Part shown: in pieces, positions 1 through 42,164 of the stretch
How the letters are laid out: each line of letters begins with the position of its first letter
How positions within the stretch are numbered: position 1 is the first letter of the stretch
DNA from: Spirochaetia bacterium
GTDB lineage: Bacteria > Spirochaetota > Spirochaetia > DAHUYW01
Reading direction: 5' to 3'
Assembly (NCBI GenBank): GCA_030041455.1
Contig: JASHNV010000078.1
Coordinates: 1-42,164, forward strand
DNA length: 42,164 nucleotides
Position numbers and translations under genes: made by a program
The notes under the pieces: model-generated
Seen by the model: the letters and a program-made list of their open reading frames with translations, nothing else
What the model was told of the DNA's origin: nothing
Database searches by the model: none

Positions 1-135
1 CGCGGCGAGGGCCTCGGCCTCCCGCTTGATGCGCTTCGCGCCTTCGGAGGTGAGCGGACGGCTCTCGTCGTCGCCCGCCCAGTCTTCCTTCTCCACCGCC
101 TCGCCGTGGCGAAGGAAATAGAGCTCAAAGGCCAT
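1..135 (-). CDS. SixA-like phosphohistidine phosphatase, N-terminal part
   Basis: The first 45 codons of a histidine-phosphatase-superfamily protein; the rest lies beyond the left edge. It opens MAFELYFLRHGEA, the RHG phosphohistidine-forming motif at residues 9-11 placed right at the N-terminus, and RPLTSEG follows at about residue 26. That short spacing and the RPLT..G signature are typical of SixA, which dephosphorylates phosphohistidine on signalling or PTS proteins. An AAAGGAG ribosome site precedes the ATG. It is transcribed in the same direction as the acyltransferase genes to its right, 54 bp downstream of the PlsC-like gene, so it may be the last gene of that operon. Substrate cannot be judged from this part. 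Confidence 0.85.
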   Translation of the reverse strand, partial: MAFELYFLRHGEAVEKEDWAGDDESRPLTSEGAKRIKREAEALAA

Positions 136-189
136 GTGCTTTCCGCTCCTTTCGGCCGGAATAAGGGTATGCCCTGCGAAATCCGGGTG

Positions 190-1410
190 TCAACGCGCGG
201 AGGCGAAGCTCCGCTCGCTTCTCGCCTGAAGGCACGCGATCGCCTGCTCCCACTTGTAGGACGACGAGCGGGGATCGGTGAAATCGAGCCGATAGAGCAC
301 GCCGTCGCAGTAGAGCTCGAGCTTCTCCCGGTTCTGAATGTTGACGCCCTCGATCCGATCGAGGGGAAAGGACAGGGTGGGGCTCCCCGGGCGGCGAAAC
401 TCGACGGCGGAACGGAGGAGAACCGCCTCCCCTCGCGCGCGTCTCGTGAGCGGCCGCGCGCGAAAGCCCTCCCAAAGCACCGCGGAGCTTTCCGAGAAGA
501 GCGGATCCCGGTCGAGGCCTTCGCGCTCGATCTTCCGGGAAAGCGCGGAGAGCTGCCAGGCGTTCCAATCGCCGAGATGGTCGAAGCGAGCGGGGCCGGA
601 CTCCGGGCGCAGAAAGCCGGTCTCGTCGACGCGGACGGCGTAGCCGCACGCCGCGCAGCGCAAGCGGTCGTGGGAGGACACCAGGGCGGAGAACGCCTCG
701 CAGCGCGCGCAGACGAACAGGAGCCGCTCGAGAAACTCGGCGGGCCTGCGGGCGGGGAAGGGTCGCATGCGGAGGCGCTGCTCGGCGAGCTCGTCGTAGG
801 CGAGACTCTCGTCGAGGAGGCGCCGCACCTCGCCCACGTCGAGGGACGCAAGCCGCTCGGCGGTGAACAGCAGGTCGTACTCGACACGGACTCCGCCCCG
901 CCGGGCGAACCTGGCCCATCGGGGCTTCGCGAGGTAGCCGCCCTTGACGAGCGCTCGGACCACCGGAAGCCTGGCCTTTTTCAGGAGCTTCGAGACCCCC
1001 GGCTCGGCGCCGATCGTCCGGCCGTCGTGGGTTCGGGCCCCTTCGGGGAAGATGCCGACCACTCCCGAAGCGCGGATTACCCGCAGGAGCTGGCCGACCG
1101 CGTCGAGGTCGTTCATCCGCTTGGTCTTCGGGATCGCGCCGAGCAGACGCATGAGCGCGCCTAGGAAAAGCGACCTGAACAGATTGTCCGACGCGACGAA
1201 CTGCACGGGATGGGGCACGAAGGCGTTGATCCAGAAGGGATCCCAGAAGTTCGTGTGATTCGCGACCACGATGTAGGGAGGCCGCAGGCCGCTCAACCCG
1301 GCTCGGTCGACCGCCGTCAGGCGATGGCGCGCCTTGATGAGCCTGAGGAGCCCATGCCGGCCGAGAAAGACGGCCACCGGGCTCGGCCGCGGGGTCTTCG
1401 AGCGCCTCAT
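190..1410 (-). CDS. PlsC-family acyltransferase with zinc ribbon and C-terminal extension
   Basis: A 406-residue membrane-associated acyltransferase of the lysophosphatidate acyltransferase (PlsC) family, expected to move an acyl chain from acyl-ACP or acyl-CoA onto a lyso-lipid. The catalytic HX4D motif is visible as NHTNFWD (H52, D57) and the acceptor-binding motif as FPEGAR (121-126). The protein is much longer than plain PlsC (about 240). Residues 234-255 contain two CxxC pairs (C234/C237 and C252/C255), a likely zinc ribbon, followed by about 150 residues without an obvious family, rich in beta-strand-like segments. The ATG overlaps the stop of the upstream FeeM-like gene (ATGA), implying coupled translation. 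An N-acyltransferase followed by an O-acyltransferase is the logic of ornithine-lipid synthesis (OlsB then OlsA). By analogy, I infer this enzyme completes a two-chain amino-acid lipid. Confidence 0.85.
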   Translation of the reverse strand: MRRSKTPRPSPVAVFLGRHGLLRLIKARHRLTAVDRAGLSGLRPPYIVVANHTNFWDPFWINAFVPHPVQFVASDNLFRSLFLGALMRLLGAIPKTKRMNDLDAVGQLLRVIRASGVVGIFPEGARTHDGRTIGAEPGVSKLLKKARLPVVRALVKGGYLAKPRWARFARRGGVRVEYDLLFTAERLASLDVGEVRRLLDESLAYDELAEQRLRMRPFPARRPAEFLERLLFVCARCEAFSALVSSHDRLRCAACGYAVRVDETGFLRPESGPARFDHLGDWNAWQLSALSRKIEREGLDRDPLFSESSAVLWEGFRARPLTRRARGEAVLLRSAVEFRRPGSPTLSFPLDRIEGVNIQNREKLELYCDGVLYRLDFTDPRSSSYKWEQAIACLQARSERSFASAR

Positions 1411-2147
1411 GCGGACGCCCCCCCTCGTTCGAGCTCGAGGACGCTCGCGTAGATCGACTTGATGAAGCCGGGAACCCGAGGGTTGTGCGTCACCGACGGC
1501 AGGAAGAGGTAGCCCACGCGCGAGGGCATGTTGTTGAGGCTCGCGTCGCTGAAGGCGTAGCCGAGCGAGTAGTCGAAGCCGAGCCCGACGCGCCAGCTGA
1601 TGTCCTCGGGAGAGTCCCGCGAGACCTGCCAGAGATGCTCCTTTCCGAGAAGCCGGGCGATCAGGCTCGCCGCGGAGAGCAGCCCGAGCACGAAGCGCCG
1701 TCCTCGGACGGAACCGTCGACCACGAGCTTCGCGATCTCGAGGACGTTCGGATCGCGAAAATGGCGGTGATTCACCACGACGTTCTTCTCGAGCTCCATC
1801 GCCATGCCGGGGAAGCGGTCGGTGATCGTGTTGAGCGTCACGGTCGCGACGAGGCGTTTGCGGCGAAAGAGGCCGAGAATGATCGAGTCGAAGTCGCGGG
1901 CGAGACGCATCGCCTCCCGGCCGGTTTTCGACGCGTCGAGAAAACCGCTTTCGACGAATCCCGCGTACCGGAGGTCGACGACTTGCTCGTACTCCGCGGT
2001 TCCCGGGCTCACTCGGCGTATTCCATGCTTGAGCCACGGAAAGAGCCTCCCCAGATGGGGCTTCCAGTCCCGCTCGGTTATCGTCGCCCACTCAAGCGGA
2101 CGGCGCCTCCTGTTCCTCTTCATGCGGGGAATGTGGGGCTCGCGCAT
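1407..2147 (-). CDS. FeeM/OlsB-like N-acyltransferase (GNAT fold)
   Basis: About 246 residues resembling N-acyl amino acid synthases (FeeM type, an N-acyltransferase form of the GNAT fold). Support is the sequence DLRYAGFVESGFLD followed by DFDSIILGLFRRKRLVATVTL, the strand pattern of FeeM/OlsB proteins in which acyl-ACP is the donor and an amino acid the acceptor, then a long segment with LEIAKLVVDGSVRG. The start is uncertain: ATG at 2147 and ATG at 2120 are in frame, neither has a clear ribosome site, and the frame stays open to 2315, so a longer form beginning at a TTG is possible. The gene overlaps the PlsC-like gene by four bases. The acceptor amino acid cannot be told from sequence. 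Confidence 0.72.
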   Translation of the reverse strand: MREPHIPRMKRNRRRRPLEWATITERDWKPHLGRLFPWLKHGIRRVSPGTAEYEQVVDLRYAGFVESGFLDASKTGREAMRLARDFDSIILGLFRRKRLVATVTLNTITDRFPGMAMELEKNVVVNHRHFRDPNVLEIAKLVVDGSVRGRRFVLGLLSAASLIARLLGKEHLWQVSRDSPEDISWRVGLGFDYSLGYAFSDASLNNMPSRVGYLFLPSVTHNPRVPGFIKSIYASVLELERGGASA

Positions 2148-2264
2148 GACGATTCGGAGAAAATCGCGTGAGAAAGCGAATAGAACGGCGGACGTATCCG
2201 AGCCGACCGCCCGTTCGACCTCCTCGAAGCCGAGCGGCGTCCCGATGGACGGTCGCCGCTCGAG

Positions 2265-2295
2265 TTGACGCCGGGCCCTCAAGCGGAGGTATACT
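2265..2295 (+). promoter_or_regulatory. Promoter for the 38-residue membrane protein
   Basis: TTGACG (2265-2270) and TATACT (2290-2295) are separated by 19 bp, slightly long for a vegetative promoter. The -10 lies in a near-palindromic GGAGGTATACTCC, so the opposite strand reads TATACC and may serve the divergent FeeM-like gene. Confidence 0.5.
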
Positions 2296-2336
2296 CCTCC
2301 GCGGGGCCGGGGCATCCGGGCTCCGGGTGGAGGGTC

Positions 2337-2453
2337 ATGAATCTCGTCGGCAGGATCACGGGCTTTTTCGCCGAATACTGGATCGTCATCGCGGTCGTCG
2401 CGTTGATCTCAGGATGCATCGTCTTCGGCGTCGTGGAGTTCCCTCCGCAGTGA
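2337..2453 (+). CDS. Small single-span membrane protein (38 aa)
   Basis: A 38-residue protein starting MNLVGRITGFF with one hydrophobic helix (roughly residues 13-33, YWIVIAVVALISGCIVFGVV) and a short C-terminal VEFPPQ. The ATG at 2337 is chosen because GGAGGG lies just upstream; the frame is open a little further but reads as low-complexity GPG sequence. A promoter-like pair sits about 45 bp upstream. No family is recognised. It stands alone between the divergent acyltransferase pair and the convergent GNAT gene. It may be an inner-membrane micro-protein; no function can be assigned. Confidence 0.6.
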   Translation: MNLVGRITGFFAEYWIVIAVVALISGCIVFGVVEFPPQ

Positions 2454-2497
2454 ACTCTCCCGAGCCCGCGCGCTCGATCTTCGCGGGGAGGGCCTCC

Positions 2498-2980
2498 TCA
2501 CGAACCGATAACCTTGACCATCAAGATCTCGGTGTCTCCTTCGGCGAACATGTTCTCGATCGCTCCGACGGGACGGTAGCCGTTCTTCCGGTAGAAGCTC
2601 CGCGCCCTCCGATTGGCGCCCCCGACGAGCAGGAACAGCTTCGCGGGGAAGGGGTAGCCGAAGCCTTTCGCCATGAGGCGCTCGGCCTCGGAGAGAAGCC
2701 GGGATCCGTATCCCATGCCGCGGTGGCCCGATTCGACGACGAGGAGATTCAAGTAGGGAAAGACGAGGAACGAGCCCTCCTCGACGACCTTGAAGAAACC
2801 GAGGATCGCGCCGTCGGGGAGCCTGCCGAGATAGACCTCCCGGTTCCGAATGCCTTCACGGAGAATCCGCTTCGCGGTCTCCCTCGTGAAATATCGCTCG
2901 CCGAGGATCGAGTCCATGAGGATGTCGACGCACCGGGTCAAGTCCCCGGACGCGGCGAGCGCTATCTTGAGCCTCTCCAC
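2498..2980 (-). CDS. GNAT-family N-acetyltransferase
   Basis: A 160-residue GNAT acetyltransferase, using acetyl-CoA to acetylate an amine on an unknown substrate. The acetyl-CoA pyrophosphate loop is seen as GHRGMGYGSRLL (around residues 85-96), preceded by the hydrophobic strand FPYLNLLVV and followed by ANRRARSFYRKNGYRPVG, the usual C-terminal alpha4-beta6 region with the conserved FYRKNGY. The start is a GTG at 2980 with AGGAG seven bases upstream; no ATG fits better. The gene is convergent with the small membrane protein and separate from its other neighbours. Confidence 0.88.
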   Translation of the reverse strand: MERLKIALAASGDLTRCVDILMDSILGERYFTRETAKRILREGIRNREVYLGRLPDGAILGFFKVVEEGSFLVFPYLNLLVVESGHRGMGYGSRLLSEAERLMAKGFGYPFPAKLFLLVGGANRRARSFYRKNGYRPVGAIENMFAEGDTEILMVKVIGS

Positions 2981-3303
2981 TTCTCACTCCTCGGCGCTGT
3001 CGCGCGGCTCCCGCGCGAGCTCGTCACGAGAGCGCGCCCGGAGGAGAGCATACCGAAGTACCCGCCCGATTGCAACGAATCCGCCGCCCCGGCAGAGCAC
3101 GGGCTAGGAGCGCCGGGGTCGAGATCGAGGCGCGGAGAAAGGGCGGAGCCGTGCGTGCTCCGAGGCCAGCCGCTCGGCCCCGGCTATCGCTCGGCGGAGA
3201 AAAGCCCCGGCAAAATCGCCGGAGCGCGGAAGAGCTCTCCTGCGGAGATCCTAGGACGTCAATGGCGCTCCACGACGAACCGATCCGCCGGCTCGTTTAC
3301 CAT
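2981..3303. other. Intergenic region without recognisable gene
   Basis: About 320 bp of GC-rich sequence between the GNAT start and the next promoter. I see no open frame with coding-like composition, no RNA motif and no convincing terminator. Confidence 0.5.
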
Positions 3304-3332
3304 TTGCGTCGGGCGGCGGTCTGGGTTAGAAT
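3304..3332 (+). promoter_or_regulatory. Promoter of small BLIP/SmpA-like gene 1
   Basis: TTGCGT (3304-3309), 17 bp, TAGAAT (3327-3332). The same -10 hexamer and the same spacing to a TTGC-type -35 occur upstream of the paralogous gene at 10577, so the two are probably expressed alike. Confidence 0.65.
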
Positions 3333-3379
3333 AGAACGACGACCGGCGGATCGCGCCAGACAAGGTGAGGGTTCAGTCG

Positions 3380-3592
3380 ATGGCAGAGACAGCGGCATCT
3401 CTCTTGAGCAGCGGAGTGCTTCAACCAGGCATGACGGCCGAGGAGCTCGTGAAGTTGATTGGTCCGCCCTTGCGCACGAGCCCTTCGACGAGCGACGAGA
3501 AGGGAAGCGAGCAGTACGTCTACTCCGACGACAAGGGTTGGTTTATTTTCGTGTATGTCACCGACGGCAAGGTGACCTCGATCAACCATTGA
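3380..3592 (+). CDS. Small SmpA/OmlA-like domain protein, paralogue 1
   Basis: A 70-residue soluble protein. ATG at 3380 is preferred over an upstream GTG at 3365 because GGTGAGG precedes it. The sequence has the signature of the SmpA/OmlA (BLIP-like) fold: a helix with GMTAEELVKLIGPPLR, then a hydrophobic hairpin ending FIFVYVTDGKVTSINH. Known members of this fold are periplasmic or lipoprotein domains, but this copy has no signal peptide and the whole protein is just the domain. It is clearly related to the 81-residue protein at 10577 (EKLLALIGEPLK ... WFVYIYVEKGKVTAVHY). Role unknown; the fold usually mediates protein-protein contact. Confidence 0.8.
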   Translation: MAETAASLLSSGVLQPGMTAEELVKLIGPPLRTSPSTSDEKGSEQYVYSDDKGWFIFVYVTDGKVTSINH

Positions 3593-3724
3593 GTCGGCGG
3601 TTCGGCGCGTCCTCGAACGGGGGCTCGCCGTTCCGGACGCCCGCCTACCGGGTCATCGGCTCCTGCGGGCACGGCCTGCGCGCTCCCGTTCGCGCCCTAT
3701 CGTGCCCGAGCGCGCACGGCGGTT

Positions 3725-4483
3725 TCAGCCGGCCCTCGTAATGCTCACGCCCTTCCGTAGAAAGCCCTCGAGGACGGAGTCCTCGACGTCGGCCTCGACC
3801 ACGACTCCGTCCAGCCCCTCGATCGGCACGACGAGGTAGGGAGACGCGGCGTTCAGCTTGTCGCGCGAGGCGAGAACGACCGTCTCCGCGGAGCGCTCGC
3901 TGAACGCCCGCTTGACGTAGGCCTCTTCCAGATCGCCGGTCGTCACGCCGAGCTCCGGATGAAGGCCGGTCGCTCCCATGAAGAACAGGTCCGCGCGCAG
4001 GCGCGCGACGGCCTCGATCGTCATCGTCCCGACGCTCACGAGGGAGTGTTTGAACAATTTCCCGCCGATGAGGATCACCTCGATCCCTTCGTGGTCGACG
4101 AGCTCGACGGCGATGCTCGGGCTGTGCGTGATGATCGTGGCGCGGAGATCGGCGGGCAGATGCCGGACCAGGTGAGCGTTGGTGGTTCCGCCGTCGATCA
4201 TGACGATCTGACCGGGGCGCACCATCCCAGCGCCGGCCCTGCCGAGCCGGGCCTTCGCGCCCGTCGCGACGTGTTCCCTCGCGGCGAAGCTCTGGAGCGC
4301 CGCGGAGACGGGAAGAGCGCCTCCGTGAACCCGCTGCAGGAGCCCTTCGGCGGCGAGCTCGCGAAGGTCGCGCCGCACGGTGTCCTCGGAGATGTTCCAC
4401 TCGCGGCTCAGCTCCTTCGCGACGACCTGCCCGTCGCGCTTGAGCATGCCGAGGATACGTTGTTTGCGCTGCTTTGTGAGCAC
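3725..4483 (-). CDS. DeoR/GlpR-family transcriptional regulator
   Basis: A 252-residue repressor. The N-terminus (LTKQRKQRILGMLKRDG, then ISEDTVRRDLRELAAEGLLQRVHGGA) is the DeoR winged helix-turn-helix, and the rest is the sugar-phosphate-sensing domain, with IDGGTTNAHLVRHL as the phosphate-binding loop. The GTG at 4483 is chosen because the family begins at exactly this residue and GGAAGAGGAGG lies just upstream; the frame is open to 4699. An extended -10 (TGCTATAAT on the minus strand, 4666-4658) would give a leader of about 170 nt. The gene is divergent from the DUF4406 gene, and a tandem array of 10-bp motifs between them is a probable operator, so it likely controls itself and that gene. 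The effector is probably a phosphorylated sugar or nucleoside derivative. Confidence 0.92.
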   Translation of the reverse strand: MLTKQRKQRILGMLKRDGQVVAKELSREWNISEDTVRRDLRELAAEGLLQRVHGGALPVSAALQSFAAREHVATGAKARLGRAGAGMVRPGQIVMIDGGTTNAHLVRHLPADLRATIITHSPSIAVELVDHEGIEVILIGGKLFKHSLVSVGTMTIEAVARLRADLFFMGATGLHPELGVTTGDLEEAYVKRAFSERSAETVVLASRDKLNAASPYLVVPIEGLDGVVVEADVEDSVLEGFLRKGVSITRAG

Positions 4484-4643
4484 GGTGCCTCCTCTTCCGA
4501 CCCGTCCCGAGGGAGACGGTTCGCGGCCCTCCGGTCCGAGAATTCTTTGACGAGAGCGTCTCCCGCGTCCCGAGCCGGCGCGCCAGGTTCCCGGCCGGAG
4601 GCGGCATGACGCTTTCCGGTTCATGGCCGATTCCGTAGAATCA

Positions 4644-4689
4644 CACGATATTACGTAATTATAGCATGAAATTGCATGATTTTGCTTGA
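4644..4689. promoter_or_regulatory. Tandem 10-bp operator array, probable DeoR binding site
   Basis: Four to five degenerate copies in exact 10-bp phase: CACGATATTA, CGTAATTATA, GCATGAAATT, GCATGATTTT, then GCTTGAC. The block is AT-rich in otherwise GC-rich DNA. It covers the minus-strand TGCTATAAT (4666-4658) of the deoR-type gene and touches the TTGACC -35 (4686) of the divergent gene. Helically phased repeats between a DeoR regulator and its divergent neighbour suit a repressor site serving both promoters. Confidence 0.65.
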
Positions 4690-4714
4690 CCCGGACCATC
4701 GCGGGCGCTATCCT
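4686..4714 (+). promoter_or_regulatory. Promoter of the DUF4406 gene
   Basis: TTGACC (4686-4691), 17 bp, TATCCT (4709-4714). Transcription should start near 4721, where an in-frame GTG lies; an ATG with GGAGG follows at 4739. Confidence 0.7.
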
Positions 4715-4738
4715 TGACCGGTGACGGAGGTCAGACCG

Positions 4739-5122
4739 ATGCCGCTTCCGATGCTCATCCTCGTCGCGGGACCGTACCGATCAGGAACCGGCGACGATCC
4801 CGAAAAGATCGAAGCCAACATGCTCAGGCTCGAGGCGACCGCGCTCCAGGTCTTCCGCGCGGGACACATCCCGTTGATCGGAGAATGGGTGGCGCTGCCG
4901 CTCATGCGACAGGCGGGATCGAGAGCCGTGGGCGACGCCGTTTGGAACGAGCTGCAGTACCCGACCGCCGCGCGCCTGATCATGCGGTGCGACGCGGTCC
5001 TCAGGATCGACGGCGCTTCGACGGGAGCCGACGAGGACGTGAGGCAGGCCCGACTGCGAGGAATCCCGGTGTACCGCCGGATCGAAGAGGTGCCCGAAGC
5101 CGACGCGAAGGGAGGCGGATAG
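4739..5122 (+). CDS. DUF4406 / nucleoside deoxyribosyltransferase-like protein
   Basis: A 127-residue protein of the DUF4406 family, structurally related to nucleoside 2-deoxyribosyltransferases. The N-terminal strand and glycine loop LILVAGPYRSG match the family start, and CDAVLRIDGASTGADEDVRQARLRGIPVYR is the conserved second half, with the nucleotide-handling aspartate/serine region. ATG 4739 is preferred because GGAGG lies eight bases upstream and homologues begin near this residue. A GTG at 4721 is in frame and coincides with the predicted transcription start, so a leaderless, six-residue-longer form is possible. The divergent DeoR regulator and shared operator suggest control by a sugar or nucleoside signal. 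The reaction is not established. Confidence 0.8.
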   Translation: MPLPMLILVAGPYRSGTGDDPEKIEANMLRLEATALQVFRAGHIPLIGEWVALPLMRQAGSRAVGDAVWNELQYPTAARLIMRCDAVLRIDGASTGADEDVRQARLRGIPVYRRIEEVPEADAKGGG

Positions 5123-5274
5123 CCGCGACCCGGGGCGAGCGCCCCTTGGGTCTCGTTCGCCGGATGCGTCCCGGCGTGCTCAGGGGCCCCTCCGCGATCG
5201 TCCGTCGCGCGCCGGATCGTCGGCCCGCGGCGTCGTAGGGCCGGCCCGCGAGCGCGCGGATCGCAGCGGACGGG

Positions 5275-5303
5275 CTGTCAAGGGGCTCGCTTCCTGCTAT
5301 CAT
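5275..5303 (+). promoter_or_regulatory. Promoter giving a leaderless DUF1801 transcript
   Basis: CTGTCA (5275-5280), 17 bp, TATCAT (5298-5303), followed after six bases by the GTG start codon at 5310. No ribosome-binding sequence lies between the -10 and the start. Confidence 0.6.
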
Positions 5304-5309
5304 CGACGC

Positions 5310-5714
5310 GTGAGGAACGAAGCGGGCTTCGACAGCCAAATCGAGCGGTACCTGGAGGGCAAGGCGCCCCACCTTCGAGACGTCGTGCAGGGGGCGATCA
5401 AGCTGATCGAAGGAGCGGTCCCGGGGGCGGAAAAGACCCTCAATCCGTGGCATATCCCGACCTACGAGCTCAACGGACCGCTCTTCTACCTCGACGTCTC
5501 CACGAAGCACGTCACGCTCGGCTTTCTCCGAGGAACCTCGGTTCCCGATCCCGACGGGCTCCTCGAGGGCACCGGGAAAAACCTCAGACACGTGAAGCTT
5601 CGGACGGTAGCGGACGTCGGCGCGAAAGGCCTCAGGCGGCTCGTCCAAGCGGCGGCCAAGGTCAACCGGGCGGGTCCGCCCGCGGACAGACCAGGGCGGA
5701 TCCCGTCTCCCTGA
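5310..5714 (+). CDS. DUF1801-domain protein
   Basis: A 134-residue cytoplasmic protein with a DUF1801 (YdhG/YjhX-like) domain: an N-terminal helical stretch (IERYLEGKAPHLRDVVQGAIKLIEGAVPG), the aromatic-rich core NPWHIPTYELNGPLFYLDVSTKHVTLGF, and the C-terminal KNLRHVKLRTVADVGAKGLRRLVQAA. It starts at GTG 5310, exactly where transcription is predicted to begin. The biochemical role of DUF1801 proteins is unknown. The gene stands alone between DUF4406 and the epimerase. Confidence 0.8.
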   Translation: MRNEAGFDSQIERYLEGKAPHLRDVVQGAIKLIEGAVPGAEKTLNPWHIPTYELNGPLFYLDVSTKHVTLGFLRGTSVPDPDGLLEGTGKNLRHVKLRTVADVGAKGLRRLVQAAAKVNRAGPPADRPGRIPSP

Positions 5715-5866
5715 GGGCCCCGTCCTACGTCGAAGGGCACCGCCCCGCGAGAGAGCTCGGGCAAGCGACCGAGGGCCGCGAGCGAAAAGGAGAGACTCCG
5801 GAGGCGGAGTCGAGCGCGGAGCGGGAACGCCGCCTGCGCCGTTTCCGGTTTGACGGAGAGGAACGC

Positions 5867-6712
5867 ATGAAAACGAAAAAAGTCGTCGTCACCGGCGGGA
5901 GCGGCAAGGCGGGGCGCGCGATCGTTCGCGAGCTCCTCGACTACGGCTACGCCGTTCTCAACGTCGATCTCCTCGCGCCCGCCGAGCGTCTCTGTCCGTT
6001 CCTGACGGTCGATCTCACGCGGCTCGGCGAGACCGTCGAGGCTCTGCGGGACTGCGAGGCGGTGGTCCACATGGCCGCCATCCCCGCCCCCGACCGCTAC
6101 ACGGAGGAGGTCACGTTCCGCGCGAACATGGCGAGCACCTTCAACGTCTTCGAAGCGGCGGGGATCCTCGGCCTCAAGCGGGTTGTCTGGGCGTCGAGCG
6201 AGACGACCCTCGGGCTTCCCTTCGAGCGGGAACAGCCGGCCTACGCGCCGATCGACGAGAGCCACCCCCTCTATCCGGAATCGAGCTACGCGCTCGCGAA
6301 GGTCCTTGGCGAGGAGATGGCGCGCCAGCTCAACCGGAGAACGGGGATCCCGTTCGTCGGGCTTCGCTTCTCGAATATCATGGAACCCCACGACTACGCG
6401 AGCTTCCCCTCCTTCTGGAAGGACGCGCGCTTGCGGAAATGGAATCTCTGGGGGTACGTCGACGCGCGCGACGTGGCTCAGTGCTGCCGCCTCGCCCTCG
6501 AGCGCGACGTCGCGGGCGCTCAGGCGCTCATCGTCGCCGCCGCGGATACGGTCATGGATCGGCCGAGCGCCGAGCTCATGCGCGAGGTCTTTCCGAAGGT
6601 GCCGCTCAAGCCGGATCTTGCGGAGTTCGGCACCCTGCTCTCGATCGAAGCGGCGCGCGAAACGCTCGGTTACTCGCCGAAGCACTCGTGGCGCTCGGAG
6701 CTCAAGAGATGA
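5867..6712 (+). CDS. NAD(P)-dependent epimerase/dehydratase (extended SDR)
   Basis: A 281-residue extended short-chain dehydrogenase. The Rossmann glycine motif TGGSGKAG is at the N-terminus, VDL occurs at the second strand, the catalytic tyrosine-lysine pair is SSYALAK, and WASSETTLG supplies the catalytic serine region. Such enzymes epimerise, reduce or dehydrate nucleotide sugars or uronates; the short C-terminal part suggests a uronate-dehydrogenase or sugar-lactone type substrate rather than a long nucleotide-sugar pocket. ATG 5867 is preferred for the GGAGAGG just upstream; the frame is open earlier but reads as noise. The stop overlaps the start of the YbhB-like gene (ATGA). Confidence 0.9.
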   Translation: MKTKKVVVTGGSGKAGRAIVRELLDYGYAVLNVDLLAPAERLCPFLTVDLTRLGETVEALRDCEAVVHMAAIPAPDRYTEEVTFRANMASTFNVFEAAGILGLKRVVWASSETTLGLPFEREQPAYAPIDESHPLYPESSYALAKVLGEEMARQLNRRTGIPFVGLRFSNIMEPHDYASFPSFWKDARLRKWNLWGYVDARDVAQCCRLALERDVAGAQALIVAAADTVMDRPSAELMREVFPKVPLKPDLAEFGTLLSIEAARETLGYSPKHSWRSELKR

Positions 6713-7329
6713 GGCGCGCGGCGCTCGCGGCGGGATGGCTCCTCCTGCTTTCCGCGACGGCATTCGCGGAGCCCGCGAGCTTCACGGTCGTCTCGCCCGC
6801 CGTCTCGGGTCCGATCGAGATCGGCTTCGACAGCGGGCTCGTGGGCTCGGGTCGCCTCGACGCCGCGTACGCGGCGAGAGACGACGGACCGTCGAACCCG
6901 AGATCCCTTCCCTTCTCGTGGCGGGATCTGCCCGCCGGCACCGAGGCGATCGCGCTCGTTCTCGACGATCCCGACGCGAGGCCGATCCTCGCCGCCCACG
7001 GCAGCACGGCGCCCGCCTTCCTCCACTGGATCGCGGCCGACATCGACCCGGCGGCCGGAGGCCTTCCGGCGAACGCATCGGCGGAGGACAGGTCGTTCGT
7101 CCAGGGAGTGAACGGAGCGGGGAGGATCGGTTACATGGGTCCCCAGCCGCCCGCCGACTTCCCGAGGAATCTCGGCCGGCGGCTCATTCACGTCTATCGT
7201 CTCACCGTGTACGCGCTCTCGGCGCCGAGCGGCCTCGCGAACGGCTTCAGCCTCGGCGAGCTCAAGGCCGCGATCGAGGGCAAGGTCCTCGGCGTGGGAC
7301 AGCTGCTCTTCAGCTACAGCAACGACTAG
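6709..7329 (+). CDS. Secreted YbhB/YbcL (PEBP/RKIP-like) protein
   Basis: A 206-residue exported phosphatidylethanolamine-binding-fold protein. Residues 1-20 form a Sec signal peptide (MRRAALAAGWLLLLSATAFA, then EPAS). The mature part has the family's LVLDDPDA motif and the following FLHWIAADID, plus NGAGRIGYMGPQPP, the bacterial equivalent of the GYxGPxPP ligand-pocket motif, and ends HVYRLTVYAL. Bacterial members are periplasmic or cytoplasmic proteins of unknown ligand. The start overlaps the epimerase stop by four bases, so the two genes are cotranscribed and coupled. Confidence 0.92.
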   Translation: MRRAALAAGWLLLLSATAFAEPASFTVVSPAVSGPIEIGFDSGLVGSGRLDAAYAARDDGPSNPRSLPFSWRDLPAGTEAIALVLDDPDARPILAAHGSTAPAFLHWIAADIDPAAGGLPANASAEDRSFVQGVNGAGRIGYMGPQPPADFPRNLGRRLIHVYRLTVYALSAPSGLANGFSLGELKAAIEGKVLGVGQLLFSYSND

Positions 7330-7382
7330 CGCCAAGGCGTTCGGAGGCGAGCGACGAAAGACCGGGATCGAGCAAGCAGGCC

Positions 7383-8774
7383 CTAACGCCCGCTGAGAGC
7401 TCGAACGACGTCGAGGAGCGCCTCGTCGCCGCCGACGTTGCCCGGAAAGACGACGTAGGGGACCTCGCCCCAGACGGCGGGCGGACCCGTGCGCCACACC
7501 GAGACCCCCGAGGCGATCTGCCCGAGCACCTCCGCCGTGGCGGCGCGAAGCGCGCTTCGCGCGATCTCGATGCTCGTGATGCCGCCTTTCGCGACGATCC
7601 AGGACGGCCTCGCGTCGATCCGCCGGACGGCATCGCAGAGCGCGCTCATGACGGTCTTTCCGGCGGCGATCGAGTCCGACGTTTCCCGGAGCGTTCGCGA
7701 GGTGTAGACGGCCACGCTTGAGCCCGAGGAGAGCACGCTCGCCGCCTCGCGGGCGACTCGGGCGACTTCGCCCTCGGCGGAGCGCCCGTCATCGAGCTCG
7801 TCGACGCCGAGCTCCACGCCGCGCGCCAAGCCCGCATCGAGGAGCGCCTTCACTTGACGGGTCGTCTTCCCGATGTAGGAGCCGACGACGACGAGCCCGG
7901 GACCTGCCCCCGCCTGAGTCTCTTCGCGGGTGAGGAAGGGCCGGTCCTCGATCCCGGCTCGGGCCTTCACGAAGGAGGCGGCGGTGCGGTAGATGAAGCG
8001 TTTGCCGGCCGATTCGACCCGCGCGACGGCGCCGGCGAGGATTTCGAGGTCCTCGTAGCAGGCGGCGTTCGCGATGATCGGCGAACCGTCCTTCGACCGC
8101 GCGAGAGCCTCCGCGACGTAGTCCTCGCCGCCGCTCCTGAGGAGATCCAGCCGGATCGAGATGACGCGGCTCGACGGTATCGCGCCCGCGCTCTTCTCGG
8201 CGACCCACTCCTTGAGGTCGCTGCTCCGATAGCCGAAAGCCCGGTCCCGCGCGAACTCGGTCCGGTGCGCCTCGACGAGCTCCCCCGCCGTTTCGACCCA
8301 CTGAACGTCCCCCACCGTGTAGCGGCCGGCCTCGAAGAAGCAGGGGGCGAGGATGACGCCGTCGACCGCGCCGTAGAGCGCGCTTGCGAGCGCGCTCACC
8401 TCGACCGGGAAATGGCCCCGTAGCGTGCTGTCGCTCCTCGATGCGACGAGGACTTCGGCGCCGAGCCTCCTCGCCGCGTCGCGGAGGTTCCGCCCGATGA
8501 GCGCGGCGAGGCTCTCGGCCTCGTCGGGGGCGAGACTTCGCGAGTTGGTCGACACGTAGAAGGCGGAGTCGGCCGCTTGAAGCGCGCCTTCGAGCGTGCC
8601 CTCCGACCAATCCATGTAGACCTTTACGCCGTGGACGGTCTGAGTGCCCGTCGGGTCGTCGTCGAGAACGACGAGCTTCCGTCCGGAGCGGGCGAGATCC
8701 GCCCGGAGCCGGGCCCGCGCCCCTTCGATCCGCCTCGGCGGCGGGAGGCCGCCGGTGAGCTCGTTGAGCGTCAC
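7383..8774 (-). CDS. DUF1537 four-carbon acid sugar kinase
   Basis: A 463-residue ATP-dependent kinase of the DUF1537 family (3-oxo-tetronate, D-threonate and D-erythronate kinases). The N-terminal domain has LVVLDDDPTGTQTVHGV, the family's defining motif, then VSTNSRSL; the C-terminal nucleotide-binding domain has GLVVVGSYIGKTTRQVKAL and IVAKGGITS. It acts in the cytoplasm on sugar-acid catabolites. GTG 8774 is proposed because family members begin about here; the frame remains open to 9023, and the added residues are arginine-alanine noise. The usual partners (a DUF4392/PdxA2-type dehydrogenase, an aldolase and a transporter) are absent from the flanks, so its pathway is not shown by context. 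Confidence 0.9.
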   Translation of the reverse strand: MTLNELTGGLPPPRRIEGARARLRADLARSGRKLVVLDDDPTGTQTVHGVKVYMDWSEGTLEGALQAADSAFYVSTNSRSLAPDEAESLAALIGRNLRDAARRLGAEVLVASRSDSTLRGHFPVEVSALASALYGAVDGVILAPCFFEAGRYTVGDVQWVETAGELVEAHRTEFARDRAFGYRSSDLKEWVAEKSAGAIPSSRVISIRLDLLRSGGEDYVAEALARSKDGSPIIANAACYEDLEILAGAVARVESAGKRFIYRTAASFVKARAGIEDRPFLTREETQAGAGPGLVVVGSYIGKTTRQVKALLDAGLARGVELGVDELDDGRSAEGEVARVAREAASVLSSGSSVAVYTSRTLRETSDSIAAGKTVMSALCDAVRRIDARPSWIVAKGGITSIEIARSALRAATAEVLGQIASGVSVWRTGPPAVWGEVPYVVFPGNVGGDEALLDVVRALSGR

Positions 8775-9095
8775 GTCGGAACCCCTCGGGGCGACCTTCG
8801 CTCCGAGGCGGCGGGGCCTGGACCCGCGCACGATTCGAGCTCCATGCTCGTGCCTCCTCGCGCAATCGTAAGCTTTTCGGGCGCTCCGGAGCGCGAGCGC
8901 GCCGACCGACACGCGGTCGCCGGTCCCCTCCGTGAGGCGCGAAGGTCGCGGCGCGCCCGCCGCCGCGCCGCGAACGCGCGGGGCCCTCGCCACGCGGGCG
9001 GCTCCGCGACCTCCCGACGCCATGGTACCACGGCGGGGACGGTTGGAGAACCCGGCGAACGTGGCGGGGAACTCAGTCTCCGCTCAGCGCGTCGA
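8775..9095. other. Divergent intergenic region
   Basis: About 320 bp between the kinase and the PQQ-type dehydrogenase. It should hold two divergent promoters, but I find no convincing -35/-10 pair on either strand, no repeat and no small gene. Confidence 0.45.
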
Positions 9096-10283
9096 ATGAC
9101 CATGCGTGTCACCGTTTCTTCGCTCATGCGTCGCGCTCGGCCAGAACGCGCCTCGCAGCTCCGCCGGGGGTGGGGTCGGCTCGTCGCGTCCGGGGCGGCG
9201 CTCGGCCTCGGCGCCGCCGCGCTTGCCCATGCCCAATCGGATCAGAGCGACTCCGGGATGCCCTTCCCGCTCCAGGCGCCGCCCGGTTTCACCGTCAGCG
9301 TGGTCTCCTCCCGAATACCGGGAGCTCGATTCATCGCGGTCGCCCCGAACGGCGACGTCGTGGTCTCCGAGATCTCAAGCGGACGCGTCGTGGCGGTTCA
9401 TCCCGGCGCTCCCGTGGACGCGGCGCCGAGCCTGGTCGCCGAGGGGCTCCCGATCCCGAACGGAGTCGCTTTTCGCGGAGACGACCTCTACATCGCCACG
9501 TGGACCGGTGTGAGAGTCATTCGCGGCTACTCCTCCGGCAACCGGACCCTCACCGAGCTTTTCAACGACATGCCGCGCAATCGCGACCACAATGCGCGCG
9601 CCATCGCGCTCGCGTCCGACGGAAGCATCTTCGTCTCCTCCGGCTCGAGCTGCAACGTCTGCACGGAGAGCGACCCGCGCCTCGCGACGATTCTCCGCTA
9701 CAACGCGGACGGAGGCGGCGGAGGGATCTACGCGTCCGGACTTCGAAACGCGAGCGGTCTCGCCTTCGACGCTCAAGGAAGGCTGTGGGCCGTCGTCAAC
9801 CAGCGGGACAATCTGACGCCCGACCATACGAACCTCCCGCCCGACGAGCTCGACATGATCCAGGCCGGCGGAAACTACGGCTGGCCGACCTGCTACCCCA
9901 CGGGCGACACGAGGCTTCCGAACCCGGAGTTCCCCCAGGCGTCGTGCATCGGCTTCCTTCCCACAACCCTCAATTTTCAGGCGCATTCGGCGCCGCTTGA
10001 GGCCGTGTTCTACAACGCCTCGAGCTTTCCCGCCCATTACCGGGGCGCGCTCTTCGTGGCCTTCCACGGTTCGTGGGATCGGATTCCGCCGACCGGCTAC
10101 AAGGTGGTCGCCGTTACCTTCGCGGACGGCGTTCCTACGGGCACCGAGGATTTTGTTACAGGGTGGCTGACCGGAGACGGCCGGGTAGTCGGAAGACCGG
10201 TCGGCGTCGCGGTCGCCCTGGACGGCTCGCTCTACGTGAGCGACGACCACGGGTACCTCTTCCATGTCGTCTACGGTTCGTAG
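9096..10283 (+). CDS. Exported PQQ-dependent sugar dehydrogenase (sorbosone dehydrogenase-like)
   Basis: A 395-residue secreted six-bladed beta-propeller of the glucose/sorbosone dehydrogenase family. The N-terminus has a basic stretch with RR (ASQLRRGWGRL) and a hydrophobic core ending AALAHAQS, a Sec or possibly Tat signal. The mature protein opens PPGFTVSVVSSRIPGARFIAVAPNGDVVVSE and has the conserved HNARAIALASDGSIFVSSGSSCN, LAFDAQGRLWAVVNQRDNL, DELDMIQAGGNYGWPTCYP and FVAFHGSWDR segments that build the PQQ and calcium site. Related enzymes oxidise aldoses in the periplasm. ATG 9096 or 9102 are both possible starts. Its end overlaps a possible small gene at 10264. Confidence 0.9.
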   Translation: MTMRVTVSSLMRRARPERASQLRRGWGRLVASGAALGLGAAALAHAQSDQSDSGMPFPLQAPPGFTVSVVSSRIPGARFIAVAPNGDVVVSEISSGRVVAVHPGAPVDAAPSLVAEGLPIPNGVAFRGDDLYIATWTGVRVIRGYSSGNRTLTELFNDMPRNRDHNARAIALASDGSIFVSSGSSCNVCTESDPRLATILRYNADGGGGGIYASGLRNASGLAFDAQGRLWAVVNQRDNLTPDHTNLPPDELDMIQAGGNYGWPTCYPTGDTRLPNPEFPQASCIGFLPTTLNFQAHSAPLEAVFYNASSFPAHYRGALFVAFHGSWDRIPPTGYKVVAVTFADGVPTGTEDFVTGWLTGDGRVVGRPVGVAVALDGSLYVSDDHGYLFHVVYGS

Positions 10284-10476
10284 GCGGAGTCGCGCGGCGC
10301 CAAGACGGGGAAAGAGCCTGCTCGCGGCGAAGAGCCTCTTTTTCGTGAAGGCGGTCGATCGGACGGGGAAGTGGCAGCGCTTCGTGCATCTTCCCCTCGA
10401 GATCGCGCGGCGGATCGTCGCGACCCTCAAGCGGCACGGCTTCACCGCGGAGATCGGTCGCGAAGGGAGGCGTTGA
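10264..10476 (+). CDS. Possible small basic protein (70 aa)
   Basis: A 70-residue open frame overlapping the 3' end of the dehydrogenase by 20 bp. The first 20 residues are arginine-serine rich and may be untranslated; the rest (KSLFFVKAVDRTGKWQRFVHLPLEIARRIVATLKRHGF) looks like a genuine short alpha/beta protein. The ATG has no ribosome site, and a GTG at 10346 is an alternative start. No family is recognised. It could be translationally coupled to the dehydrogenase. Confidence 0.4.
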   Translation: MSSTVRRRSRAAPRRGKSLLAAKSLFFVKAVDRTGKWQRFVHLPLEIARRIVATLKRHGFTAEIGREGRR

Positions 10477-10523
10477 GCGCGACCCTGACGAACGGGCGGG
10501 ACGGACAAACCCGGCGCCCCGCA

Positions 10524-10552
10524 TTGCCCCCCGGCGAGGCATGATGTAGAAT
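10524..10552 (+). promoter_or_regulatory. Promoter of small BLIP/SmpA-like gene 2
   Basis: TTGCCC (10524-10529), 17 bp, TAGAAT (10547-10552), the same architecture and -10 as at 3304-3332 upstream of the paralogous gene. Confidence 0.65.
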
Positions 10553-10576
10553 GGCGCGGCACGGAGCCTTGAAACC

Positions 10577-10822
10577 ATGTTCAACCGGAAGCGTCATTCC
10601 GACCGCGCGCGCGAGATCATCATTGCGTGTCTGCTCCGAAACGAGATCGAGCCCGGCCTCGAGAAAGAAAAACTTCTCGCGCTCATTGGAGAGCCGTTGA
10701 AGGTCGTGCCCGGTTCGACCGATCGGGGGCCTTTCGAGCAGCTCGTCTACCCCGGCATCGAGGAGACGTGGTTTGTGTATATCTACGTCGAAAAGGGAAA
10801 GGTCACCGCGGTGCACTACTAG
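10577..10822 (+). CDS. Small SmpA/OmlA-like domain protein, paralogue 2
   Basis: An 81-residue soluble protein related to the gene at 3380. It has an N-terminal helix (DRAREIIIACLLRNEIEPG), then GLEKEKLLALIGEPLKVV aligning with GMTAEELVKLIGPPLR of the first copy, and a C-terminal hairpin WFVYIYVEKGKVTAVHY aligning with FIFVYVTDGKVTSINH. It lacks a signal peptide or lipobox, unlike classical SmpA/BamE proteins of this fold. It starts at ATG 10577 about 24 bp after the -10 box. The paralogues lie 7 kb apart under matching promoters. Function unknown. Confidence 0.8.
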   Translation: MFNRKRHSDRAREIIIACLLRNEIEPGLEKEKLLALIGEPLKVVPGSTDRGPFEQLVYPGIEETWFVYIYVEKGKVTAVHY

Positions 10823-10882
10823 CGAGCCGCTCTCCCGGCCGATCCCGTTTCGTCAGCTCACGCAGGAGGATAGCTTTACCGT

Positions 10883-11620
10883 ATGAAGATAGGAAAAAAC
10901 GTCGAGGCGCTCGAACTTCAGATGCGCTTCGGCTCCATGCAGAGCGTGATCTACCCGCTGCTCCTGTGGGACGGCAAGGACGGGGCGACTCTCGTCGACG
11001 CCGGCCTGCCGGGCTCCCACGTCGAGATCGAGGGACATCTGCGGCGCCTCGGTCTCGCATGGAAGGACATCCGTCGGGTGATCCTCACCCACCAGGACAT
11101 CGATCACGTCGGCGGGGCGGGCGCGGTCGTCGCGGCAAGCAAGGCGGAGGTCCTCGCGCATCGCGACGACATTCCCTACATCCAGGGGGAGAAGCCCTCG
11201 CTGAAGATGGATCCGGCGAGGGTCGAGGCGATGCTTCAGACGCTGCCCGAGGACCAGCGCGAGCGGGCCCGCGCGATGTTCCTGGCCTCGTCGAAGGTCC
11301 AGGTCGAGCGCGCGCTTCGCGACGGCGAGGTGCTGCCCCTCCATGGCGGGATCGTCGTGATCCACACCCCCGGCCACACGCCGGGCCACCTGAGCCTGTA
11401 CCTCGCTTCCGAGCGGGTGCTCATCGCGGCCGACGCCCTGCGCGCGGAGAACGGGAGGCTCGAAGGACCCGGCGCCTCGGCGACGCCCGACATGGCGCAG
11501 GCGACCGCCTCGCTCCGCAAGTTCCTGCCCTTCGCGATCGATCGGGTGCTCTGCTACCACGGAGGCCTCGTGGAAGGGGATCCCGGGGCTCGTATAGAGG
11601 AGCTTTCACCCGGCGGGTGA
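10883..11620 (+). CDS. Metallo-beta-lactamase-fold hydrolase
   Basis: A 245-residue cytoplasmic MBL-fold hydrolase. The metal-binding motif is THQDIDHVGG, in which the second histidine of the canonical HxHxDH is an aspartate (H-x-D-x-D-H), a variant found in a subgroup of these enzymes. The other ligands are TPGHTPGHLSLY and IAADAL, with a last histidine in CYHGG. The product is probably a hydrolase of a thioester, lactone or phosphodiester. A TAGCTT box six bases before the ATG suggests a leaderless start; an AGGAGG lies 13 bases upstream, too far for an ideal ribosome site. It ends seven bases from the convergent kinase gene. Confidence 0.88.
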   Translation: MKIGKNVEALELQMRFGSMQSVIYPLLLWDGKDGATLVDAGLPGSHVEIEGHLRRLGLAWKDIRRVILTHQDIDHVGGAGAVVAASKAEVLAHRDDIPYIQGEKPSLKMDPARVEAMLQTLPEDQRERARAMFLASSKVQVERALRDGEVLPLHGGIVVIHTPGHTPGHLSLYLASERVLIAADALRAENGRLEGPGASATPDMAQATASLRKFLPFAIDRVLCYHGGLVEGDPGARIEELSPGG

Positions 11621-11626
11621 GCGGGG

Positions 11627-14032
11627 TCATCGGCCCGAAGAGCCCTCGCCGCGGTGGATCTCGTCGTGAAGCGTGCGTGACAGGAGCTCGGCGGTATAGG
11701 GCTTCTTGAGAAACGCCTCGACGCCCTGCTCGCGAAGCTCGCCCGTCGCGGAGTGCACGAGACCCCCCATCGCTACGATCCTGGCCCCGGGGTCGAGCCT
11801 TCGGATCGCCCGGATGGTCGAGGGACCGTCGAGGTTCGGCATCACCATGTCGATGAGCGTCGCCCTGATCTCGTTCCCCTTTTCCCGGTGGAGGGCAAGC
11901 GCCTGTTCCCCGTCCTCGGCGACGAGCACCCGGTAGCCGCACGACTCGAGAATGCTCCGGGTGACGTCGCGAACCGCCTCCTCGTCGTCGACGACGAGCA
12001 CGAGCTCCCCCTGACCCTGGTCGAGGCCGCCCGAGGAAGCGGCCGATATCGCGACCGTCTCCTCCGCGGCGGGCAGGTAAACGGCGAAGCTGCTGCCCTT
12101 TCCGACGGCGGAGCGAACGTCGATGAATCCTCCGAGTCCCCGCACGATCGACATCGCGGTCGACAGACCGAGCCCGGTCCCCCGGCCCGGCTCCTTGGTC
12201 GTGAAGAACGGATCGAAGATTTTCTCGAGGACCTCGGGCGCCATGCCGGCGCCGCTGTCCTCGACGGCGAGCGCCACGTAGCGGCCCGCTCGCGCGCCGA
12301 GATGCGCCCTCGCCCCGATCTCGTCGTGCCTGAGGTTTCGCGCGGAGAGCCTCAACGTTCCGCCTCGAGGCATGGCGTCGCGCGCGTTCAGGCAGAGATT
12401 CATGAGGACTTGATGGAGCTGCGTGACCGAGCCGACGACCGGCCACGCGTCCTTCGGGATGTCGACTCGAAGGTCGATCGACTTGGGGAAGGTCTCCCTG
12501 ATCAGCCCGTCGATCTCTCTCACGACGTAGTCCACCCGCGCGCGACCCGGCTCGACCTCCGCGCCTCGCGCGAAGCTCAGGACCTGGCGGACGATGTTCG
12601 CCCCGCGCTGAGCGCTCGCCTTCATGATGTCGAGAATTTTCTGCGCCTCTTCGCCGGGGCACTGAAGGCTCAGGGTCTCCGCTCCCCCGAGAATGGGGGT
12701 GAGAATGTTGTTGAGGTCGTGCGCGATGCCGCCCGCGAGGGTTCCGATGCTCTCGAGGCGCTGCGCCCGCATGAGCTGATCGCGGATCGCCTTCCTCTCG
12801 GTGACGTCGGTCGAGACCCAGAGGATCCCCTTGGGGTCGCCGCGCTCGTCGCGGACGAGCGTGAGGCTCGCCTCGACGACGAGCTCGAGACCCGCCCGGG
12901 AGGTCGGATGGAGCTCGCCCGACCACTCGCCGCGCTCCAAGACCGCGCGAAGCGCGTCGATCTCCCCGCCGTCTCGGCGAAAATTGAAGACCTCCGCGGC
13001 GCCGAGCCCGATCGCCTCCTGCTTCGTCCAGCCGAAGCACTTCTCGGCGCTCGAGTTCCAGTACAGGATGCGTCCGCCGAGATCGCGGACGCAGATGGCG
13101 TCGGAAGCGATGTCGAGCAGCTGTGCCTGCTCGCGGATCCGCTCCTCCGCCTCCTTTCGCTCGGTTATGTCGAGGACGTTCACGAGCATGTAGGGATAGA
13201 CCGTCGTCTCTCCGGGAACGTAGCAGGTGATCGCGATTCTGAGCGGCTTTCCCGTGAGGGTGACCGCGCTCGACTCGGTCTCGAAATAGACGTTGCCCTC
13301 GGAGATCGCGACGATCGACGCCTTGAGGCTCGCGATGAGGACCGGATCGTCCATATTGAGGGTCGTGCGCAGGCGGCCGAGCAGCTCCGCCTTGCTCCTC
13401 GCCTCGTAGAGCCTGAGCGTCGTCTCGTTGACGTTGACCGCCTTGATCATGTCGACCGCCGCCTCGACGAGCTCGGGGTGCTCGTCGAGGTAGGCGCGGA
13501 GGTCCTCGACCCCTTCCGCCTGAAGCTCCTTCAGCCTCGCTCGCAGCTCGGAGATGTCCTCCTCCCAGAGCGAGAAGGCGGAGTTCTCGAAGATGCCGCG
13601 GTACCTCTCCTCGCTCTCCCGCAGGGTGCTTTCCTGCCGCTCCGCCGCCGCGGAGAGCGCTCTCATCTGGCGGAGGAGGCTGTTTCGAGCCCGGCTGAGC
13701 GCGCTCACGCGGCCGATCGATCCGCCGATGAAGCCCACGACCACGGCGGCCGCGGCGAGCTGCCAAACGTCGACGACGACGTCGAGCCCGAAAGCGCTCT
13801 CGATCAACCCCACGAGGAACGAGAGCGAAAAGCCCGCGATCGCGCCGGCGACGAGGCCGAAAAGGAGGCCGATCAAGACCACCGGGACGAGGAGAAGCAC
13901 CGACCATACGATCTCGCGCGAGGCGTGCACGAGCGCGAGGGAGGCAGCGAGACTCCCCGCGGTGACGAGGAGCCCGGCGGCGACCTTGACGAGAGGCGAC
14001 TGGAGCCGGGAATCCTCGGTCTCATCGCTCAT
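11627..14032 (-). CDS. Membrane hybrid histidine kinase with PAS domains and receiver
   Basis: A hybrid sensor kinase of about 801 residues. The N-terminus has about four membrane helices (LVKVAAGLLVTAG to VVVGFIGGSIG, residues 15-105), then a coiled region, one divergent PAS-like domain, a second PAS (REQAQLLDIASDAICVRD ... ILYWNSSAEKCFGW) and perhaps a third before the kinase core. The HisKA histidine is in GGIAHDLNNILTPILGGAE; the ATPase N box is LNARDAMP, and the G boxes are DSGAGMAPE and GRGTGLGLS. A C-terminal receiver follows (LVVDDEEAVRD, phosphoacceptor in LIDMVMPNLDG, lysine in FLKKPY). ATG 14032 is chosen because TATGAT lies seven bases upstream; ATG 14044 is also in frame. No response regulator is adjacent, so it probably signals through a phosphorelay to a distant partner. 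Confidence 0.93.
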   Translation of the reverse strand: MSDETEDSRLQSPLVKVAAGLLVTAGSLAASLALVHASREIVWSVLLLVPVVLIGLLFGLVAGAIAGFSLSFLVGLIESAFGLDVVVDVWQLAAAAVVVGFIGGSIGRVSALSRARNSLLRQMRALSAAAERQESTLRESEERYRGIFENSAFSLWEEDISELRARLKELQAEGVEDLRAYLDEHPELVEAAVDMIKAVNVNETTLRLYEARSKAELLGRLRTTLNMDDPVLIASLKASIVAISEGNVYFETESSAVTLTGKPLRIAITCYVPGETTVYPYMLVNVLDITERKEAEERIREQAQLLDIASDAICVRDLGGRILYWNSSAEKCFGWTKQEAIGLGAAEVFNFRRDGGEIDALRAVLERGEWSGELHPTSRAGLELVVEASLTLVRDERGDPKGILWVSTDVTERKAIRDQLMRAQRLESIGTLAGGIAHDLNNILTPILGGAETLSLQCPGEEAQKILDIMKASAQRGANIVRQVLSFARGAEVEPGRARVDYVVREIDGLIRETFPKSIDLRVDIPKDAWPVVGSVTQLHQVLMNLCLNARDAMPRGGTLRLSARNLRHDEIGARAHLGARAGRYVALAVEDSGAGMAPEVLEKIFDPFFTTKEPGRGTGLGLSTAMSIVRGLGGFIDVRSAVGKGSSFAVYLPAAEETVAISAASSGGLDQGQGELVLVVDDEEAVRDVTRSILESCGYRVLVAEDGEQALALHREKGNEIRATLIDMVMPNLDGPSTIRAIRRLDPGARIVAMGGLVHSATGELREQGVEAFLKKPYTAELLSRTLHDEIHRGEGSSGR

Positions 14033-14136
14033 ACGGCCTATCATACCATCGGCTCGGCCTCCCGAGCACGGGCTCCCTGGGCGGTCGCGGGAAGCCGAAA
14101 GGGCAGGCGCCGCGCGGCGAGCGGCCCGACGCCGCG

Positions 14137-14165
14137 TTGACAGGGCGGTCGGGGACGACTATCCT
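14137..14165 (+). promoter_or_regulatory. Strong promoter of the methyltransferase gene
   Basis: TTGACA (14137-14142), 17 bp, TATCCT (14160-14165), 17 bp before the ATG at 14183. Confidence 0.75.
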
Positions 14166-14182
14166 CGTCCCGCCGGAACAAC

Positions 14183-14788
14183 ATGAAGACAAACTGGGTC
14201 GAGCGACTCTGGATCGACGGGCCGTGGCGGATTCCCTTCCAGGTGAACGCGATACGCTCCTTCAAGCGCCTGCACGACATGGCGCCGCCGCGGCGGGTGC
14301 TTGAGATCGGCTGCGGCAGGGGCGTGGGCGCGAGGCTCATCCTCGAGGCGTTCCGGCCGGAGCGCCTCGAGGCGGTCGACATCGACCCCGCCATGATCCG
14401 CCGCGCCCGGCGCCGGCTCGCCCCGGAGCTCGGCTCGCGCCTCGTCTTCCAGGTCGCCGACGCCGAGGCGCTCCCCTTCCCGGACCGAAGCATGGACGCG
14501 GTCTTCAACTTCGGCATCATGCACCACCTCGAGGACTGGAACCGGGGCGTCCGCGAGATCGCGCGGATGCTGAAGCCCGAGGGAGTCTTCTATTTCGAGG
14601 AGTTCTATCCTGCGCTCTACGCGGGCCCGGTTTTCAAGCACGTGCTCGTCCACCCGAGGGAGAACCGCTTCGACGGCCCGCAGTTCCGCTCCGCTCTCGA
14701 AGGGGAGGGGCTCCGCCTCGTCGAAGGCTATCGGGAGACGCGCTACTCGATCATCGGCGCGGCGACCCGCCTTGCCTCAGGCGGGTAG
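14183..14788 (+). CDS. Class I SAM-dependent methyltransferase, paralogue of the gene at 24814
   Basis: A 201-residue Rossmann-fold methyltransferase. Motif I is VLEIGCGRGVGARL, the acidic residue closing strand 2 is in AVDIDPAMI, and motif II is DAVFNFGIMHHLEDW, followed by EIARMLKPEGVFYFEEFYPALYA. It is strikingly similar to the 197-residue protein at 24814-25407 of the UbiA/EboE operon. Shared stretches include the N-terminal MK.NWVE, the motif I region, HHLEDW.RGVREI, FYFEE.YPALYA and LVHPRENRFDGP. The two probably act on related substrates. It has its own strong promoter and is not in an operon, so its target is unknown; a lipid or quinone is plausible from the paralogue's setting. Confidence 0.88.
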   Translation: MKTNWVERLWIDGPWRIPFQVNAIRSFKRLHDMAPPRRVLEIGCGRGVGARLILEAFRPERLEAVDIDPAMIRRARRRLAPELGSRLVFQVADAEALPFPDRSMDAVFNFGIMHHLEDWNRGVREIARMLKPEGVFYFEEFYPALYAGPVFKHVLVHPRENRFDGPQFRSALEGEGLRLVEGYRETRYSIIGAATRLASGG

Positions 14789-14799
14789 CGCAGGCAGCC

Positions 14800-15441
14800 T
14801 CACGCGTCGTCGAGGAGCTCGGGCTCTCCGTCGACGATCCCCCAGGTCTCAAGGCGCCAGAGCCCTTCGGCGAGCGCGACCACGTTGAGCGCGGCATTCG
14901 GGATCCTGAAGCGGCGCGGCGCGCCGAGGGGAAGCCCCACGACGAAGCGAAAGATCCCGTCGAGCGCGCCGCCGTGGGTCACCGCCACGATGGTCGCTCC
15001 CGGGTGGCTCTCCGCCGCCTCGGTGAGGAACTCGCGCACCCGCTCCGCCGTCCCGCTCGCGCTCTCCCCTCCGGGAATGACGAAGTCCGGATCGCGGGAC
15101 TGGAAGCGCCGCCATTCCGCGGGGTAGGCCTCGGAGGCCTCTTCGCCGGTACGCCCCTCGAAGATCCCGAGGCAGCGCTCGCGAAGCCTCGGGTCCTCGG
15201 CCACCGGGAGCCCGGAGCGCCTCGCGATCGGGGCGGCGGTCTCGCGCGCCCTCCCGAGGTCGCTCGAGAAGATTGCCCGGATGGGGCCGATGGCCGAAAT
15301 CCGCTCGGCGAGCGTCTCGGCCTGCGATCTCCCGAGCGCCGTGAGCGGGCTGTCGCGGTGGCCCTGCATGCGCCCTTCGCGGTTCCACGCGGTCTCGCCG
15401 TGGCGGACGACGATGACGCGGCTCGCCTCGGCGCCGCTCAC
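14800..15441 (-). CDS. Histidine phosphatase (phosphoglycerate mutase-like)
   Basis: A 213-residue broad-specificity phosphatase of the cofactor-dependent phosphoglycerate mutase superfamily. It has VVRHGETAWNREGRMQGHRDSPLT (catalytic histidine in RHGET), SSDLGRARETA, the acid LRERCLGIFEGRTGEE and the second catalytic histidine in AVTHGGALD. This arrangement fits a small-molecule or cobalamin/sugar-phosphate phosphatase rather than true PGM. The GTG at 15441 overlaps the stop of the RluA gene (GTGA), so translation is coupled. Substrate unknown. Confidence 0.9.
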   Translation of the reverse strand: MSGAEASRVIVVRHGETAWNREGRMQGHRDSPLTALGRSQAETLAERISAIGPIRAIFSSDLGRARETAAPIARRSGLPVAEDPRLRERCLGIFEGRTGEEASEAYPAEWRRFQSRDPDFVIPGGESASGTAERVREFLTEAAESHPGATIVAVTHGGALDGIFRFVVGLPLGAPRRFRIPNAALNVVALAEGLWRLETWGIVDGEPELLDDA

Positions 15442-16361
15442 GCGCCCTCCGGCGGCCCGCCGGAGGGCGGGCGCCTCAGGATCTCGATGATCCTTTGGAG
15501 CTCCGCCGGCGGATCGGCGACGAAGGTCATGGGAACCCGCGAGAGCGGGTGCGGAAGGGTGACGGACAACGCGTGAAGCAGGAAGCCGCGGGCGCGAAGC
15601 TCCTTCGCGAAGAGCCTGTTGAGCGCCCAGTCGCCGTACAGCTCGTCGCCCGCGACCGGAAGACCCGCCGAGGCGAGGTGGCGCCTGATCTGGTGCCTTC
15701 GTCCGCTCGACGTGGCGACTTCCACGAGGGCGGCCGGGCCTCCCGACCACCGGAATGACTCCTTCAGCCAGAATCGCGTTCCCGCGGGCTTGCCGTCGAG
15801 CGGCTCGTCGATCGCGCCCGAGGCGGCGGGCTTTCCAAGCACGAGCGAGAGGTAGCGCTTCTCGACGCGGGCGCCGGAGCGCTCCTTGAAGAGCGCGCCG
15901 AGCGCGCCGGCGATCTCGCGCGACTTCGCGGCCACGATGGCGCCGCTCGTGTGGCGGTCGAGCCGATGCACGAGGTAGGGCGTGAAGCCCCGCCGCTCCG
16001 CGTAGCCGCGGAGGCTGTCGATGAGGTTCGGCCCCTTCCTCCCGGCCCCGGGATGGACCGGAAGACCCGCAGGCTTGTTGACGACGAGGAGCGCGTCGTC
16101 CTCGAAGAGGATCGAGAGCGGCGGGCCCGATCGCGCGGCACCGTGCTCCGCGGTCGCTCCCCCTCTCGCGAAGCCCTCGATCGCCACCTCTTCGCCGCCG
16201 CCGACCGAGCATCCCGCGTCGAGCGCGCGCGCTCCGTTCACGCGGATGCGGCCCTTGCGCAGCGCCGAGTAGAAGGCGGAGCGCGAGAGCTCGGGCACCG
16301 CCTCGCGCAGGAAGCGGTCGAGACGCTTGGGGCCGGGAAGGTCGGGGACGCGGAGTTTCAT
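15438..16361 (-). CDS. RluA-family pseudouridine synthase
   Basis: A 307-residue enzyme that converts specific uridines to pseudouridine in rRNA or tRNA. The N-terminal S4 RNA-binding domain is visible in RLDRFLREAVPELSRSAFYSALRKGRIRVNG. The catalytic domain begins LLVVNKPAGLPVHPGAG, and the catalytic aspartate lies in HRLDRHTSGAIV, the RluA/RluC/RluD signature. HQIRRHLASAGLPVAGDELYG completes the fold. The specific subtype (RluC or RluD) cannot be told apart here. It is the first gene of a two-gene operon with the downstream phosphatase, overlapping it by four bases, and is divergent from the diadenylate cyclase fusion. Confidence 0.93.
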   Translation of the reverse strand: MKLRVPDLPGPKRLDRFLREAVPELSRSAFYSALRKGRIRVNGARALDAGCSVGGGEEVAIEGFARGGATAEHGAARSGPPLSILFEDDALLVVNKPAGLPVHPGAGRKGPNLIDSLRGYAERRGFTPYLVHRLDRHTSGAIVAAKSREIAGALGALFKERSGARVEKRYLSLVLGKPAASGAIDEPLDGKPAGTRFWLKESFRWSGGPAALVEVATSSGRRHQIRRHLASAGLPVAGDELYGDWALNRLFAKELRARGFLLHALSVTLPHPLSRVPMTFVADPPAELQRIIEILRRPPSGGPPEGA

Positions 16362-16418
16362 CGTGGGGTATCAGTCTACCGGGTCCGCGCGCACGCGCGC
16401 AAGGAGCGCGCGGAGAGC

Positions 16419-16447
16419 TTTTAATCGACGTGCGCTCGGTGTATAGT
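16419..16447 (+). promoter_or_regulatory. Promoter of the EIIA-diadenylate cyclase operon
   Basis: TTTTAA (16419-16424), 17 bp, TATAGT (16442-16447). GGAGGGA lies a few bases before ATG 16474, so this operon has a leader and a normal ribosome site. Confidence 0.6.
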
Positions 16448-16473
16448 CCCTTTGCCCGGAGGGAGCGAACGTA

Positions 16474-17790
16474 ATGGCAATCTCCGATTACCTGGCGAGC
16501 GAGCGCGTAGTCTACCTGAGAGGCAAGACCAAAGCCGCCGCTTTCGCCGAGCTCGCCGAGCGGGTCTCGGGCGCCCGCCCCGGAGTAAGCAGGGAGCTCA
16601 TCCTCGAGGAGCTCTGGAAGCGCGAGAGCTTCCTTTCCACCCGCGTCTCGGAGAACATGGCGATCCCTCACGCGATCATCCGCTCGATGAGCGCCACGAT
16701 CATGGCGGTCGGGATCAGCCGCGAGGGGATCCCCTACGAGGACACCAAGGGCGATCTCCCCGTTCAGATCCTCGTCATGCTCGTCGGCGGGGAATCCGAC
16801 CACCTGTCGGCGCTGAGCGAGATCGCCTCGAGGCTGTCCAACGACTCGCTGCGCCGGGAGCTTCTCCTCGGCCGCTCGGGCGAGGAGCTCTTCGAGCTCC
16901 TCGCGGGGCCCGACCCCGAGCGGAGCGCCGCCGCCTCCGCCGCCGCGACCGAGGCGCTCTTCGCGCACGCTCTCGCGCTCTCAACCGAGGTCGGCGCCAC
17001 GCGCCTGGTCGTCCACGCCGACGCGACGAGCGACACCGAGCGGATCGGCCGCCTCTGCGCGGGGCGGGATGCTGTCATCGTCACGAGCGACCGGTCGCGC
17101 TTCTCCCCGCCCGCCTTTGAGTCGAAATCGGTGGTCGTCGTCCCCTTCCGCGGAACGAGCCGGGAGAGCACCATCGAGGTGAGTCTTCTGTTCCTGCTCT
17201 CGCAGGGCTTGGTCGGCAAGGGCGAGCGAATCGTGAGCGTCTGCGGCATTCCGAACTCCGGGGTCGTCGACTCGATTTTCGTCACCGACGTCGACAAGGA
17301 GTTCAAGCTCTACTTCGCCCTCGATTCGGAATCCGGGCGCGACGGCCTCGACCAGCAGGTGCTCGCGAGGGTTCTCCAGATCGCGAACGAGCTCGCCGTC
17401 GAGGGGCGCGAAGGGAGGCCGATCGGCACCCTCTTCGTCGTCGGCGATTACGAGAACGTCAAGAAGCTCTGCCAGCAGTTGATCGTCAACCCGTTTCAAG
17501 GATACCCTGAGGAGGAGCGGAACGTCCTCGATCCGAGCCTCGAGGAGACCATCAAGGAGTACTCGCGGATCGACGGCGCCTTCGTCGTCAGGGGCGACGG
17601 CGTCATCATGTCCGCCGGCACCTTCATCAAGGCGGAGGTACAGGGACCGCAGATTCACCCGGGGCTCGGCGCGCGCCACGCGACCGCGGCGAGCGTCACC
17701 GCGATAACGAGATCCGTGGCGGTCGCGATTTCCCAGTCGACCCAGAAGATCAGCCTCTTCCGTTTCGGAGAGCGCTTTCTTCATCTCTGA
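16474..17790 (+). CDS. PTS EIIA - PK_C-like - diadenylate cyclase (DisA_N) fusion
   Basis: A 438-residue three-domain protein. Residues 1-145 are a PTS EIIA of the fructose/nitrogen type, with the phosphorylatable histidine at H66 in SENMAIPHAI. Residues 160-290 (ALFAHALALSTEVGATRLVVHADATSD ... GIPNSGVVDSIFVTDVDKEF) resemble the pyruvate-kinase C-terminal-like domain that precedes the cyclase in CdaZ-type enzymes. Residues 295-438 are a DAC domain, with the catalytic DGA at 367-369 (RIDGAFVV) and, in place of the usual RHR, GARHATAAS at 401-405. The predicted reaction is two ATP to c-di-AMP in the cytoplasm. The EIIA domain suggests control by phosphotransferase phosphorylation. It is followed after 20 bp by rpiB. 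The third RHR residue is alanine here, so activity needs testing. Confidence 0.88.
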   Translation: MAISDYLASERVVYLRGKTKAAAFAELAERVSGARPGVSRELILEELWKRESFLSTRVSENMAIPHAIIRSMSATIMAVGISREGIPYEDTKGDLPVQILVMLVGGESDHLSALSEIASRLSNDSLRRELLLGRSGEELFELLAGPDPERSAAASAAATEALFAHALALSTEVGATRLVVHADATSDTERIGRLCAGRDAVIVTSDRSRFSPPAFESKSVVVVPFRGTSRESTIEVSLLFLLSQGLVGKGERIVSVCGIPNSGVVDSIFVTDVDKEFKLYFALDSESGRDGLDQQVLARVLQIANELAVEGREGRPIGTLFVVGDYENVKKLCQQLIVNPFQGYPEEERNVLDPSLEETIKEYSRIDGAFVVRGDGVIMSAGTFIKAEVQGPQIHPGLGARHATAASVTAITRSVAVAISQSTQKISLFRFGERFLHL

Positions 17791-17810
17791 ACCGCAAGGA
17801 GAGCATCGTC

Positions 17811-18254
17811 ATGAAGGAAAAGATCGCCATAGCGTCCGATCACGCCGGCTTCCGGTACAAGGAGATTCTCAAGGCGTTCCTCGCCGAGAAGGGCTACGAG
17901 GTGAAGGACTTCGGGACGAACTCCGAGGAGCCGGTGGACTATCCCCTCTTCATCCGGCCCGCCGCCGAGGCGGTGGCGAGAGGCGAGTGCGACTGCGGGA
18001 TCGTCCTCGGAGGCTCGGGGAACGGCGAGGCGATCGTCTCGAACAAGGTGAAGGGAATCCGCTGCGCGGTCTGCTGGAGCGTCGACTCGGCGGTGTACGG
18101 CAAGCAGCACAACAACGCCAACGTGATCGCGATCGGGGAGCGCCTCGTGACCGAGGAAATGGCGAAGACGGTCGTCGAGAGCTGGCTTTCCGCCTCCTTC
18201 GCGGGAGGTCGGCACCAGCGGAGGATCGACGAGATCGCGGCCATGGAGCGATAG
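17811..18254 (+). CDS. rpiB: Ribose-5-phosphate isomerase B
   Basis: A 147-residue RpiB/LacAB-fold isomerase interconverting ribose 5-phosphate and ribulose 5-phosphate in the pentose phosphate pathway. The N-terminal IASDHAGFRYKE is the family signature. The active-site loop reads GIVLGGSGNGEAIVSNKV: the catalytic cysteine of E. coli RpiB is replaced by glycine/serine, and E73 is in the position used as base in the mycobacterial-type enzyme. The QHNNANVIAIGERL segment and the C-terminal RHQRRIDEIA also match that subtype. AAGGAGA precedes the ATG. It lies 20 bp behind the EIIA-cyclase fusion in one operon, linking sugar-phosphate metabolism to that signalling protein. Confidence 0.94.
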   Translation: MKEKIAIASDHAGFRYKEILKAFLAEKGYEVKDFGTNSEEPVDYPLFIRPAAEAVARGECDCGIVLGGSGNGEAIVSNKVKGIRCAVCWSVDSAVYGKQHNNANVIAIGERLVTEEMAKTVVESWLSASFAGGRHQRRIDEIAAMER

Positions 18255-18258
18255 CGCC

Positions 18259-18468
18259 TCAGACGAGAAGGTTGACGTTCTGCCCCGTGGAGTCGTCGTA
18301 GAAATAAACCTTCACCGTTTGATCGGCGGGAGGCTGCGTTTGGCCCACGGACTGGGTCTGCGATGCGGCCGCGTTTCGGTCGGCGTCGCGGACCTCATCC
18401 GGCCGGGAATAGTCCGCCGTGGACTGCGCCGGCGTGTAATAGTAGTTGTCGACCTGATCGACCGCCAT
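18259..18468 (-). CDS. Small hydrophilic protein of unknown function (69 aa)
   Basis: A 69-residue protein, MAVDQVDNYYYTP..., rich in Q, D, S and T in the middle (SQTQSVGQTQPPADQ) and ending with the strand-like VKVYFYDDSTGQNVNLLV. ATG 18468 is chosen for the GGAGGGG five bases upstream; TATATT just before that may be its -10. No membrane segment or known family. The low-complexity linker and beta C-terminus suggest a short flexible adaptor. It converges with rpiB and is divergent from the DUF2161 gene. Confidence 0.65.
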   Translation of the reverse strand: MAVDQVDNYYYTPAQSTADYSRPDEVRDADRNAAASQTQSVGQTQPPADQTVKVYFYDDSTGQNVNLLV

Positions 18469-18523
18469 ATCGCCCCTCCGCTCGAATATACCCCAAAACG
18501 CGTCGAGCTGGTAGAGTAACGCC

Positions 18524-19294
18524 ATGCCTAGGCTCTCGGAACGACCGCTCGGGATCCGCGAGACCGATCTCGCGGGCCCGGTCCACGATTTCCTCGTGGA
18601 AAACGGCTACACCGTCCGAAGCGAGGTCGGCGACTGCGACATCGCGGCGCTCAAGGACGGCGAGCTCATCGTGATCGAGCTCAAGCGGAGCCTTTCGATC
18701 GGCCTCCTCATCCAAGCCACCCAGCGCCAGCGCGTCGCCGACTCGGTCTACGTCGCGATCCCGATGCCGGCGCGGGGCACCTCAAACCGCGCCTGGCGCC
18801 AGGCCTGCCATCTCGTGAAGCGTCTCGAGCTCGGCCTCATCGTGGTGACGCTCGCAGGCGTCGCGCCCCGCATGGAGATCCTCTTCCACCCCCTCCCCCT
18901 CGAGCGGAAGCGCGACAACGGCCGACGGCGCGCCATTCTCAAGGAGATCGCGGGGCGAACCGGCGATTTCAATCGAGGCGGGAGCACCGGACAGCCTCTC
19001 GTCACCGCCTACCGCGAGATGTGCATTTTCGTCGCGGTCTGTCTCGACCGCCTCGGGCCCTCCTCCCCCAAGGCGGTCGAGGCGCTCGGGACAGGCCCGA
19101 AGACGCTCGCGATTCTCCGCCACAACCACTACGGCTGGTTCGAGCGCATCGACCGCGGCGTGTACGCCATTACCCGGGAGGGGCGCTCCGGGCTCCGCCG
19201 CTACGCTCGCATCGCCGCAGCGTGCAGCGGGAAGCTCTCTTCCGAGCCTCCCGACCGAACCGCCGCCTCCGCGGCTGAAGCGGACAAGGAGTGA
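18524..19294 (+). CDS. DUF2161 protein (PD-(D/E)XK nuclease fold)
   Basis: A 256-residue cytoplasmic protein of the DUF2161 family, annotated in databases as putative phosphodiesterases. The nuclease-fold core is DLAGPVHDFLVENGYTVRSEVGDCDIAALKDGELIVIELKR, with the D-(X)n-ExK pattern (CDIA then IELK) of PD-(D/E)XK enzymes. A long C-terminal winged-helix-like region follows (GPKTLAILRHNHYGWFERIDRGVYAITREG). TAGAGT ends six bases before the ATG and there is no ribosome site, suggesting leaderless expression. Its DNA or RNA target is unknown. Confidence 0.82.
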   Translation: MPRLSERPLGIRETDLAGPVHDFLVENGYTVRSEVGDCDIAALKDGELIVIELKRSLSIGLLIQATQRQRVADSVYVAIPMPARGTSNRAWRQACHLVKRLELGLIVVTLAGVAPRMEILFHPLPLERKRDNGRRRAILKEIAGRTGDFNRGGSTGQPLVTAYREMCIFVAVCLDRLGPSSPKAVEALGTGPKTLAILRHNHYGWFERIDRGVYAITREGRSGLRRYARIAAACSGKLSSEPPDRTAASAAEADKE

Positions 19295-19418
19295 GCGCGT
19301 CCGGCCGACGATGCCGTGCTCGGGACGGGCGCGCCAAGCTCTCTCAGGCAGGCAGGGACGGCGACCCGAAAGGAGCTCCCGCCGCAAAGGGCCCTTTCCG
19401 CCGCTCGTCCTCGGAGCG

Positions 19419-20075
19419 CTATCTCGGGAAAAAAATGAGCGTTGCAAGGAGCGCGCCGAACACCGCGAGGACGAGGAAGAAGAGATCGCGGTACTTCAAG
19501 GCGCTCCGGTCGATGTGGTCGAGCTGGTCGCGCATGTCGTCGATGCTTCGCCGGGAACGGTCCAGGGTCCAGCCTTCGCCCGCCGAACGGCGGAGCCGTG
19601 CGCTCAGCTCTTCGCGGAATTTCTCCATCTCATGGATCGAGCGTAGCGCCTGCCACAGGCGCTTTCCCTCCTGCTCCTGGCGGCGCCTCACCTCCTCCAC
19701 GGTATTGAAGAGAACGTGGTAGTCGTCGACGATGCTCCGCATGGCGTGAAACGAGCGGATCAGCGCAACGCTGATCTTCACCGCGTTCGGGCTATGGAGG
19801 AAATAGGACATCGCGTGGATGCCCGCCTCGGTGAAGGCGTACGGCGGCCGCTTCGCGAGCTCCGCGCCGCCGTCCGGGATGCCGTCGGACTCCCCGGTGC
19901 TGAGTCGAAACAAGAACTCCTCGGGGAAGCGCTCGGCCATCCGCCGGGCCGCTCGGGAGAGCTCCGGCGCCGATACGCCGTAAAAGACCGCGAGATCCCG
20001 GTCGATCATGACGGATCTCCCGCGCATCCGATAGATCTTTCCTCCGATTGCTGCCCGACCCGGGTCGTCGTCCAT
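19419..20075 (-). CDS. ORF6N-domain protein with coiled coil and C-terminal membrane anchor
   Basis: A 218-residue protein. Residues 10-100 are an ORF6N domain (KIYRMRGRSVMIDRDLAVFYGVSAPELSRAARR ... FLFRLSTGE ... YAFTEAGIHAMSYFLHS), a DNA-binding domain of phage antirepressors and bacterial regulators. It is followed by a long helical region (VEEVRRRQEQEGKRLWQALRSIHEMEKFREELSARLRRS, and RRSIDDMRDQLDHIDRS) that is probably coiled coil, then a hydrophobic helix DLFFLVLAVFGALLATLIFF at the very end. ORF6N proteins normally lack membrane segments, so this copy looks tail-anchored. A perfect TATAAT (20092-20087) lies 11 bases before ATG 20075; a TTG at 20087 is also in frame. No phage genes surround it. 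Confidence 0.82.
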   Translation of the reverse strand: MDDDPGRAAIGGKIYRMRGRSVMIDRDLAVFYGVSAPELSRAARRMAERFPEEFLFRLSTGESDGIPDGGAELAKRPPYAFTEAGIHAMSYFLHSPNAVKISVALIRSFHAMRSIVDDYHVLFNTVEEVRRRQEQEGKRLWQALRSIHEMEKFREELSARLRRSAGEGWTLDRSRRSIDDMRDQLDHIDRSALKYRDLFFLVLAVFGALLATLIFFPR

Positions 20076-20169
20076 GACGTGCCTCAATTATACCACGCCG
20101 ACGACCGTCTCGGCGAAGCTCGGGACCGGTAACGCTTGAAACTTTCAATTTCCCGCCGAAAATGGTAGG

Positions 20170-20349
20170 ATGCAGCCGAAAGCGTCGGATTTACGCCCAA
20201 ACCGGTGGTACACCGCGTACCACAAGGCGACCGCGCGGTCTCTCGTCGTCATGTACATGGGGATCTCGGAGGCGGGGATGCAGTTCTACGACCGCGATCG
20301 CAACATCTACCATATCTCGGATTTCTACTTCTGGAAGGCCACGGAATGA
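20170..20349 (+). CDS. Small protein of unknown function (59 aa) ahead of nfo
   Basis: A 59-residue open frame, ATG 20170 to TGA 20347-20349, reading MQPKASDLRP, then NRWYTAYHKATARSLVVMYM, GISEAGMQFYDRDRN and ending IYHISDFYFWKATE. The aromatic-rich, non-repetitive composition is unlike the arginine-rich noise of shadow frames here. TTGAAA (20136-20141) and GAAAAT (20158-20163) lie just upstream, so the ATG may be leaderless. The nfo gene starts ten bases after its stop with GAGGAG overlapping the end, implying one transcript. No family is recognised; a small beta-sheet protein is likely. Confidence 0.7.
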   Translation: MQPKASDLRPNRWYTAYHKATARSLVVMYMGISEAGMQFYDRDRNIYHISDFYFWKATE

Positions 20350-20359
20350 GGAGATCGCG

Positions 20360-21202
20360 ATGAAGTTCGTCGGCGCTCACGTGAGTACCTCGGGAGGCGT
20401 CGAGAACGCACCGGTCAACGCCCAGGCGATCGGCGCGAAAGCGCTCTCGCTGTTTACGCGAAACCAGCGGCAGTGGAGCTCGAAGCCGCTCACCGAGGAG
20501 AGCATCCGGCTGTTCAAGGAAAATCTCGCCAAATCCGGGATTCCCGCCAAGCAGGTCCTCCCGCACTGCAGCTACCTCATCAATCTCGGCAATCCGGGCT
20601 CCGAGATCCGGGACAAATCGATCGAGGCGCTCGTCGACGAGACGGAGCGTGCCGGGGCGCTCGGGATCTCCATGGTCAACTTCCACCCCGGCGGCCACAT
20701 GAGACTCGTGAGCGAGGAGGAGTGCCTGAAGCTCGTCGCCGACGCGATGAATCAGGTGCTCGACCGGACGAAGGAGGTCGCGCTCATCGTCGAGGGGACC
20801 GCGGGGCAAGGCTCGCACGTGGGATACCGCTTCGAGCACCTCGCCTCCATCATTGAGCAGTGCCCCGACAAGAGCCGAGTCGGGGTGTGCCTGGACACCT
20901 GTCACCTGTTCGTTGCGGGCTACGACCTGCGAACGCCCGAGGCCTACGAAAAGACGATGAAGGATTTCGGGAAAATCGTCGGCTTCAAGTATCTTCGCGG
21001 TATGCACCTCAACGACGCAAAAGGGGACTTCGCGAGCAAGAAGGACCGCCATGAAGCGATCGGAAAGGGAACCCTCGGGCTTGCGGCCTTCAAGCACGTG
21101 ATGAACGACAAGCGCCTCGACGGCATCCCGATGATCCTCGAGACGAACGACCCCGATCGGTGGGCCGAGGAAATCAGGACGCTCTATTCGCTCGTCGACT
21201 GA
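20360..21202 (+). CDS. nfo: Endonuclease IV (AP endonuclease)
   Basis: A 280-residue TIM-barrel apurinic/apyrimidinic endonuclease with three zinc ions, cutting 5' to abasic sites in base excision repair. The N-terminus KFVGAHVSTSGGVENAPVNAQAIGAKALSLFTRNQRQW matches the family. The metal ligands are visible in NFHPGG, IVEGTAGQGSHVG, VCLDTCHLFVAGYD, MHLNDAKG (with the following KKDRHEAIGKGTLG) and ILETNDPD. The ATG at 20360 follows GAGGAG by seven bases. It appears cotranscribed with the 59-residue upstream gene. Confidence 0.96.
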   Translation: MKFVGAHVSTSGGVENAPVNAQAIGAKALSLFTRNQRQWSSKPLTEESIRLFKENLAKSGIPAKQVLPHCSYLINLGNPGSEIRDKSIEALVDETERAGALGISMVNFHPGGHMRLVSEEECLKLVADAMNQVLDRTKEVALIVEGTAGQGSHVGYRFEHLASIIEQCPDKSRVGVCLDTCHLFVAGYDLRTPEAYEKTMKDFGKIVGFKYLRGMHLNDAKGDFASKKDRHEAIGKGTLGLAAFKHVMNDKRLDGIPMILETNDPDRWAEEIRTLYSLVD

Positions 21203-21592
21203 CGGCTATTTTGCCCGTCGCGAGGTTCATGAGAAATCGCTCGGATAGGAAAGACCCTCACGGCTCAAGCCGAGGCCGGCAACGAGGCGCGCCGGAAGGT
21301 CCGGCTAAAAGGCTCCAAGCGTGCCGCCGCGCTCCCGCAGCCATACGCGCTTACGCCACGGGGCGCATAACGCGGGCTTCTTTCTAGTCTTTCCTTTCCC
21401 TCGCCGTGGCCTGCTTCGCGGTCGCCGTCGGCGTTATCTCCTCCCCGCGCGACAGGCCAAATCCGTGACATAGGGACCTCCCAGGTCGACAACCCGCAGG
21501 AAGGGTAGGCGCGGCAACCAGTCGGAAAAATCGCCGCAAGAGCTCTTGGAAAAAACGCTCCGCATATGGGGCTCGTCCAGATGGCGCTTTCT
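21203..21592. other. Intergenic region without assigned gene
   Basis: About 390 bp between nfo and the HtrA promoter. A short minus-strand frame (21384-21629) is present but is arginine-rich and begins inside the htrA promoter. GACGGC..GCCCGTC just after nfo may form a weak stem. I found no tRNA, 4.5S RNA, 6S RNA or RNase P signature. Confidence 0.45.
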
Positions 21593-21620
21593 TTGCGATC
21601 CGCATTTTTCTCCGTATATT
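21593..21620 (+). promoter_or_regulatory. Promoter giving a leaderless htrA-type transcript
   Basis: TTGCGA (21593-21598), 16 bp, TATATT (21615-21620), followed after seven bases by ATG 21628. The intervening CCTCTTC has no ribosome-site character. Confidence 0.65.
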
Positions 21621-21627
21621 CCTCTTC

Positions 21628-22653
21628 ATGGAAAAGACGGCTATGAAAAAAGCGGGCCTCGTCGAGCTCGCTTCCCGGACGGAGACGATCGGGAGTCGCG
21701 ACGGGTCGAAGGGCGCGGTCCCGCCGGTCGACCGAGACGCCGAGCTTCTCGACGCCTATTCGCAAGCCGTGGTGAACGTCGTCGAGGAGGTCGGGCCGAC
21801 CGTCGTCGCGATCGGAGTGAGGGACGGCGGGAGCGAAGGGGCGGGGTCGGGGGTCATCTTCGCCCCCGACGGCTTCATCCTGACCAACAACCACGTCGTC
21901 GAGAAGGCGCGGGAGATCTCCGTTTCCGTGACCGACGGCCAGCGTTTCGCCGCGAACCTGATCGGCACCGACCCGGATACCGACCTCGCGGTCGTTCGGG
22001 TTTCGGGAAGCGGCTTGCCCTCGGCGGCGTTCGGCGACTCCGATCAGCTGCGCGCGGGCCAGCTCGTGATCGCGATCGGGAATCCCCTCGGCTTTCAGAA
22101 TACCGTCTCGACGGGTGTCGTTTCCGCCCTCGGCCGGAGCCTGCGGAGCCCGCAGGGCAGGCTCATCGAGCACGTCATCCAGACCGACGTGAGCCTGAAC
22201 CCCGGCAACTCGGGCGGCCCCCTCGTCGACAGCCGCGGCCGCGTGGTGGGGATCAACACTGCGATGATCTTCAACGCTCAAGGGTTGAGCTTCGCCGTCC
22301 CCATCAACACCGCCCGCTACGTCGTCGGGGAGCTCGTCACGAAGGGCAAGGTTTCCCGTTCCTACATCGGCGTGATGGCTCAGGTCCGGCCGATCAACCG
22401 GCGGCTTCAGAGGATTCTCAAGCTTCGCTCCCCGTCGGTGGTCGAGGTGATGGAGGTCGAGACGAAGGAGGCCGCCTGGGCCGCGGGCATTCGGGCGAAG
22501 GACGCGATCTACTCGGCGGACGGAGAGGGCGTGAGCACGATGGACGACCTTCACCGGATCCTTTCGCGCTTCGCCCCCGGGAGCCCGTGCGAGATCGGCA
22601 TTCTGCGGAACGGCGAGACGCGGAAGATCACCGTCGTCACGAGCGCCCGCTAG
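21628..22653 (+). CDS. HtrA/DegP-family serine protease with PDZ domain, no signal peptide
   Basis: A 341-residue trypsin-like protease. The catalytic triad is H89 (TNNHVVEK), D119 (DTDLAVVR) and S195 (NPGNSGGPL). The oxyanion loop and LSFAVPINTARYVV precede a single PDZ domain (about 245-340: SRSYIGVMAQVRPINR ... AAGIRAKDAIYSADGEGVSTMDDLHRIL). Family members degrade misfolded proteins and are usually periplasmic or membrane-anchored. This one has no signal peptide and no N-terminal membrane helix (MEKTAMKKAGLVELAS), so it is probably cytoplasmic. The start is either the leaderless ATG 21628 or ATG 21643. Its TAG stop shares CTAG with the stop of the convergent EboE gene. Confidence 0.92.
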   Translation: MEKTAMKKAGLVELASRTETIGSRDGSKGAVPPVDRDAELLDAYSQAVVNVVEEVGPTVVAIGVRDGGSEGAGSGVIFAPDGFILTNNHVVEKAREISVSVTDGQRFAANLIGTDPDTDLAVVRVSGSGLPSAAFGDSDQLRAGQLVIAIGNPLGFQNTVSTGVVSALGRSLRSPQGRLIEHVIQTDVSLNPGNSGGPLVDSRGRVVGINTAMIFNAQGLSFAVPINTARYVVGELVTKGKVSRSYIGVMAQVRPINRRLQRILKLRSPSVVEVMEVETKEAAWAAGIRAKDAIYSADGEGVSTMDDLHRILSRFAPGSPCEIGILRNGETRKITVVTSAR

Positions 22654-23867
22654 AAGAGACTCTCGCGCGCCCAGCGGATCTCGCGGGCGATTCCCGACTC
22701 GACGTCCAATCCGGCGAAATCTCCGGTCTCGCTCAGAACGCTCCACGTGTAGGTCTCGAGAATAGCCACCGGGCAGAGGGCGCGCTCCGCGATGTATCGC
22801 ACCCCGGCCACCGTGTCAGGGACGGTGGTCCCGAGCGGCCCGATCTTCTCGACGAAGAGGGGCAGGTGGAAATGGATGCGTATCTCCGCGCAGGCGAGGA
22901 GCTCCTCGGGGGCGGCAAGCGCGGGCTCGAGGTCCTGCGCCCGGAAGACAACCCTGCCTCCGCCGTCGGTCCCGATCACTTGGTGGAGGTAGGGCGAGCG
23001 GGCGTATCGGGCGAGCTTCGCGAGCCCCTCGGGCCGTTCCGCCGGCCGCTCGAGGCGGATCGCGCTCGTCGCGTGGACCTTCCCGATCGAGACGCCGGAT
23101 TCCGCGAGCCTTCGTGCCGAATCGACGAGATCCTCGAACTCGATCGAGAGGTGGCAGCAGTCGAAGGTCACCGCAAGGTGGCGGCGGAGGACCTCCTCCG
23201 CCTTCGGCCCCGAAAGCGCTCCGCGCTTCCGGAGGTAGCGCGCGCCCGCGCCCAGGAGGTGACGATCGAAGAAGACGATCGCCTCGTCGGTGCTCTCGAT
23301 GGTGCAGCCGGGCTCGGGCTCGATGCACAGGGAAATGCGCCTGCCGGTCCGCTCCTCGATCTCGAAAAGGAAGGAGGCCATGGCCGCGAACGCCTCGGCG
23401 GTGGCGTCGAGTCGCTCCGCGTCGTGGCCGAACGCCTTGAACGAGCCCGGCGACGTGCTGATGGCTCCCGACCGCCCCTCCGGGAGGAGCTCGGCGAGCA
23501 GCTCGGCAAGCCGCTTCGTGTAGAGAAGACGGCCCTCTTCGAGCCACGTGGGCCGGTAGGCCTCCTCCTTCACGCGCCGGCCGTGAAAGTCCTGCGGCGA
23601 GAAGCCGTTGATCGTGAGTACCGGCAGGTCGTTGCCCTTCAGCGTCTCGATGAGGCGCTCCCTCGCGCCCGGGTCCCGGGCCGCCTCCTCGGTCGCGGCC
23701 ATTCCGAGCCTGAGCTCGAAGCCCTGGAACGATCCGGACAGGGACCTGCGAATGCGCGACAGGGGCCCCTGTAGCGTCGCGATCACCTCCGCGAGCGTTT
23801 CGCTTCGAAAGACGTTCGTCGCATAGCCCAGCTGCATCGAGCGGGCGGCTGAAGTTGCGTCACTCAT
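22650..23867 (-). CDS. EboE-like metabolite-traffic TIM-barrel protein
   Basis: A 405-residue xylose-isomerase-like TIM barrel resembling EboE, a gene of the ebo clusters. Typical features are the opening MQLGYATNVFRSETLAEVIATLQ, the strand LPVLTINGFSPQDFHG, RRVKEEAYRPTWLEEGRLLYTKRLAELLAELLPEG, ISTSPGSFKAFG, LCIEPEPGCTIESTDEAIVFF and VTFDCCHLSIEFEDL. The metal-site acids and histidines of the barrel (EPEP, DCCHLS) are present. ebo clusters are linked to scytonemin precursor export in cyanobacteria and similar clusters occur in other phyla, but the chemistry is unknown. Here it is the last gene of a five-gene operon, 14 bp after a UbiA-type gene (the EboC partner). ATG 23867 has GGAG upstream. 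Confidence 0.82.
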   Translation of the reverse strand: MSDATSAARSMQLGYATNVFRSETLAEVIATLQGPLSRIRRSLSGSFQGFELRLGMAATEEAARDPGARERLIETLKGNDLPVLTINGFSPQDFHGRRVKEEAYRPTWLEEGRLLYTKRLAELLAELLPEGRSGAISTSPGSFKAFGHDAERLDATAEAFAAMASFLFEIEERTGRRISLCIEPEPGCTIESTDEAIVFFDRHLLGAGARYLRKRGALSGPKAEEVLRRHLAVTFDCCHLSIEFEDLVDSARRLAESGVSIGKVHATSAIRLERPAERPEGLAKLARYARSPYLHQVIGTDGGGRVVFRAQDLEPALAAPEELLACAEIRIHFHLPLFVEKIGPLGTTVPDTVAGVRYIAERALCPVAILETYTWSVLSETGDFAGLDVESGIAREIRWARESLF

Positions 23868-23881
23868 GTGGTGTCTCCGAT

Positions 23882-24796
23882 TTACAGTGAAGCGATCCCC
23901 TTGAGCGCGAGCGCGGCGGCAAGGAGCGCGGCCGGGTAGTACGAGGCCCAGTTGAACAGCCTGAAAATCACGGAACGGGACGTCGAGGCGCTCAGACCGA
24001 CCGCCGGAACCACGAGCAGCCACGCTCCGATCGCGACGGAGGCGACGGCGTAGGGGATGGAGCCGCGTCCGGGCGCCGAAACGATGAAGGCGACGTTGAG
24101 CGCGATGGCGACCGACACGGAAAAGAACGCGAGCCTCCCCGACCATGTGGGCCCGAGCAGGACCGGGATGGTCTTCGCTCCGAGAGCCCGGTCTTCGTCG
24201 ATGTCCGTCCAGTCGGAGGGGATGTTCTGTCCGCCCATCTCCCAGAAAAACAGCCAGAGAAAAAGAAGGAGGAGCCGGGTCGAGAGCGGACTGCGATCGA
24301 CCGCGAAGACTCCGGCGATCGGACCGAGCGTCTTCACCACTCCGCTCACGAAAACGCGAAGCGCCGTGAGCCGATACAGCAGGCAGTAGCCGACCTCGAG
24401 CGCGATCGAGGCGATGAAGATGGCGAATGACGCGGGGCTTAGGAGAAAGGAACCGACCGCGGCGACCAAGCCCCACGCGCCGGCCCAGACGAGCGCGTGC
24501 CTCGTCCTCAGCATCCCCGAGGCGAGGGGATGGCGCGGGAGCGTAGCGTCGAGATAGCCGGGCGCCTCGCTCCATCCCGCGCCGTATCGCTTGCGGTCCG
24601 CAATACGGTCGACGAGATCGTTCACCGCGTAGCCGCTCGTGTAGGCGGCAAACACCGTGACGAGACCGATGAGCATGATCTCGGCGCTCGGCAGGCGTCC
24701 GAGCCAGAGGAAGACGACGAGAATCGGACAGGCCATGTCGAGGAGGCCGTGCGGCGTCCGCGACAGGGCGAACAGCAGCCTCAAGGTCGAAAGCAT
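23882..24796 (-). CDS. UbiA-family prenyltransferase (EboC-like)
   Basis: A 304-residue integral membrane enzyme with about eight or nine hydrophobic helices. The first aspartate-rich motif is NDLVDRIAD (N59, D60, D63, D67), which binds the prenyl diphosphate through magnesium, and the second is DWTDIDED after GGQNIPS. Such enzymes attach polyprenyl chains to aromatic or cyclic acceptors, as in quinone, chlorophyll or haem O synthesis. The neighbours (EboE-like downstream, two UbiE/MenG homologues and a methyltransferase upstream) point to an EboC-like enzyme or a prenylated quinone-like product. It starts 17 bp after the methyltransferase gene. Confidence 0.9.
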   Translation of the reverse strand: MLSTLRLLFALSRTPHGLLDMACPILVVFLWLGRLPSAEIMLIGLVTVFAAYTSGYAVNDLVDRIADRKRYGAGWSEAPGYLDATLPRHPLASGMLRTRHALVWAGAWGLVAAVGSFLLSPASFAIFIASIALEVGYCLLYRLTALRVFVSGVVKTLGPIAGVFAVDRSPLSTRLLLLFLWLFFWEMGGQNIPSDWTDIDEDRALGAKTIPVLLGPTWSGRLAFFSVSVAIALNVAFIVSAPGRGSIPYAVASVAIGAWLLVVPAVGLSASTSRSVIFRLFNWASYYPAALLAAALALKGIASL

Positions 24797-24813
24797 GGTA
24801 CCCGATCGCTCCG

Positions 24814-25407
24814 TTACGGCTTGAGCGCCACGGCGACGACCCGGTGCGCCGTCTCGGCATAGCCGTCGAGAAGCCTGAAGCCGACGAGCTTGAGCTCGTC
24901 GCGAAGTCGCGGCCCGTCGAAGCGGTTCTCCCTCGGATGGACGAGGAGGCGGCGCGTGACGGCGTTCGCGTAGAGGGCGGGATAGATCTCCTCGAAATAG
25001 AAGGCGCCGCCCGGGCGAAGCACCCGGTGAATCTCCCTCACGCCGCGCTGCCAGTCCTCGAGATGGTGGAGGATTCCGAAGGTGAAGACCGCGTCGAGCG
25101 ACCTGTCCGCGTAGGTCAGGCGCTGCGCGTCCGCGACGCCGAAGACGACGTCCTTCATGCCGAGGAACTCCTTCCGCTTCGCGAGCCTTCGGACCGCGCC
25201 CTCGTCGATGTCGACCGCTTCGAAGCGGCGGGGCGCGAAGGCCCGCCGGATAAGCCTGACCCCGAACCCGCGCCCGCAGCCGATTTCAAGCACCTCGGCG
25301 CCCGGGGGAAGGTCGCGGATCTTCTTGAAGAGCTCGGTCTCCCGGCGGAGCATCCTCAGGCGCGGAGGGCTGTTCAGCCAGACCTTCTCGACCCAGTTCG
25401 GCTTCAT
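24814..25407 (-). CDS. Class I SAM-dependent methyltransferase, paralogue of the gene at 14183
   Basis: A 197-residue Rossmann methyltransferase: motif I VLEIGCGRGFGVRL, AVDIDEGAVRRL, VFGVADAQRLTYADRSLDAVFTFGILHHLEDW and VLRPGGAFYFEEIYPALYA. It is closely related to the 201-residue protein at 14183 throughout, including LVHPRENRFDGP near the C-terminus. The ATG at 25407 overlaps the stop of the upstream UbiE-like gene (ATGA), and the UbiA gene follows after 17 bp, so it belongs to the prenyl operon. A small hydrophobic substrate is likely. Confidence 0.88.
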   Translation of the reverse strand: MKPNWVEKVWLNSPPRLRMLRRETELFKKIRDLPPGAEVLEIGCGRGFGVRLIRRAFAPRRFEAVDIDEGAVRRLAKRKEFLGMKDVVFGVADAQRLTYADRSLDAVFTFGILHHLEDWQRGVREIHRVLRPGGAFYFEEIYPALYANAVTRRLLVHPRENRFDGPRLRDELKLVGFRLLDGYAETAHRVVAVALKP

Positions 25408-26276
25408 CCCGGCGTTCCGCCGCGCGGCTTGTGTCCGCGATAGATCTTCGCCATCCCGTAGGTGAGTGAGACGACGCTCGTGCGCGTGAATCCCGCCGCC
25501 CGGATCTCCGCGATGAAGCGCTCCTCGGAGGGGAAGACGTACACCGTCTCGGCGAGGTAGGTGTAGGCGTAATCGGTCCCCGAGAGCCAGTTCCCGTAGA
25601 GGGGCATGATGTGGTCGAAGTAGTAGCGGTAGGCCGGCCCCACGATCGGGATCTTCGGAAAGCCGAGCTCCATGATCTGGAGCTTGCCGCCCGGTTTGAG
25701 CGCTCGGAAGCACTCGCGGAGGACCCGGTCGCGCTCGACGATGTTACGGATCCCGAACGAGATCGTGATCGCGTCGAATTGCGCGTCGCCGGCCGGAAGG
25801 GCGCGCAGGTCGCCCACGTGAAGCTCGATGCGATCGCGCAGCCGCCGCTCGCCGATCTTGCGTCGAGCGACGCGGAGCATCCGTGGGGAGAAATCGATGC
25901 CGACGACCCTGACGCCGGGATATCTGCGGCAGGCGCGAATCGCGATCTCGGCGGTCCCGATCGCAAGATCGCCGAGGACCGTTCCCTCCTTGAGCCTGAG
26001 GTAGCGCACGAACATGTTCCGCCAATGGGTGTCGATCCACATCGCGAGGAATCGGTTCTGGAGGTCGTAGGCGGAGGCGATGGTGTCGAACATCCGCCTG
26101 ACCTTCTCGTGCTCCATGAGCCCTTTGAGCCTCTTGGGGCCGAGGGCGGTCTCCCTCCAGCCGAACAACACTCGACCCATCGCCCTCGACACCGGCGCGC
26201 GCTCCCGCTCCGTCTGCTGCCTGTTGCCGCTCATGTTCCTCCCCGCTTTTTTTTCATTCGCCGGCGCGATCTTCAT
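25404..26276 (-). CDS. UbiE/MenG-family methyltransferase, divergent copy
   Basis: A 290-residue member of the UbiE/MenG/COQ5 C-methyltransferase family. The N-terminal 50 residues are an extra basic segment. The core has VRRMFDTIASAYDLQNRFLAMWIDTHWR (family motif RxMFDxIAxxYDxxN), a modified SAM motif GDLAIGTAEIAI where DVACGTGD is usual, and ITISFGIRNIVERDRVL, the FGxRN signature. The C-terminal FPSEERFIAEIRAAGF is also typical. Methylation of a quinone ring or related prenyl-aromatic is the expected reaction. It overlaps the first gene of the operon and the next methyltransferase, each by four bases (ATGA). The altered motif I may reflect a different substrate. Confidence 0.88.
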   Translation of the reverse strand: MKIAPANEKKAGRNMSGNRQQTERERAPVSRAMGRVLFGWRETALGPKRLKGLMEHEKVRRMFDTIASAYDLQNRFLAMWIDTHWRNMFVRYLRLKEGTVLGDLAIGTAEIAIRACRRYPGVRVVGIDFSPRMLRVARRKIGERRLRDRIELHVGDLRALPAGDAQFDAITISFGIRNIVERDRVLRECFRALKPGGKLQIMELGFPKIPIVGPAYRYYFDHIMPLYGNWLSGTDYAYTYLAETVYVFPSEERFIAEIRAAGFTRTSVVSLTYGMAKIYRGHKPRGGTPG

Positions 26277-26986
26277 CGGCTCCCGACGTACAGGTAGGCG
26301 ATTCCGCCGCTTAACCGCTCGCTTCCTACCTCGCGAAGCCCCGCCGTCCTCATGATCTCAAGCAGCTCCGCGGGCTTGAGAAAGGCGGACACCGACTCGT
26401 AGAGATAGGAGTACGACGTCCGGTAGCCCGACAGGAGGCCGCCGAGCGCCGGCATGAACGAGCGCAAGTACCACGCGTAGAGACTGCCGAGGAGCCCCTC
26501 GGGCGGCGGCGCGAACTCGAGAATGAGGACGCGCCCTCCCACCCGGGCGACGCGCGCCATCTCGCGAACGCCCCGCGCCGGGTCCGAGAGGGTTCTCAGG
26601 CCGAAAGAATTGCATACGACGTCGAAGGACCGGTCCGCGAAGGGAATCCCGAGGGCGTCGCCCGGAGCGACCGTGATGGAGTCGGAAAGCCCCGCGCGCC
26701 GCACCTTCGAGCGGGCGACCTCGATCATCGCCTCGGAGAGGTCGATGGCGTCGACCGAGACGCCGCGAAAGCGCCTCGCGAGCGCGATCGCGACGTCCGC
26801 GGTGCCGGTGCAGACGTCGAGAACGCGGGAGGACGGCCGGACCTCGCTTCGCTTCACGAGCCTTTTCCGCCACCGCCTATCGATGTTGAGCGTGAACAGG
26901 TGATTGAGCCGGTCGTAGGTCGGAACGACCCGCTGGAATACCTCTTCGACGTTGAAGCTTTCTTTCTGTTCCGGCATTCCCGCCAT
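26273..26986 (-). CDS. UbiE/MenG-family methyltransferase
   Basis: A 237-residue methyltransferase of the demethylmenaquinone/ubiquinone family, first gene of the five-gene operon. It has VFQRVVPTYDRLNHLFTLNIDRRWRK (family N-terminal motif), a standard SAM motif I VLDVCTGTADVAIALA, GDALGIPFADRSFDVVCNSFGLRTLSDP and FALEF-like VLILEFAPPPEG. The next gene is a second homologue with a different motif I, an unusual pairing. AGGAAACTAGG before ATG 26986 supplies the ribosome site. No menA/ubi core genes are in the window, so it may be a ring methylase for menaquinone or for the operon's own product. Confidence 0.9.
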   Translation of the reverse strand: MAGMPEQKESFNVEEVFQRVVPTYDRLNHLFTLNIDRRWRKRLVKRSEVRPSSRVLDVCTGTADVAIALARRFRGVSVDAIDLSEAMIEVARSKVRRAGLSDSITVAPGDALGIPFADRSFDVVCNSFGLRTLSDPARGVREMARVARVGGRVLILEFAPPPEGLLGSLYAWYLRSFMPALGGLLSGYRTSYSYLYESVSAFLKPAELLEIMRTAGLREVGSERLSGGIAYLYVGSR

Positions 26987-27083
26987 CCTAGTTTCCTGAA
27001 GATCCTACCATATTTCCGCGCGGATGCTAGCGTCCGAGCCGGCGATTCTTGACTTTTCGGCGTGCTTCGACTACGAACAGATC

Positions 27084-27221
27084 ATGCCGTTCTCCGTCGT
27101 GATGTTCGTTGCGCTTGGCTTCGCGCCGAACGGCGAGCCGCTCGACCGCTACGGCGCGCTCGAGGACGAGACCGAGCTCGCTCCCTGCCTGGACATGCTC
27201 GATCCCCCCGCGGCGCGGTAG
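27084..27221 (+). CDS. Possible small protein (45 aa), uncertain
   Basis: An open frame of 45 codons (MPFSVVMFVALGFAPNGEPL ... LDMLDPPAAR) ahead of the NIF3-like gene. TTGACT (27049-27054), 17 bp and TACGAA (27072-27077) place transcription start at the ATG, a leaderless layout seen repeatedly here. The composition is only moderately protein-like, and the stretch may instead be the leader of the NIF3-like gene. No family recognised. Confidence 0.3.
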   Translation: MPFSVVMFVALGFAPNGEPLDRYGALEDETELAPCLDMLDPPAAR

Positions 27222-27233
27222 CCGGGAAGCGCG

Positions 27234-27554
27234 ATGTACCAGCTCGTCTTCTACGTTCCGCAGGAGCAGTGCGAGGCGGTCAAGAGCGCGCTGTTCGCGA
27301 AGGGCGCGGGCCGCTACGCCAACTACGACAGTTGCTCGTGGCAGGTTCTCGGCACCGGGCAGTTTCGACCCCTCGCGGGAAGCAAGCCCTTCCTCGGATC
27401 CCGCGGAAAGGTCGAGCATGTATCCGAGTACCGGGTCGAGATGGTGTGCGCGGAGGAGGTCCTCGATGAGGTCCTTGAGGAGCTTCTCAGAGTTCATCCC
27501 TACGAGGAGCCGGCGTACGGCGTGTACAAGATTCAAACGATTCTCGACCGGTAG
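27234..27554 (+). CDS. NIF3/YqfO middle-domain protein
   Basis: A 106-residue CutA-like ferredoxin-fold protein matching the inserted domain of YqfO/NIF3 proteins as a stand-alone form. It starts MYQLVFYVPQEQCEAVKSALFAKGAGRYANYDSCSWQVLGTGQFRP, the family signature, with the second half EYRVEMVCAEEVLDEVLEELLRVHPYEEPAYGVYKI (HPYEEPAY is diagnostic). GGGAAG precedes the ATG. Such proteins are structurally characterised, but their function is unknown; metal or nucleotide binding has been proposed. It is followed by the thioredoxin-reductase-like gene. Confidence 0.9.
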   Translation: MYQLVFYVPQEQCEAVKSALFAKGAGRYANYDSCSWQVLGTGQFRPLAGSKPFLGSRGKVEHVSEYRVEMVCAEEVLDEVLEELLRVHPYEEPAYGVYKIQTILDR

Positions 27555-27637
27555 CCGATTCCGCTTTTCCTTGCTAAATTATATAGTCATTTCTCTATAT
27601 GCCTTTGGACGAGAACAGCATGCGAAAGGAGCACGAA

Positions 27638-28591
27638 ATGGCTGAGCAGAACGTCGAGAAGGTCATCATCATCGGTTCGGGACCGGCTGCCCACACCGCC
27701 GCGATCTATGCGGCCCGCGCGGAGCTCAAGCCCCTCCTCTTCGAGGGCTTTCTTGCGGGCGGCGTCGCCGCGGGAGGGCAGCTTACGACGACGACGGAGG
27801 TCGAGAACTTTCCGGGCTTCCCCGACGGGATAAACGGACCGGAGCTCATGGACAGGATGCGCGCCCAATCGCTGAAGCACGGGGCCAGGATCGTGACCGA
27901 CACGGTCACCCGGGTCGACCTGTCCTCCCGGCCCTTCAAGGTCTACCTCGGGGAGACGGAGCATCGCGCCGAGGCGCTGATCGTCGCGACGGGCGCGACG
28001 GCGAAGCGACTCGCTCTCCCCGGCGAGGACAGGTACTGGCAGAAGGGGATCTCCGCCTGCGCGGTCTGCGACGGCGCGCTCCCGGTGTTCCGAAACCAGC
28101 CGCTCGTCGTCGTCGGCGGCGGCGACTCCTCCTGCGAGGAGGCGACCTATCTCACCAAGTTCGGCAAGAGCGTCACGATGCTCGTCCGCCGGGACGAGCT
28201 CCGCGCGTCGAAGGCGATGCAGGCTCGCGTGAAGGCGAGCCCGAAGATCGCGATCGAATGGAGCTCCGTGCCGGTCGAGGCGGTCGGAGACAAGCAGCTC
28301 ACCGGAGTGCGTGTACGGGACGTGAAGTCCGGCGCCGAGCGCCTCCTCGACGCGAGAGGGCTCTTCTACGCGATCGGGCACACTCCCAACACCGAGTTTC
28401 TCGAGGGGCAGCTTCCTCTCGACGGCACGGGCTACGTCCTGACGAAGCCCGATTCCACCGCCACCTCGATTCCCGGCGTCTTCGCCTGCGGCGACGTCAA
28501 GGACCGGGTCTACCGCCAGGCAGTGACCGCCGCGGGGTCGGGCTGCATGGCGGCGATCGAGGCCGAGCACTTCCTCTCCGAGCGCGAGTGA
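27638..28591 (+). CDS. trxB: Thioredoxin reductase-like flavoprotein
   Basis: A 317-residue FAD- and NADPH-dependent disulfide reductase that reduces thioredoxin. The FAD-binding glycine motif [18 protein letters not shown] is at the N-terminus, the redox disulfide is C141-AVC144-DG, the NADPH motif is [16 protein letters not shown], and the C-terminal FAD motif is [29 protein letters not shown] 27638 is chosen for AGGAG seven bases upstream; in-frame ATGs at 27599 and 27620 are less likely. An AT-rich promoter (TATAGT, 27582-27587) lies upstream. It maintains cytoplasmic thiol balance. Confidence 0.94.
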
Positions 28592-28599
28592 TGAGCCCT

Positions 28600-28649
28600 G
28601 TCCTCGCCGCGCGAGAGGAGTCGAGGGCGCGTTCGACGTCGGCGAGGAC
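28600..28649 (+). terminator. Large inverted repeat after trxB
   Basis: GTCCTCGCCG (28600-28609) and CGGCGAGGAC (28640-28649) form a perfect 10-bp stem with a 30-nt loop, just downstream of the trxB stop. There is no T-run, so it could be a Rho-independent-like terminator lacking the tail or an RNA-stabilising stem. Confidence 0.45.
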
Positions 28650-28732
28650 CGAACCGCCCGGGGGACAAAGCTTTCGGATGAGGAGAGGGGTCCGTGAAAA
28701 CGTAAGAAGCGGCCGCATCGCGGAGGCATGAA

Positions 28733-29767
28733 GTGAACCGAAAAGGTGTCTGTTACGACGTGGGTCGTGTGATGATGGGTCGCAACTGGCGCCCGAACTT
28801 TGATCCGAAGATCGTCCGCCGTGAGCTCGAGATCATCAAGAACGACCTCCACTGCAACGCCGTGCGGCTTCAGGGGCTTGATTTGGGGCGGCTTGAAATC
28901 GCCACTGCGGATGCTCTTGAAGGAGGGCTCGAGGTGTGGTTCTCTCCGGAAATGTGGGATCAGGAGCCGGGTGAAACGCTCCGCTATCTCAAGGACGGAG
29001 CTCTAGTCGCCGAGCAGTTCAGACAACGTTGGCCTCGTCGCATTGTTTTCAGCGTCGGGAGCGAGGTTACTCTCTTCACACAAGGGTTTTTCGAAGGGAG
29101 GAATGTCCTCGAGCGGCTTAACCATCCAACTTTCTGGGAAACCGCAAAGGCAGGAAAGCAAAACGCACCGCTCAATGAGTTTTTGCGCCAAGCGGTCTCC
29201 TCCGTTCGGAAGATATTTCAAGGGCCGATAACGTATGCCTCGGTAGGATTGGAGTCGGTGGACTGGGCTCCATTCGATATCGTTGGAGTGGACCTCTACC
29301 GGGACAAGCGGACGAGAGAGCTCTATCCGAATCTCATCAAGCGGTATCTTGGGTTTGACAAGCCTCTCGCCAACATGGAGTTCGGTTGTTGCACATTTCG
29401 GGGGGCTGAGGATCTCGGCGGGCGGGGATGGGATATCGTGGATTGGAGTACAACGCCGCCGCAGCTAAAGGCTAATTATGTCTATGACCAGTCTGTCCAG
29501 GCAGGCGAAGTCGCCGAGCTGCTAAGGATAAACGACGAGGCCGGAGTTGACGCTACCTTCGTCTTCACTTTCGTTGAGCCGGGAGCCGGGCTTGAAGACG
29601 ATATGGAACAGCAGTTGCTCAAGGCCATCAACTTCGACCTCGACCTCGTGCGATACAGTCTCGTGAAGAGCTTTCTCGATGGCGGCCATGGCTCCAGGTA
29701 CCCGGACATGCCATGGGAACCCAAAGAGTCCTTTAGGGCCGTCGCCGACTATTACGCGAGCCACTGA
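28733..29767 (+). CDS. TIM-barrel glycosidase-like protein, lower-GC gene
   Basis: A 344-residue protein with the look of a clan GH-A glycoside hydrolase. It opens NRKGVCYDVGRVMMGRNWRPNFD, has HCNAVRLQGLDLGRL, then VFSVGSEVTLFTQGFF (E as possible acid/base) and NMEFGCCTFRG (E as possible nucleophile), and ends VFTFVEPGAGLED. Homologues with this opening are sometimes annotated as abortive infection proteins in actinobacteria, a label not backed by anything visible here. The GTG at 28733 has GGAGG seven bases upstream. Codon use and GC are clearly lower than in the flanking core genes, suggesting acquisition. Substrate and role are unknown. Confidence 0.65.
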   Translation: MNRKGVCYDVGRVMMGRNWRPNFDPKIVRRELEIIKNDLHCNAVRLQGLDLGRLEIATADALEGGLEVWFSPEMWDQEPGETLRYLKDGALVAEQFRQRWPRRIVFSVGSEVTLFTQGFFEGRNVLERLNHPTFWETAKAGKQNAPLNEFLRQAVSSVRKIFQGPITYASVGLESVDWAPFDIVGVDLYRDKRTRELYPNLIKRYLGFDKPLANMEFGCCTFRGAEDLGGRGWDIVDWSTTPPQLKANYVYDQSVQAGEVAELLRINDEAGVDATFVFTFVEPGAGLEDDMEQQLLKAINFDLDLVRYSLVKSFLDGGHGSRYPDMPWEPKESFRAVADYYASH

Positions 29768-30064
29768 CCTCCGGGCCAACAAAGGGTACCAAGACCCGTG
29801 GAGCCCAGGAATCGATGCCGGGAAGGCCCTTCAAACAGCGCGGAAAATAGCTGTATAACGCACGGGGTCGGGTGGACCTACTTCCGATATTGGACTCACA
29901 GCGGAAGAACGAAGCGATCCCAGTCATAGCACCCGTTCCCAACCGATTCGGCACGTCCCTCGCTCTGAGAACCGCTCTCCTATCGTCGGGGGAAACGGCT
30001 TCTAAGAAAAATGAATAGCACTTCGACACCCGACGGGGATTCGGTCAGCCTAGTCATAATGATG
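29768..30064. other. Intergenic region left of the IS110 remnant
   Basis: About 300 bp with no coding-like frame. It has lower GC than the core and marks the junction to the IS remnant. Nothing recognisable. Confidence 0.45.
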
Positions 30065-30842
30065 TGACCGCCCCAATTGCGAATACGTAGGTTAACCCTG
30101 CGGTCGAGAAGATCGTAGCGCAGAGCTACAAGCAAAGGGGGCGGTCGTGAAGAAGCATAGTATGGCGATTGAGAAGTTTGTAGGGCTTGACGTCCACGCA
30201 GCGACCATCGCGGTTGCGGTCGCCGAGCGGGACGGTGGGGAGGTGCGGGTGCTGGGGACGATCCCAAACCAGGAAGCGAGCATTCGAAAACTGGTGGGCA
30301 AGATCGGTCCGGTCGGGAGCTGGAAGGCCTGCTACGAGGCCGGTCCGACGGGGTACGTGCTCTCCTGGCAGCTTGAGAAGCTCGGGATACAGGTGGTGGC
30401 ACCGACGCTGGTACCGGTGAAGGCCGGCGATCGGGTGAAGACCGACCGGCGGGATGCCGAGCGGCTGGCGCGGGGGCTTCGGGCTCGGCCGGATTCCATC
30501 CGGCTGGGGGACCTGACGCCGGTGTGGGTGCCCGATGCGGCGCACGAGGCGCTCCGGGACCTGGTGCGGGCGCGGGAGGCGGCGAAAGCCGATCAGCTGC
30601 GAGCGCGGCACCGTCTTGGGAAGTTTCTGCTCCGCCATGGGCGGCGGCCGCCGGAGAAGATGCGGGCGTGGACGGCACAGTACCTGGACTGGATTCGAAA
30701 GGAGGTGAAGTTTCAGGAGCTCGCTCAACAGACGGCACTGGGGGACTCCCTCGATGAGGTGGATCACCAGACGCAGCGGATTGCTCGACTCGAGGGAGCG
30801 ATGGACGAGGCGATCGAGACGGCACCGGAGACGATGAGCCGG
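30065..30842 (+). mobile_element. Truncated IS110-family element
   Basis: The left non-coding part (30065-30146) and the first about 230 codons of an IS110-type transposase remain. The right part of the transposase and the right end are missing. TGACCGCCCC (30065-30074) pairs with GGGGCGGTC (30137-30145), enclosing about 62 nt ahead of the transposase; in IS110 elements this region can encode the bridge RNA. The exact ends and core dinucleotide cannot be defined. Confidence 0.6.
30147..30842 (+). pseudogene. IS110 transposase, C-terminally truncated
   Basis: The frame begins GTG 30147 and carries the N-terminal RuvC-like DEDD domain: FVGLDVHAATI (first Asp), CYEAGPTGYVL (Glu), VKTDRRDAERLARGL (two Asp), followed by the helical linker LVRAREAAKADQLRARHRLGKFLLRHG. 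After about ETAPETM the family sequence stops, the C-terminal transposase_20 domain with its serine nucleophile is missing, and unrelated sequence follows until a chance stop at 31002-31004. The protein is therefore not expected to catalyse recombination. Confidence 0.8.
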
Positions 30843-31075
30843 TGTCAACGAAATCGTGTCGCCATGAGGAGTCCTTCCGACCGCGTTCCGCTGGGTGATG
30901 CCGGTGAACGAGATTGCCACTCGCCCGGATCGAACGTGGTAGGCAACTACGATCGGCAGGCATGCGTTCCTTACCACCCTCGATGGCACTTCGTTCGCCC
31001 ATAAGCCGGGTCTCTGCGCCGCTCGCGCGTTGCCGAGACCCGATGCCTCCTTCATCGATCTTGTTAACCAGTGGC
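30843..31075. other. Unassigned sequence with strong stem, after IS110 break
   Basis: About 230 bp between the IS110 break and the metal-binding-protein gene. CGGGTCTC (31007-31014) and GAGACCCG (31035-31042) form a perfect 8-bp stem with a 20-nt loop containing GCGCCGCTCGCGCG. It may be the remnant of another insertion. Confidence 0.4.
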
Positions 31076-31990
31076 CTAATGCCGCGTGACTCCGGTAAGG
31101 GCTTTGCCAAGAGCATCAAGTTGGTTCTCCATCCACAACTGATAGTGCATGCCGGGGGGCATCGTCTCCATGACGGGCACTATCGGAATATCGAGTGCGC
31201 GGGCTTCATCCTGAAGTTTCGTCGTGATGGGCGTTATCGTTTGCTCGTTGTAAACAAGTATTTTGTCCTGGCGGCTCGTAAGCTGCTGCTCGGCGGCGAC
31301 CGCATCGGGCGGGGTAGGATCGTTGCCCTCGGCAATGGCTTTGTCGAAGGCCCAAGGCGTGAGAACGTTCAATCCGATCAGTGTGGACTGGTAGAGAAAT
31401 ATCGTCTCAGTCAGCCCAATGGGAGTCCCCGCGAACTTGGTCTTGAGGTCGGCAATCCGTGTATCAAGTTTTTCGATGTCAGACTTGAGACGTGCAAAAT
31501 TTGCGTCAAAGTCCGCGCGGTCGGCCGGATCCTTTTGTTTCATGTCATCCAGGATCTTCTGTGAAATTGCAATCACGTTGTCGGGGTTGTACCAAACGTG
31601 TTCGTTCTCATACAAATGATTCGGTGCGACGTCGTACGCCTTAATGACTAGTCGGTGGCTGTTTCCTGTTGTCGCCATAAGCTTGTCCATCCAATCGTCG
31701 TAACCATCGCCATTTTCAATCACTATGTCCGCGTCCGCTATCTGACGTGCATCGTCAACGTTCGCCTCATACTCGTGCGGGTCGAGATTCGGGTCGGAAA
31801 TGATGCTGAGGACGTGGACATGAATGTCCCCGATCTGCTGCACAAGGTCGCCGTACGTGTTCTCAGCCGCCACCACCTGCAAGCCTGAAGGCTTTTCACT
31901 CTCGCCAGTGGCGAAAGCAAACACAGCCGAAGAAAACAAAAAAGCTACGGCGAGAAGCCGTATAAGTCGTGCTCTCAAAGAATTCATCAT
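31076..31990 (-). CDS. Zinc/manganese ABC transporter substrate-binding protein (ZnuA-like)
   Basis: A 304-residue cluster A-I metal-binding protein. It starts with a signal peptide (RLLAVAFLFSSAVFAFA) followed by TGESEKPSG, a cleavage region like that of spirochaetal binding proteins. Metal ligands are visible as DPHEYE (His), NEHVWYNPDNV (His), ETIFLYQ (Glu) and probably an Asp or His near the C-terminus (MPPGMHYQ). It would capture Zn2+ or Mn2+ in the periplasm for a permease. GAGG precedes the ATG, and the outer-membrane protein gene ends 16 bp upstream. No permease or ATPase gene follows; the next sequence is the IS110 remnant, so the system appears incomplete or served elsewhere. GC and codon use are lower than the core. 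Confidence 0.88.
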   Translation of the reverse strand: MMNSLRARLIRLLAVAFLFSSAVFAFATGESEKPSGLQVVAAENTYGDLVQQIGDIHVHVLSIISDPNLDPHEYEANVDDARQIADADIVIENGDGYDDWMDKLMATTGNSHRLVIKAYDVAPNHLYENEHVWYNPDNVIAISQKILDDMKQKDPADRADFDANFARLKSDIEKLDTRIADLKTKFAGTPIGLTETIFLYQSTLIGLNVLTPWAFDKAIAEGNDPTPPDAVAAEQQLTSRQDKILVYNEQTITPITTKLQDEARALDIPIVPVMETMPPGMHYQLWMENQLDALGKALTGVTRH

Positions 31991-32006
31991 TGTACCTCGT
32001 TATCTA

Positions 32007-33224
32007 CTAGTAGTAGATCGTCCCGCTGACGATCAGTCTGTTATAGCCAGTTCTTGCTGCGTCGATGTCGTAGTTGTACGCATAGCCAACGGCGAAGATG
32101 TCGTTCTTTGTGCCAAAAGAAAGCTTAAGCCACGGACTGAACGTCACATTGCGGTCGGTGGCAACCAGGGAGTTCGCGTTGGTGCTATCGACGCCCGGGT
32201 AGTTATTTGCATAGTCGACGTCCATGTCGATGATGAAATCCGCCGCCGAAAACGCCTGAGAGAAAGTATAGTAAGTCGAGAAATCCTCCTGGACGACACT
32301 GGTCCCTGACGCGGGCATGAAGTAAAAGACATCGTCGGCGAGGGTGAAGGAGTTGCCGCTTTCTTCATTGGTCAAGGTATAGTTTGCCGTCCCCGTTACG
32401 TAGTTTTCCACCGAAGAGGAAGTGTTCACGTCGGTGTAGTTGCCGTACTCCGCGCCTACGGTGAGGTTCGGAATGGTCATAAGCGTCGCGTTGACGAAGA
32501 GGAGGTTCGTTCCCGAATGCACTTGCACGAGAGTGCCGCTGATGTCCCCGTTGAATGAGTTCCCGTAGCCGATATCGATCTTGATCTTGTTCGGCAGATT
32601 GTAAGAAACGATCCCGTCGGTATTCCCTATCGTATTGTCGACCGGTTCTCCTGCTCCCGTGTTATCCCATGGGACAAATACCGCAATGGTCAGTGCCTTG
32701 AACGGCGAGAAGGCAACCTCGCCCCCTTCCAGACCTTCGATATAGCCGCCGATAGGATTACCTTGCAGAACGTTTGTGAAGTAATTGGAATTGTAAGACA
32801 AAACGTAGTCGGACAGGTCTGCAAAGTCTCCAAGAGCGATGGTGGCGGTCATGAAATGGTCGAATAGAGATCCGTAGAGCTGATAGGTTCCATAGGCGTA
32901 GTCCGTGCTCAGAGCGGTAGCTTGTATCGTCGGACTCAACGTGGGTGGGTACATCAGGAACCGCGTATAGAATCCGACGTTACCGTCGACCAGGGTCGGG
33001 GCAAATTTCAGCTCTGTCGGTCTGTCGATGCTCGTACCGTCGCCGCCGTCAAAGGTGACACCCAAATCCAGCTCCCCATCAAAGGTGATTTTCGGCCCCG
33101 GCTGGGCGGCGGGAGTGTAGGTGGGAGTAGTTTGTGCCTGAGCTGCTATCTCGAAACTGGTCATCAGCACAACCGCCAAGAGTGTTAGCCGTGGGGTCAG
33201 CTGAAAGATCCGAAGTGCGTGCAT
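32007..33224 (-). CDS. Outer-membrane beta-barrel porin-like protein
   Basis: A 405-residue protein with a signal peptide (RLTLLAVVLMTSFEIAAQAQ) and repeated short amphipathic strands separated by turns (GELDLGVTFDGG, GNVGFYTRFLMY, KIKIDIGYGNSF, LKLSFGTKNDIFAVGYAYNYD). It ends with aromatic VSGTIYY, as expected for recognition by the BAM machinery. No specific family is recognised. It is followed after 16 bp by the ZnuA-like gene, so I infer it helps metal or metallophore uptake across the outer membrane, though a general porin is equally compatible. AAGGAG precedes the ATG. A perfect consensus promoter with palindromes lies upstream. Confidence 0.8.
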   Translation of the reverse strand: MHALRIFQLTPRLTLLAVVLMTSFEIAAQAQTTPTYTPAAQPGPKITFDGELDLGVTFDGGDGTSIDRPTELKFAPTLVDGNVGFYTRFLMYPPTLSPTIQATALSTDYAYGTYQLYGSLFDHFMTATIALGDFADLSDYVLSYNSNYFTNVLQGNPIGGYIEGLEGGEVAFSPFKALTIAVFVPWDNTGAGEPVDNTIGNTDGIVSYNLPNKIKIDIGYGNSFNGDISGTLVQVHSGTNLLFVNATLMTIPNLTVGAEYGNYTDVNTSSSVENYVTGTANYTLTNEESGNSFTLADDVFYFMPASGTSVVQEDFSTYYTFSQAFSAADFIIDMDVDYANNYPGVDSTNANSLVATDRNVTFSPWLKLSFGTKNDIFAVGYAYNYDIDAARTGYNRLIVSGTIYY

Positions 33225-33236
33225 TTGGTCTCCTTC

Positions 33237-33308
33237 TAATGAGATTATGTATCTTTAATGAATTATAGGGCTAGTCGACAAATCTGTCAATAAGACGAAG
33301 TCTCATTA
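33237..33308. promoter_or_regulatory. Palindromic operator elements around the porin promoter
   Basis: TAATGAGATTA (33237-33247), TAATGAATTA (33256-33265, overlapping the -10) and TCTCATTA (33301-33308, inverted copy of TAATGAGA) surround the promoter. AT-rich palindromes of the form TAAT-N2/3-ATTA suit a metalloregulator of the Fur/Zur or MntR type, but the identity is inferred from the operon's content only. Confidence 0.5.
33262..33290 (-). promoter_or_regulatory. Perfect consensus promoter of the porin/ZnuA-like operon
   Basis: On the minus strand TTGACA (33290-33285), 17 bp, TATAAT (33267-33262): both hexamers match the sigma-70 consensus exactly. It is the only exact match I found in the window. 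Transcription would start near 33255, giving a leader of about 30 nt. Confidence 0.85.
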
Positions 33309-33314
33309 ACGTTT

Positions 33315-33339
33315 GAAACAACTATCGGGAAGTTGTTTC
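33315..33339. repeat. Perfect 9-bp inverted repeat upstream of the porin promoter
   Basis: GAAACAACT (33315-33323) and AGTTGTTTC (33331-33339) with a 7-nt spacer. Could be an operator for a dimeric regulator or a short RNA stem. Confidence 0.5.
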
Positions 33340-33649
33340 GTCGTTTGTTGGCGATCGTCACACGCGAGGTACATAGGCAATCAAGGTTTCGTGACGACAC
33401 GCAGGCGTTGGACGTGCCGAGACGTACCGGAGGTTCGTCAGGTGCTCTACCTGCGATACCAGGTCTGAAATTTGTCCGTGTCCGTGCGGTACCCCGAAAG
33501 GTCTCCAGCGTTCCGGTCAGGCATCTATGCCTATTTCAAATCGGCGAGAGCGAATCGAAGTTGGTATTCCTATATCGGCTTGCGAGGACGATACGTGCCT
33601 CGCCAGTTGAAAGCAGTACTTGCGGAGACGAATGTCGATATAAGGCCCC
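33340..33649. other. Intergenic island-edge sequence
   Basis: About 310 bp with short frames but no coding-like sequence or known element. It lies between the porin operon and the tRNA fragment and may hold decayed integrase or attachment DNA. Confidence 0.4.
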
Positions 33650-33687
33650 GGGACTCAGGGTCGGCGGTTCGAGCCCGCCCTGCCAGA
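33650..33687 (+). pseudogene. 3' fragment of a tRNA gene (T-arm and acceptor 3' strand)
   Basis: GGCGG-TTCGAGC-CCGCC (33663-33679) is an ideal tRNA T-stem and loop, preceded by a variable-loop-like AGGGTC and followed by CTGCCAGA, resembling an acceptor 3' strand. I found no matching 5' acceptor strand or D-arm upstream, so it is a partial tRNA, as left by integration of a mobile element into a tRNA 3' end. It lies where low-GC DNA gives way to core sequence. Confidence 0.6.
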
Positions 33688-34050
33688 TTGCTGAATCATT
33701 TCGGCCTAATGACGTGCCCTGATCTCATGGACTACGCGGACGCCGAAAAACGCCCGTGTTGTAGCCATATCTGTAGCCAATCGAGCGGCCTCTTGTGAGT
33801 TTCACGACGACGCACGCGTCCCGCGTTGGCGGCCGGAAGTTACGGTCATGATGGACGCCAAGCGCGGATGTCGGTCTTGGATGTCAAGAGGAGACCCCAA
33901 ACCTCGAAGCGACGCACTTTCTTGGTGGACGCCTGGCGAGCACCTCTACGGACCCCGAATGCCGGATCACGACCCGTTCGGTCGGAGAAGAGTCTTGCCT
34001 CGATCGCCGCGGTCGCCTCCGCGCGTCTGAGCGCTCCTTTGAGAAAGGGC
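33688..34050. other. Transition region without gene
   Basis: About 360 bp from the tRNA fragment to the DUF1707 promoter. A short TGTAGCC direct repeat (TGTAGCCATATCTGTAGCC) occurs near 33760. No coding-like frame is supported. Confidence 0.4.
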
Positions 34051-34079
34051 TTGCTTTCTCCGCGACTGAACGGTAGGCT
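34051..34079 (+). promoter_or_regulatory. Promoter giving a leaderless DUF1707 transcript
   Basis: TTGCTT (34051-34056), 17 bp, TAGGCT (34074-34079), then seven bases (GACGGGG) to ATG 34087. Confidence 0.6.
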
Positions 34080-34086
34080 GACGGGG

Positions 34087-34668
34087 ATGAACGAGAACGT
34101 GCCGTCAACGCCCGACGCGCGAGCTTCGGATACCGACCGCAAACGCGTCGCGGAGGTGCTGATCGCGGCTGTAGCGGCCGGGCGGCTCACGCTCGGCGAG
34201 CATAGCGAGCGCCTCGATGCGCTGTACGCTTCGAAGACGCTCGGCGATCTCGAGCGACTCACCGCGGACCTTCCTTCAAGTGCCGTCGTCTCCCCGACCT
34301 ATCCGTCCACGAAGGGGCTTTTCAGCAAGATCCGCCGCCAAGGTCAGTGGGTCGTCGGCGGGGAGACCTCGGTAAGCTCGGTATTCGCCGCGGTCATCAT
34401 CGACCTCTCGGCCGCGCTGTTCGCCGAGCGGGAGGTCACGATCGACGCGTCGGCGTTCTGCGGCAAGACGGTCATCAAGATTCCCGCCAACGCGAGCGTC
34501 TATGACGCGGGAACGGCCGTCTTCGGAAAGCGCACGGTCACCGCGTCGCCGCCGTCGTCCCCGGGCGGGCCGATCATCCGCGTTGAGGGGCGCTCGCTTC
34601 TGAGCAAGCTGACCATCGTCCGCGCGGGCGACAAGCACGACTGGCACTCGGGGCTCGGGCCGGAGTAA
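34087..34668 (+). CDS. DUF1707 protein with LiaF-like C-terminal domain
   Basis: A 193-residue cytoplasmic protein. Residues 10-60 are a DUF1707 domain (ASDTDRKRVAEVLIAAVAAGRLTLGEHSERLDALYASKTLGDLERLTADLP), very common in actinobacteria. Residues 100-175 (VSSVFAAVIIDLSAALFAEREVTIDASAFCGKTVIKIPANASVYDAG) are a beta-helical LiaF/DUF2154-type domain, as in cell-envelope stress systems. No membrane helix connects the two, so the protein appears soluble. ATG 34087 follows a promoter by seven bases. The combination is typical of Gram-positive DUF1707 proteins and may reflect transfer. Confidence 0.85.
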   Translation: MNENVPSTPDARASDTDRKRVAEVLIAAVAAGRLTLGEHSERLDALYASKTLGDLERLTADLPSSAVVSPTYPSTKGLFSKIRRQGQWVVGGETSVSSVFAAVIIDLSAALFAEREVTIDASAFCGKTVIKIPANASVYDAGTAVFGKRTVTASPPSSPGGPIIRVEGRSLLSKLTIVRAGDKHDWHSGLGPE

Positions 34669-34838
34669 GGCGCCGCGGTCGATCCGCCGGACGGCAGCAG
34701 CATGGGCTCCCGCTTCAGGGAACGCCCGAGAGCGCGCCGTTCGATGGGACGTCCTCTTGAGCGGACACCGCCTTGGGACAGCGCCCGCGAGGGTCATCCG
34801 GCGCGATTCCGTTCGCCGTCTTCGTGCTTCGTTCCGGG

Positions 34839-34855
34839 CCGGCTCCGCGAGCCGG
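34839..34855. repeat. Short perfect hairpin
   Basis: CCGGCTC (34839-34845) and GAGCCGG (34849-34855) with a CGC loop, in the gap between the convergent DUF1707 and DUF2784 genes. No T-run; possibly a bidirectional terminator. Confidence 0.4.
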
Positions 34856-34925
34856 TCCATGGCTGCTCTAGCGCGGCCGGGCGATATCCGGAGGTCGAGC
34901 GGAGGCTTTTATCCCCGGGAAGGCT

Positions 34926-35327
34926 TCAGGTACGCCGGCCGCGGCGCGGCACGACGAGAACGAACGTCAGCCCCACGACGGCGGCGAAGCCGACGTAGGC
35001 GACCAAGAAGACCCACGGGGGAAAATCGTAGAACATGATGCTTCGCACGAGCCGAGCGACAAAGGGAACCTGGCTCTCCACGCGCTGTCCGGCCAGGATG
35101 CGCAGCCGGTATTCCCACGTAGTAAGCGGGCAGGTCGCTCCCGCAAGCGCTTCCACGGCCACCAACCCGACGCTCGCGGCGTGAGCGATCCTGAAGACGA
35201 GATTGCGGACCCACGCCCAACCCAACCAGCCGCCAACGAGGATGGCGATCTCGCCGCCGACGGTGAAGGCGACGTAGCAGAAATGCGTCACGAGAACGAC
35301 GTCGGCGAGAAGCGCGAAAAGAGCCAA
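34926..35327 (-). CDS. DUF2784 membrane protein
   Basis: A 133-residue integral membrane protein with about four helices. The family pattern LLADVVLVTHFCYVAFTVGGEI at the N-terminus and a central LTTWEYRLRILAGQ with CPLT (ATCPLTTWE) are DUF2784 hallmarks, followed by SIMFYDFPPWVFLVAYVGFAAVVGL. The start is a TTG at 35327, supported by GGAGGT nine bases upstream; no ATG or GTG fits. Function unknown. Confidence 0.88.
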   Translation of the reverse strand: MALFALLADVVLVTHFCYVAFTVGGEIAILVGGWLGWAWVRNLVFRIAHAASVGLVAVEALAGATCPLTTWEYRLRILAGQRVESQVPFVARLVRSIMFYDFPPWVFLVAYVGFAAVVGLTFVLVVPRRGRRT

Positions 35328-35416
35328 CGGTCCGTACCTCCATCCCGACTGCGGCGCCCGCCCTCAGGCGGGCCGAATGACGCCGCGCCTCCCGGGACGT
35401 TGCCGTGCGCCCGGTC

Positions 35417-35611
35417 CTACCCCAGGACCTCCTTGACGCGTCCCACCTCGCCGCTCGTGAGGCGCACCTTGATGCCGTGCGGATGATGGGCGGAGCTCGT
35501 GAGAATTTCCGCGACGATTCCCTCAGTGAGCCGGCCCGAGGCCTGATCGGCCTTGAGCACGATCCGTACTCGCCCGCCGGGATGGACGTTTGCGCGCTCG
35601 GTTCCGGTCAT
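35417..35611 (-). CDS. YwbE-family protein
   Basis: A 64-residue conserved protein of the YwbE (DUF2196) family: VHPGGRVRIVLKADQASGRLTEGIVAEILTSSAHHPHGIKVRLTSGEVGRVKEVL, essentially the whole domain. GGGAG lies seven bases before the ATG. The family is short, cytoplasmic and of unknown function. The gene is just downstream of the ParC operon's last gene and on the same strand. Confidence 0.93.
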   Translation of the reverse strand: MTGTERANVHPGGRVRIVLKADQASGRLTEGIVAEILTSSAHHPHGIKVRLTSGEVGRVKEVLG

Positions 35612-35645
35612 TGAGGGCTCCCGCTTTCGAGCGGCCCGGGGCGTT

Positions 35646-36080
35646 TCAATTCGCCCCCGGCCGCTCCTGCTCGGCCTTGCTCGGCGCTTCGCTCGTGAGG
35701 TAGAGATTGAGAATCCGCGAGACGAGGCTCCGCCCGTCGAGGTTGGCCGTGATCGTGTAGGACCCCTTCTCGGGGAACGTGACGGGGAAGGCGTTCACGA
35801 CGAGCTCGACCACCGCGTGGCGGTCGGGCACCACGCATTGGCCGCCCGCCGAGAAGACTGCCTGCTGCGATCGGTCGTTGATGATGTTGATCGAGAAGGT
35901 GTGCTCGTCGGCGACGTTCGTGAAGGAGAGGTAGATCGCCCACGGAGGAAAGACGGCCGGGAAGGAGCCCGCGAAGAAATTCGTGAAGGTTCCGATGATC
36001 GTCTTCTTGTTGTTCCCCGCCTCGGTGATGACCTTGTCGGCGGTAATCAGGGCGAGAAAGACCGGCTCGTCGTCAATCAT
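35646..36080 (-). CDS. Beta-rich protein of unknown function (DUF6941-like)
   Basis: A 144-residue protein starting MIDDEPVFLALITADKVITEAGNNKKTIIGTFTNFF, then WAIYLSFTNVADEHTFSINIIND and FPVTFPEKGSYTITANLDGRSLVSRILNLYL. The strand pattern suggests a beta-sandwich. It resembles the DUF6941 proteins, from memory and not certain. The ATG overlaps the stop of parC (ATGA), so it is translationally coupled to the topoisomerase subunits. Link to DNA topology is inferred only from this coupling. Confidence 0.65.
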   Translation of the reverse strand: MIDDEPVFLALITADKVITEAGNNKKTIIGTFTNFFAGSFPAVFPPWAIYLSFTNVADEHTFSINIINDRSQQAVFSAGGQCVVPDRHAVVELVVNAFPVTFPEKGSYTITANLDGRSLVSRILNLYLTSEAPSKAEQERPGAN

Positions 36081-38137
36081 CGTCTTTTCTTCGGGGGCGC
36101 TTTCTTCGCGCTCGCGTGCTTCGCGGCGCGTCGCGGAGGAGGCGCGGCCTTCGATTTGGCCGTCTGGCGGACGGGGAGCTTCGCTCTCGTCTTCTCCGCG
36201 GAGCGGGCCGCCTGAGCGGACCGAGTACCCGCCGGCTTGAAGGTTGCGCTCTCCGCCTCGCGCGCGGCAAGGCGAGTTCCAAGCGTCCGGACGTTCCTCA
36301 CCGGGTAGTCCTTCAGCTTGAAGCGCTCCTCGTGCACCTTCATGCGGGGCTTCGGCTTGTAGGTGACGACGATCTCGCCCTCCCGCTGGGTGGTGAGCTT
36401 CAGCACGATGCAGTCCTCCGGAACGATCATGTAGCCCTTGTCGAGGATGAACTGCTCGATGGTACAGCGCTTGATGAAAGGATAGCCGGTCGCTTTCTGG
36501 CGGTAGACGACGGTGAAGACGGTCTTCGCGAGGGACTCTTTGTCCGCGAAGCCGCAGGCGAGCATGCCCTTGTCGACGAAGAGCTTCTCGGGGACGTCGA
36601 TCACCGAGTAGACGCCGCTGTGCCTCACGACGAGGATTCGGTCGAGGTCGGAGACGTTGAAGAGCGCCTTCCCGGTCTTTACCTCGTAGCCGAGGTAGCC
36701 GCTCTCGCTGTCGTAGCGGAGCTCGAGGTTGCGCTGCGCCGCCTCCCGGACGTCGACCCGGTCGAACTTCACGATTTTCGTGCGCCTCGGGTAGCTTGCG
36801 CCGTAGTCCTTGATGATTCCCTCGAGAAAGCTCACCGCGTACTGCGTGAGATGGTCGAGGTGATAGTCGATTTCCTTGAGGCGGTTCCTGATGTCCCGCA
36901 TCTCCTCCCTCGCCTTGTTGATGTCGTACAGGGAGATTCGGCGGATCGGGATCTTGAGGAGCCGCTCGACGTCGTCGTCGGAAACTTCGCGGCGGATCTT
37001 GGAGGCGAACGGCGCGAGACCGCGGAGCACCGCTCGCGCGACCTTGGCGGGGGTGTCCATCTCCTCGATCGCCTTGTAGATTCGCTCCTCGATGAAGATC
37101 TGCTCGAGGGTCTTCGCGTGGAGCCTGTCCTTGAGCGTCCGTTCCTCGAGCTTGAGCTCGCGCTCGAGAATGTCGACGAGTCTTTTCGCGTGATGCTTGA
37201 CGACCTCGGTGATCGTGAACGTCGTCGGCTTCTGTCCCTCGATGACGAGAAGATTCACCGAGGTGGCGAGCTGGCAGTCGGTGAACGCCCACAGCGCGTC
37301 GACGGTCTCCTCGGAGTAGACCCCGCGCGCGAGCGCGATCTCGATCTCCACCTGCTCGGTGGTGAAGTCGGTGATCCCCTGAATCTTGATCTTGTTCTTC
37401 TTGGCGGCCGCCTCGATCGAGGCGATGAGACTGTCGACGGTGGTTCCGAAGGGAATCTCGCGGATGACGATTTTCTTCGGATCCTTCGTATCGAGCTTCG
37501 CCCTGATGAGCACCTTGCCGTTGCCGTCCTCGTACTCGGAGACGTCGATGAAGCCGCCTGAGGGGAAGTCGGGGAAGAGCTGCGCCTTCTGACCCTTCAG
37601 GCAGGCGATCTCGGCCTGAAGCACCTCGACGAAGTTGTGCGGCAGGATCTTCGTCGACATTCCGACCGCGATCCCTTCCGCCCCCTGGGTCAGCACGACC
37701 GGAATCTTGGCGGGAAAGGTGACCGGCTCCCTGTTGCGCCCGTCGTAGGACTCCTCGTATTCGGTGATCTCGGGATTGTACAGGACCCGCTTCGCGAGAG
37801 GGGTGGCCCGGCACTCGATGTAGCGCGCCGCCGACGCCTCGTCGCCGGTGAGAATATTCCCGAAGTTTCCCTGTTTCTCGATGAACAGCTCCTTGTTCGC
37901 GAGCACCACGAGCGCGGAGTAGATCGACGCGTCGCCGTGCGGATGGTATTTCATGCAGTGCCCGGTGACGTTGGCGACCTTGTGGAACTTTCCGTCGTCC
38001 ATCTCGAAGAGCGAGTGGAGAATGCGGCGCTGGACCGGCTTCAGCCCGTCGTCGATATGGGGGATCGCGCGGTCTTTGATGACGTAGGAGGCGTACTCGA
38101 GGAAGTTGACGTTGAACAGGTTGGTGACGTACGCCAT
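36077..38137 (-). CDS. parC: DNA topoisomerase IV subunit A (ParC)
   Basis: A 686-residue type IIA topoisomerase breakage-reunion subunit. The catalytic tyrosine is Y106 with preceding R105 (GDEASAARYIECRATPLA). The quinolone-resistance region contains HPHGDASIYSALVVLA, and YASYVIKDRAIPHIDDGLKPVQRRILHSLFEMDDGKFHKVANVTGHCMKYHPHGD is conserved. It resembles the Bacteroidetes-type ParC in its GNFGNILTGDEASAARY segment. The C-terminal about 45 residues are lysine/alanine/proline rich (KSKAAPPPRRAAKHASAKKAPPKKRR), a basic tail. No GyrA-box beta-propeller is obvious. The start codon overlaps the parE stop by one base (TGATG). With ParE it decatenates chromosomes. Confidence 0.94.
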   Translation of the reverse strand: MAYVTNLFNVNFLEYASYVIKDRAIPHIDDGLKPVQRRILHSLFEMDDGKFHKVANVTGHCMKYHPHGDASIYSALVVLANKELFIEKQGNFGNILTGDEASAARYIECRATPLAKRVLYNPEITEYEESYDGRNREPVTFPAKIPVVLTQGAEGIAVGMSTKILPHNFVEVLQAEIACLKGQKAQLFPDFPSGGFIDVSEYEDGNGKVLIRAKLDTKDPKKIVIREIPFGTTVDSLIASIEAAAKKNKIKIQGITDFTTEQVEIEIALARGVYSEETVDALWAFTDCQLATSVNLLVIEGQKPTTFTITEVVKHHAKRLVDILERELKLEERTLKDRLHAKTLEQIFIEERIYKAIEEMDTPAKVARAVLRGLAPFASKIRREVSDDDVERLLKIPIRRISLYDINKAREEMRDIRNRLKEIDYHLDHLTQYAVSFLEGIIKDYGASYPRRTKIVKFDRVDVREAAQRNLELRYDSESGYLGYEVKTGKALFNVSDLDRILVVRHSGVYSVIDVPEKLFVDKGMLACGFADKESLAKTVFTVVYRQKATGYPFIKRCTIEQFILDKGYMIVPEDCIVLKLTTQREGEIVVTYKPKPRMKVHEERFKLKDYPVRNVRTLGTRLAAREAESATFKPAGTRSAQAARSAEKTRAKLPVRQTAKSKAAPPPRRAAKHASAKKAPPKKRR

Positions 38138-39942
38138 CAGATGAGGTTCTCCATGATGAAGTTCCGCCGCTCGGGGGTGTTCTTGCCCATGTAGAACTCG
38201 AGAGTGCCCTGAATGCTCTTCAGCGACTTCACGTTGACGCTGATGAGCCTCATGTCCTCGCCGATGAACTGGCCGAACTCGCTCGGCGAGATCTCCCCGA
38301 GGCCCTTGAATCGGGTGATCTCGGCGCCCGCGAGATCCGCCGCCGCGGCGTCGCGCTCCGCGAGGCTGTAGCAGTAGCGGGTCTCCTTCTTGTTGCGCAC
38401 GCGGAAGAGCGGCGTCTCGAGGATGTAGATCCTGCCCGCCACGACGAGCTCCTCGAAATAGTTCAAGAAGAACGTGAGGAGCAGGTTCCGAATATGGAAC
38501 CCGTCGTAGTCGGCGTCGGTCGCGATGACGATTCGCGCGTAGCGCAGGCCTTCCATGTCGTTCTCGATGCCGAGGGCGATCATGATATTGTAGAGCTCCT
38601 CGTTCTTGTAGAGGTCGGCGCGACGCCGGCTGAAGACGTTCTGGGGCTTCCCGCGCAGCGAGAACAGCGCCTGGGTGTAGACGTCCCGGCAGGAGACCAT
38701 GGAACCGGTCGCCGACTGCCCCTCGGTGATGAAGATCGTGGAGTGCGAGCCCTTCTCGCCGTCGTCGCCGAGGTGGAACTTGCAGTCCTTCAAATTGGGA
38801 ATCTTGAGGGCGACCTTCTTCGCCGCCTCGCGCGCCTCCTTGCGGACGGAGTTAAGCTCGGTGCGCAGCCGCTCGTTCGAAGCGATCTTCTCCTCGATTT
38901 TCTTCGCGACGGCGGGGTTTTTATGGAGAAAATCGACGACTCCGGACCGCGTCTCCGCGATGATCCAGCCCCTGATCTCGGTGTTGCCGAGCTTGTTCTT
39001 CGTCTGGCTCTCGAATACCGGGTCCTTCAATTTGATCGAGATCGCCCCCGTGATGCCCTCGCGGACATCGAGCCCGGAGTAGTTCTTCTGGAAGAACTCG
39101 TTCACCGCTTTGAGGATTCCCTCGCGGAAGGCGCTCTGATGGGTGCCGCCGTCGCTCGTGAACTGGCCGTTCACGAAAGAGAAGTAGGTCTCTCCGAAGT
39201 TGACAGTATGGGTGAACGCGAACTCGATCTGCTTGCCTCCGTAATGGCAGATCTCATAGAGCGCTCCGTCGCCGACTTCGTCGTACAGTAAATCGTACAA
39301 GCCTTTGGAGGATTTGTACTTCTGTCCGCCGAAGACGAGCGTGAGCCCGCTGTTCAGGTAGGCGTAGTTCCAGAGCCGCTGCTCGATAAACTCGACGTTG
39401 AAGGCGTAGTCGCCGAAAATCCCCTCGTCGGGAAGGAACTCGACGAAGGTGCCGTTCGACTGCCCGCTCGCGTTGCCCTGTTTCTGGCTCTTGAGGGCTC
39501 CGCGCTCGAAAACCGCGTCGAAGTACCTCCCGTCCCGGTAGGAGATGACCCGAAAGTGGGACGACAGGGCGTTCACCGCCTTGGTACCCACGCCGTTCAG
39601 GCCGACGCTGAACTGAAAGACCTCGTCGTTGAACTTGGCGCCCGTGTTGATGACCGAAACCGCGTCGATGACCTTGCTCAAGGGGATGCCCCGGCCGTAA
39701 TCGCGAACCTTGACGAGCTTGTCCTTGATCTCGATCTCGATCTTGTGGCCGTACCCCATGATGAACTCGTCGACCGCGTTGTCGATGACCTCCTTCAGGA
39801 GCACGTAGATTCCGTCGTTCAGGTTGGAGCCGTCGCCGAGCCGTCCGATGTACATGCCGGTCCTCAGCCGGATGTGCTCGAGCGAGCTTATCGTGGTTAT
39901 CTTGCTGTCGTCGTAGGCCGAACTCTTCTTCTCGCCGCTCAT
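38137..39942 (-). CDS. parE: DNA topoisomerase IV subunit B (ParE)
   Basis: A 601-residue ATPase subunit of type IIA topoisomerase. The GHKL ATP site includes E51 and N55 (LLKEVIDNAVDEF) and the glycine loop LNGVGTKAVNAL. The transducer segment GGTHQSAFREGILKAVNEFF is intact. The TOPRIM domain has catalytic E407 in ITEGQSATGS and the DxD motif DADYD (476-480, usually DADVD). LFSLRGKPQNVF and TPLFRVRNKKETRYCYS match the Bacteroidetes/spirochaete form rather than proteobacterial GyrB. It overlaps the preceding transferase gene (ATGA) and the following parC (TGATG), giving tight coupling. ATP turnover drives strand passage with ParC. Confidence 0.94.
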   Translation of the reverse strand: MSGEKKSSAYDDSKITTISSLEHIRLRTGMYIGRLGDGSNLNDGIYVLLKEVIDNAVDEFIMGYGHKIEIEIKDKLVKVRDYGRGIPLSKVIDAVSVINTGAKFNDEVFQFSVGLNGVGTKAVNALSSHFRVISYRDGRYFDAVFERGALKSQKQGNASGQSNGTFVEFLPDEGIFGDYAFNVEFIEQRLWNYAYLNSGLTLVFGGQKYKSSKGLYDLLYDEVGDGALYEICHYGGKQIEFAFTHTVNFGETYFSFVNGQFTSDGGTHQSAFREGILKAVNEFFQKNYSGLDVREGITGAISIKLKDPVFESQTKNKLGNTEIRGWIIAETRSGVVDFLHKNPAVAKKIEEKIASNERLRTELNSVRKEAREAAKKVALKIPNLKDCKFHLGDDGEKGSHSTIFITEGQSATGSMVSCRDVYTQALFSLRGKPQNVFSRRRADLYKNEELYNIMIALGIENDMEGLRYARIVIATDADYDGFHIRNLLLTFFLNYFEELVVAGRIYILETPLFRVRNKKETRYCYSLAERDAAAADLAGAEITRFKGLGEISPSEFGQFIGEDMRLISVNVKSLKSIQGTLEFYMGKNTPERRNFIMENLI

Positions 39943-40709
39943 GGGTCCTCGCCTCGGAGCCTCGTCTTGGGGAAAAACTCAATTTTCTCAATACTATGGC
40001 TCAAAACACCCTTCGTATCAAGGTAATCCACCCACCGCCCCTCCTCCAGGAGGATCTGGCTAGGGTGGTAGCGCCCCTTGTAGCTCATGTGACGATTCTC
40101 GGCGATGTAAAAGCCAAGGTAAAGAAACGAGGCCTTTCGCTCGAGGCCGATCTCCACCTCCTTGTAAATCGCGAGGCTCCCTAGGCTTTCTCGAGCATAA
40201 CTATCGTCGTAGTAACAATATACCGCCGACAGTGCGTGTTTGGTGACGTCGACGTGGGAAACGGCGACGAGTCGCTCCCCGTCGAGAATCGAGAGCTGGT
40301 AGGCGAAGGGAAAAGGATGGAAAAAGCTCGCGACGAAGTCGCCGTAGCTTTCCACCGAGGCGCTCGCGAAACGCCGCTTGTGGCTCAGATAGAGCTGGTA
40401 GGCCTCCTTCGTCGGCCGCGGACGATGGAGCCGCGCGGTGAACCTCGATCCTCGAGCGAGAATCCGCCTCCCGCTCCGCGTGGGGACGTAGCGATCGAGG
40501 GGGATCCGAATCGGCACGCATCGATGGCAGAGGCGGCAGACCGGGCGATAAAAGTAGGAGCCGAAGTGGCGGTATCCGGCCGCGAGAAGACCCTCGAAGT
40601 CGCTTTCCGAGAGCGAGCTCGCCGCGAAATGCTCCATCGTGGCGGTTTGGCGGTCGAGATAGGGGCAGGCCTCCGAGGCTTCGGGCATCAGATAGCCGGT
40701 TATGCTCAT
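39939..40709 (-). CDS. bpt: Aminoacyl-tRNA-protein transferase (Bpt/ATE1-type)
   Basis: A 256-residue leucyl/arginyl-tRNA protein transferase of the N-degron pathway, which adds an amino acid to proteins with an acidic N-terminus to target them for ClpS/ClpAP or similar degradation. The N-terminal C-x-Y motif is ACPYLDRQTATMEHF. The zinc-binding-like CRLCHRCVPIRI follows RHFGSYFYRPVC, and the C-terminal domain has YCYYDDSYARESLGSLAIYKEVEIG and YLGFYIAENRHMSYKGRYHPSQILLEE. TATACT lies seven bases before ATG 40709, suggesting a leaderless start at the head of the four-gene operon. Its overlap with parE is unusual. Confidence 0.9.
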   Translation of the reverse strand: MSITGYLMPEASEACPYLDRQTATMEHFAASSLSESDFEGLLAAGYRHFGSYFYRPVCRLCHRCVPIRIPLDRYVPTRSGRRILARGSRFTARLHRPRPTKEAYQLYLSHKRRFASASVESYGDFVASFFHPFPFAYQLSILDGERLVAVSHVDVTKHALSAVYCYYDDSYARESLGSLAIYKEVEIGLERKASFLYLGFYIAENRHMSYKGRYHPSQILLEEGRWVDYLDTKGVLSHSIEKIEFFPKTRLRGEDP

Positions 40710-40716
40710 GCCCTCT

Positions 40717-40722
40717 AGTATA
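40717..40722 (-). promoter_or_regulatory. -10 box of the bpt-parE-parC operon
   Basis: TATACT on the minus strand (40722-40717), seven bases before ATG 40709. I see no good -35 at 16-18 bp upstream. Confidence 0.5.
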
Positions 40723-40774
40723 GCGCGCGCGGCGCCCCGCGTTCGCATGCGAAGCAGCCGCGGAGGTCTCCGTT

Positions 40775-41527
40775 CTACGGCCCGAACGTCACCGAGAAAT
40801 CGAGAGGCCGATCGAGCACGAGCGCGGCAAGGAGGGGCACGGAAAACACGACCGTATTCCCCTGCTGGACTCCTCCGACGTGCGAGACGATTCGACCCCT
40901 CACGGTGAGTGCAATCCGGACCTTGGACGCTTTGACGACGTCGGCGACGGACGCTCCCTGCGCGTAGTCCCCGAAAGCGTAACTGAGGAGATCGAGGTAG
41001 TCCTTCTCGGTGTCGTGGGTCGCTTCCTGCGGGCTCAACGTCATGAGAATCTGGTTGCCCCGAAACGGAGGCAGCTCGGCGATGCGCGCGAAGTTGTCCC
41101 GCGAGAGGTAGAACCTGAGCGTGCTCACGCCGCCCGCGGAAACGAAGGTGACCGGCGGGGGAACCCCTCCCGCGAGCCTGCTCGGGAAGAATTGGGTGAT
41201 GTCGGCGAACTCGAGGCGGATGTTCAGCCGGTCCGGCGAGGGGCTTTCGACCGAGACACCCGTGACTCCGCCGAACTGCCTGAAGGTATCGGCCATGCCG
41301 CGGGTGTCGAAGATTGCGCCGGATCCGCCCACGCTCTGCTCGAGGTCCTGGAGATAGGCGACGAACATCGGCTTCAGGGACACCTGAACGTCGGCGGAGC
41401 CCGATCCTTCGGGATCCAGAACAAGCTGCTGGCTGAGCGAGCACGAGCAGAGGAGCGCTCCCCCCGCCGCGATCGCGAGCACGGTCAATTTTGGGAGGAT
41501 ACGGCGCCCGGCAACCACCGGTCTCAT
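40775..41527 (-). CDS. Putative lipoprotein of unknown function
   Basis: A 250-residue exported protein. After basic residues (RRILPK) comes LTVLAIAAGGALLCSCSLSQQ, a signal peptide with LCSC as lipobox, so the mature protein should be lipidated at cysteine. The remainder is beta-rich (GSADVQVSLKPMFVAYLQDL, DRLNIRLEFADITQFF, VSTLRFYLSRDNF) and ends VLDRPLDFSVTFGP. GSGSADVQVSLKP followed by an alternating pattern resembles other bacterial lipoproteins of unknown function. ATG 41527 lies seven bases after TAGAGT. It is separated from the bpt operon by 65 bp. Role unknown; probably membrane-attached in the periplasm. Confidence 0.8.
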   Translation of the reverse strand: MRPVVAGRRILPKLTVLAIAAGGALLCSCSLSQQLVLDPEGSGSADVQVSLKPMFVAYLQDLEQSVGGSGAIFDTRGMADTFRQFGGVTGVSVESPSPDRLNIRLEFADITQFFPSRLAGGVPPPVTFVSAGGVSTLRFYLSRDNFARIAELPPFRGNQILMTLSPQEATHDTEKDYLDLLSYAFGDYAQGASVADVVKASKVRIALTVRGRIVSHVGGVQQGNTVVFSVPLLAALVLDRPLDFSVTFGP

Positions 41528-41534
41528 GCCACCC

Positions 41535-41563
41535 ACTCTACTCCGGCGCCAGAGAGTCGTCAA
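41535..41563 (-). promoter_or_regulatory. Promoter giving a leaderless lipoprotein transcript
   Basis: On the minus strand TTGACG (41563-41558), 17 bp, TAGAGT (41540-41535), then seven bases to ATG 41527. The best-formed example of the short -10-to-start layout. Confidence 0.7.
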
Positions 41564-41938
41564 CGAAGCCGAAATGGCGGTACTGCCCTATTTTGCTGCT
41601 TAATCCACAGAGGAGAGGCAGCTTCAAAAACACGAGGCGGCAAGAGAGGATACTTACTATAACAGGGAGGCTGCGGGATTCGGTGGGTGGGGGCAGTGGG
41701 AAGGCAGCCGAAGGATCTCGCATGACGACAAATGCAGGCTAAGGGCAGGCTACCCCTGCGGAACCGGAAGAGCTTGCGATGCGCCGGGACGCCTTGCCGC
41801 GCGGGTTCGCTGTTCGGCGGGGAACGTGTCTGCAGGATCTTGACCACTGCCACCATCGGATGGAAGCGGACCCTGGTGATGCCGCGGACCGTGACCTTGC
41901 CGCCGATCAACCGATCCTTCACGTGCGAGTTGGACGGA
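41564..41938. other. Unassigned region near right edge
   Basis: About 375 bp upstream of the lipoprotein promoter. No coding-like frame or known element is recognised. GC is lower than in the core genes to the left. Confidence 0.4.
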
Positions 41939-42163
41939 TCACCGGTTATCGGTGGAACCGAAGGAGCAGTCCCAATCGACGCTTTCAGCATGATGTGGGG
42001 TGCCCCACCTTCCAAGAGTACGCAGAATAGCGTCCAATCTACTGCAGACCACGTCGATCCCCCGAGGATCGACGCCCAAGCAGAGCCGGTCTTTCGCTGC
42101 ACGGAGGCTCATACCGTTTACGATGCCGAGGACCGCCACGGACGTCTCGAAGCGTCTTGACGG
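41939..42163 (-). CDS. Partial open frame at right edge, uncertain
   Basis: A minus-strand frame open from the edge of the window to a stop at 41939, containing VAVLGIVNGMSLRAAKDRLCLGVDPRGIDVVCSRLDAILRTLGRW. The middle has somewhat protein-like codon use, but the last about 25 codons do not. It could be the 3' end of a real gene, a decayed insertion, or chance. No family recognised. Confidence 0.2.
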   Translation of the reverse strand, partial: PSRRFETSVAVLGIVNGMSLRAAKDRLCLGVDPRGIDVVCSRLDAILRTLGRWGTPHHAESVDWDCSFGSTDNR

Positions 42164-42164
42164 A

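Follow-up and report, generated by a model that had tools for sequence, protein, structure and literature searches.

A spirochaete gene joins a phosphotransferase EIIA domain to a predicted DacZ/CdaZ-type diadenylate cyclase

The window, meaning the whole stretch of 42,164 nucleotides (nts) of Spirochaetia DNA that we analyzed, contains a complete reading frame of 438 amino acids (aa) whose product carries an EIIA domain of the phosphotransferase system (PTS) at its N terminus, a DacZ_P domain in the middle, and a diadenylate cyclase (DAC) domain at its C terminus. The features of the locus are as follows.

16458..16462, + strand: GGAGG, resembling a ribosome-binding site, with the ATG 11 nt downstream (sequence reading)
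16474..17790, + strand: EIIA-DacZ_P-DAC fusion gene, 438 aa, ATG start (reading frame, Pfam, relatives)
16516..16902, + strand: PTS_EIIA_2 domain, residues 15-143 (Pfam; PtsN structures 3urr and 1a6j)
16669..16671, + strand: predicted phospho-acceptor His66, motif AIPHA, aligned with the IPH histidine of PtsN (13/13 fusions)
16801..16803, + strand: His110, at the position of the second conserved histidine in PtsN-type EIIA (12/13 fusions)
16951..17304, + strand: DacZ_P sensor-like domain, residues 160-277 (Pfam PF21755)
17395..17769, + strand: DAC catalytic domain, residues 308-432 (Pfam PF02457; NCBIfam DacZ profile)
17572..17580, + strand: DGA motif, residues 367-369, invariant in the fusions, DacZ-only proteins, archaeal DacZ, and CdaA
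17668..17682, + strand: GARHA, residues 399-403, aligned with GTRHR; variation at residue 403 but none at R401 or H402 (alignment)
17731..17739, + strand: S420-Q421-S422, counterpart of SEE in CdaA; the other fusions read SES or SET, and archaeal DacZ reads SES (alignment)
17811..18254, + strand: rpiB (ribose-5-phosphate isomerase B), 20 bp downstream of the fusion gene (Pfam LacAB_rpiB, E value 2.4e-55)

A reading made earlier from the sequence alone had proposed that EIIA and DAC domains lie in one protein, and both exceeded their Pfam cut-offs. PTS_EIIA_2 matched with an E value of 4.5e-18 (66.1 bits against a cut-off of 27) and DAC with an E value of 8e-19 (67.8 bits against a cut-off of 27), the latter over residues 308-432, inside the region (295-438) where that reading had placed it. 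The same reading had likened the protein to the CdaZ class as a PK_C domain paired with a DAC. The DacZ/CdaZ likeness held, but the PK_C assignment was not supported: no PK_C profile matched anywhere in the window protein, and residues 160-277 matched DacZ_P (E value 2.3e-10, 40.7 bits against a cut-off of 27.4). A PK_C-like fold for the N terminus of the DacZ family is given, from homology modelling, in PMC6741144. Among the more distant fusions, even DacZ_P was missed by Pfam.

The top NCBIfam match to the window protein was the DacZ model (E value 1.5e-31). Because the protein scored 109.8 bits against the 430-bit cut-off of the haloarchaeal DacZ equivalog NF041371, it is not a haloarchaeal DacZ ortholog in NCBI's sense and belongs only to the wider DacZ/CdaZ kind. 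The EIIA part fell below the cut-offs of both the PtsN equivalog TIGR01419 (43.9 bits against 138.7) and FruA. By sequence, the relatives with solved structures were PtsN for the N terminus and CdaA for the C terminus; a structure predicted from the single sequence had a mean pLDDT of 44.5, too poor for the fold to be read.

A first search of 247 genomes of the phylum added three complete fusions to that of the window and also gave three proteins of the DacZ-only kind. With a profile built from four fusions and run over 393 phylum genomes, the fusion was found in 13 genomes from 10 family-level groups (G000, the window's own genome, and G130, G021, G008, G330, G378, G371, G377, G293, G335, G350, G375, and G253); the DacZ-only relatives within the phylum are in G003, G107, and G042. 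No fusion was seen in two heavily sampled families (f3 and f5). This survey of related genomes bore out the architecture, and because 12 other genomes repeat the EIIA/DAC order along with the catalytic residues, the fusion lies far beyond chance. It is genuine and not an accident of assembly.

The fusions are only ~30% identical to one another, and the closest pair (G371 and G377) has a dN/dS of about 0.07-0.09 in every domain. The fusion of G253 (L071:7185-9017) is 610 aa long, with a long low-complexity insert separating EIIA from DAC. When genome contigs were scanned with the window protein as the single query, only stand-alone EIIA domains were found. A profile scan of viral contigs gave no fusion, nor did plasmids, from which two archaeal dacZ genes were obtained and used to check motifs. 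In a tree with 22 stand-alone EIIA domains, those of the fusions fell together on one side of a branch with support of 93/89, which is suggestive of a separate branch. The DAC domains grouped with archaeal DacZ and apart from CdaA with support of 100/100, in a tree with only two archaeal and three CdaA rows and with poorly supported branching inside the DacZ group.

The phosphohistidine of the EIIA domain, H66 in AIPHAI, had been described as intact, and the alignment confirmed it: E51, A63, P65, and H66 are invariant in all 13 fusions, and H110 is kept in 12 of them. The window's own genome encodes two EI and three HPr proteins, so phosphorylation of H66 is plausible. EI was present in all 13 fusion genomes and also in the three DacZ-only genomes, so its presence does not discriminate. 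A search for PTS_EIIC permeases of the PF02378 family gave no match in the window's own genome (95% complete) or in G330, G350, G021, and G008; the EIIA domain therefore need not serve transport, which points to a regulatory role. Also present in the own genome are two near-identical stand-alone EIIA stretches on contigs C102 and C4 (L006:21-419 and L007:1501-1923), perhaps an unresolved repeat; one of them adjoins an IS110-like transposase gene (L007:220-1443, - strand).

The DGA motif of the DAC domain is at residues 367-369, as first read. DGA, R401, H402, and S420 are invariant among the fusions, and the window protein accordingly retains D367, R401, H402, and S420. The sequence-only reading had also pointed out that the usual RHR is RHA at residues 401-403 and had taken this to mean that the enzyme may be altered or regulatory. 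The residues are as read, but the interpretation failed. At position 403 the 13 fusions have A, T, or Q, the DacZ-only proteins have Y or R, and two haloarchaeal sequences annotated as DacZ have H. CdaA of Listeria monocytogenes contacts ATP through the side chains of Leu31, Asp71, Thr102, Arg103, His104, Ser122, and Glu124 and through the main chain of Leu88, Gly101, and Glu123; Arg105, the final R of RHR, is absent from this list (PMC7288161). Because residue 403 is variable and lies outside these contacts, we rejected RHA as the sign of a broken enzyme. The inactivating mutation known for a DAC replaced the whole of RHR with AAA (PMC3328451); because it changed all three residues, it says nothing about the third alone.

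At positions where CdaA touches ATP or metal, the window protein has A400 in place of Thr, Q421 in place of Glu, and S422 in place of the metal-ligand Glu. Serine occupies this last position in archaeal DacZ as well. At position 421, where CdaA contacts ATP by its main chain, most relatives have Glu and the DacZ-only protein of G003 also has Gln. DacZ of Haloferax volcanii is a proven cyclase that is active only with manganese (PMC6741144), and one might speculate that Ser at the metal-ligand position explains this need.

Every fusion genome but G008 has a second, higher-scoring DAC, which was of the CdaA type where checked. That of the window's own genome is a canonical CdaA, encoded between folP-like and YbbR-like genes (neighboring reading frames read by eye). 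The fusion was the sole DAC found in G008 (L030), and the DacZ-only protein was the sole DAC found in G003 (L031), which argues for an active enzyme; c-di-AMP in these two genomes may rest on the DacZ-type protein alone. The own genome also encodes a 329-aa DHH-DHHA1 protein, which could be a phosphodiesterase. No TrkA_C (RCK_C) receptor domain was found in it, whereas the domain occurs in 13 of 14 control genomes. Such an absence is unusual for a genome with two predicted diadenylate cyclases.

Next to the fusion gene, the gap of exactly 20 bp before rpiB was as first described, and the two genes are probably cotranscribed. The support for a carbon-metabolism link that had been drawn from this placement was lost, since the 12 other fusion loci all lack a nearby rpiB; we rejected rpiB as the marker of a carbon-metabolism operon because the adjacency is unique to the window locus. 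Comparing the neighboring genes of 16 loci gave nothing common across families, and sharing was limited to close pairs. An Rfam scan of the window found no c-di-AMP riboswitch and no other family, and scans for promoters and terminators gave nothing clearly above chance. Downstream of rpiB is a gene for a DUF2161 protein (18524-19294, + strand), a putative PD-(D/E)XK nuclease that also shows a weak likeness to AbiEi. Elsewhere in the window are an ORF6N-domain protein, from a family of phage-type regulators, which has a hydrophobic C terminus and stands alone amid chromosomal genes (19419-20087, - strand), and an arginine-tRNA-protein transferase (ATE_N/ATE_C) with ~250 extra in-frame N-terminal residues, adjoining genes for topoisomerase subunits (39939-41444, - strand).

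The DAC domain belongs to the same branch as DacZ/CdaZ (DacY) of euryarchaea and some bacteria, such as H. volcanii DacZ and Methanocaldococcus jannaschii CdaZ. They share the DacZ-type N-terminal domain, the DGA and GxRH motifs, and Ser replacing the second Glu of SEE. However, known members have only DacZ_N, DacZ_P, or a PK_C-like domain at the N terminus, whereas the window protein has a complete EIIA domain ahead. That domain resembles PtsN (EIIA-Ntr) and fructose-type EIIA in its PTS_EIIA_2 profile, IPH phosphohistidine, second His, and RE and ST motifs, but it is below the NCBIfam cut-offs for both and is followed by a predicted cyclase instead of being free or fused to EIIB/EIIC. The DacC class of Corrigan and Gruendling also has a spirochaete member, Alkalispirochaeta odontotermitis A0A0A0DNA5, according to PMC6741144. 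That paper puts DacC outside the DacZ/CdaZ branch, and the window DAC lies inside it; on this comparison by branch, the fusion is unlikely to be DacC. In the CdaA-GlmM system of Firmicutes, a protein inhibitor likewise couples DAC output to metabolism (PMC8573169, PMC6368335), but that regulator is a separate protein and not a fused, phosphorylatable domain.

We consider it fairly probable that the fusion is a c-di-AMP cyclase of the DacZ/CdaZ type that is tuned through PTS phosphorylation of its own EIIA domain. We infer cyclase activity, H66 phosphorylation, and gating from domain content, conservation, and partner genes. Gating by the PTS is the best reading because an EIIA domain with an intact phosphohistidine is fused to a DacZ/CdaZ-type protein in a genome with EI and HPr. 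The protein would be a soluble diadenylate cyclase with the N-terminal EIIA domain as its input module. A phosphoryl group from phosphoenolpyruvate (PEP) would pass through EI and HPr to H66, and the state of H66 would be relayed via DacZ_P and the arrangement of the DAC domains. Because DAC catalysis requires two domains to meet head-to-head (PMC8573169), phosphorylation could act through a changed assembly. The phosphorylation state would shift the conversion of two ATP to c-di-AMP up or down, with a sign that is not readable from sequence. The fusion would thus be an additional PEP- and nutrient-responsive source of c-di-AMP beside the housekeeping CdaA. We give about an even chance to the further idea that this one protein is the complete link, with the PEP/pyruvate-dependent state of HPr, acting on H66, switching a DacZ-type cyclase and so setting a level of c-di-AMP by nutrients, apart from CdaA.

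Three other explanations were weighed. The protein might be an active cyclase in which EIIA is a dimerization or docking module only and any phosphorylation is of no regulatory consequence. Given that DAC domains must pair, any oligomerizing domain would suffice, and there is no conserved partner gene; however, fusions only ~30% identical have kept H66, E51, and H110, which a mere scaffold would not need, and we regard this explanation as unlikely. It is quite unlikely that the output is reversed, with ATP or c-di-AMP on DAC/DacZ_P controlling EIIA as the effector through a phosphate relay or PtsN-like protein binding. Over the 13 fusions the catalytic residues are conserved as strongly as H66, the fusion of G008 has no other DAC found beside it, and a nucleotide cyclase usually follows its sensor, with the input domain on the N-terminal side. 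These points outweigh the full retention of the phosphorylation site, the protein binding through which PtsN-type EIIA proteins work in other bacteria, and the second DAC that already supplies c-di-AMP in most fusion genomes. A degenerate DAC, making the protein a c-di-AMP or ATP receptor instead of a synthase, would fit A400, Q421, and S422 and the low score of the window DAC among the fusions, but it is very unlikely with D367, R401, H402, and S420 intact, S422 common to archaeal DacZ, main-chain contact at the Q421 position of CdaA, and no ATP contact by the third residue of RHA.

The signals that set c-di-AMP levels are a long-standing gap. Most cyclases have no recognizable sensor of a known ligand, and the N-terminal domain of DacZ is merely a "probable sensor." The best-known roles of c-di-AMP are in the control of potassium and osmotic balance, and in other bacteria both this messenger and the EIIA-Ntr group act on potassium uptake. 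A common potassium or osmotic theme would be attractive; the own genome, having no TrkA_C found, gives it no support. We found no description of an EIIA-DAC protein in the searchable literature, whose coverage stops short of key subscription reviews; as far as that literature shows, the parts are known and the combination is undescribed. Here a predicted cyclase is fused to a domain with a well-understood input, HPr phosphorylation, which would offer a defined means of switching the enzyme in vitro. The architecture suggests that nutrient status may directly set the level of c-di-AMP, and the gating, if true, would connect carbon or nitrogen status to this second messenger.

Follow-up and report, generated by a model that had tools for sequence, protein, structure and literature searches.

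A candidate isoprenoid-lipid gene module of a Spirochaetales bacterium that combines EboE with UbiA- and UbiE-family proteins

The pathway encoded by the ebo clusters (eboA-F) of Nostoc, Bacteroidetes, Leptospira and other organisms is, to our knowledge, poorly understood. In these clusters, EboE is found together with a prenyltransferase of the UbiA superfamily, EboC. Replacement of EboC has been reported among ebo operons (PMC5133447), and a published account of Nostoc describes the loss of scytonemin in every ebo mutant studied there, which implies that the ebo genes act jointly (PMC6282210). UbiA and UbiE also provide steps in the pathways of ubiquinone, menaquinone and methyl-plastoquinone, and a report on Porphyromonas describes salvage of DHNA by bacteria that possess only the last two steps of the menaquinone pathway (PMC9704088).

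Here we analyze a locus of a Spirochaetales bacterium in which components of both kinds of systems are found side by side. Within the window (the whole stretch of DNA analyzed, 42,164 nucleotides), five genes at positions 22650-26986 follow one another in the order UbiE1, UbiE2, MT3, UbiA, EboE (Table 1). The first-pass annotation had delimited the same five-gene unit with the same family assignments, and this stands: UbiE1 and UbiE2, as well as UbiE2 and MT3, overlap by 4 nt, and the gaps between MT3 and UbiA and between UbiA and EboE are 17 nt and 14 nt, respectively. The gene for an HtrA-type serine protease (Trypsin_2, 128.3 bits; TIGR02037, 302.9 bits in profile searches), the end of which overlaps the end of eboE by 4 nt, is the downstream limit of the operon. 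A sigma-70 consensus scan of positions 22400-27400 yielded no promoter-like sites (0.5 in shuffled sequences), and a single terminator-like site was detected in the same interval compared to 3.2 in shuffles, so that it is the tight packing of the genes that suggests an operon.

Table 1. Genes of the predicted operon and two other genes in the window
Gene	Position	Strand	Description	Supporting match
UbiE1	26273..26986	-	C-methyltransferase of the UbiE/MenG family, first in the operon	TIGR01934
UbiE2	25404..26276	-	second UbiE/MenG homologue, N-terminal extension, GDLAIGTAEI motif I	TIGR01934
MT3	24814..25407	-	small class I SAM methyltransferase	Methyltransf_11
UbiA	23882..24796	-	UbiA-superfamily intramembrane prenyltransferase, not EboC	PF01040
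EboE	22650..23867	-	xylose-isomerase-like TIM barrel	NF035939
htrA-type serine protease	21628..22653	+	convergent neighbor, outside the operon	Trypsin_2, TIGR02037
MT4	14183..14788	+	apparent MT3 paralogue elsewhere in the window, outside the operon	54% identity to MT3

The last gene of the operon, initially described as "EboE-like", encodes a genuine member of the EboE family: the protein has no Pfam match but passes the curated model NF035939 with 335.4 bits (cut-off 250). Its AlphaFold2 model (pLDDT 87.1) matches ketose 3-epimerases at Z scores of about 23 and contains candidate metal ligands E183/E185, D236, H239, H265 and E371. In a residue table comprising the scanned loci other than L051, canonical and spirochaete EboE share E183, E185, D236, H239, H332, H334 and E371. 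The fold and the conserved acidic and histidine residues make EboE a candidate metal-dependent enzyme of the ketose isomerase/epimerase type. We also considered H265 as a mark of a spirochaete variant and rejected it: the position is occupied by H or Q across EboE, with H also present in L040, L041, L048, L049 and L052. EboE is rare in the class, being present in two of 394 genomes, both of this genus. A scan of a named genome collection recovered 17 loci. Besides the sister species, these are ebo loci of canonical or partly canonical make-up and loci in which no other ebo gene was recognized near EboE (L040, L047, L048, L052 and L053); L051 gave no ORF match. With the exception of the sister species, no UbiE gene near EboE was matched in these 17 loci by the queries used.

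The operon contains a true EboE beside a UbiA-superfamily protein, and UbiA and EboE were regarded in the first-pass annotation as hallmarks of ebo clusters. The whole genome (G000) and that of the sister species (G001) were searched for the remaining ebo components, with two ebo-positive genomes as controls. EboA, tested with NF035938 (EboG, a published alternative, being outside the search), is absent from both genomes and present in both controls. The best EboB match reached 22.1 bits compared to 532-548 bits in the controls. The single EboD match scored 148.7 bits, far from the 546-677 bits of EboD in the controls and level with their second matches (124-127 bits), which were taken to be AroB. 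EboF had no match in G000 or G001, although the same search found it in the two controls. The possibility that the missing genes merely reside elsewhere in the genome was thus rejected, and the absence of EboA, B, D and F, initially noted for the cluster, extends to the entire genome and to the sister species, so that the locus is not an ebo cluster.

The prenyltransferase points in the same direction. UbiA is a clear member of its superfamily (PF01040, 105.3 bits; cut-off 34.2), with the two aspartate motifs NDLVDRIAD and DWTDIDED, but it does not match the EboC model NF035940 at an E value of 0.001, whereas all four EboCs scanned do so with 105.9-150.6 bits, themselves below the cut-off of 250. 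In a tree of 21 rows, 12 of them of the EboC type and none a MqnP, DGGGP, chlorophyll or homogentisate reference, UbiA and two relatives formed a clade of their own (support 100/99) separate from the EboC clade (100/99). Accordingly, the identification of UbiA as EboC was rejected, and the initial interpretation of the locus as an ebo variant, based on UbiA and EboE as hallmarks, is not supported; by the NCBIfam cut-offs and in this tree, UbiA is not placed firmly in a known quinone or haem clade, a point on which the initial reading holds. UbiA is 59% identical to the sister-species protein and 38% to a protein of G433, one of two genomes of another family with relatives of UbiA (the other is G512). 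If the 394 genomes drawn were the same ones, the search of the class detected no EboE in either of these two genomes, so the pairing of UbiA with EboE is not general; in G433, the UbiA relative follows a B12-type radical SAM gene. Searches with UbiA of PDB sequences (phmmer) and of plasmids (tblastn) returned no matches.

Under one alternative explanation, which we find doubtful, the operon encodes a minimal ebo-like pathway in which EboE retains its ebo function, acting on a head group derived from a cyclitol or ketose, and a different UbiA takes the place of EboC; the product would be a prenylated polyol with the membrane-carrier role proposed for the export of scytonemin. The NF035939 match, the residues shared with canonical EboE, and the tandem arrangement of EboE and UbiA, which is often seen for EboE and EboC in the examined loci, are compatible with this explanation, as is the reported precedent for EboC replacement (PMC5133447). 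The missing EboA, B, D and F, the joint action of ebo genes implied by the Nostoc mutants described (PMC6282210), the fact that the operon encodes neither a sugar-phosphate cyclase nor an inositol synthase, the distinctness of UbiA from EboC, and the lack of UbiE matches to our queries in the examined canonical clusters all count against it.

The acceptor of UbiA is a separate issue. None of the NCBIfam cut-offs for quinone or haem UbiA types is reached, the best scores being those of PRK12884 (68.9 bits; cut-off 269) and TIGR01475 (55.9 bits; cut-off 180.8). Foldseek matches of the AlphaFold2 model (pLDDT 74.6) include DGGGP synthases, which are the best, archaeal UbiA and a membrane PRTase. 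Given that the closest models are far below cut-off and that DGGGP synthases are among the nearest structures, an aromatic acceptor is not established. UbiA might accordingly make a non-quinone lipid, such as a DGGGP-like ether lipid or a prenyl-phosphate sugar, for which EboE would provide or modify the sugar. Even with these structural matches and PRK12884 as the top NCBIfam hit, we regard this as improbable: UbiA does not match the DPPR-synthase models and only weakly matches the GGGP transferase models, and the neighboring UbiE genes favor a quinone-like ring.

UbiE1 and UbiE2, the only full-length UbiE-family proteins among 15 matches in the genome, pass the subfamily-level model TIGR01934 (216.1 and 209.3 bits; cut-off 158.35) but miss the equivalog-level model PRK00216.1-5 (200.7 and 203.7 bits; cut-off 216) and the methyl-plastoquinone model MpqE, NF052510 (168.8 and 156.6 bits; cut-off 335). 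The equivalog miss is narrow, and judging from these scores, either protein may still function as MenG. The two are only 33% identical, which suggests two jobs. The "altered" motif I initially noted in UbiE2, GDLAIGTAEI, does differ from LDLAGGTGDL of E. coli UbiE; however, the variant is mild, the form GDLA(I/V)GTAE(I/V) is shared with the sister-species orthologue, and the D-x-x-x-G-T-x-(D/E) core is retained in the alignment, so that a broken SAM site was rejected. MT3 (Methyltransf_11, 77.2 bits) looks like a paralogue of MT4, which itself is 69% identical to a sister-species protein in L090.

In the sister species, UbiE1, EboE and UbiA are adjacent as well, although they have other flanks there and ubiE1 lies in the opposite orientation, convergent to eboE across a 67-nt gap (56% identity between the UbiE1 orthologues). 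This conservation comes from two draft genomes of one genus, 95% and 91% complete. The UbiE2 counterpart (69% identity) is located on another contig, and no MT3 orthologue was found at five of the nine shorter methyltransferase loci of G001 (all except C14, C51, C80 and C289). The initial proposal that the usual ebo genes are "replaced by three methyltransferases" is therefore overstated, since the sister species keeps only UbiE1 with EboE and UbiA.

Elsewhere in the same genome, genes for a polyprenyl synthase, a cytochrome b5-domain protein, a MenA-like prenyltransferase, CydA and CydB form a row, so that the bd quinol oxidase genes adjoin one of three MenA-like genes; a haem O synthase is also encoded. 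The MenA-like proteins fall below the cut-off of every MenA model. De novo menaquinone synthesis was assessed through MenD and MqnA/MqnD, the other Men and Mqn genes being outside the search: the only MenD candidate is an acetolactate synthase (769 bits), and MqnA/MqnD (PF02621) had no match in G000. This context, with UbiE1 and UbiE2 as the sole full-length UbiE homologues and the precedent described for Porphyromonas (PMC9704088), fits a scenario in which one or both are MenG and methylate demethylmenaquinone, DHNA is salvaged from neighboring organisms and prenylated by the MenA-like enzymes, and UbiA and EboE serve an unrelated purpose and share the locus only by chance. We consider this scenario rather unlikely, because the linkage of UbiE1 to EboE and UbiA outlasts an inversion and a change of flanks, the two UbiE homologues have diverged from each other, and the MenA-like proteins score below all MenA models.

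With moderate confidence, we favor the view that the locus is a genus-restricted isoprenoid-lipid module, distinct from ebo clusters, the likeliest product of which is a methylated prenylquinone or a related meroterpenoid. Its core would consist of UbiE1, the non-EboC UbiA and EboE, with UbiE2 and MT3 as additions seen so far only here. Judging from its superfamily and aspartate motifs, UbiA would prenylate a small hydroxylated head group with a polyprenyl chain. The families of the methyltransferases suggest that UbiE1, joined in this genome by UbiE2, would add ring methyls to the resulting prenylated compound of the (hydro)quinone type, and that MT3 would contribute one further methyl. EboE, given its fold and conserved residues, might isomerize, epimerize or dehydrate a polyol or ketose precursor of the head group. 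The host would offer a quinol oxidase for such a product, with neither MenD nor MqnA/MqnD detected. A head-group-forming enzyme is not encoded within the operon. Of the initially proposed prenylated, methylated metabolite, quinone- or sterol-like and either made or moved, the quinone-like version survives as the best guess, and the product is probably of this kind; nothing speaks for transport or for a sterol.

A more specific version, which we consider unlikely, is an undescribed redox or respiratory lipid, namely a prenylated, multiply C-methylated quinone with a head group that is processed by EboE and stems from a polyol or ketose instead of the menaquinone pathways, that feeds the bd quinol oxidase. 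If so, EboE would be a head-group enzyme common to ebo and quinone-like pathways. EboE with one prenyltransferase and at least one methyltransferase would, in any case, be a much smaller system for the study of EboE, and a spirochaete lineage that encodes a quinol oxidase, but in which neither MenD nor MqnA/MqnD was detected, is a possible site of an unrecognized quinone or of quinone salvage.

Compared to the described systems, EboE resembles the ketose 3-epimerase/xylose isomerase-like TIM barrels (5h1w: Z 23.5, rmsd 2.4 over 255 residues) but is longer (405 aa), only 12% identical and, by sequence, a member of the EboE family. With ebo clusters, the operon shares a true EboE beside a UbiA-superfamily prenyltransferase, and differs in the genome-wide lack of EboA, B, D and F, in a UbiA that is not EboC, and in the presence of UbiE-family methyltransferases. 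Like the quinone pathways, it joins a UbiA-superfamily prenyltransferase with UbiE-family C-methyltransferases, but the latter score below the cut-offs of MpqE and of the UbiE equivalog, the UbiA reaches no quinone UbiA cut-off, and EboE is foreign to those pathways. The partial menaquinone pathway of Porphyromonas pasteri, with DHNA salvage, likewise combines a MenA-type prenyltransferase and a UbiE-type methyltransferase without MenD; in the spirochaete, by contrast, there are three MenA-like genes and two homologues of UbiE, one of which, UbiE1, is linked to the EboE-UbiA pair.

Read on the minus strand, the operon comprises five open frames in the order proposed by the first-pass annotation, with successive junctions formed by two 4-nt overlaps, a 17-nt gap and a 14-nt gap; downstream, a convergent htrA-type protease gene overlaps the end of eboE by 4 nt. 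The contig that carries it (C118) belongs to a spirochaete (class Spirochaetia), whose draft genome of 3.39 Mb is 95% complete. In profile searches, UbiE1 and UbiE2 both scored above the cut-off of TIGR01934, the UbiE/MenG subfamily model, and both narrowly missed the equivalog model PRK00216.1-5; MT3 (197 aa) is a generic class I methyltransferase, UbiA belongs to PF01040, and EboE scores 335.4 bits with the curated EboE model (cut-off 250). Given that the 33% identity between UbiE1 and UbiE2 is about that of each to E. coli UbiE (31-33%), the two are old paralogues and did not arise by recent tandem duplication.

Coordinates of the operon and of other features discussed
Feature	Sequence	Coordinates	Content
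Operon	window, minus strand	22650-26986	UbiE1, UbiE2, MT3, UbiA, EboE
Other small methyltransferase	window	14183-14788	
Open frame	window	28733-29767	344 aa, no match in Pfam or NCBIfam
Possible acquired segment	window	30147-31990	IS110-type transposase adjoining a lower-GC znuA-like gene
Quinol oxidase region	L030, contig C10 of the same genome	1657-6844	consecutive genes for cydB, cydA, MenA-like prenyltransferase, cytochrome b5/DUF2231 protein, polyprenyl synthase
UbiA relative	L085, genome G433 of another family	9648-12005	UbiA relative following a B12-type radical SAM gene at a distance of 9 nt
Ebo-type cluster	L098, Streptomyces camelliae plasmid NZ_CP115301	4509-11549	annotated inositol-3-phosphate synthase (Pfam myo-inositol-1-phosphate synthase) plus an additional sugar isomerase, instead of a listed EboD

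This genome and the sister species were searched for EboA, B, D and F by profile or alignment, with two genomes of a single genus from the same phylum, whose complete ebo clusters read D-C-A-B-E-F, as positive controls. Neither target genome yielded a match to EboA (positives 124-130 bits) or EboF (789-842), and the best EboB score was 22 bits (532-548). The EboD search returned one match of 149 bits, compared with 546-677 for the EboD proteins of the positives; this is a level like that of the second matches in the positives (124-127 bits), which were taken for AroB. The absence of these four genes, previously noted for the operon, thus extends to both genomes, and the operon is not an ebo cluster.

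The EboC model NF035940 does not hit the operon UbiA. The same model scored clearly, at 105.9-150.6 bits, though always below its cut-off of 250, against all four EboC proteins scanned (from the positive genus, Bradyrhizobium, Deinococcus and a verrucomicrobium). In a 21-row tree, the UbiA proteins of the window, the sister species and G433 group in a single clade (100/99), apart from a clade of 12 EboC-type proteins (100/99). Identity with EboC is ruled out by these two results. The tree includes few quinone references and so serves to exclude affiliations of UbiA, not to assign one. Both aspartate motifs are kept (NDLVDRIAD and DWTDIDED), and the predicted structure (pLDDT 74.6) best matches DGGGP synthases and archaeal UbiA.

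A search of 392 genomes sampled from the phylum found EboE in five, namely the present genome and four others, all from the positive genus; among 394 class genomes it occurs in two, both of the present genus. UbiA matches at E 0.001 occur in 14 of the 394 class genomes, and only four exceed 100 bits: the same genus (two), G433 and G512, another genome of that family. EboE was not detected in either of the latter in the class search, assuming that the same 394 genomes were drawn. The radical SAM protein of G433 best matches rSAM_slr0320, below the cut-off. A scan of named genomes for EboE gave 17 loci, none of which, by our queries, has UbiE adjoining EboE except that of the sister species. Five loci on verrucomicrobial, kiritimatiellal and planctomycetal contigs (L040, L047, L048, L052 and L053) carry EboE without another recognised ebo gene within the fetched flanks. 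Contigs C23 and C24 of genome G234 (L035, L036) carry two near-identical ebo regions, which reflect duplication or else an artefact of assembly. EboE matches also occur in 47 plasmid records, of which six were opened. In five of these, genes for DHQ-synthase-like or inositol-phosphate-synthase-like, TatD-like, UbiA-type and phosphodiesterase proteins stand in ebo arrangements, and the sixth, which is unannotated, has EboB, C, E and F matches. The gene content of the Streptomyces cluster suggests that a cyclitol may be the prenyl acceptor in ebo clusters.

The sister species is the sole other genome of the genus in the search. Its EboE orthologue (60% identical) lies on a 19,337-base contig in tandem with UbiA, as in the window, with an 18-nt gap; this UbiA is 100% identical to that of DAHVAK010000055.1 ('Spirochaetales bacterium isolate clean1700'). 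UbiE1 faces EboE in convergent orientation across 67 nt, and the trio is flanked by nadB/nadC-like genes and a sensor-kinase-like gene (named by eye), wholly unlike the window flanks. That the linkage survives inversion and a change of flanks is an argument that UbiE1, UbiA and EboE form a set. The argument does not extend to UbiE2, whose orthologue (69% identical) sits by itself on contig C174, or to MT3. The best match to MT3 (L090) is a 69% orthologue of the other small methyltransferase of the window and the next (L091) shows only 46% identity, so no MT3 orthologue was seen among the five of nine candidate loci fetched.

The EboE model (pLDDT 87.1) folds as a TIM barrel, with ketose 3-epimerases as the nearest structures (5h1w: Z 23.5, rmsd 2.4, 255 aligned, 12% identity). 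Residues E183, E185, D236, H239, H332, H334 and E371 are invariant in the aligned EboE proteins that cover them, presumably resembling the Glu-Asp-His-Glu metal site of ketose 3-epimerases. From the motifs and models of UbiA and EboE and these residues, we infer that UbiA would prenylate, UbiE1 and also UbiE2 would methylate the ring, MT3 would add one more methyl group, and EboE would perform isomerase-type chemistry on the head group. EboE and EboC are treated in PMC5133447, PMC9235831 and PMC6282210; outside preprints and most subscription journals, no description of a UbiE-UbiA-EboE unit was found in the literature, and no paper pairing UbiE with EboE was among the matches listed for UbiE, UbiA and EboE.

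Of 15 UbiE matches in the genome, just UbiE1 and UbiE2 are full-length; the remaining 13 are shorter. Beyond the cyd region, the genome encodes two further MenA-like proteins and a haem O synthase above its cut-off. Genome searches found neither MqnA nor MqnD, and the sole MenD-like match is acetolactate synthase. By these searches, a quinol oxidase and the final two kinds of quinone-synthesis step are encoded in the genome, whereas MenD and MqnA/MqnD are lacking. Salvage of DHNA is a known solution to such a gap, as described in PMC9704088, and, according to a recent survey (PMC13386864), lineages without known pathways may conceal undiscovered quinones.
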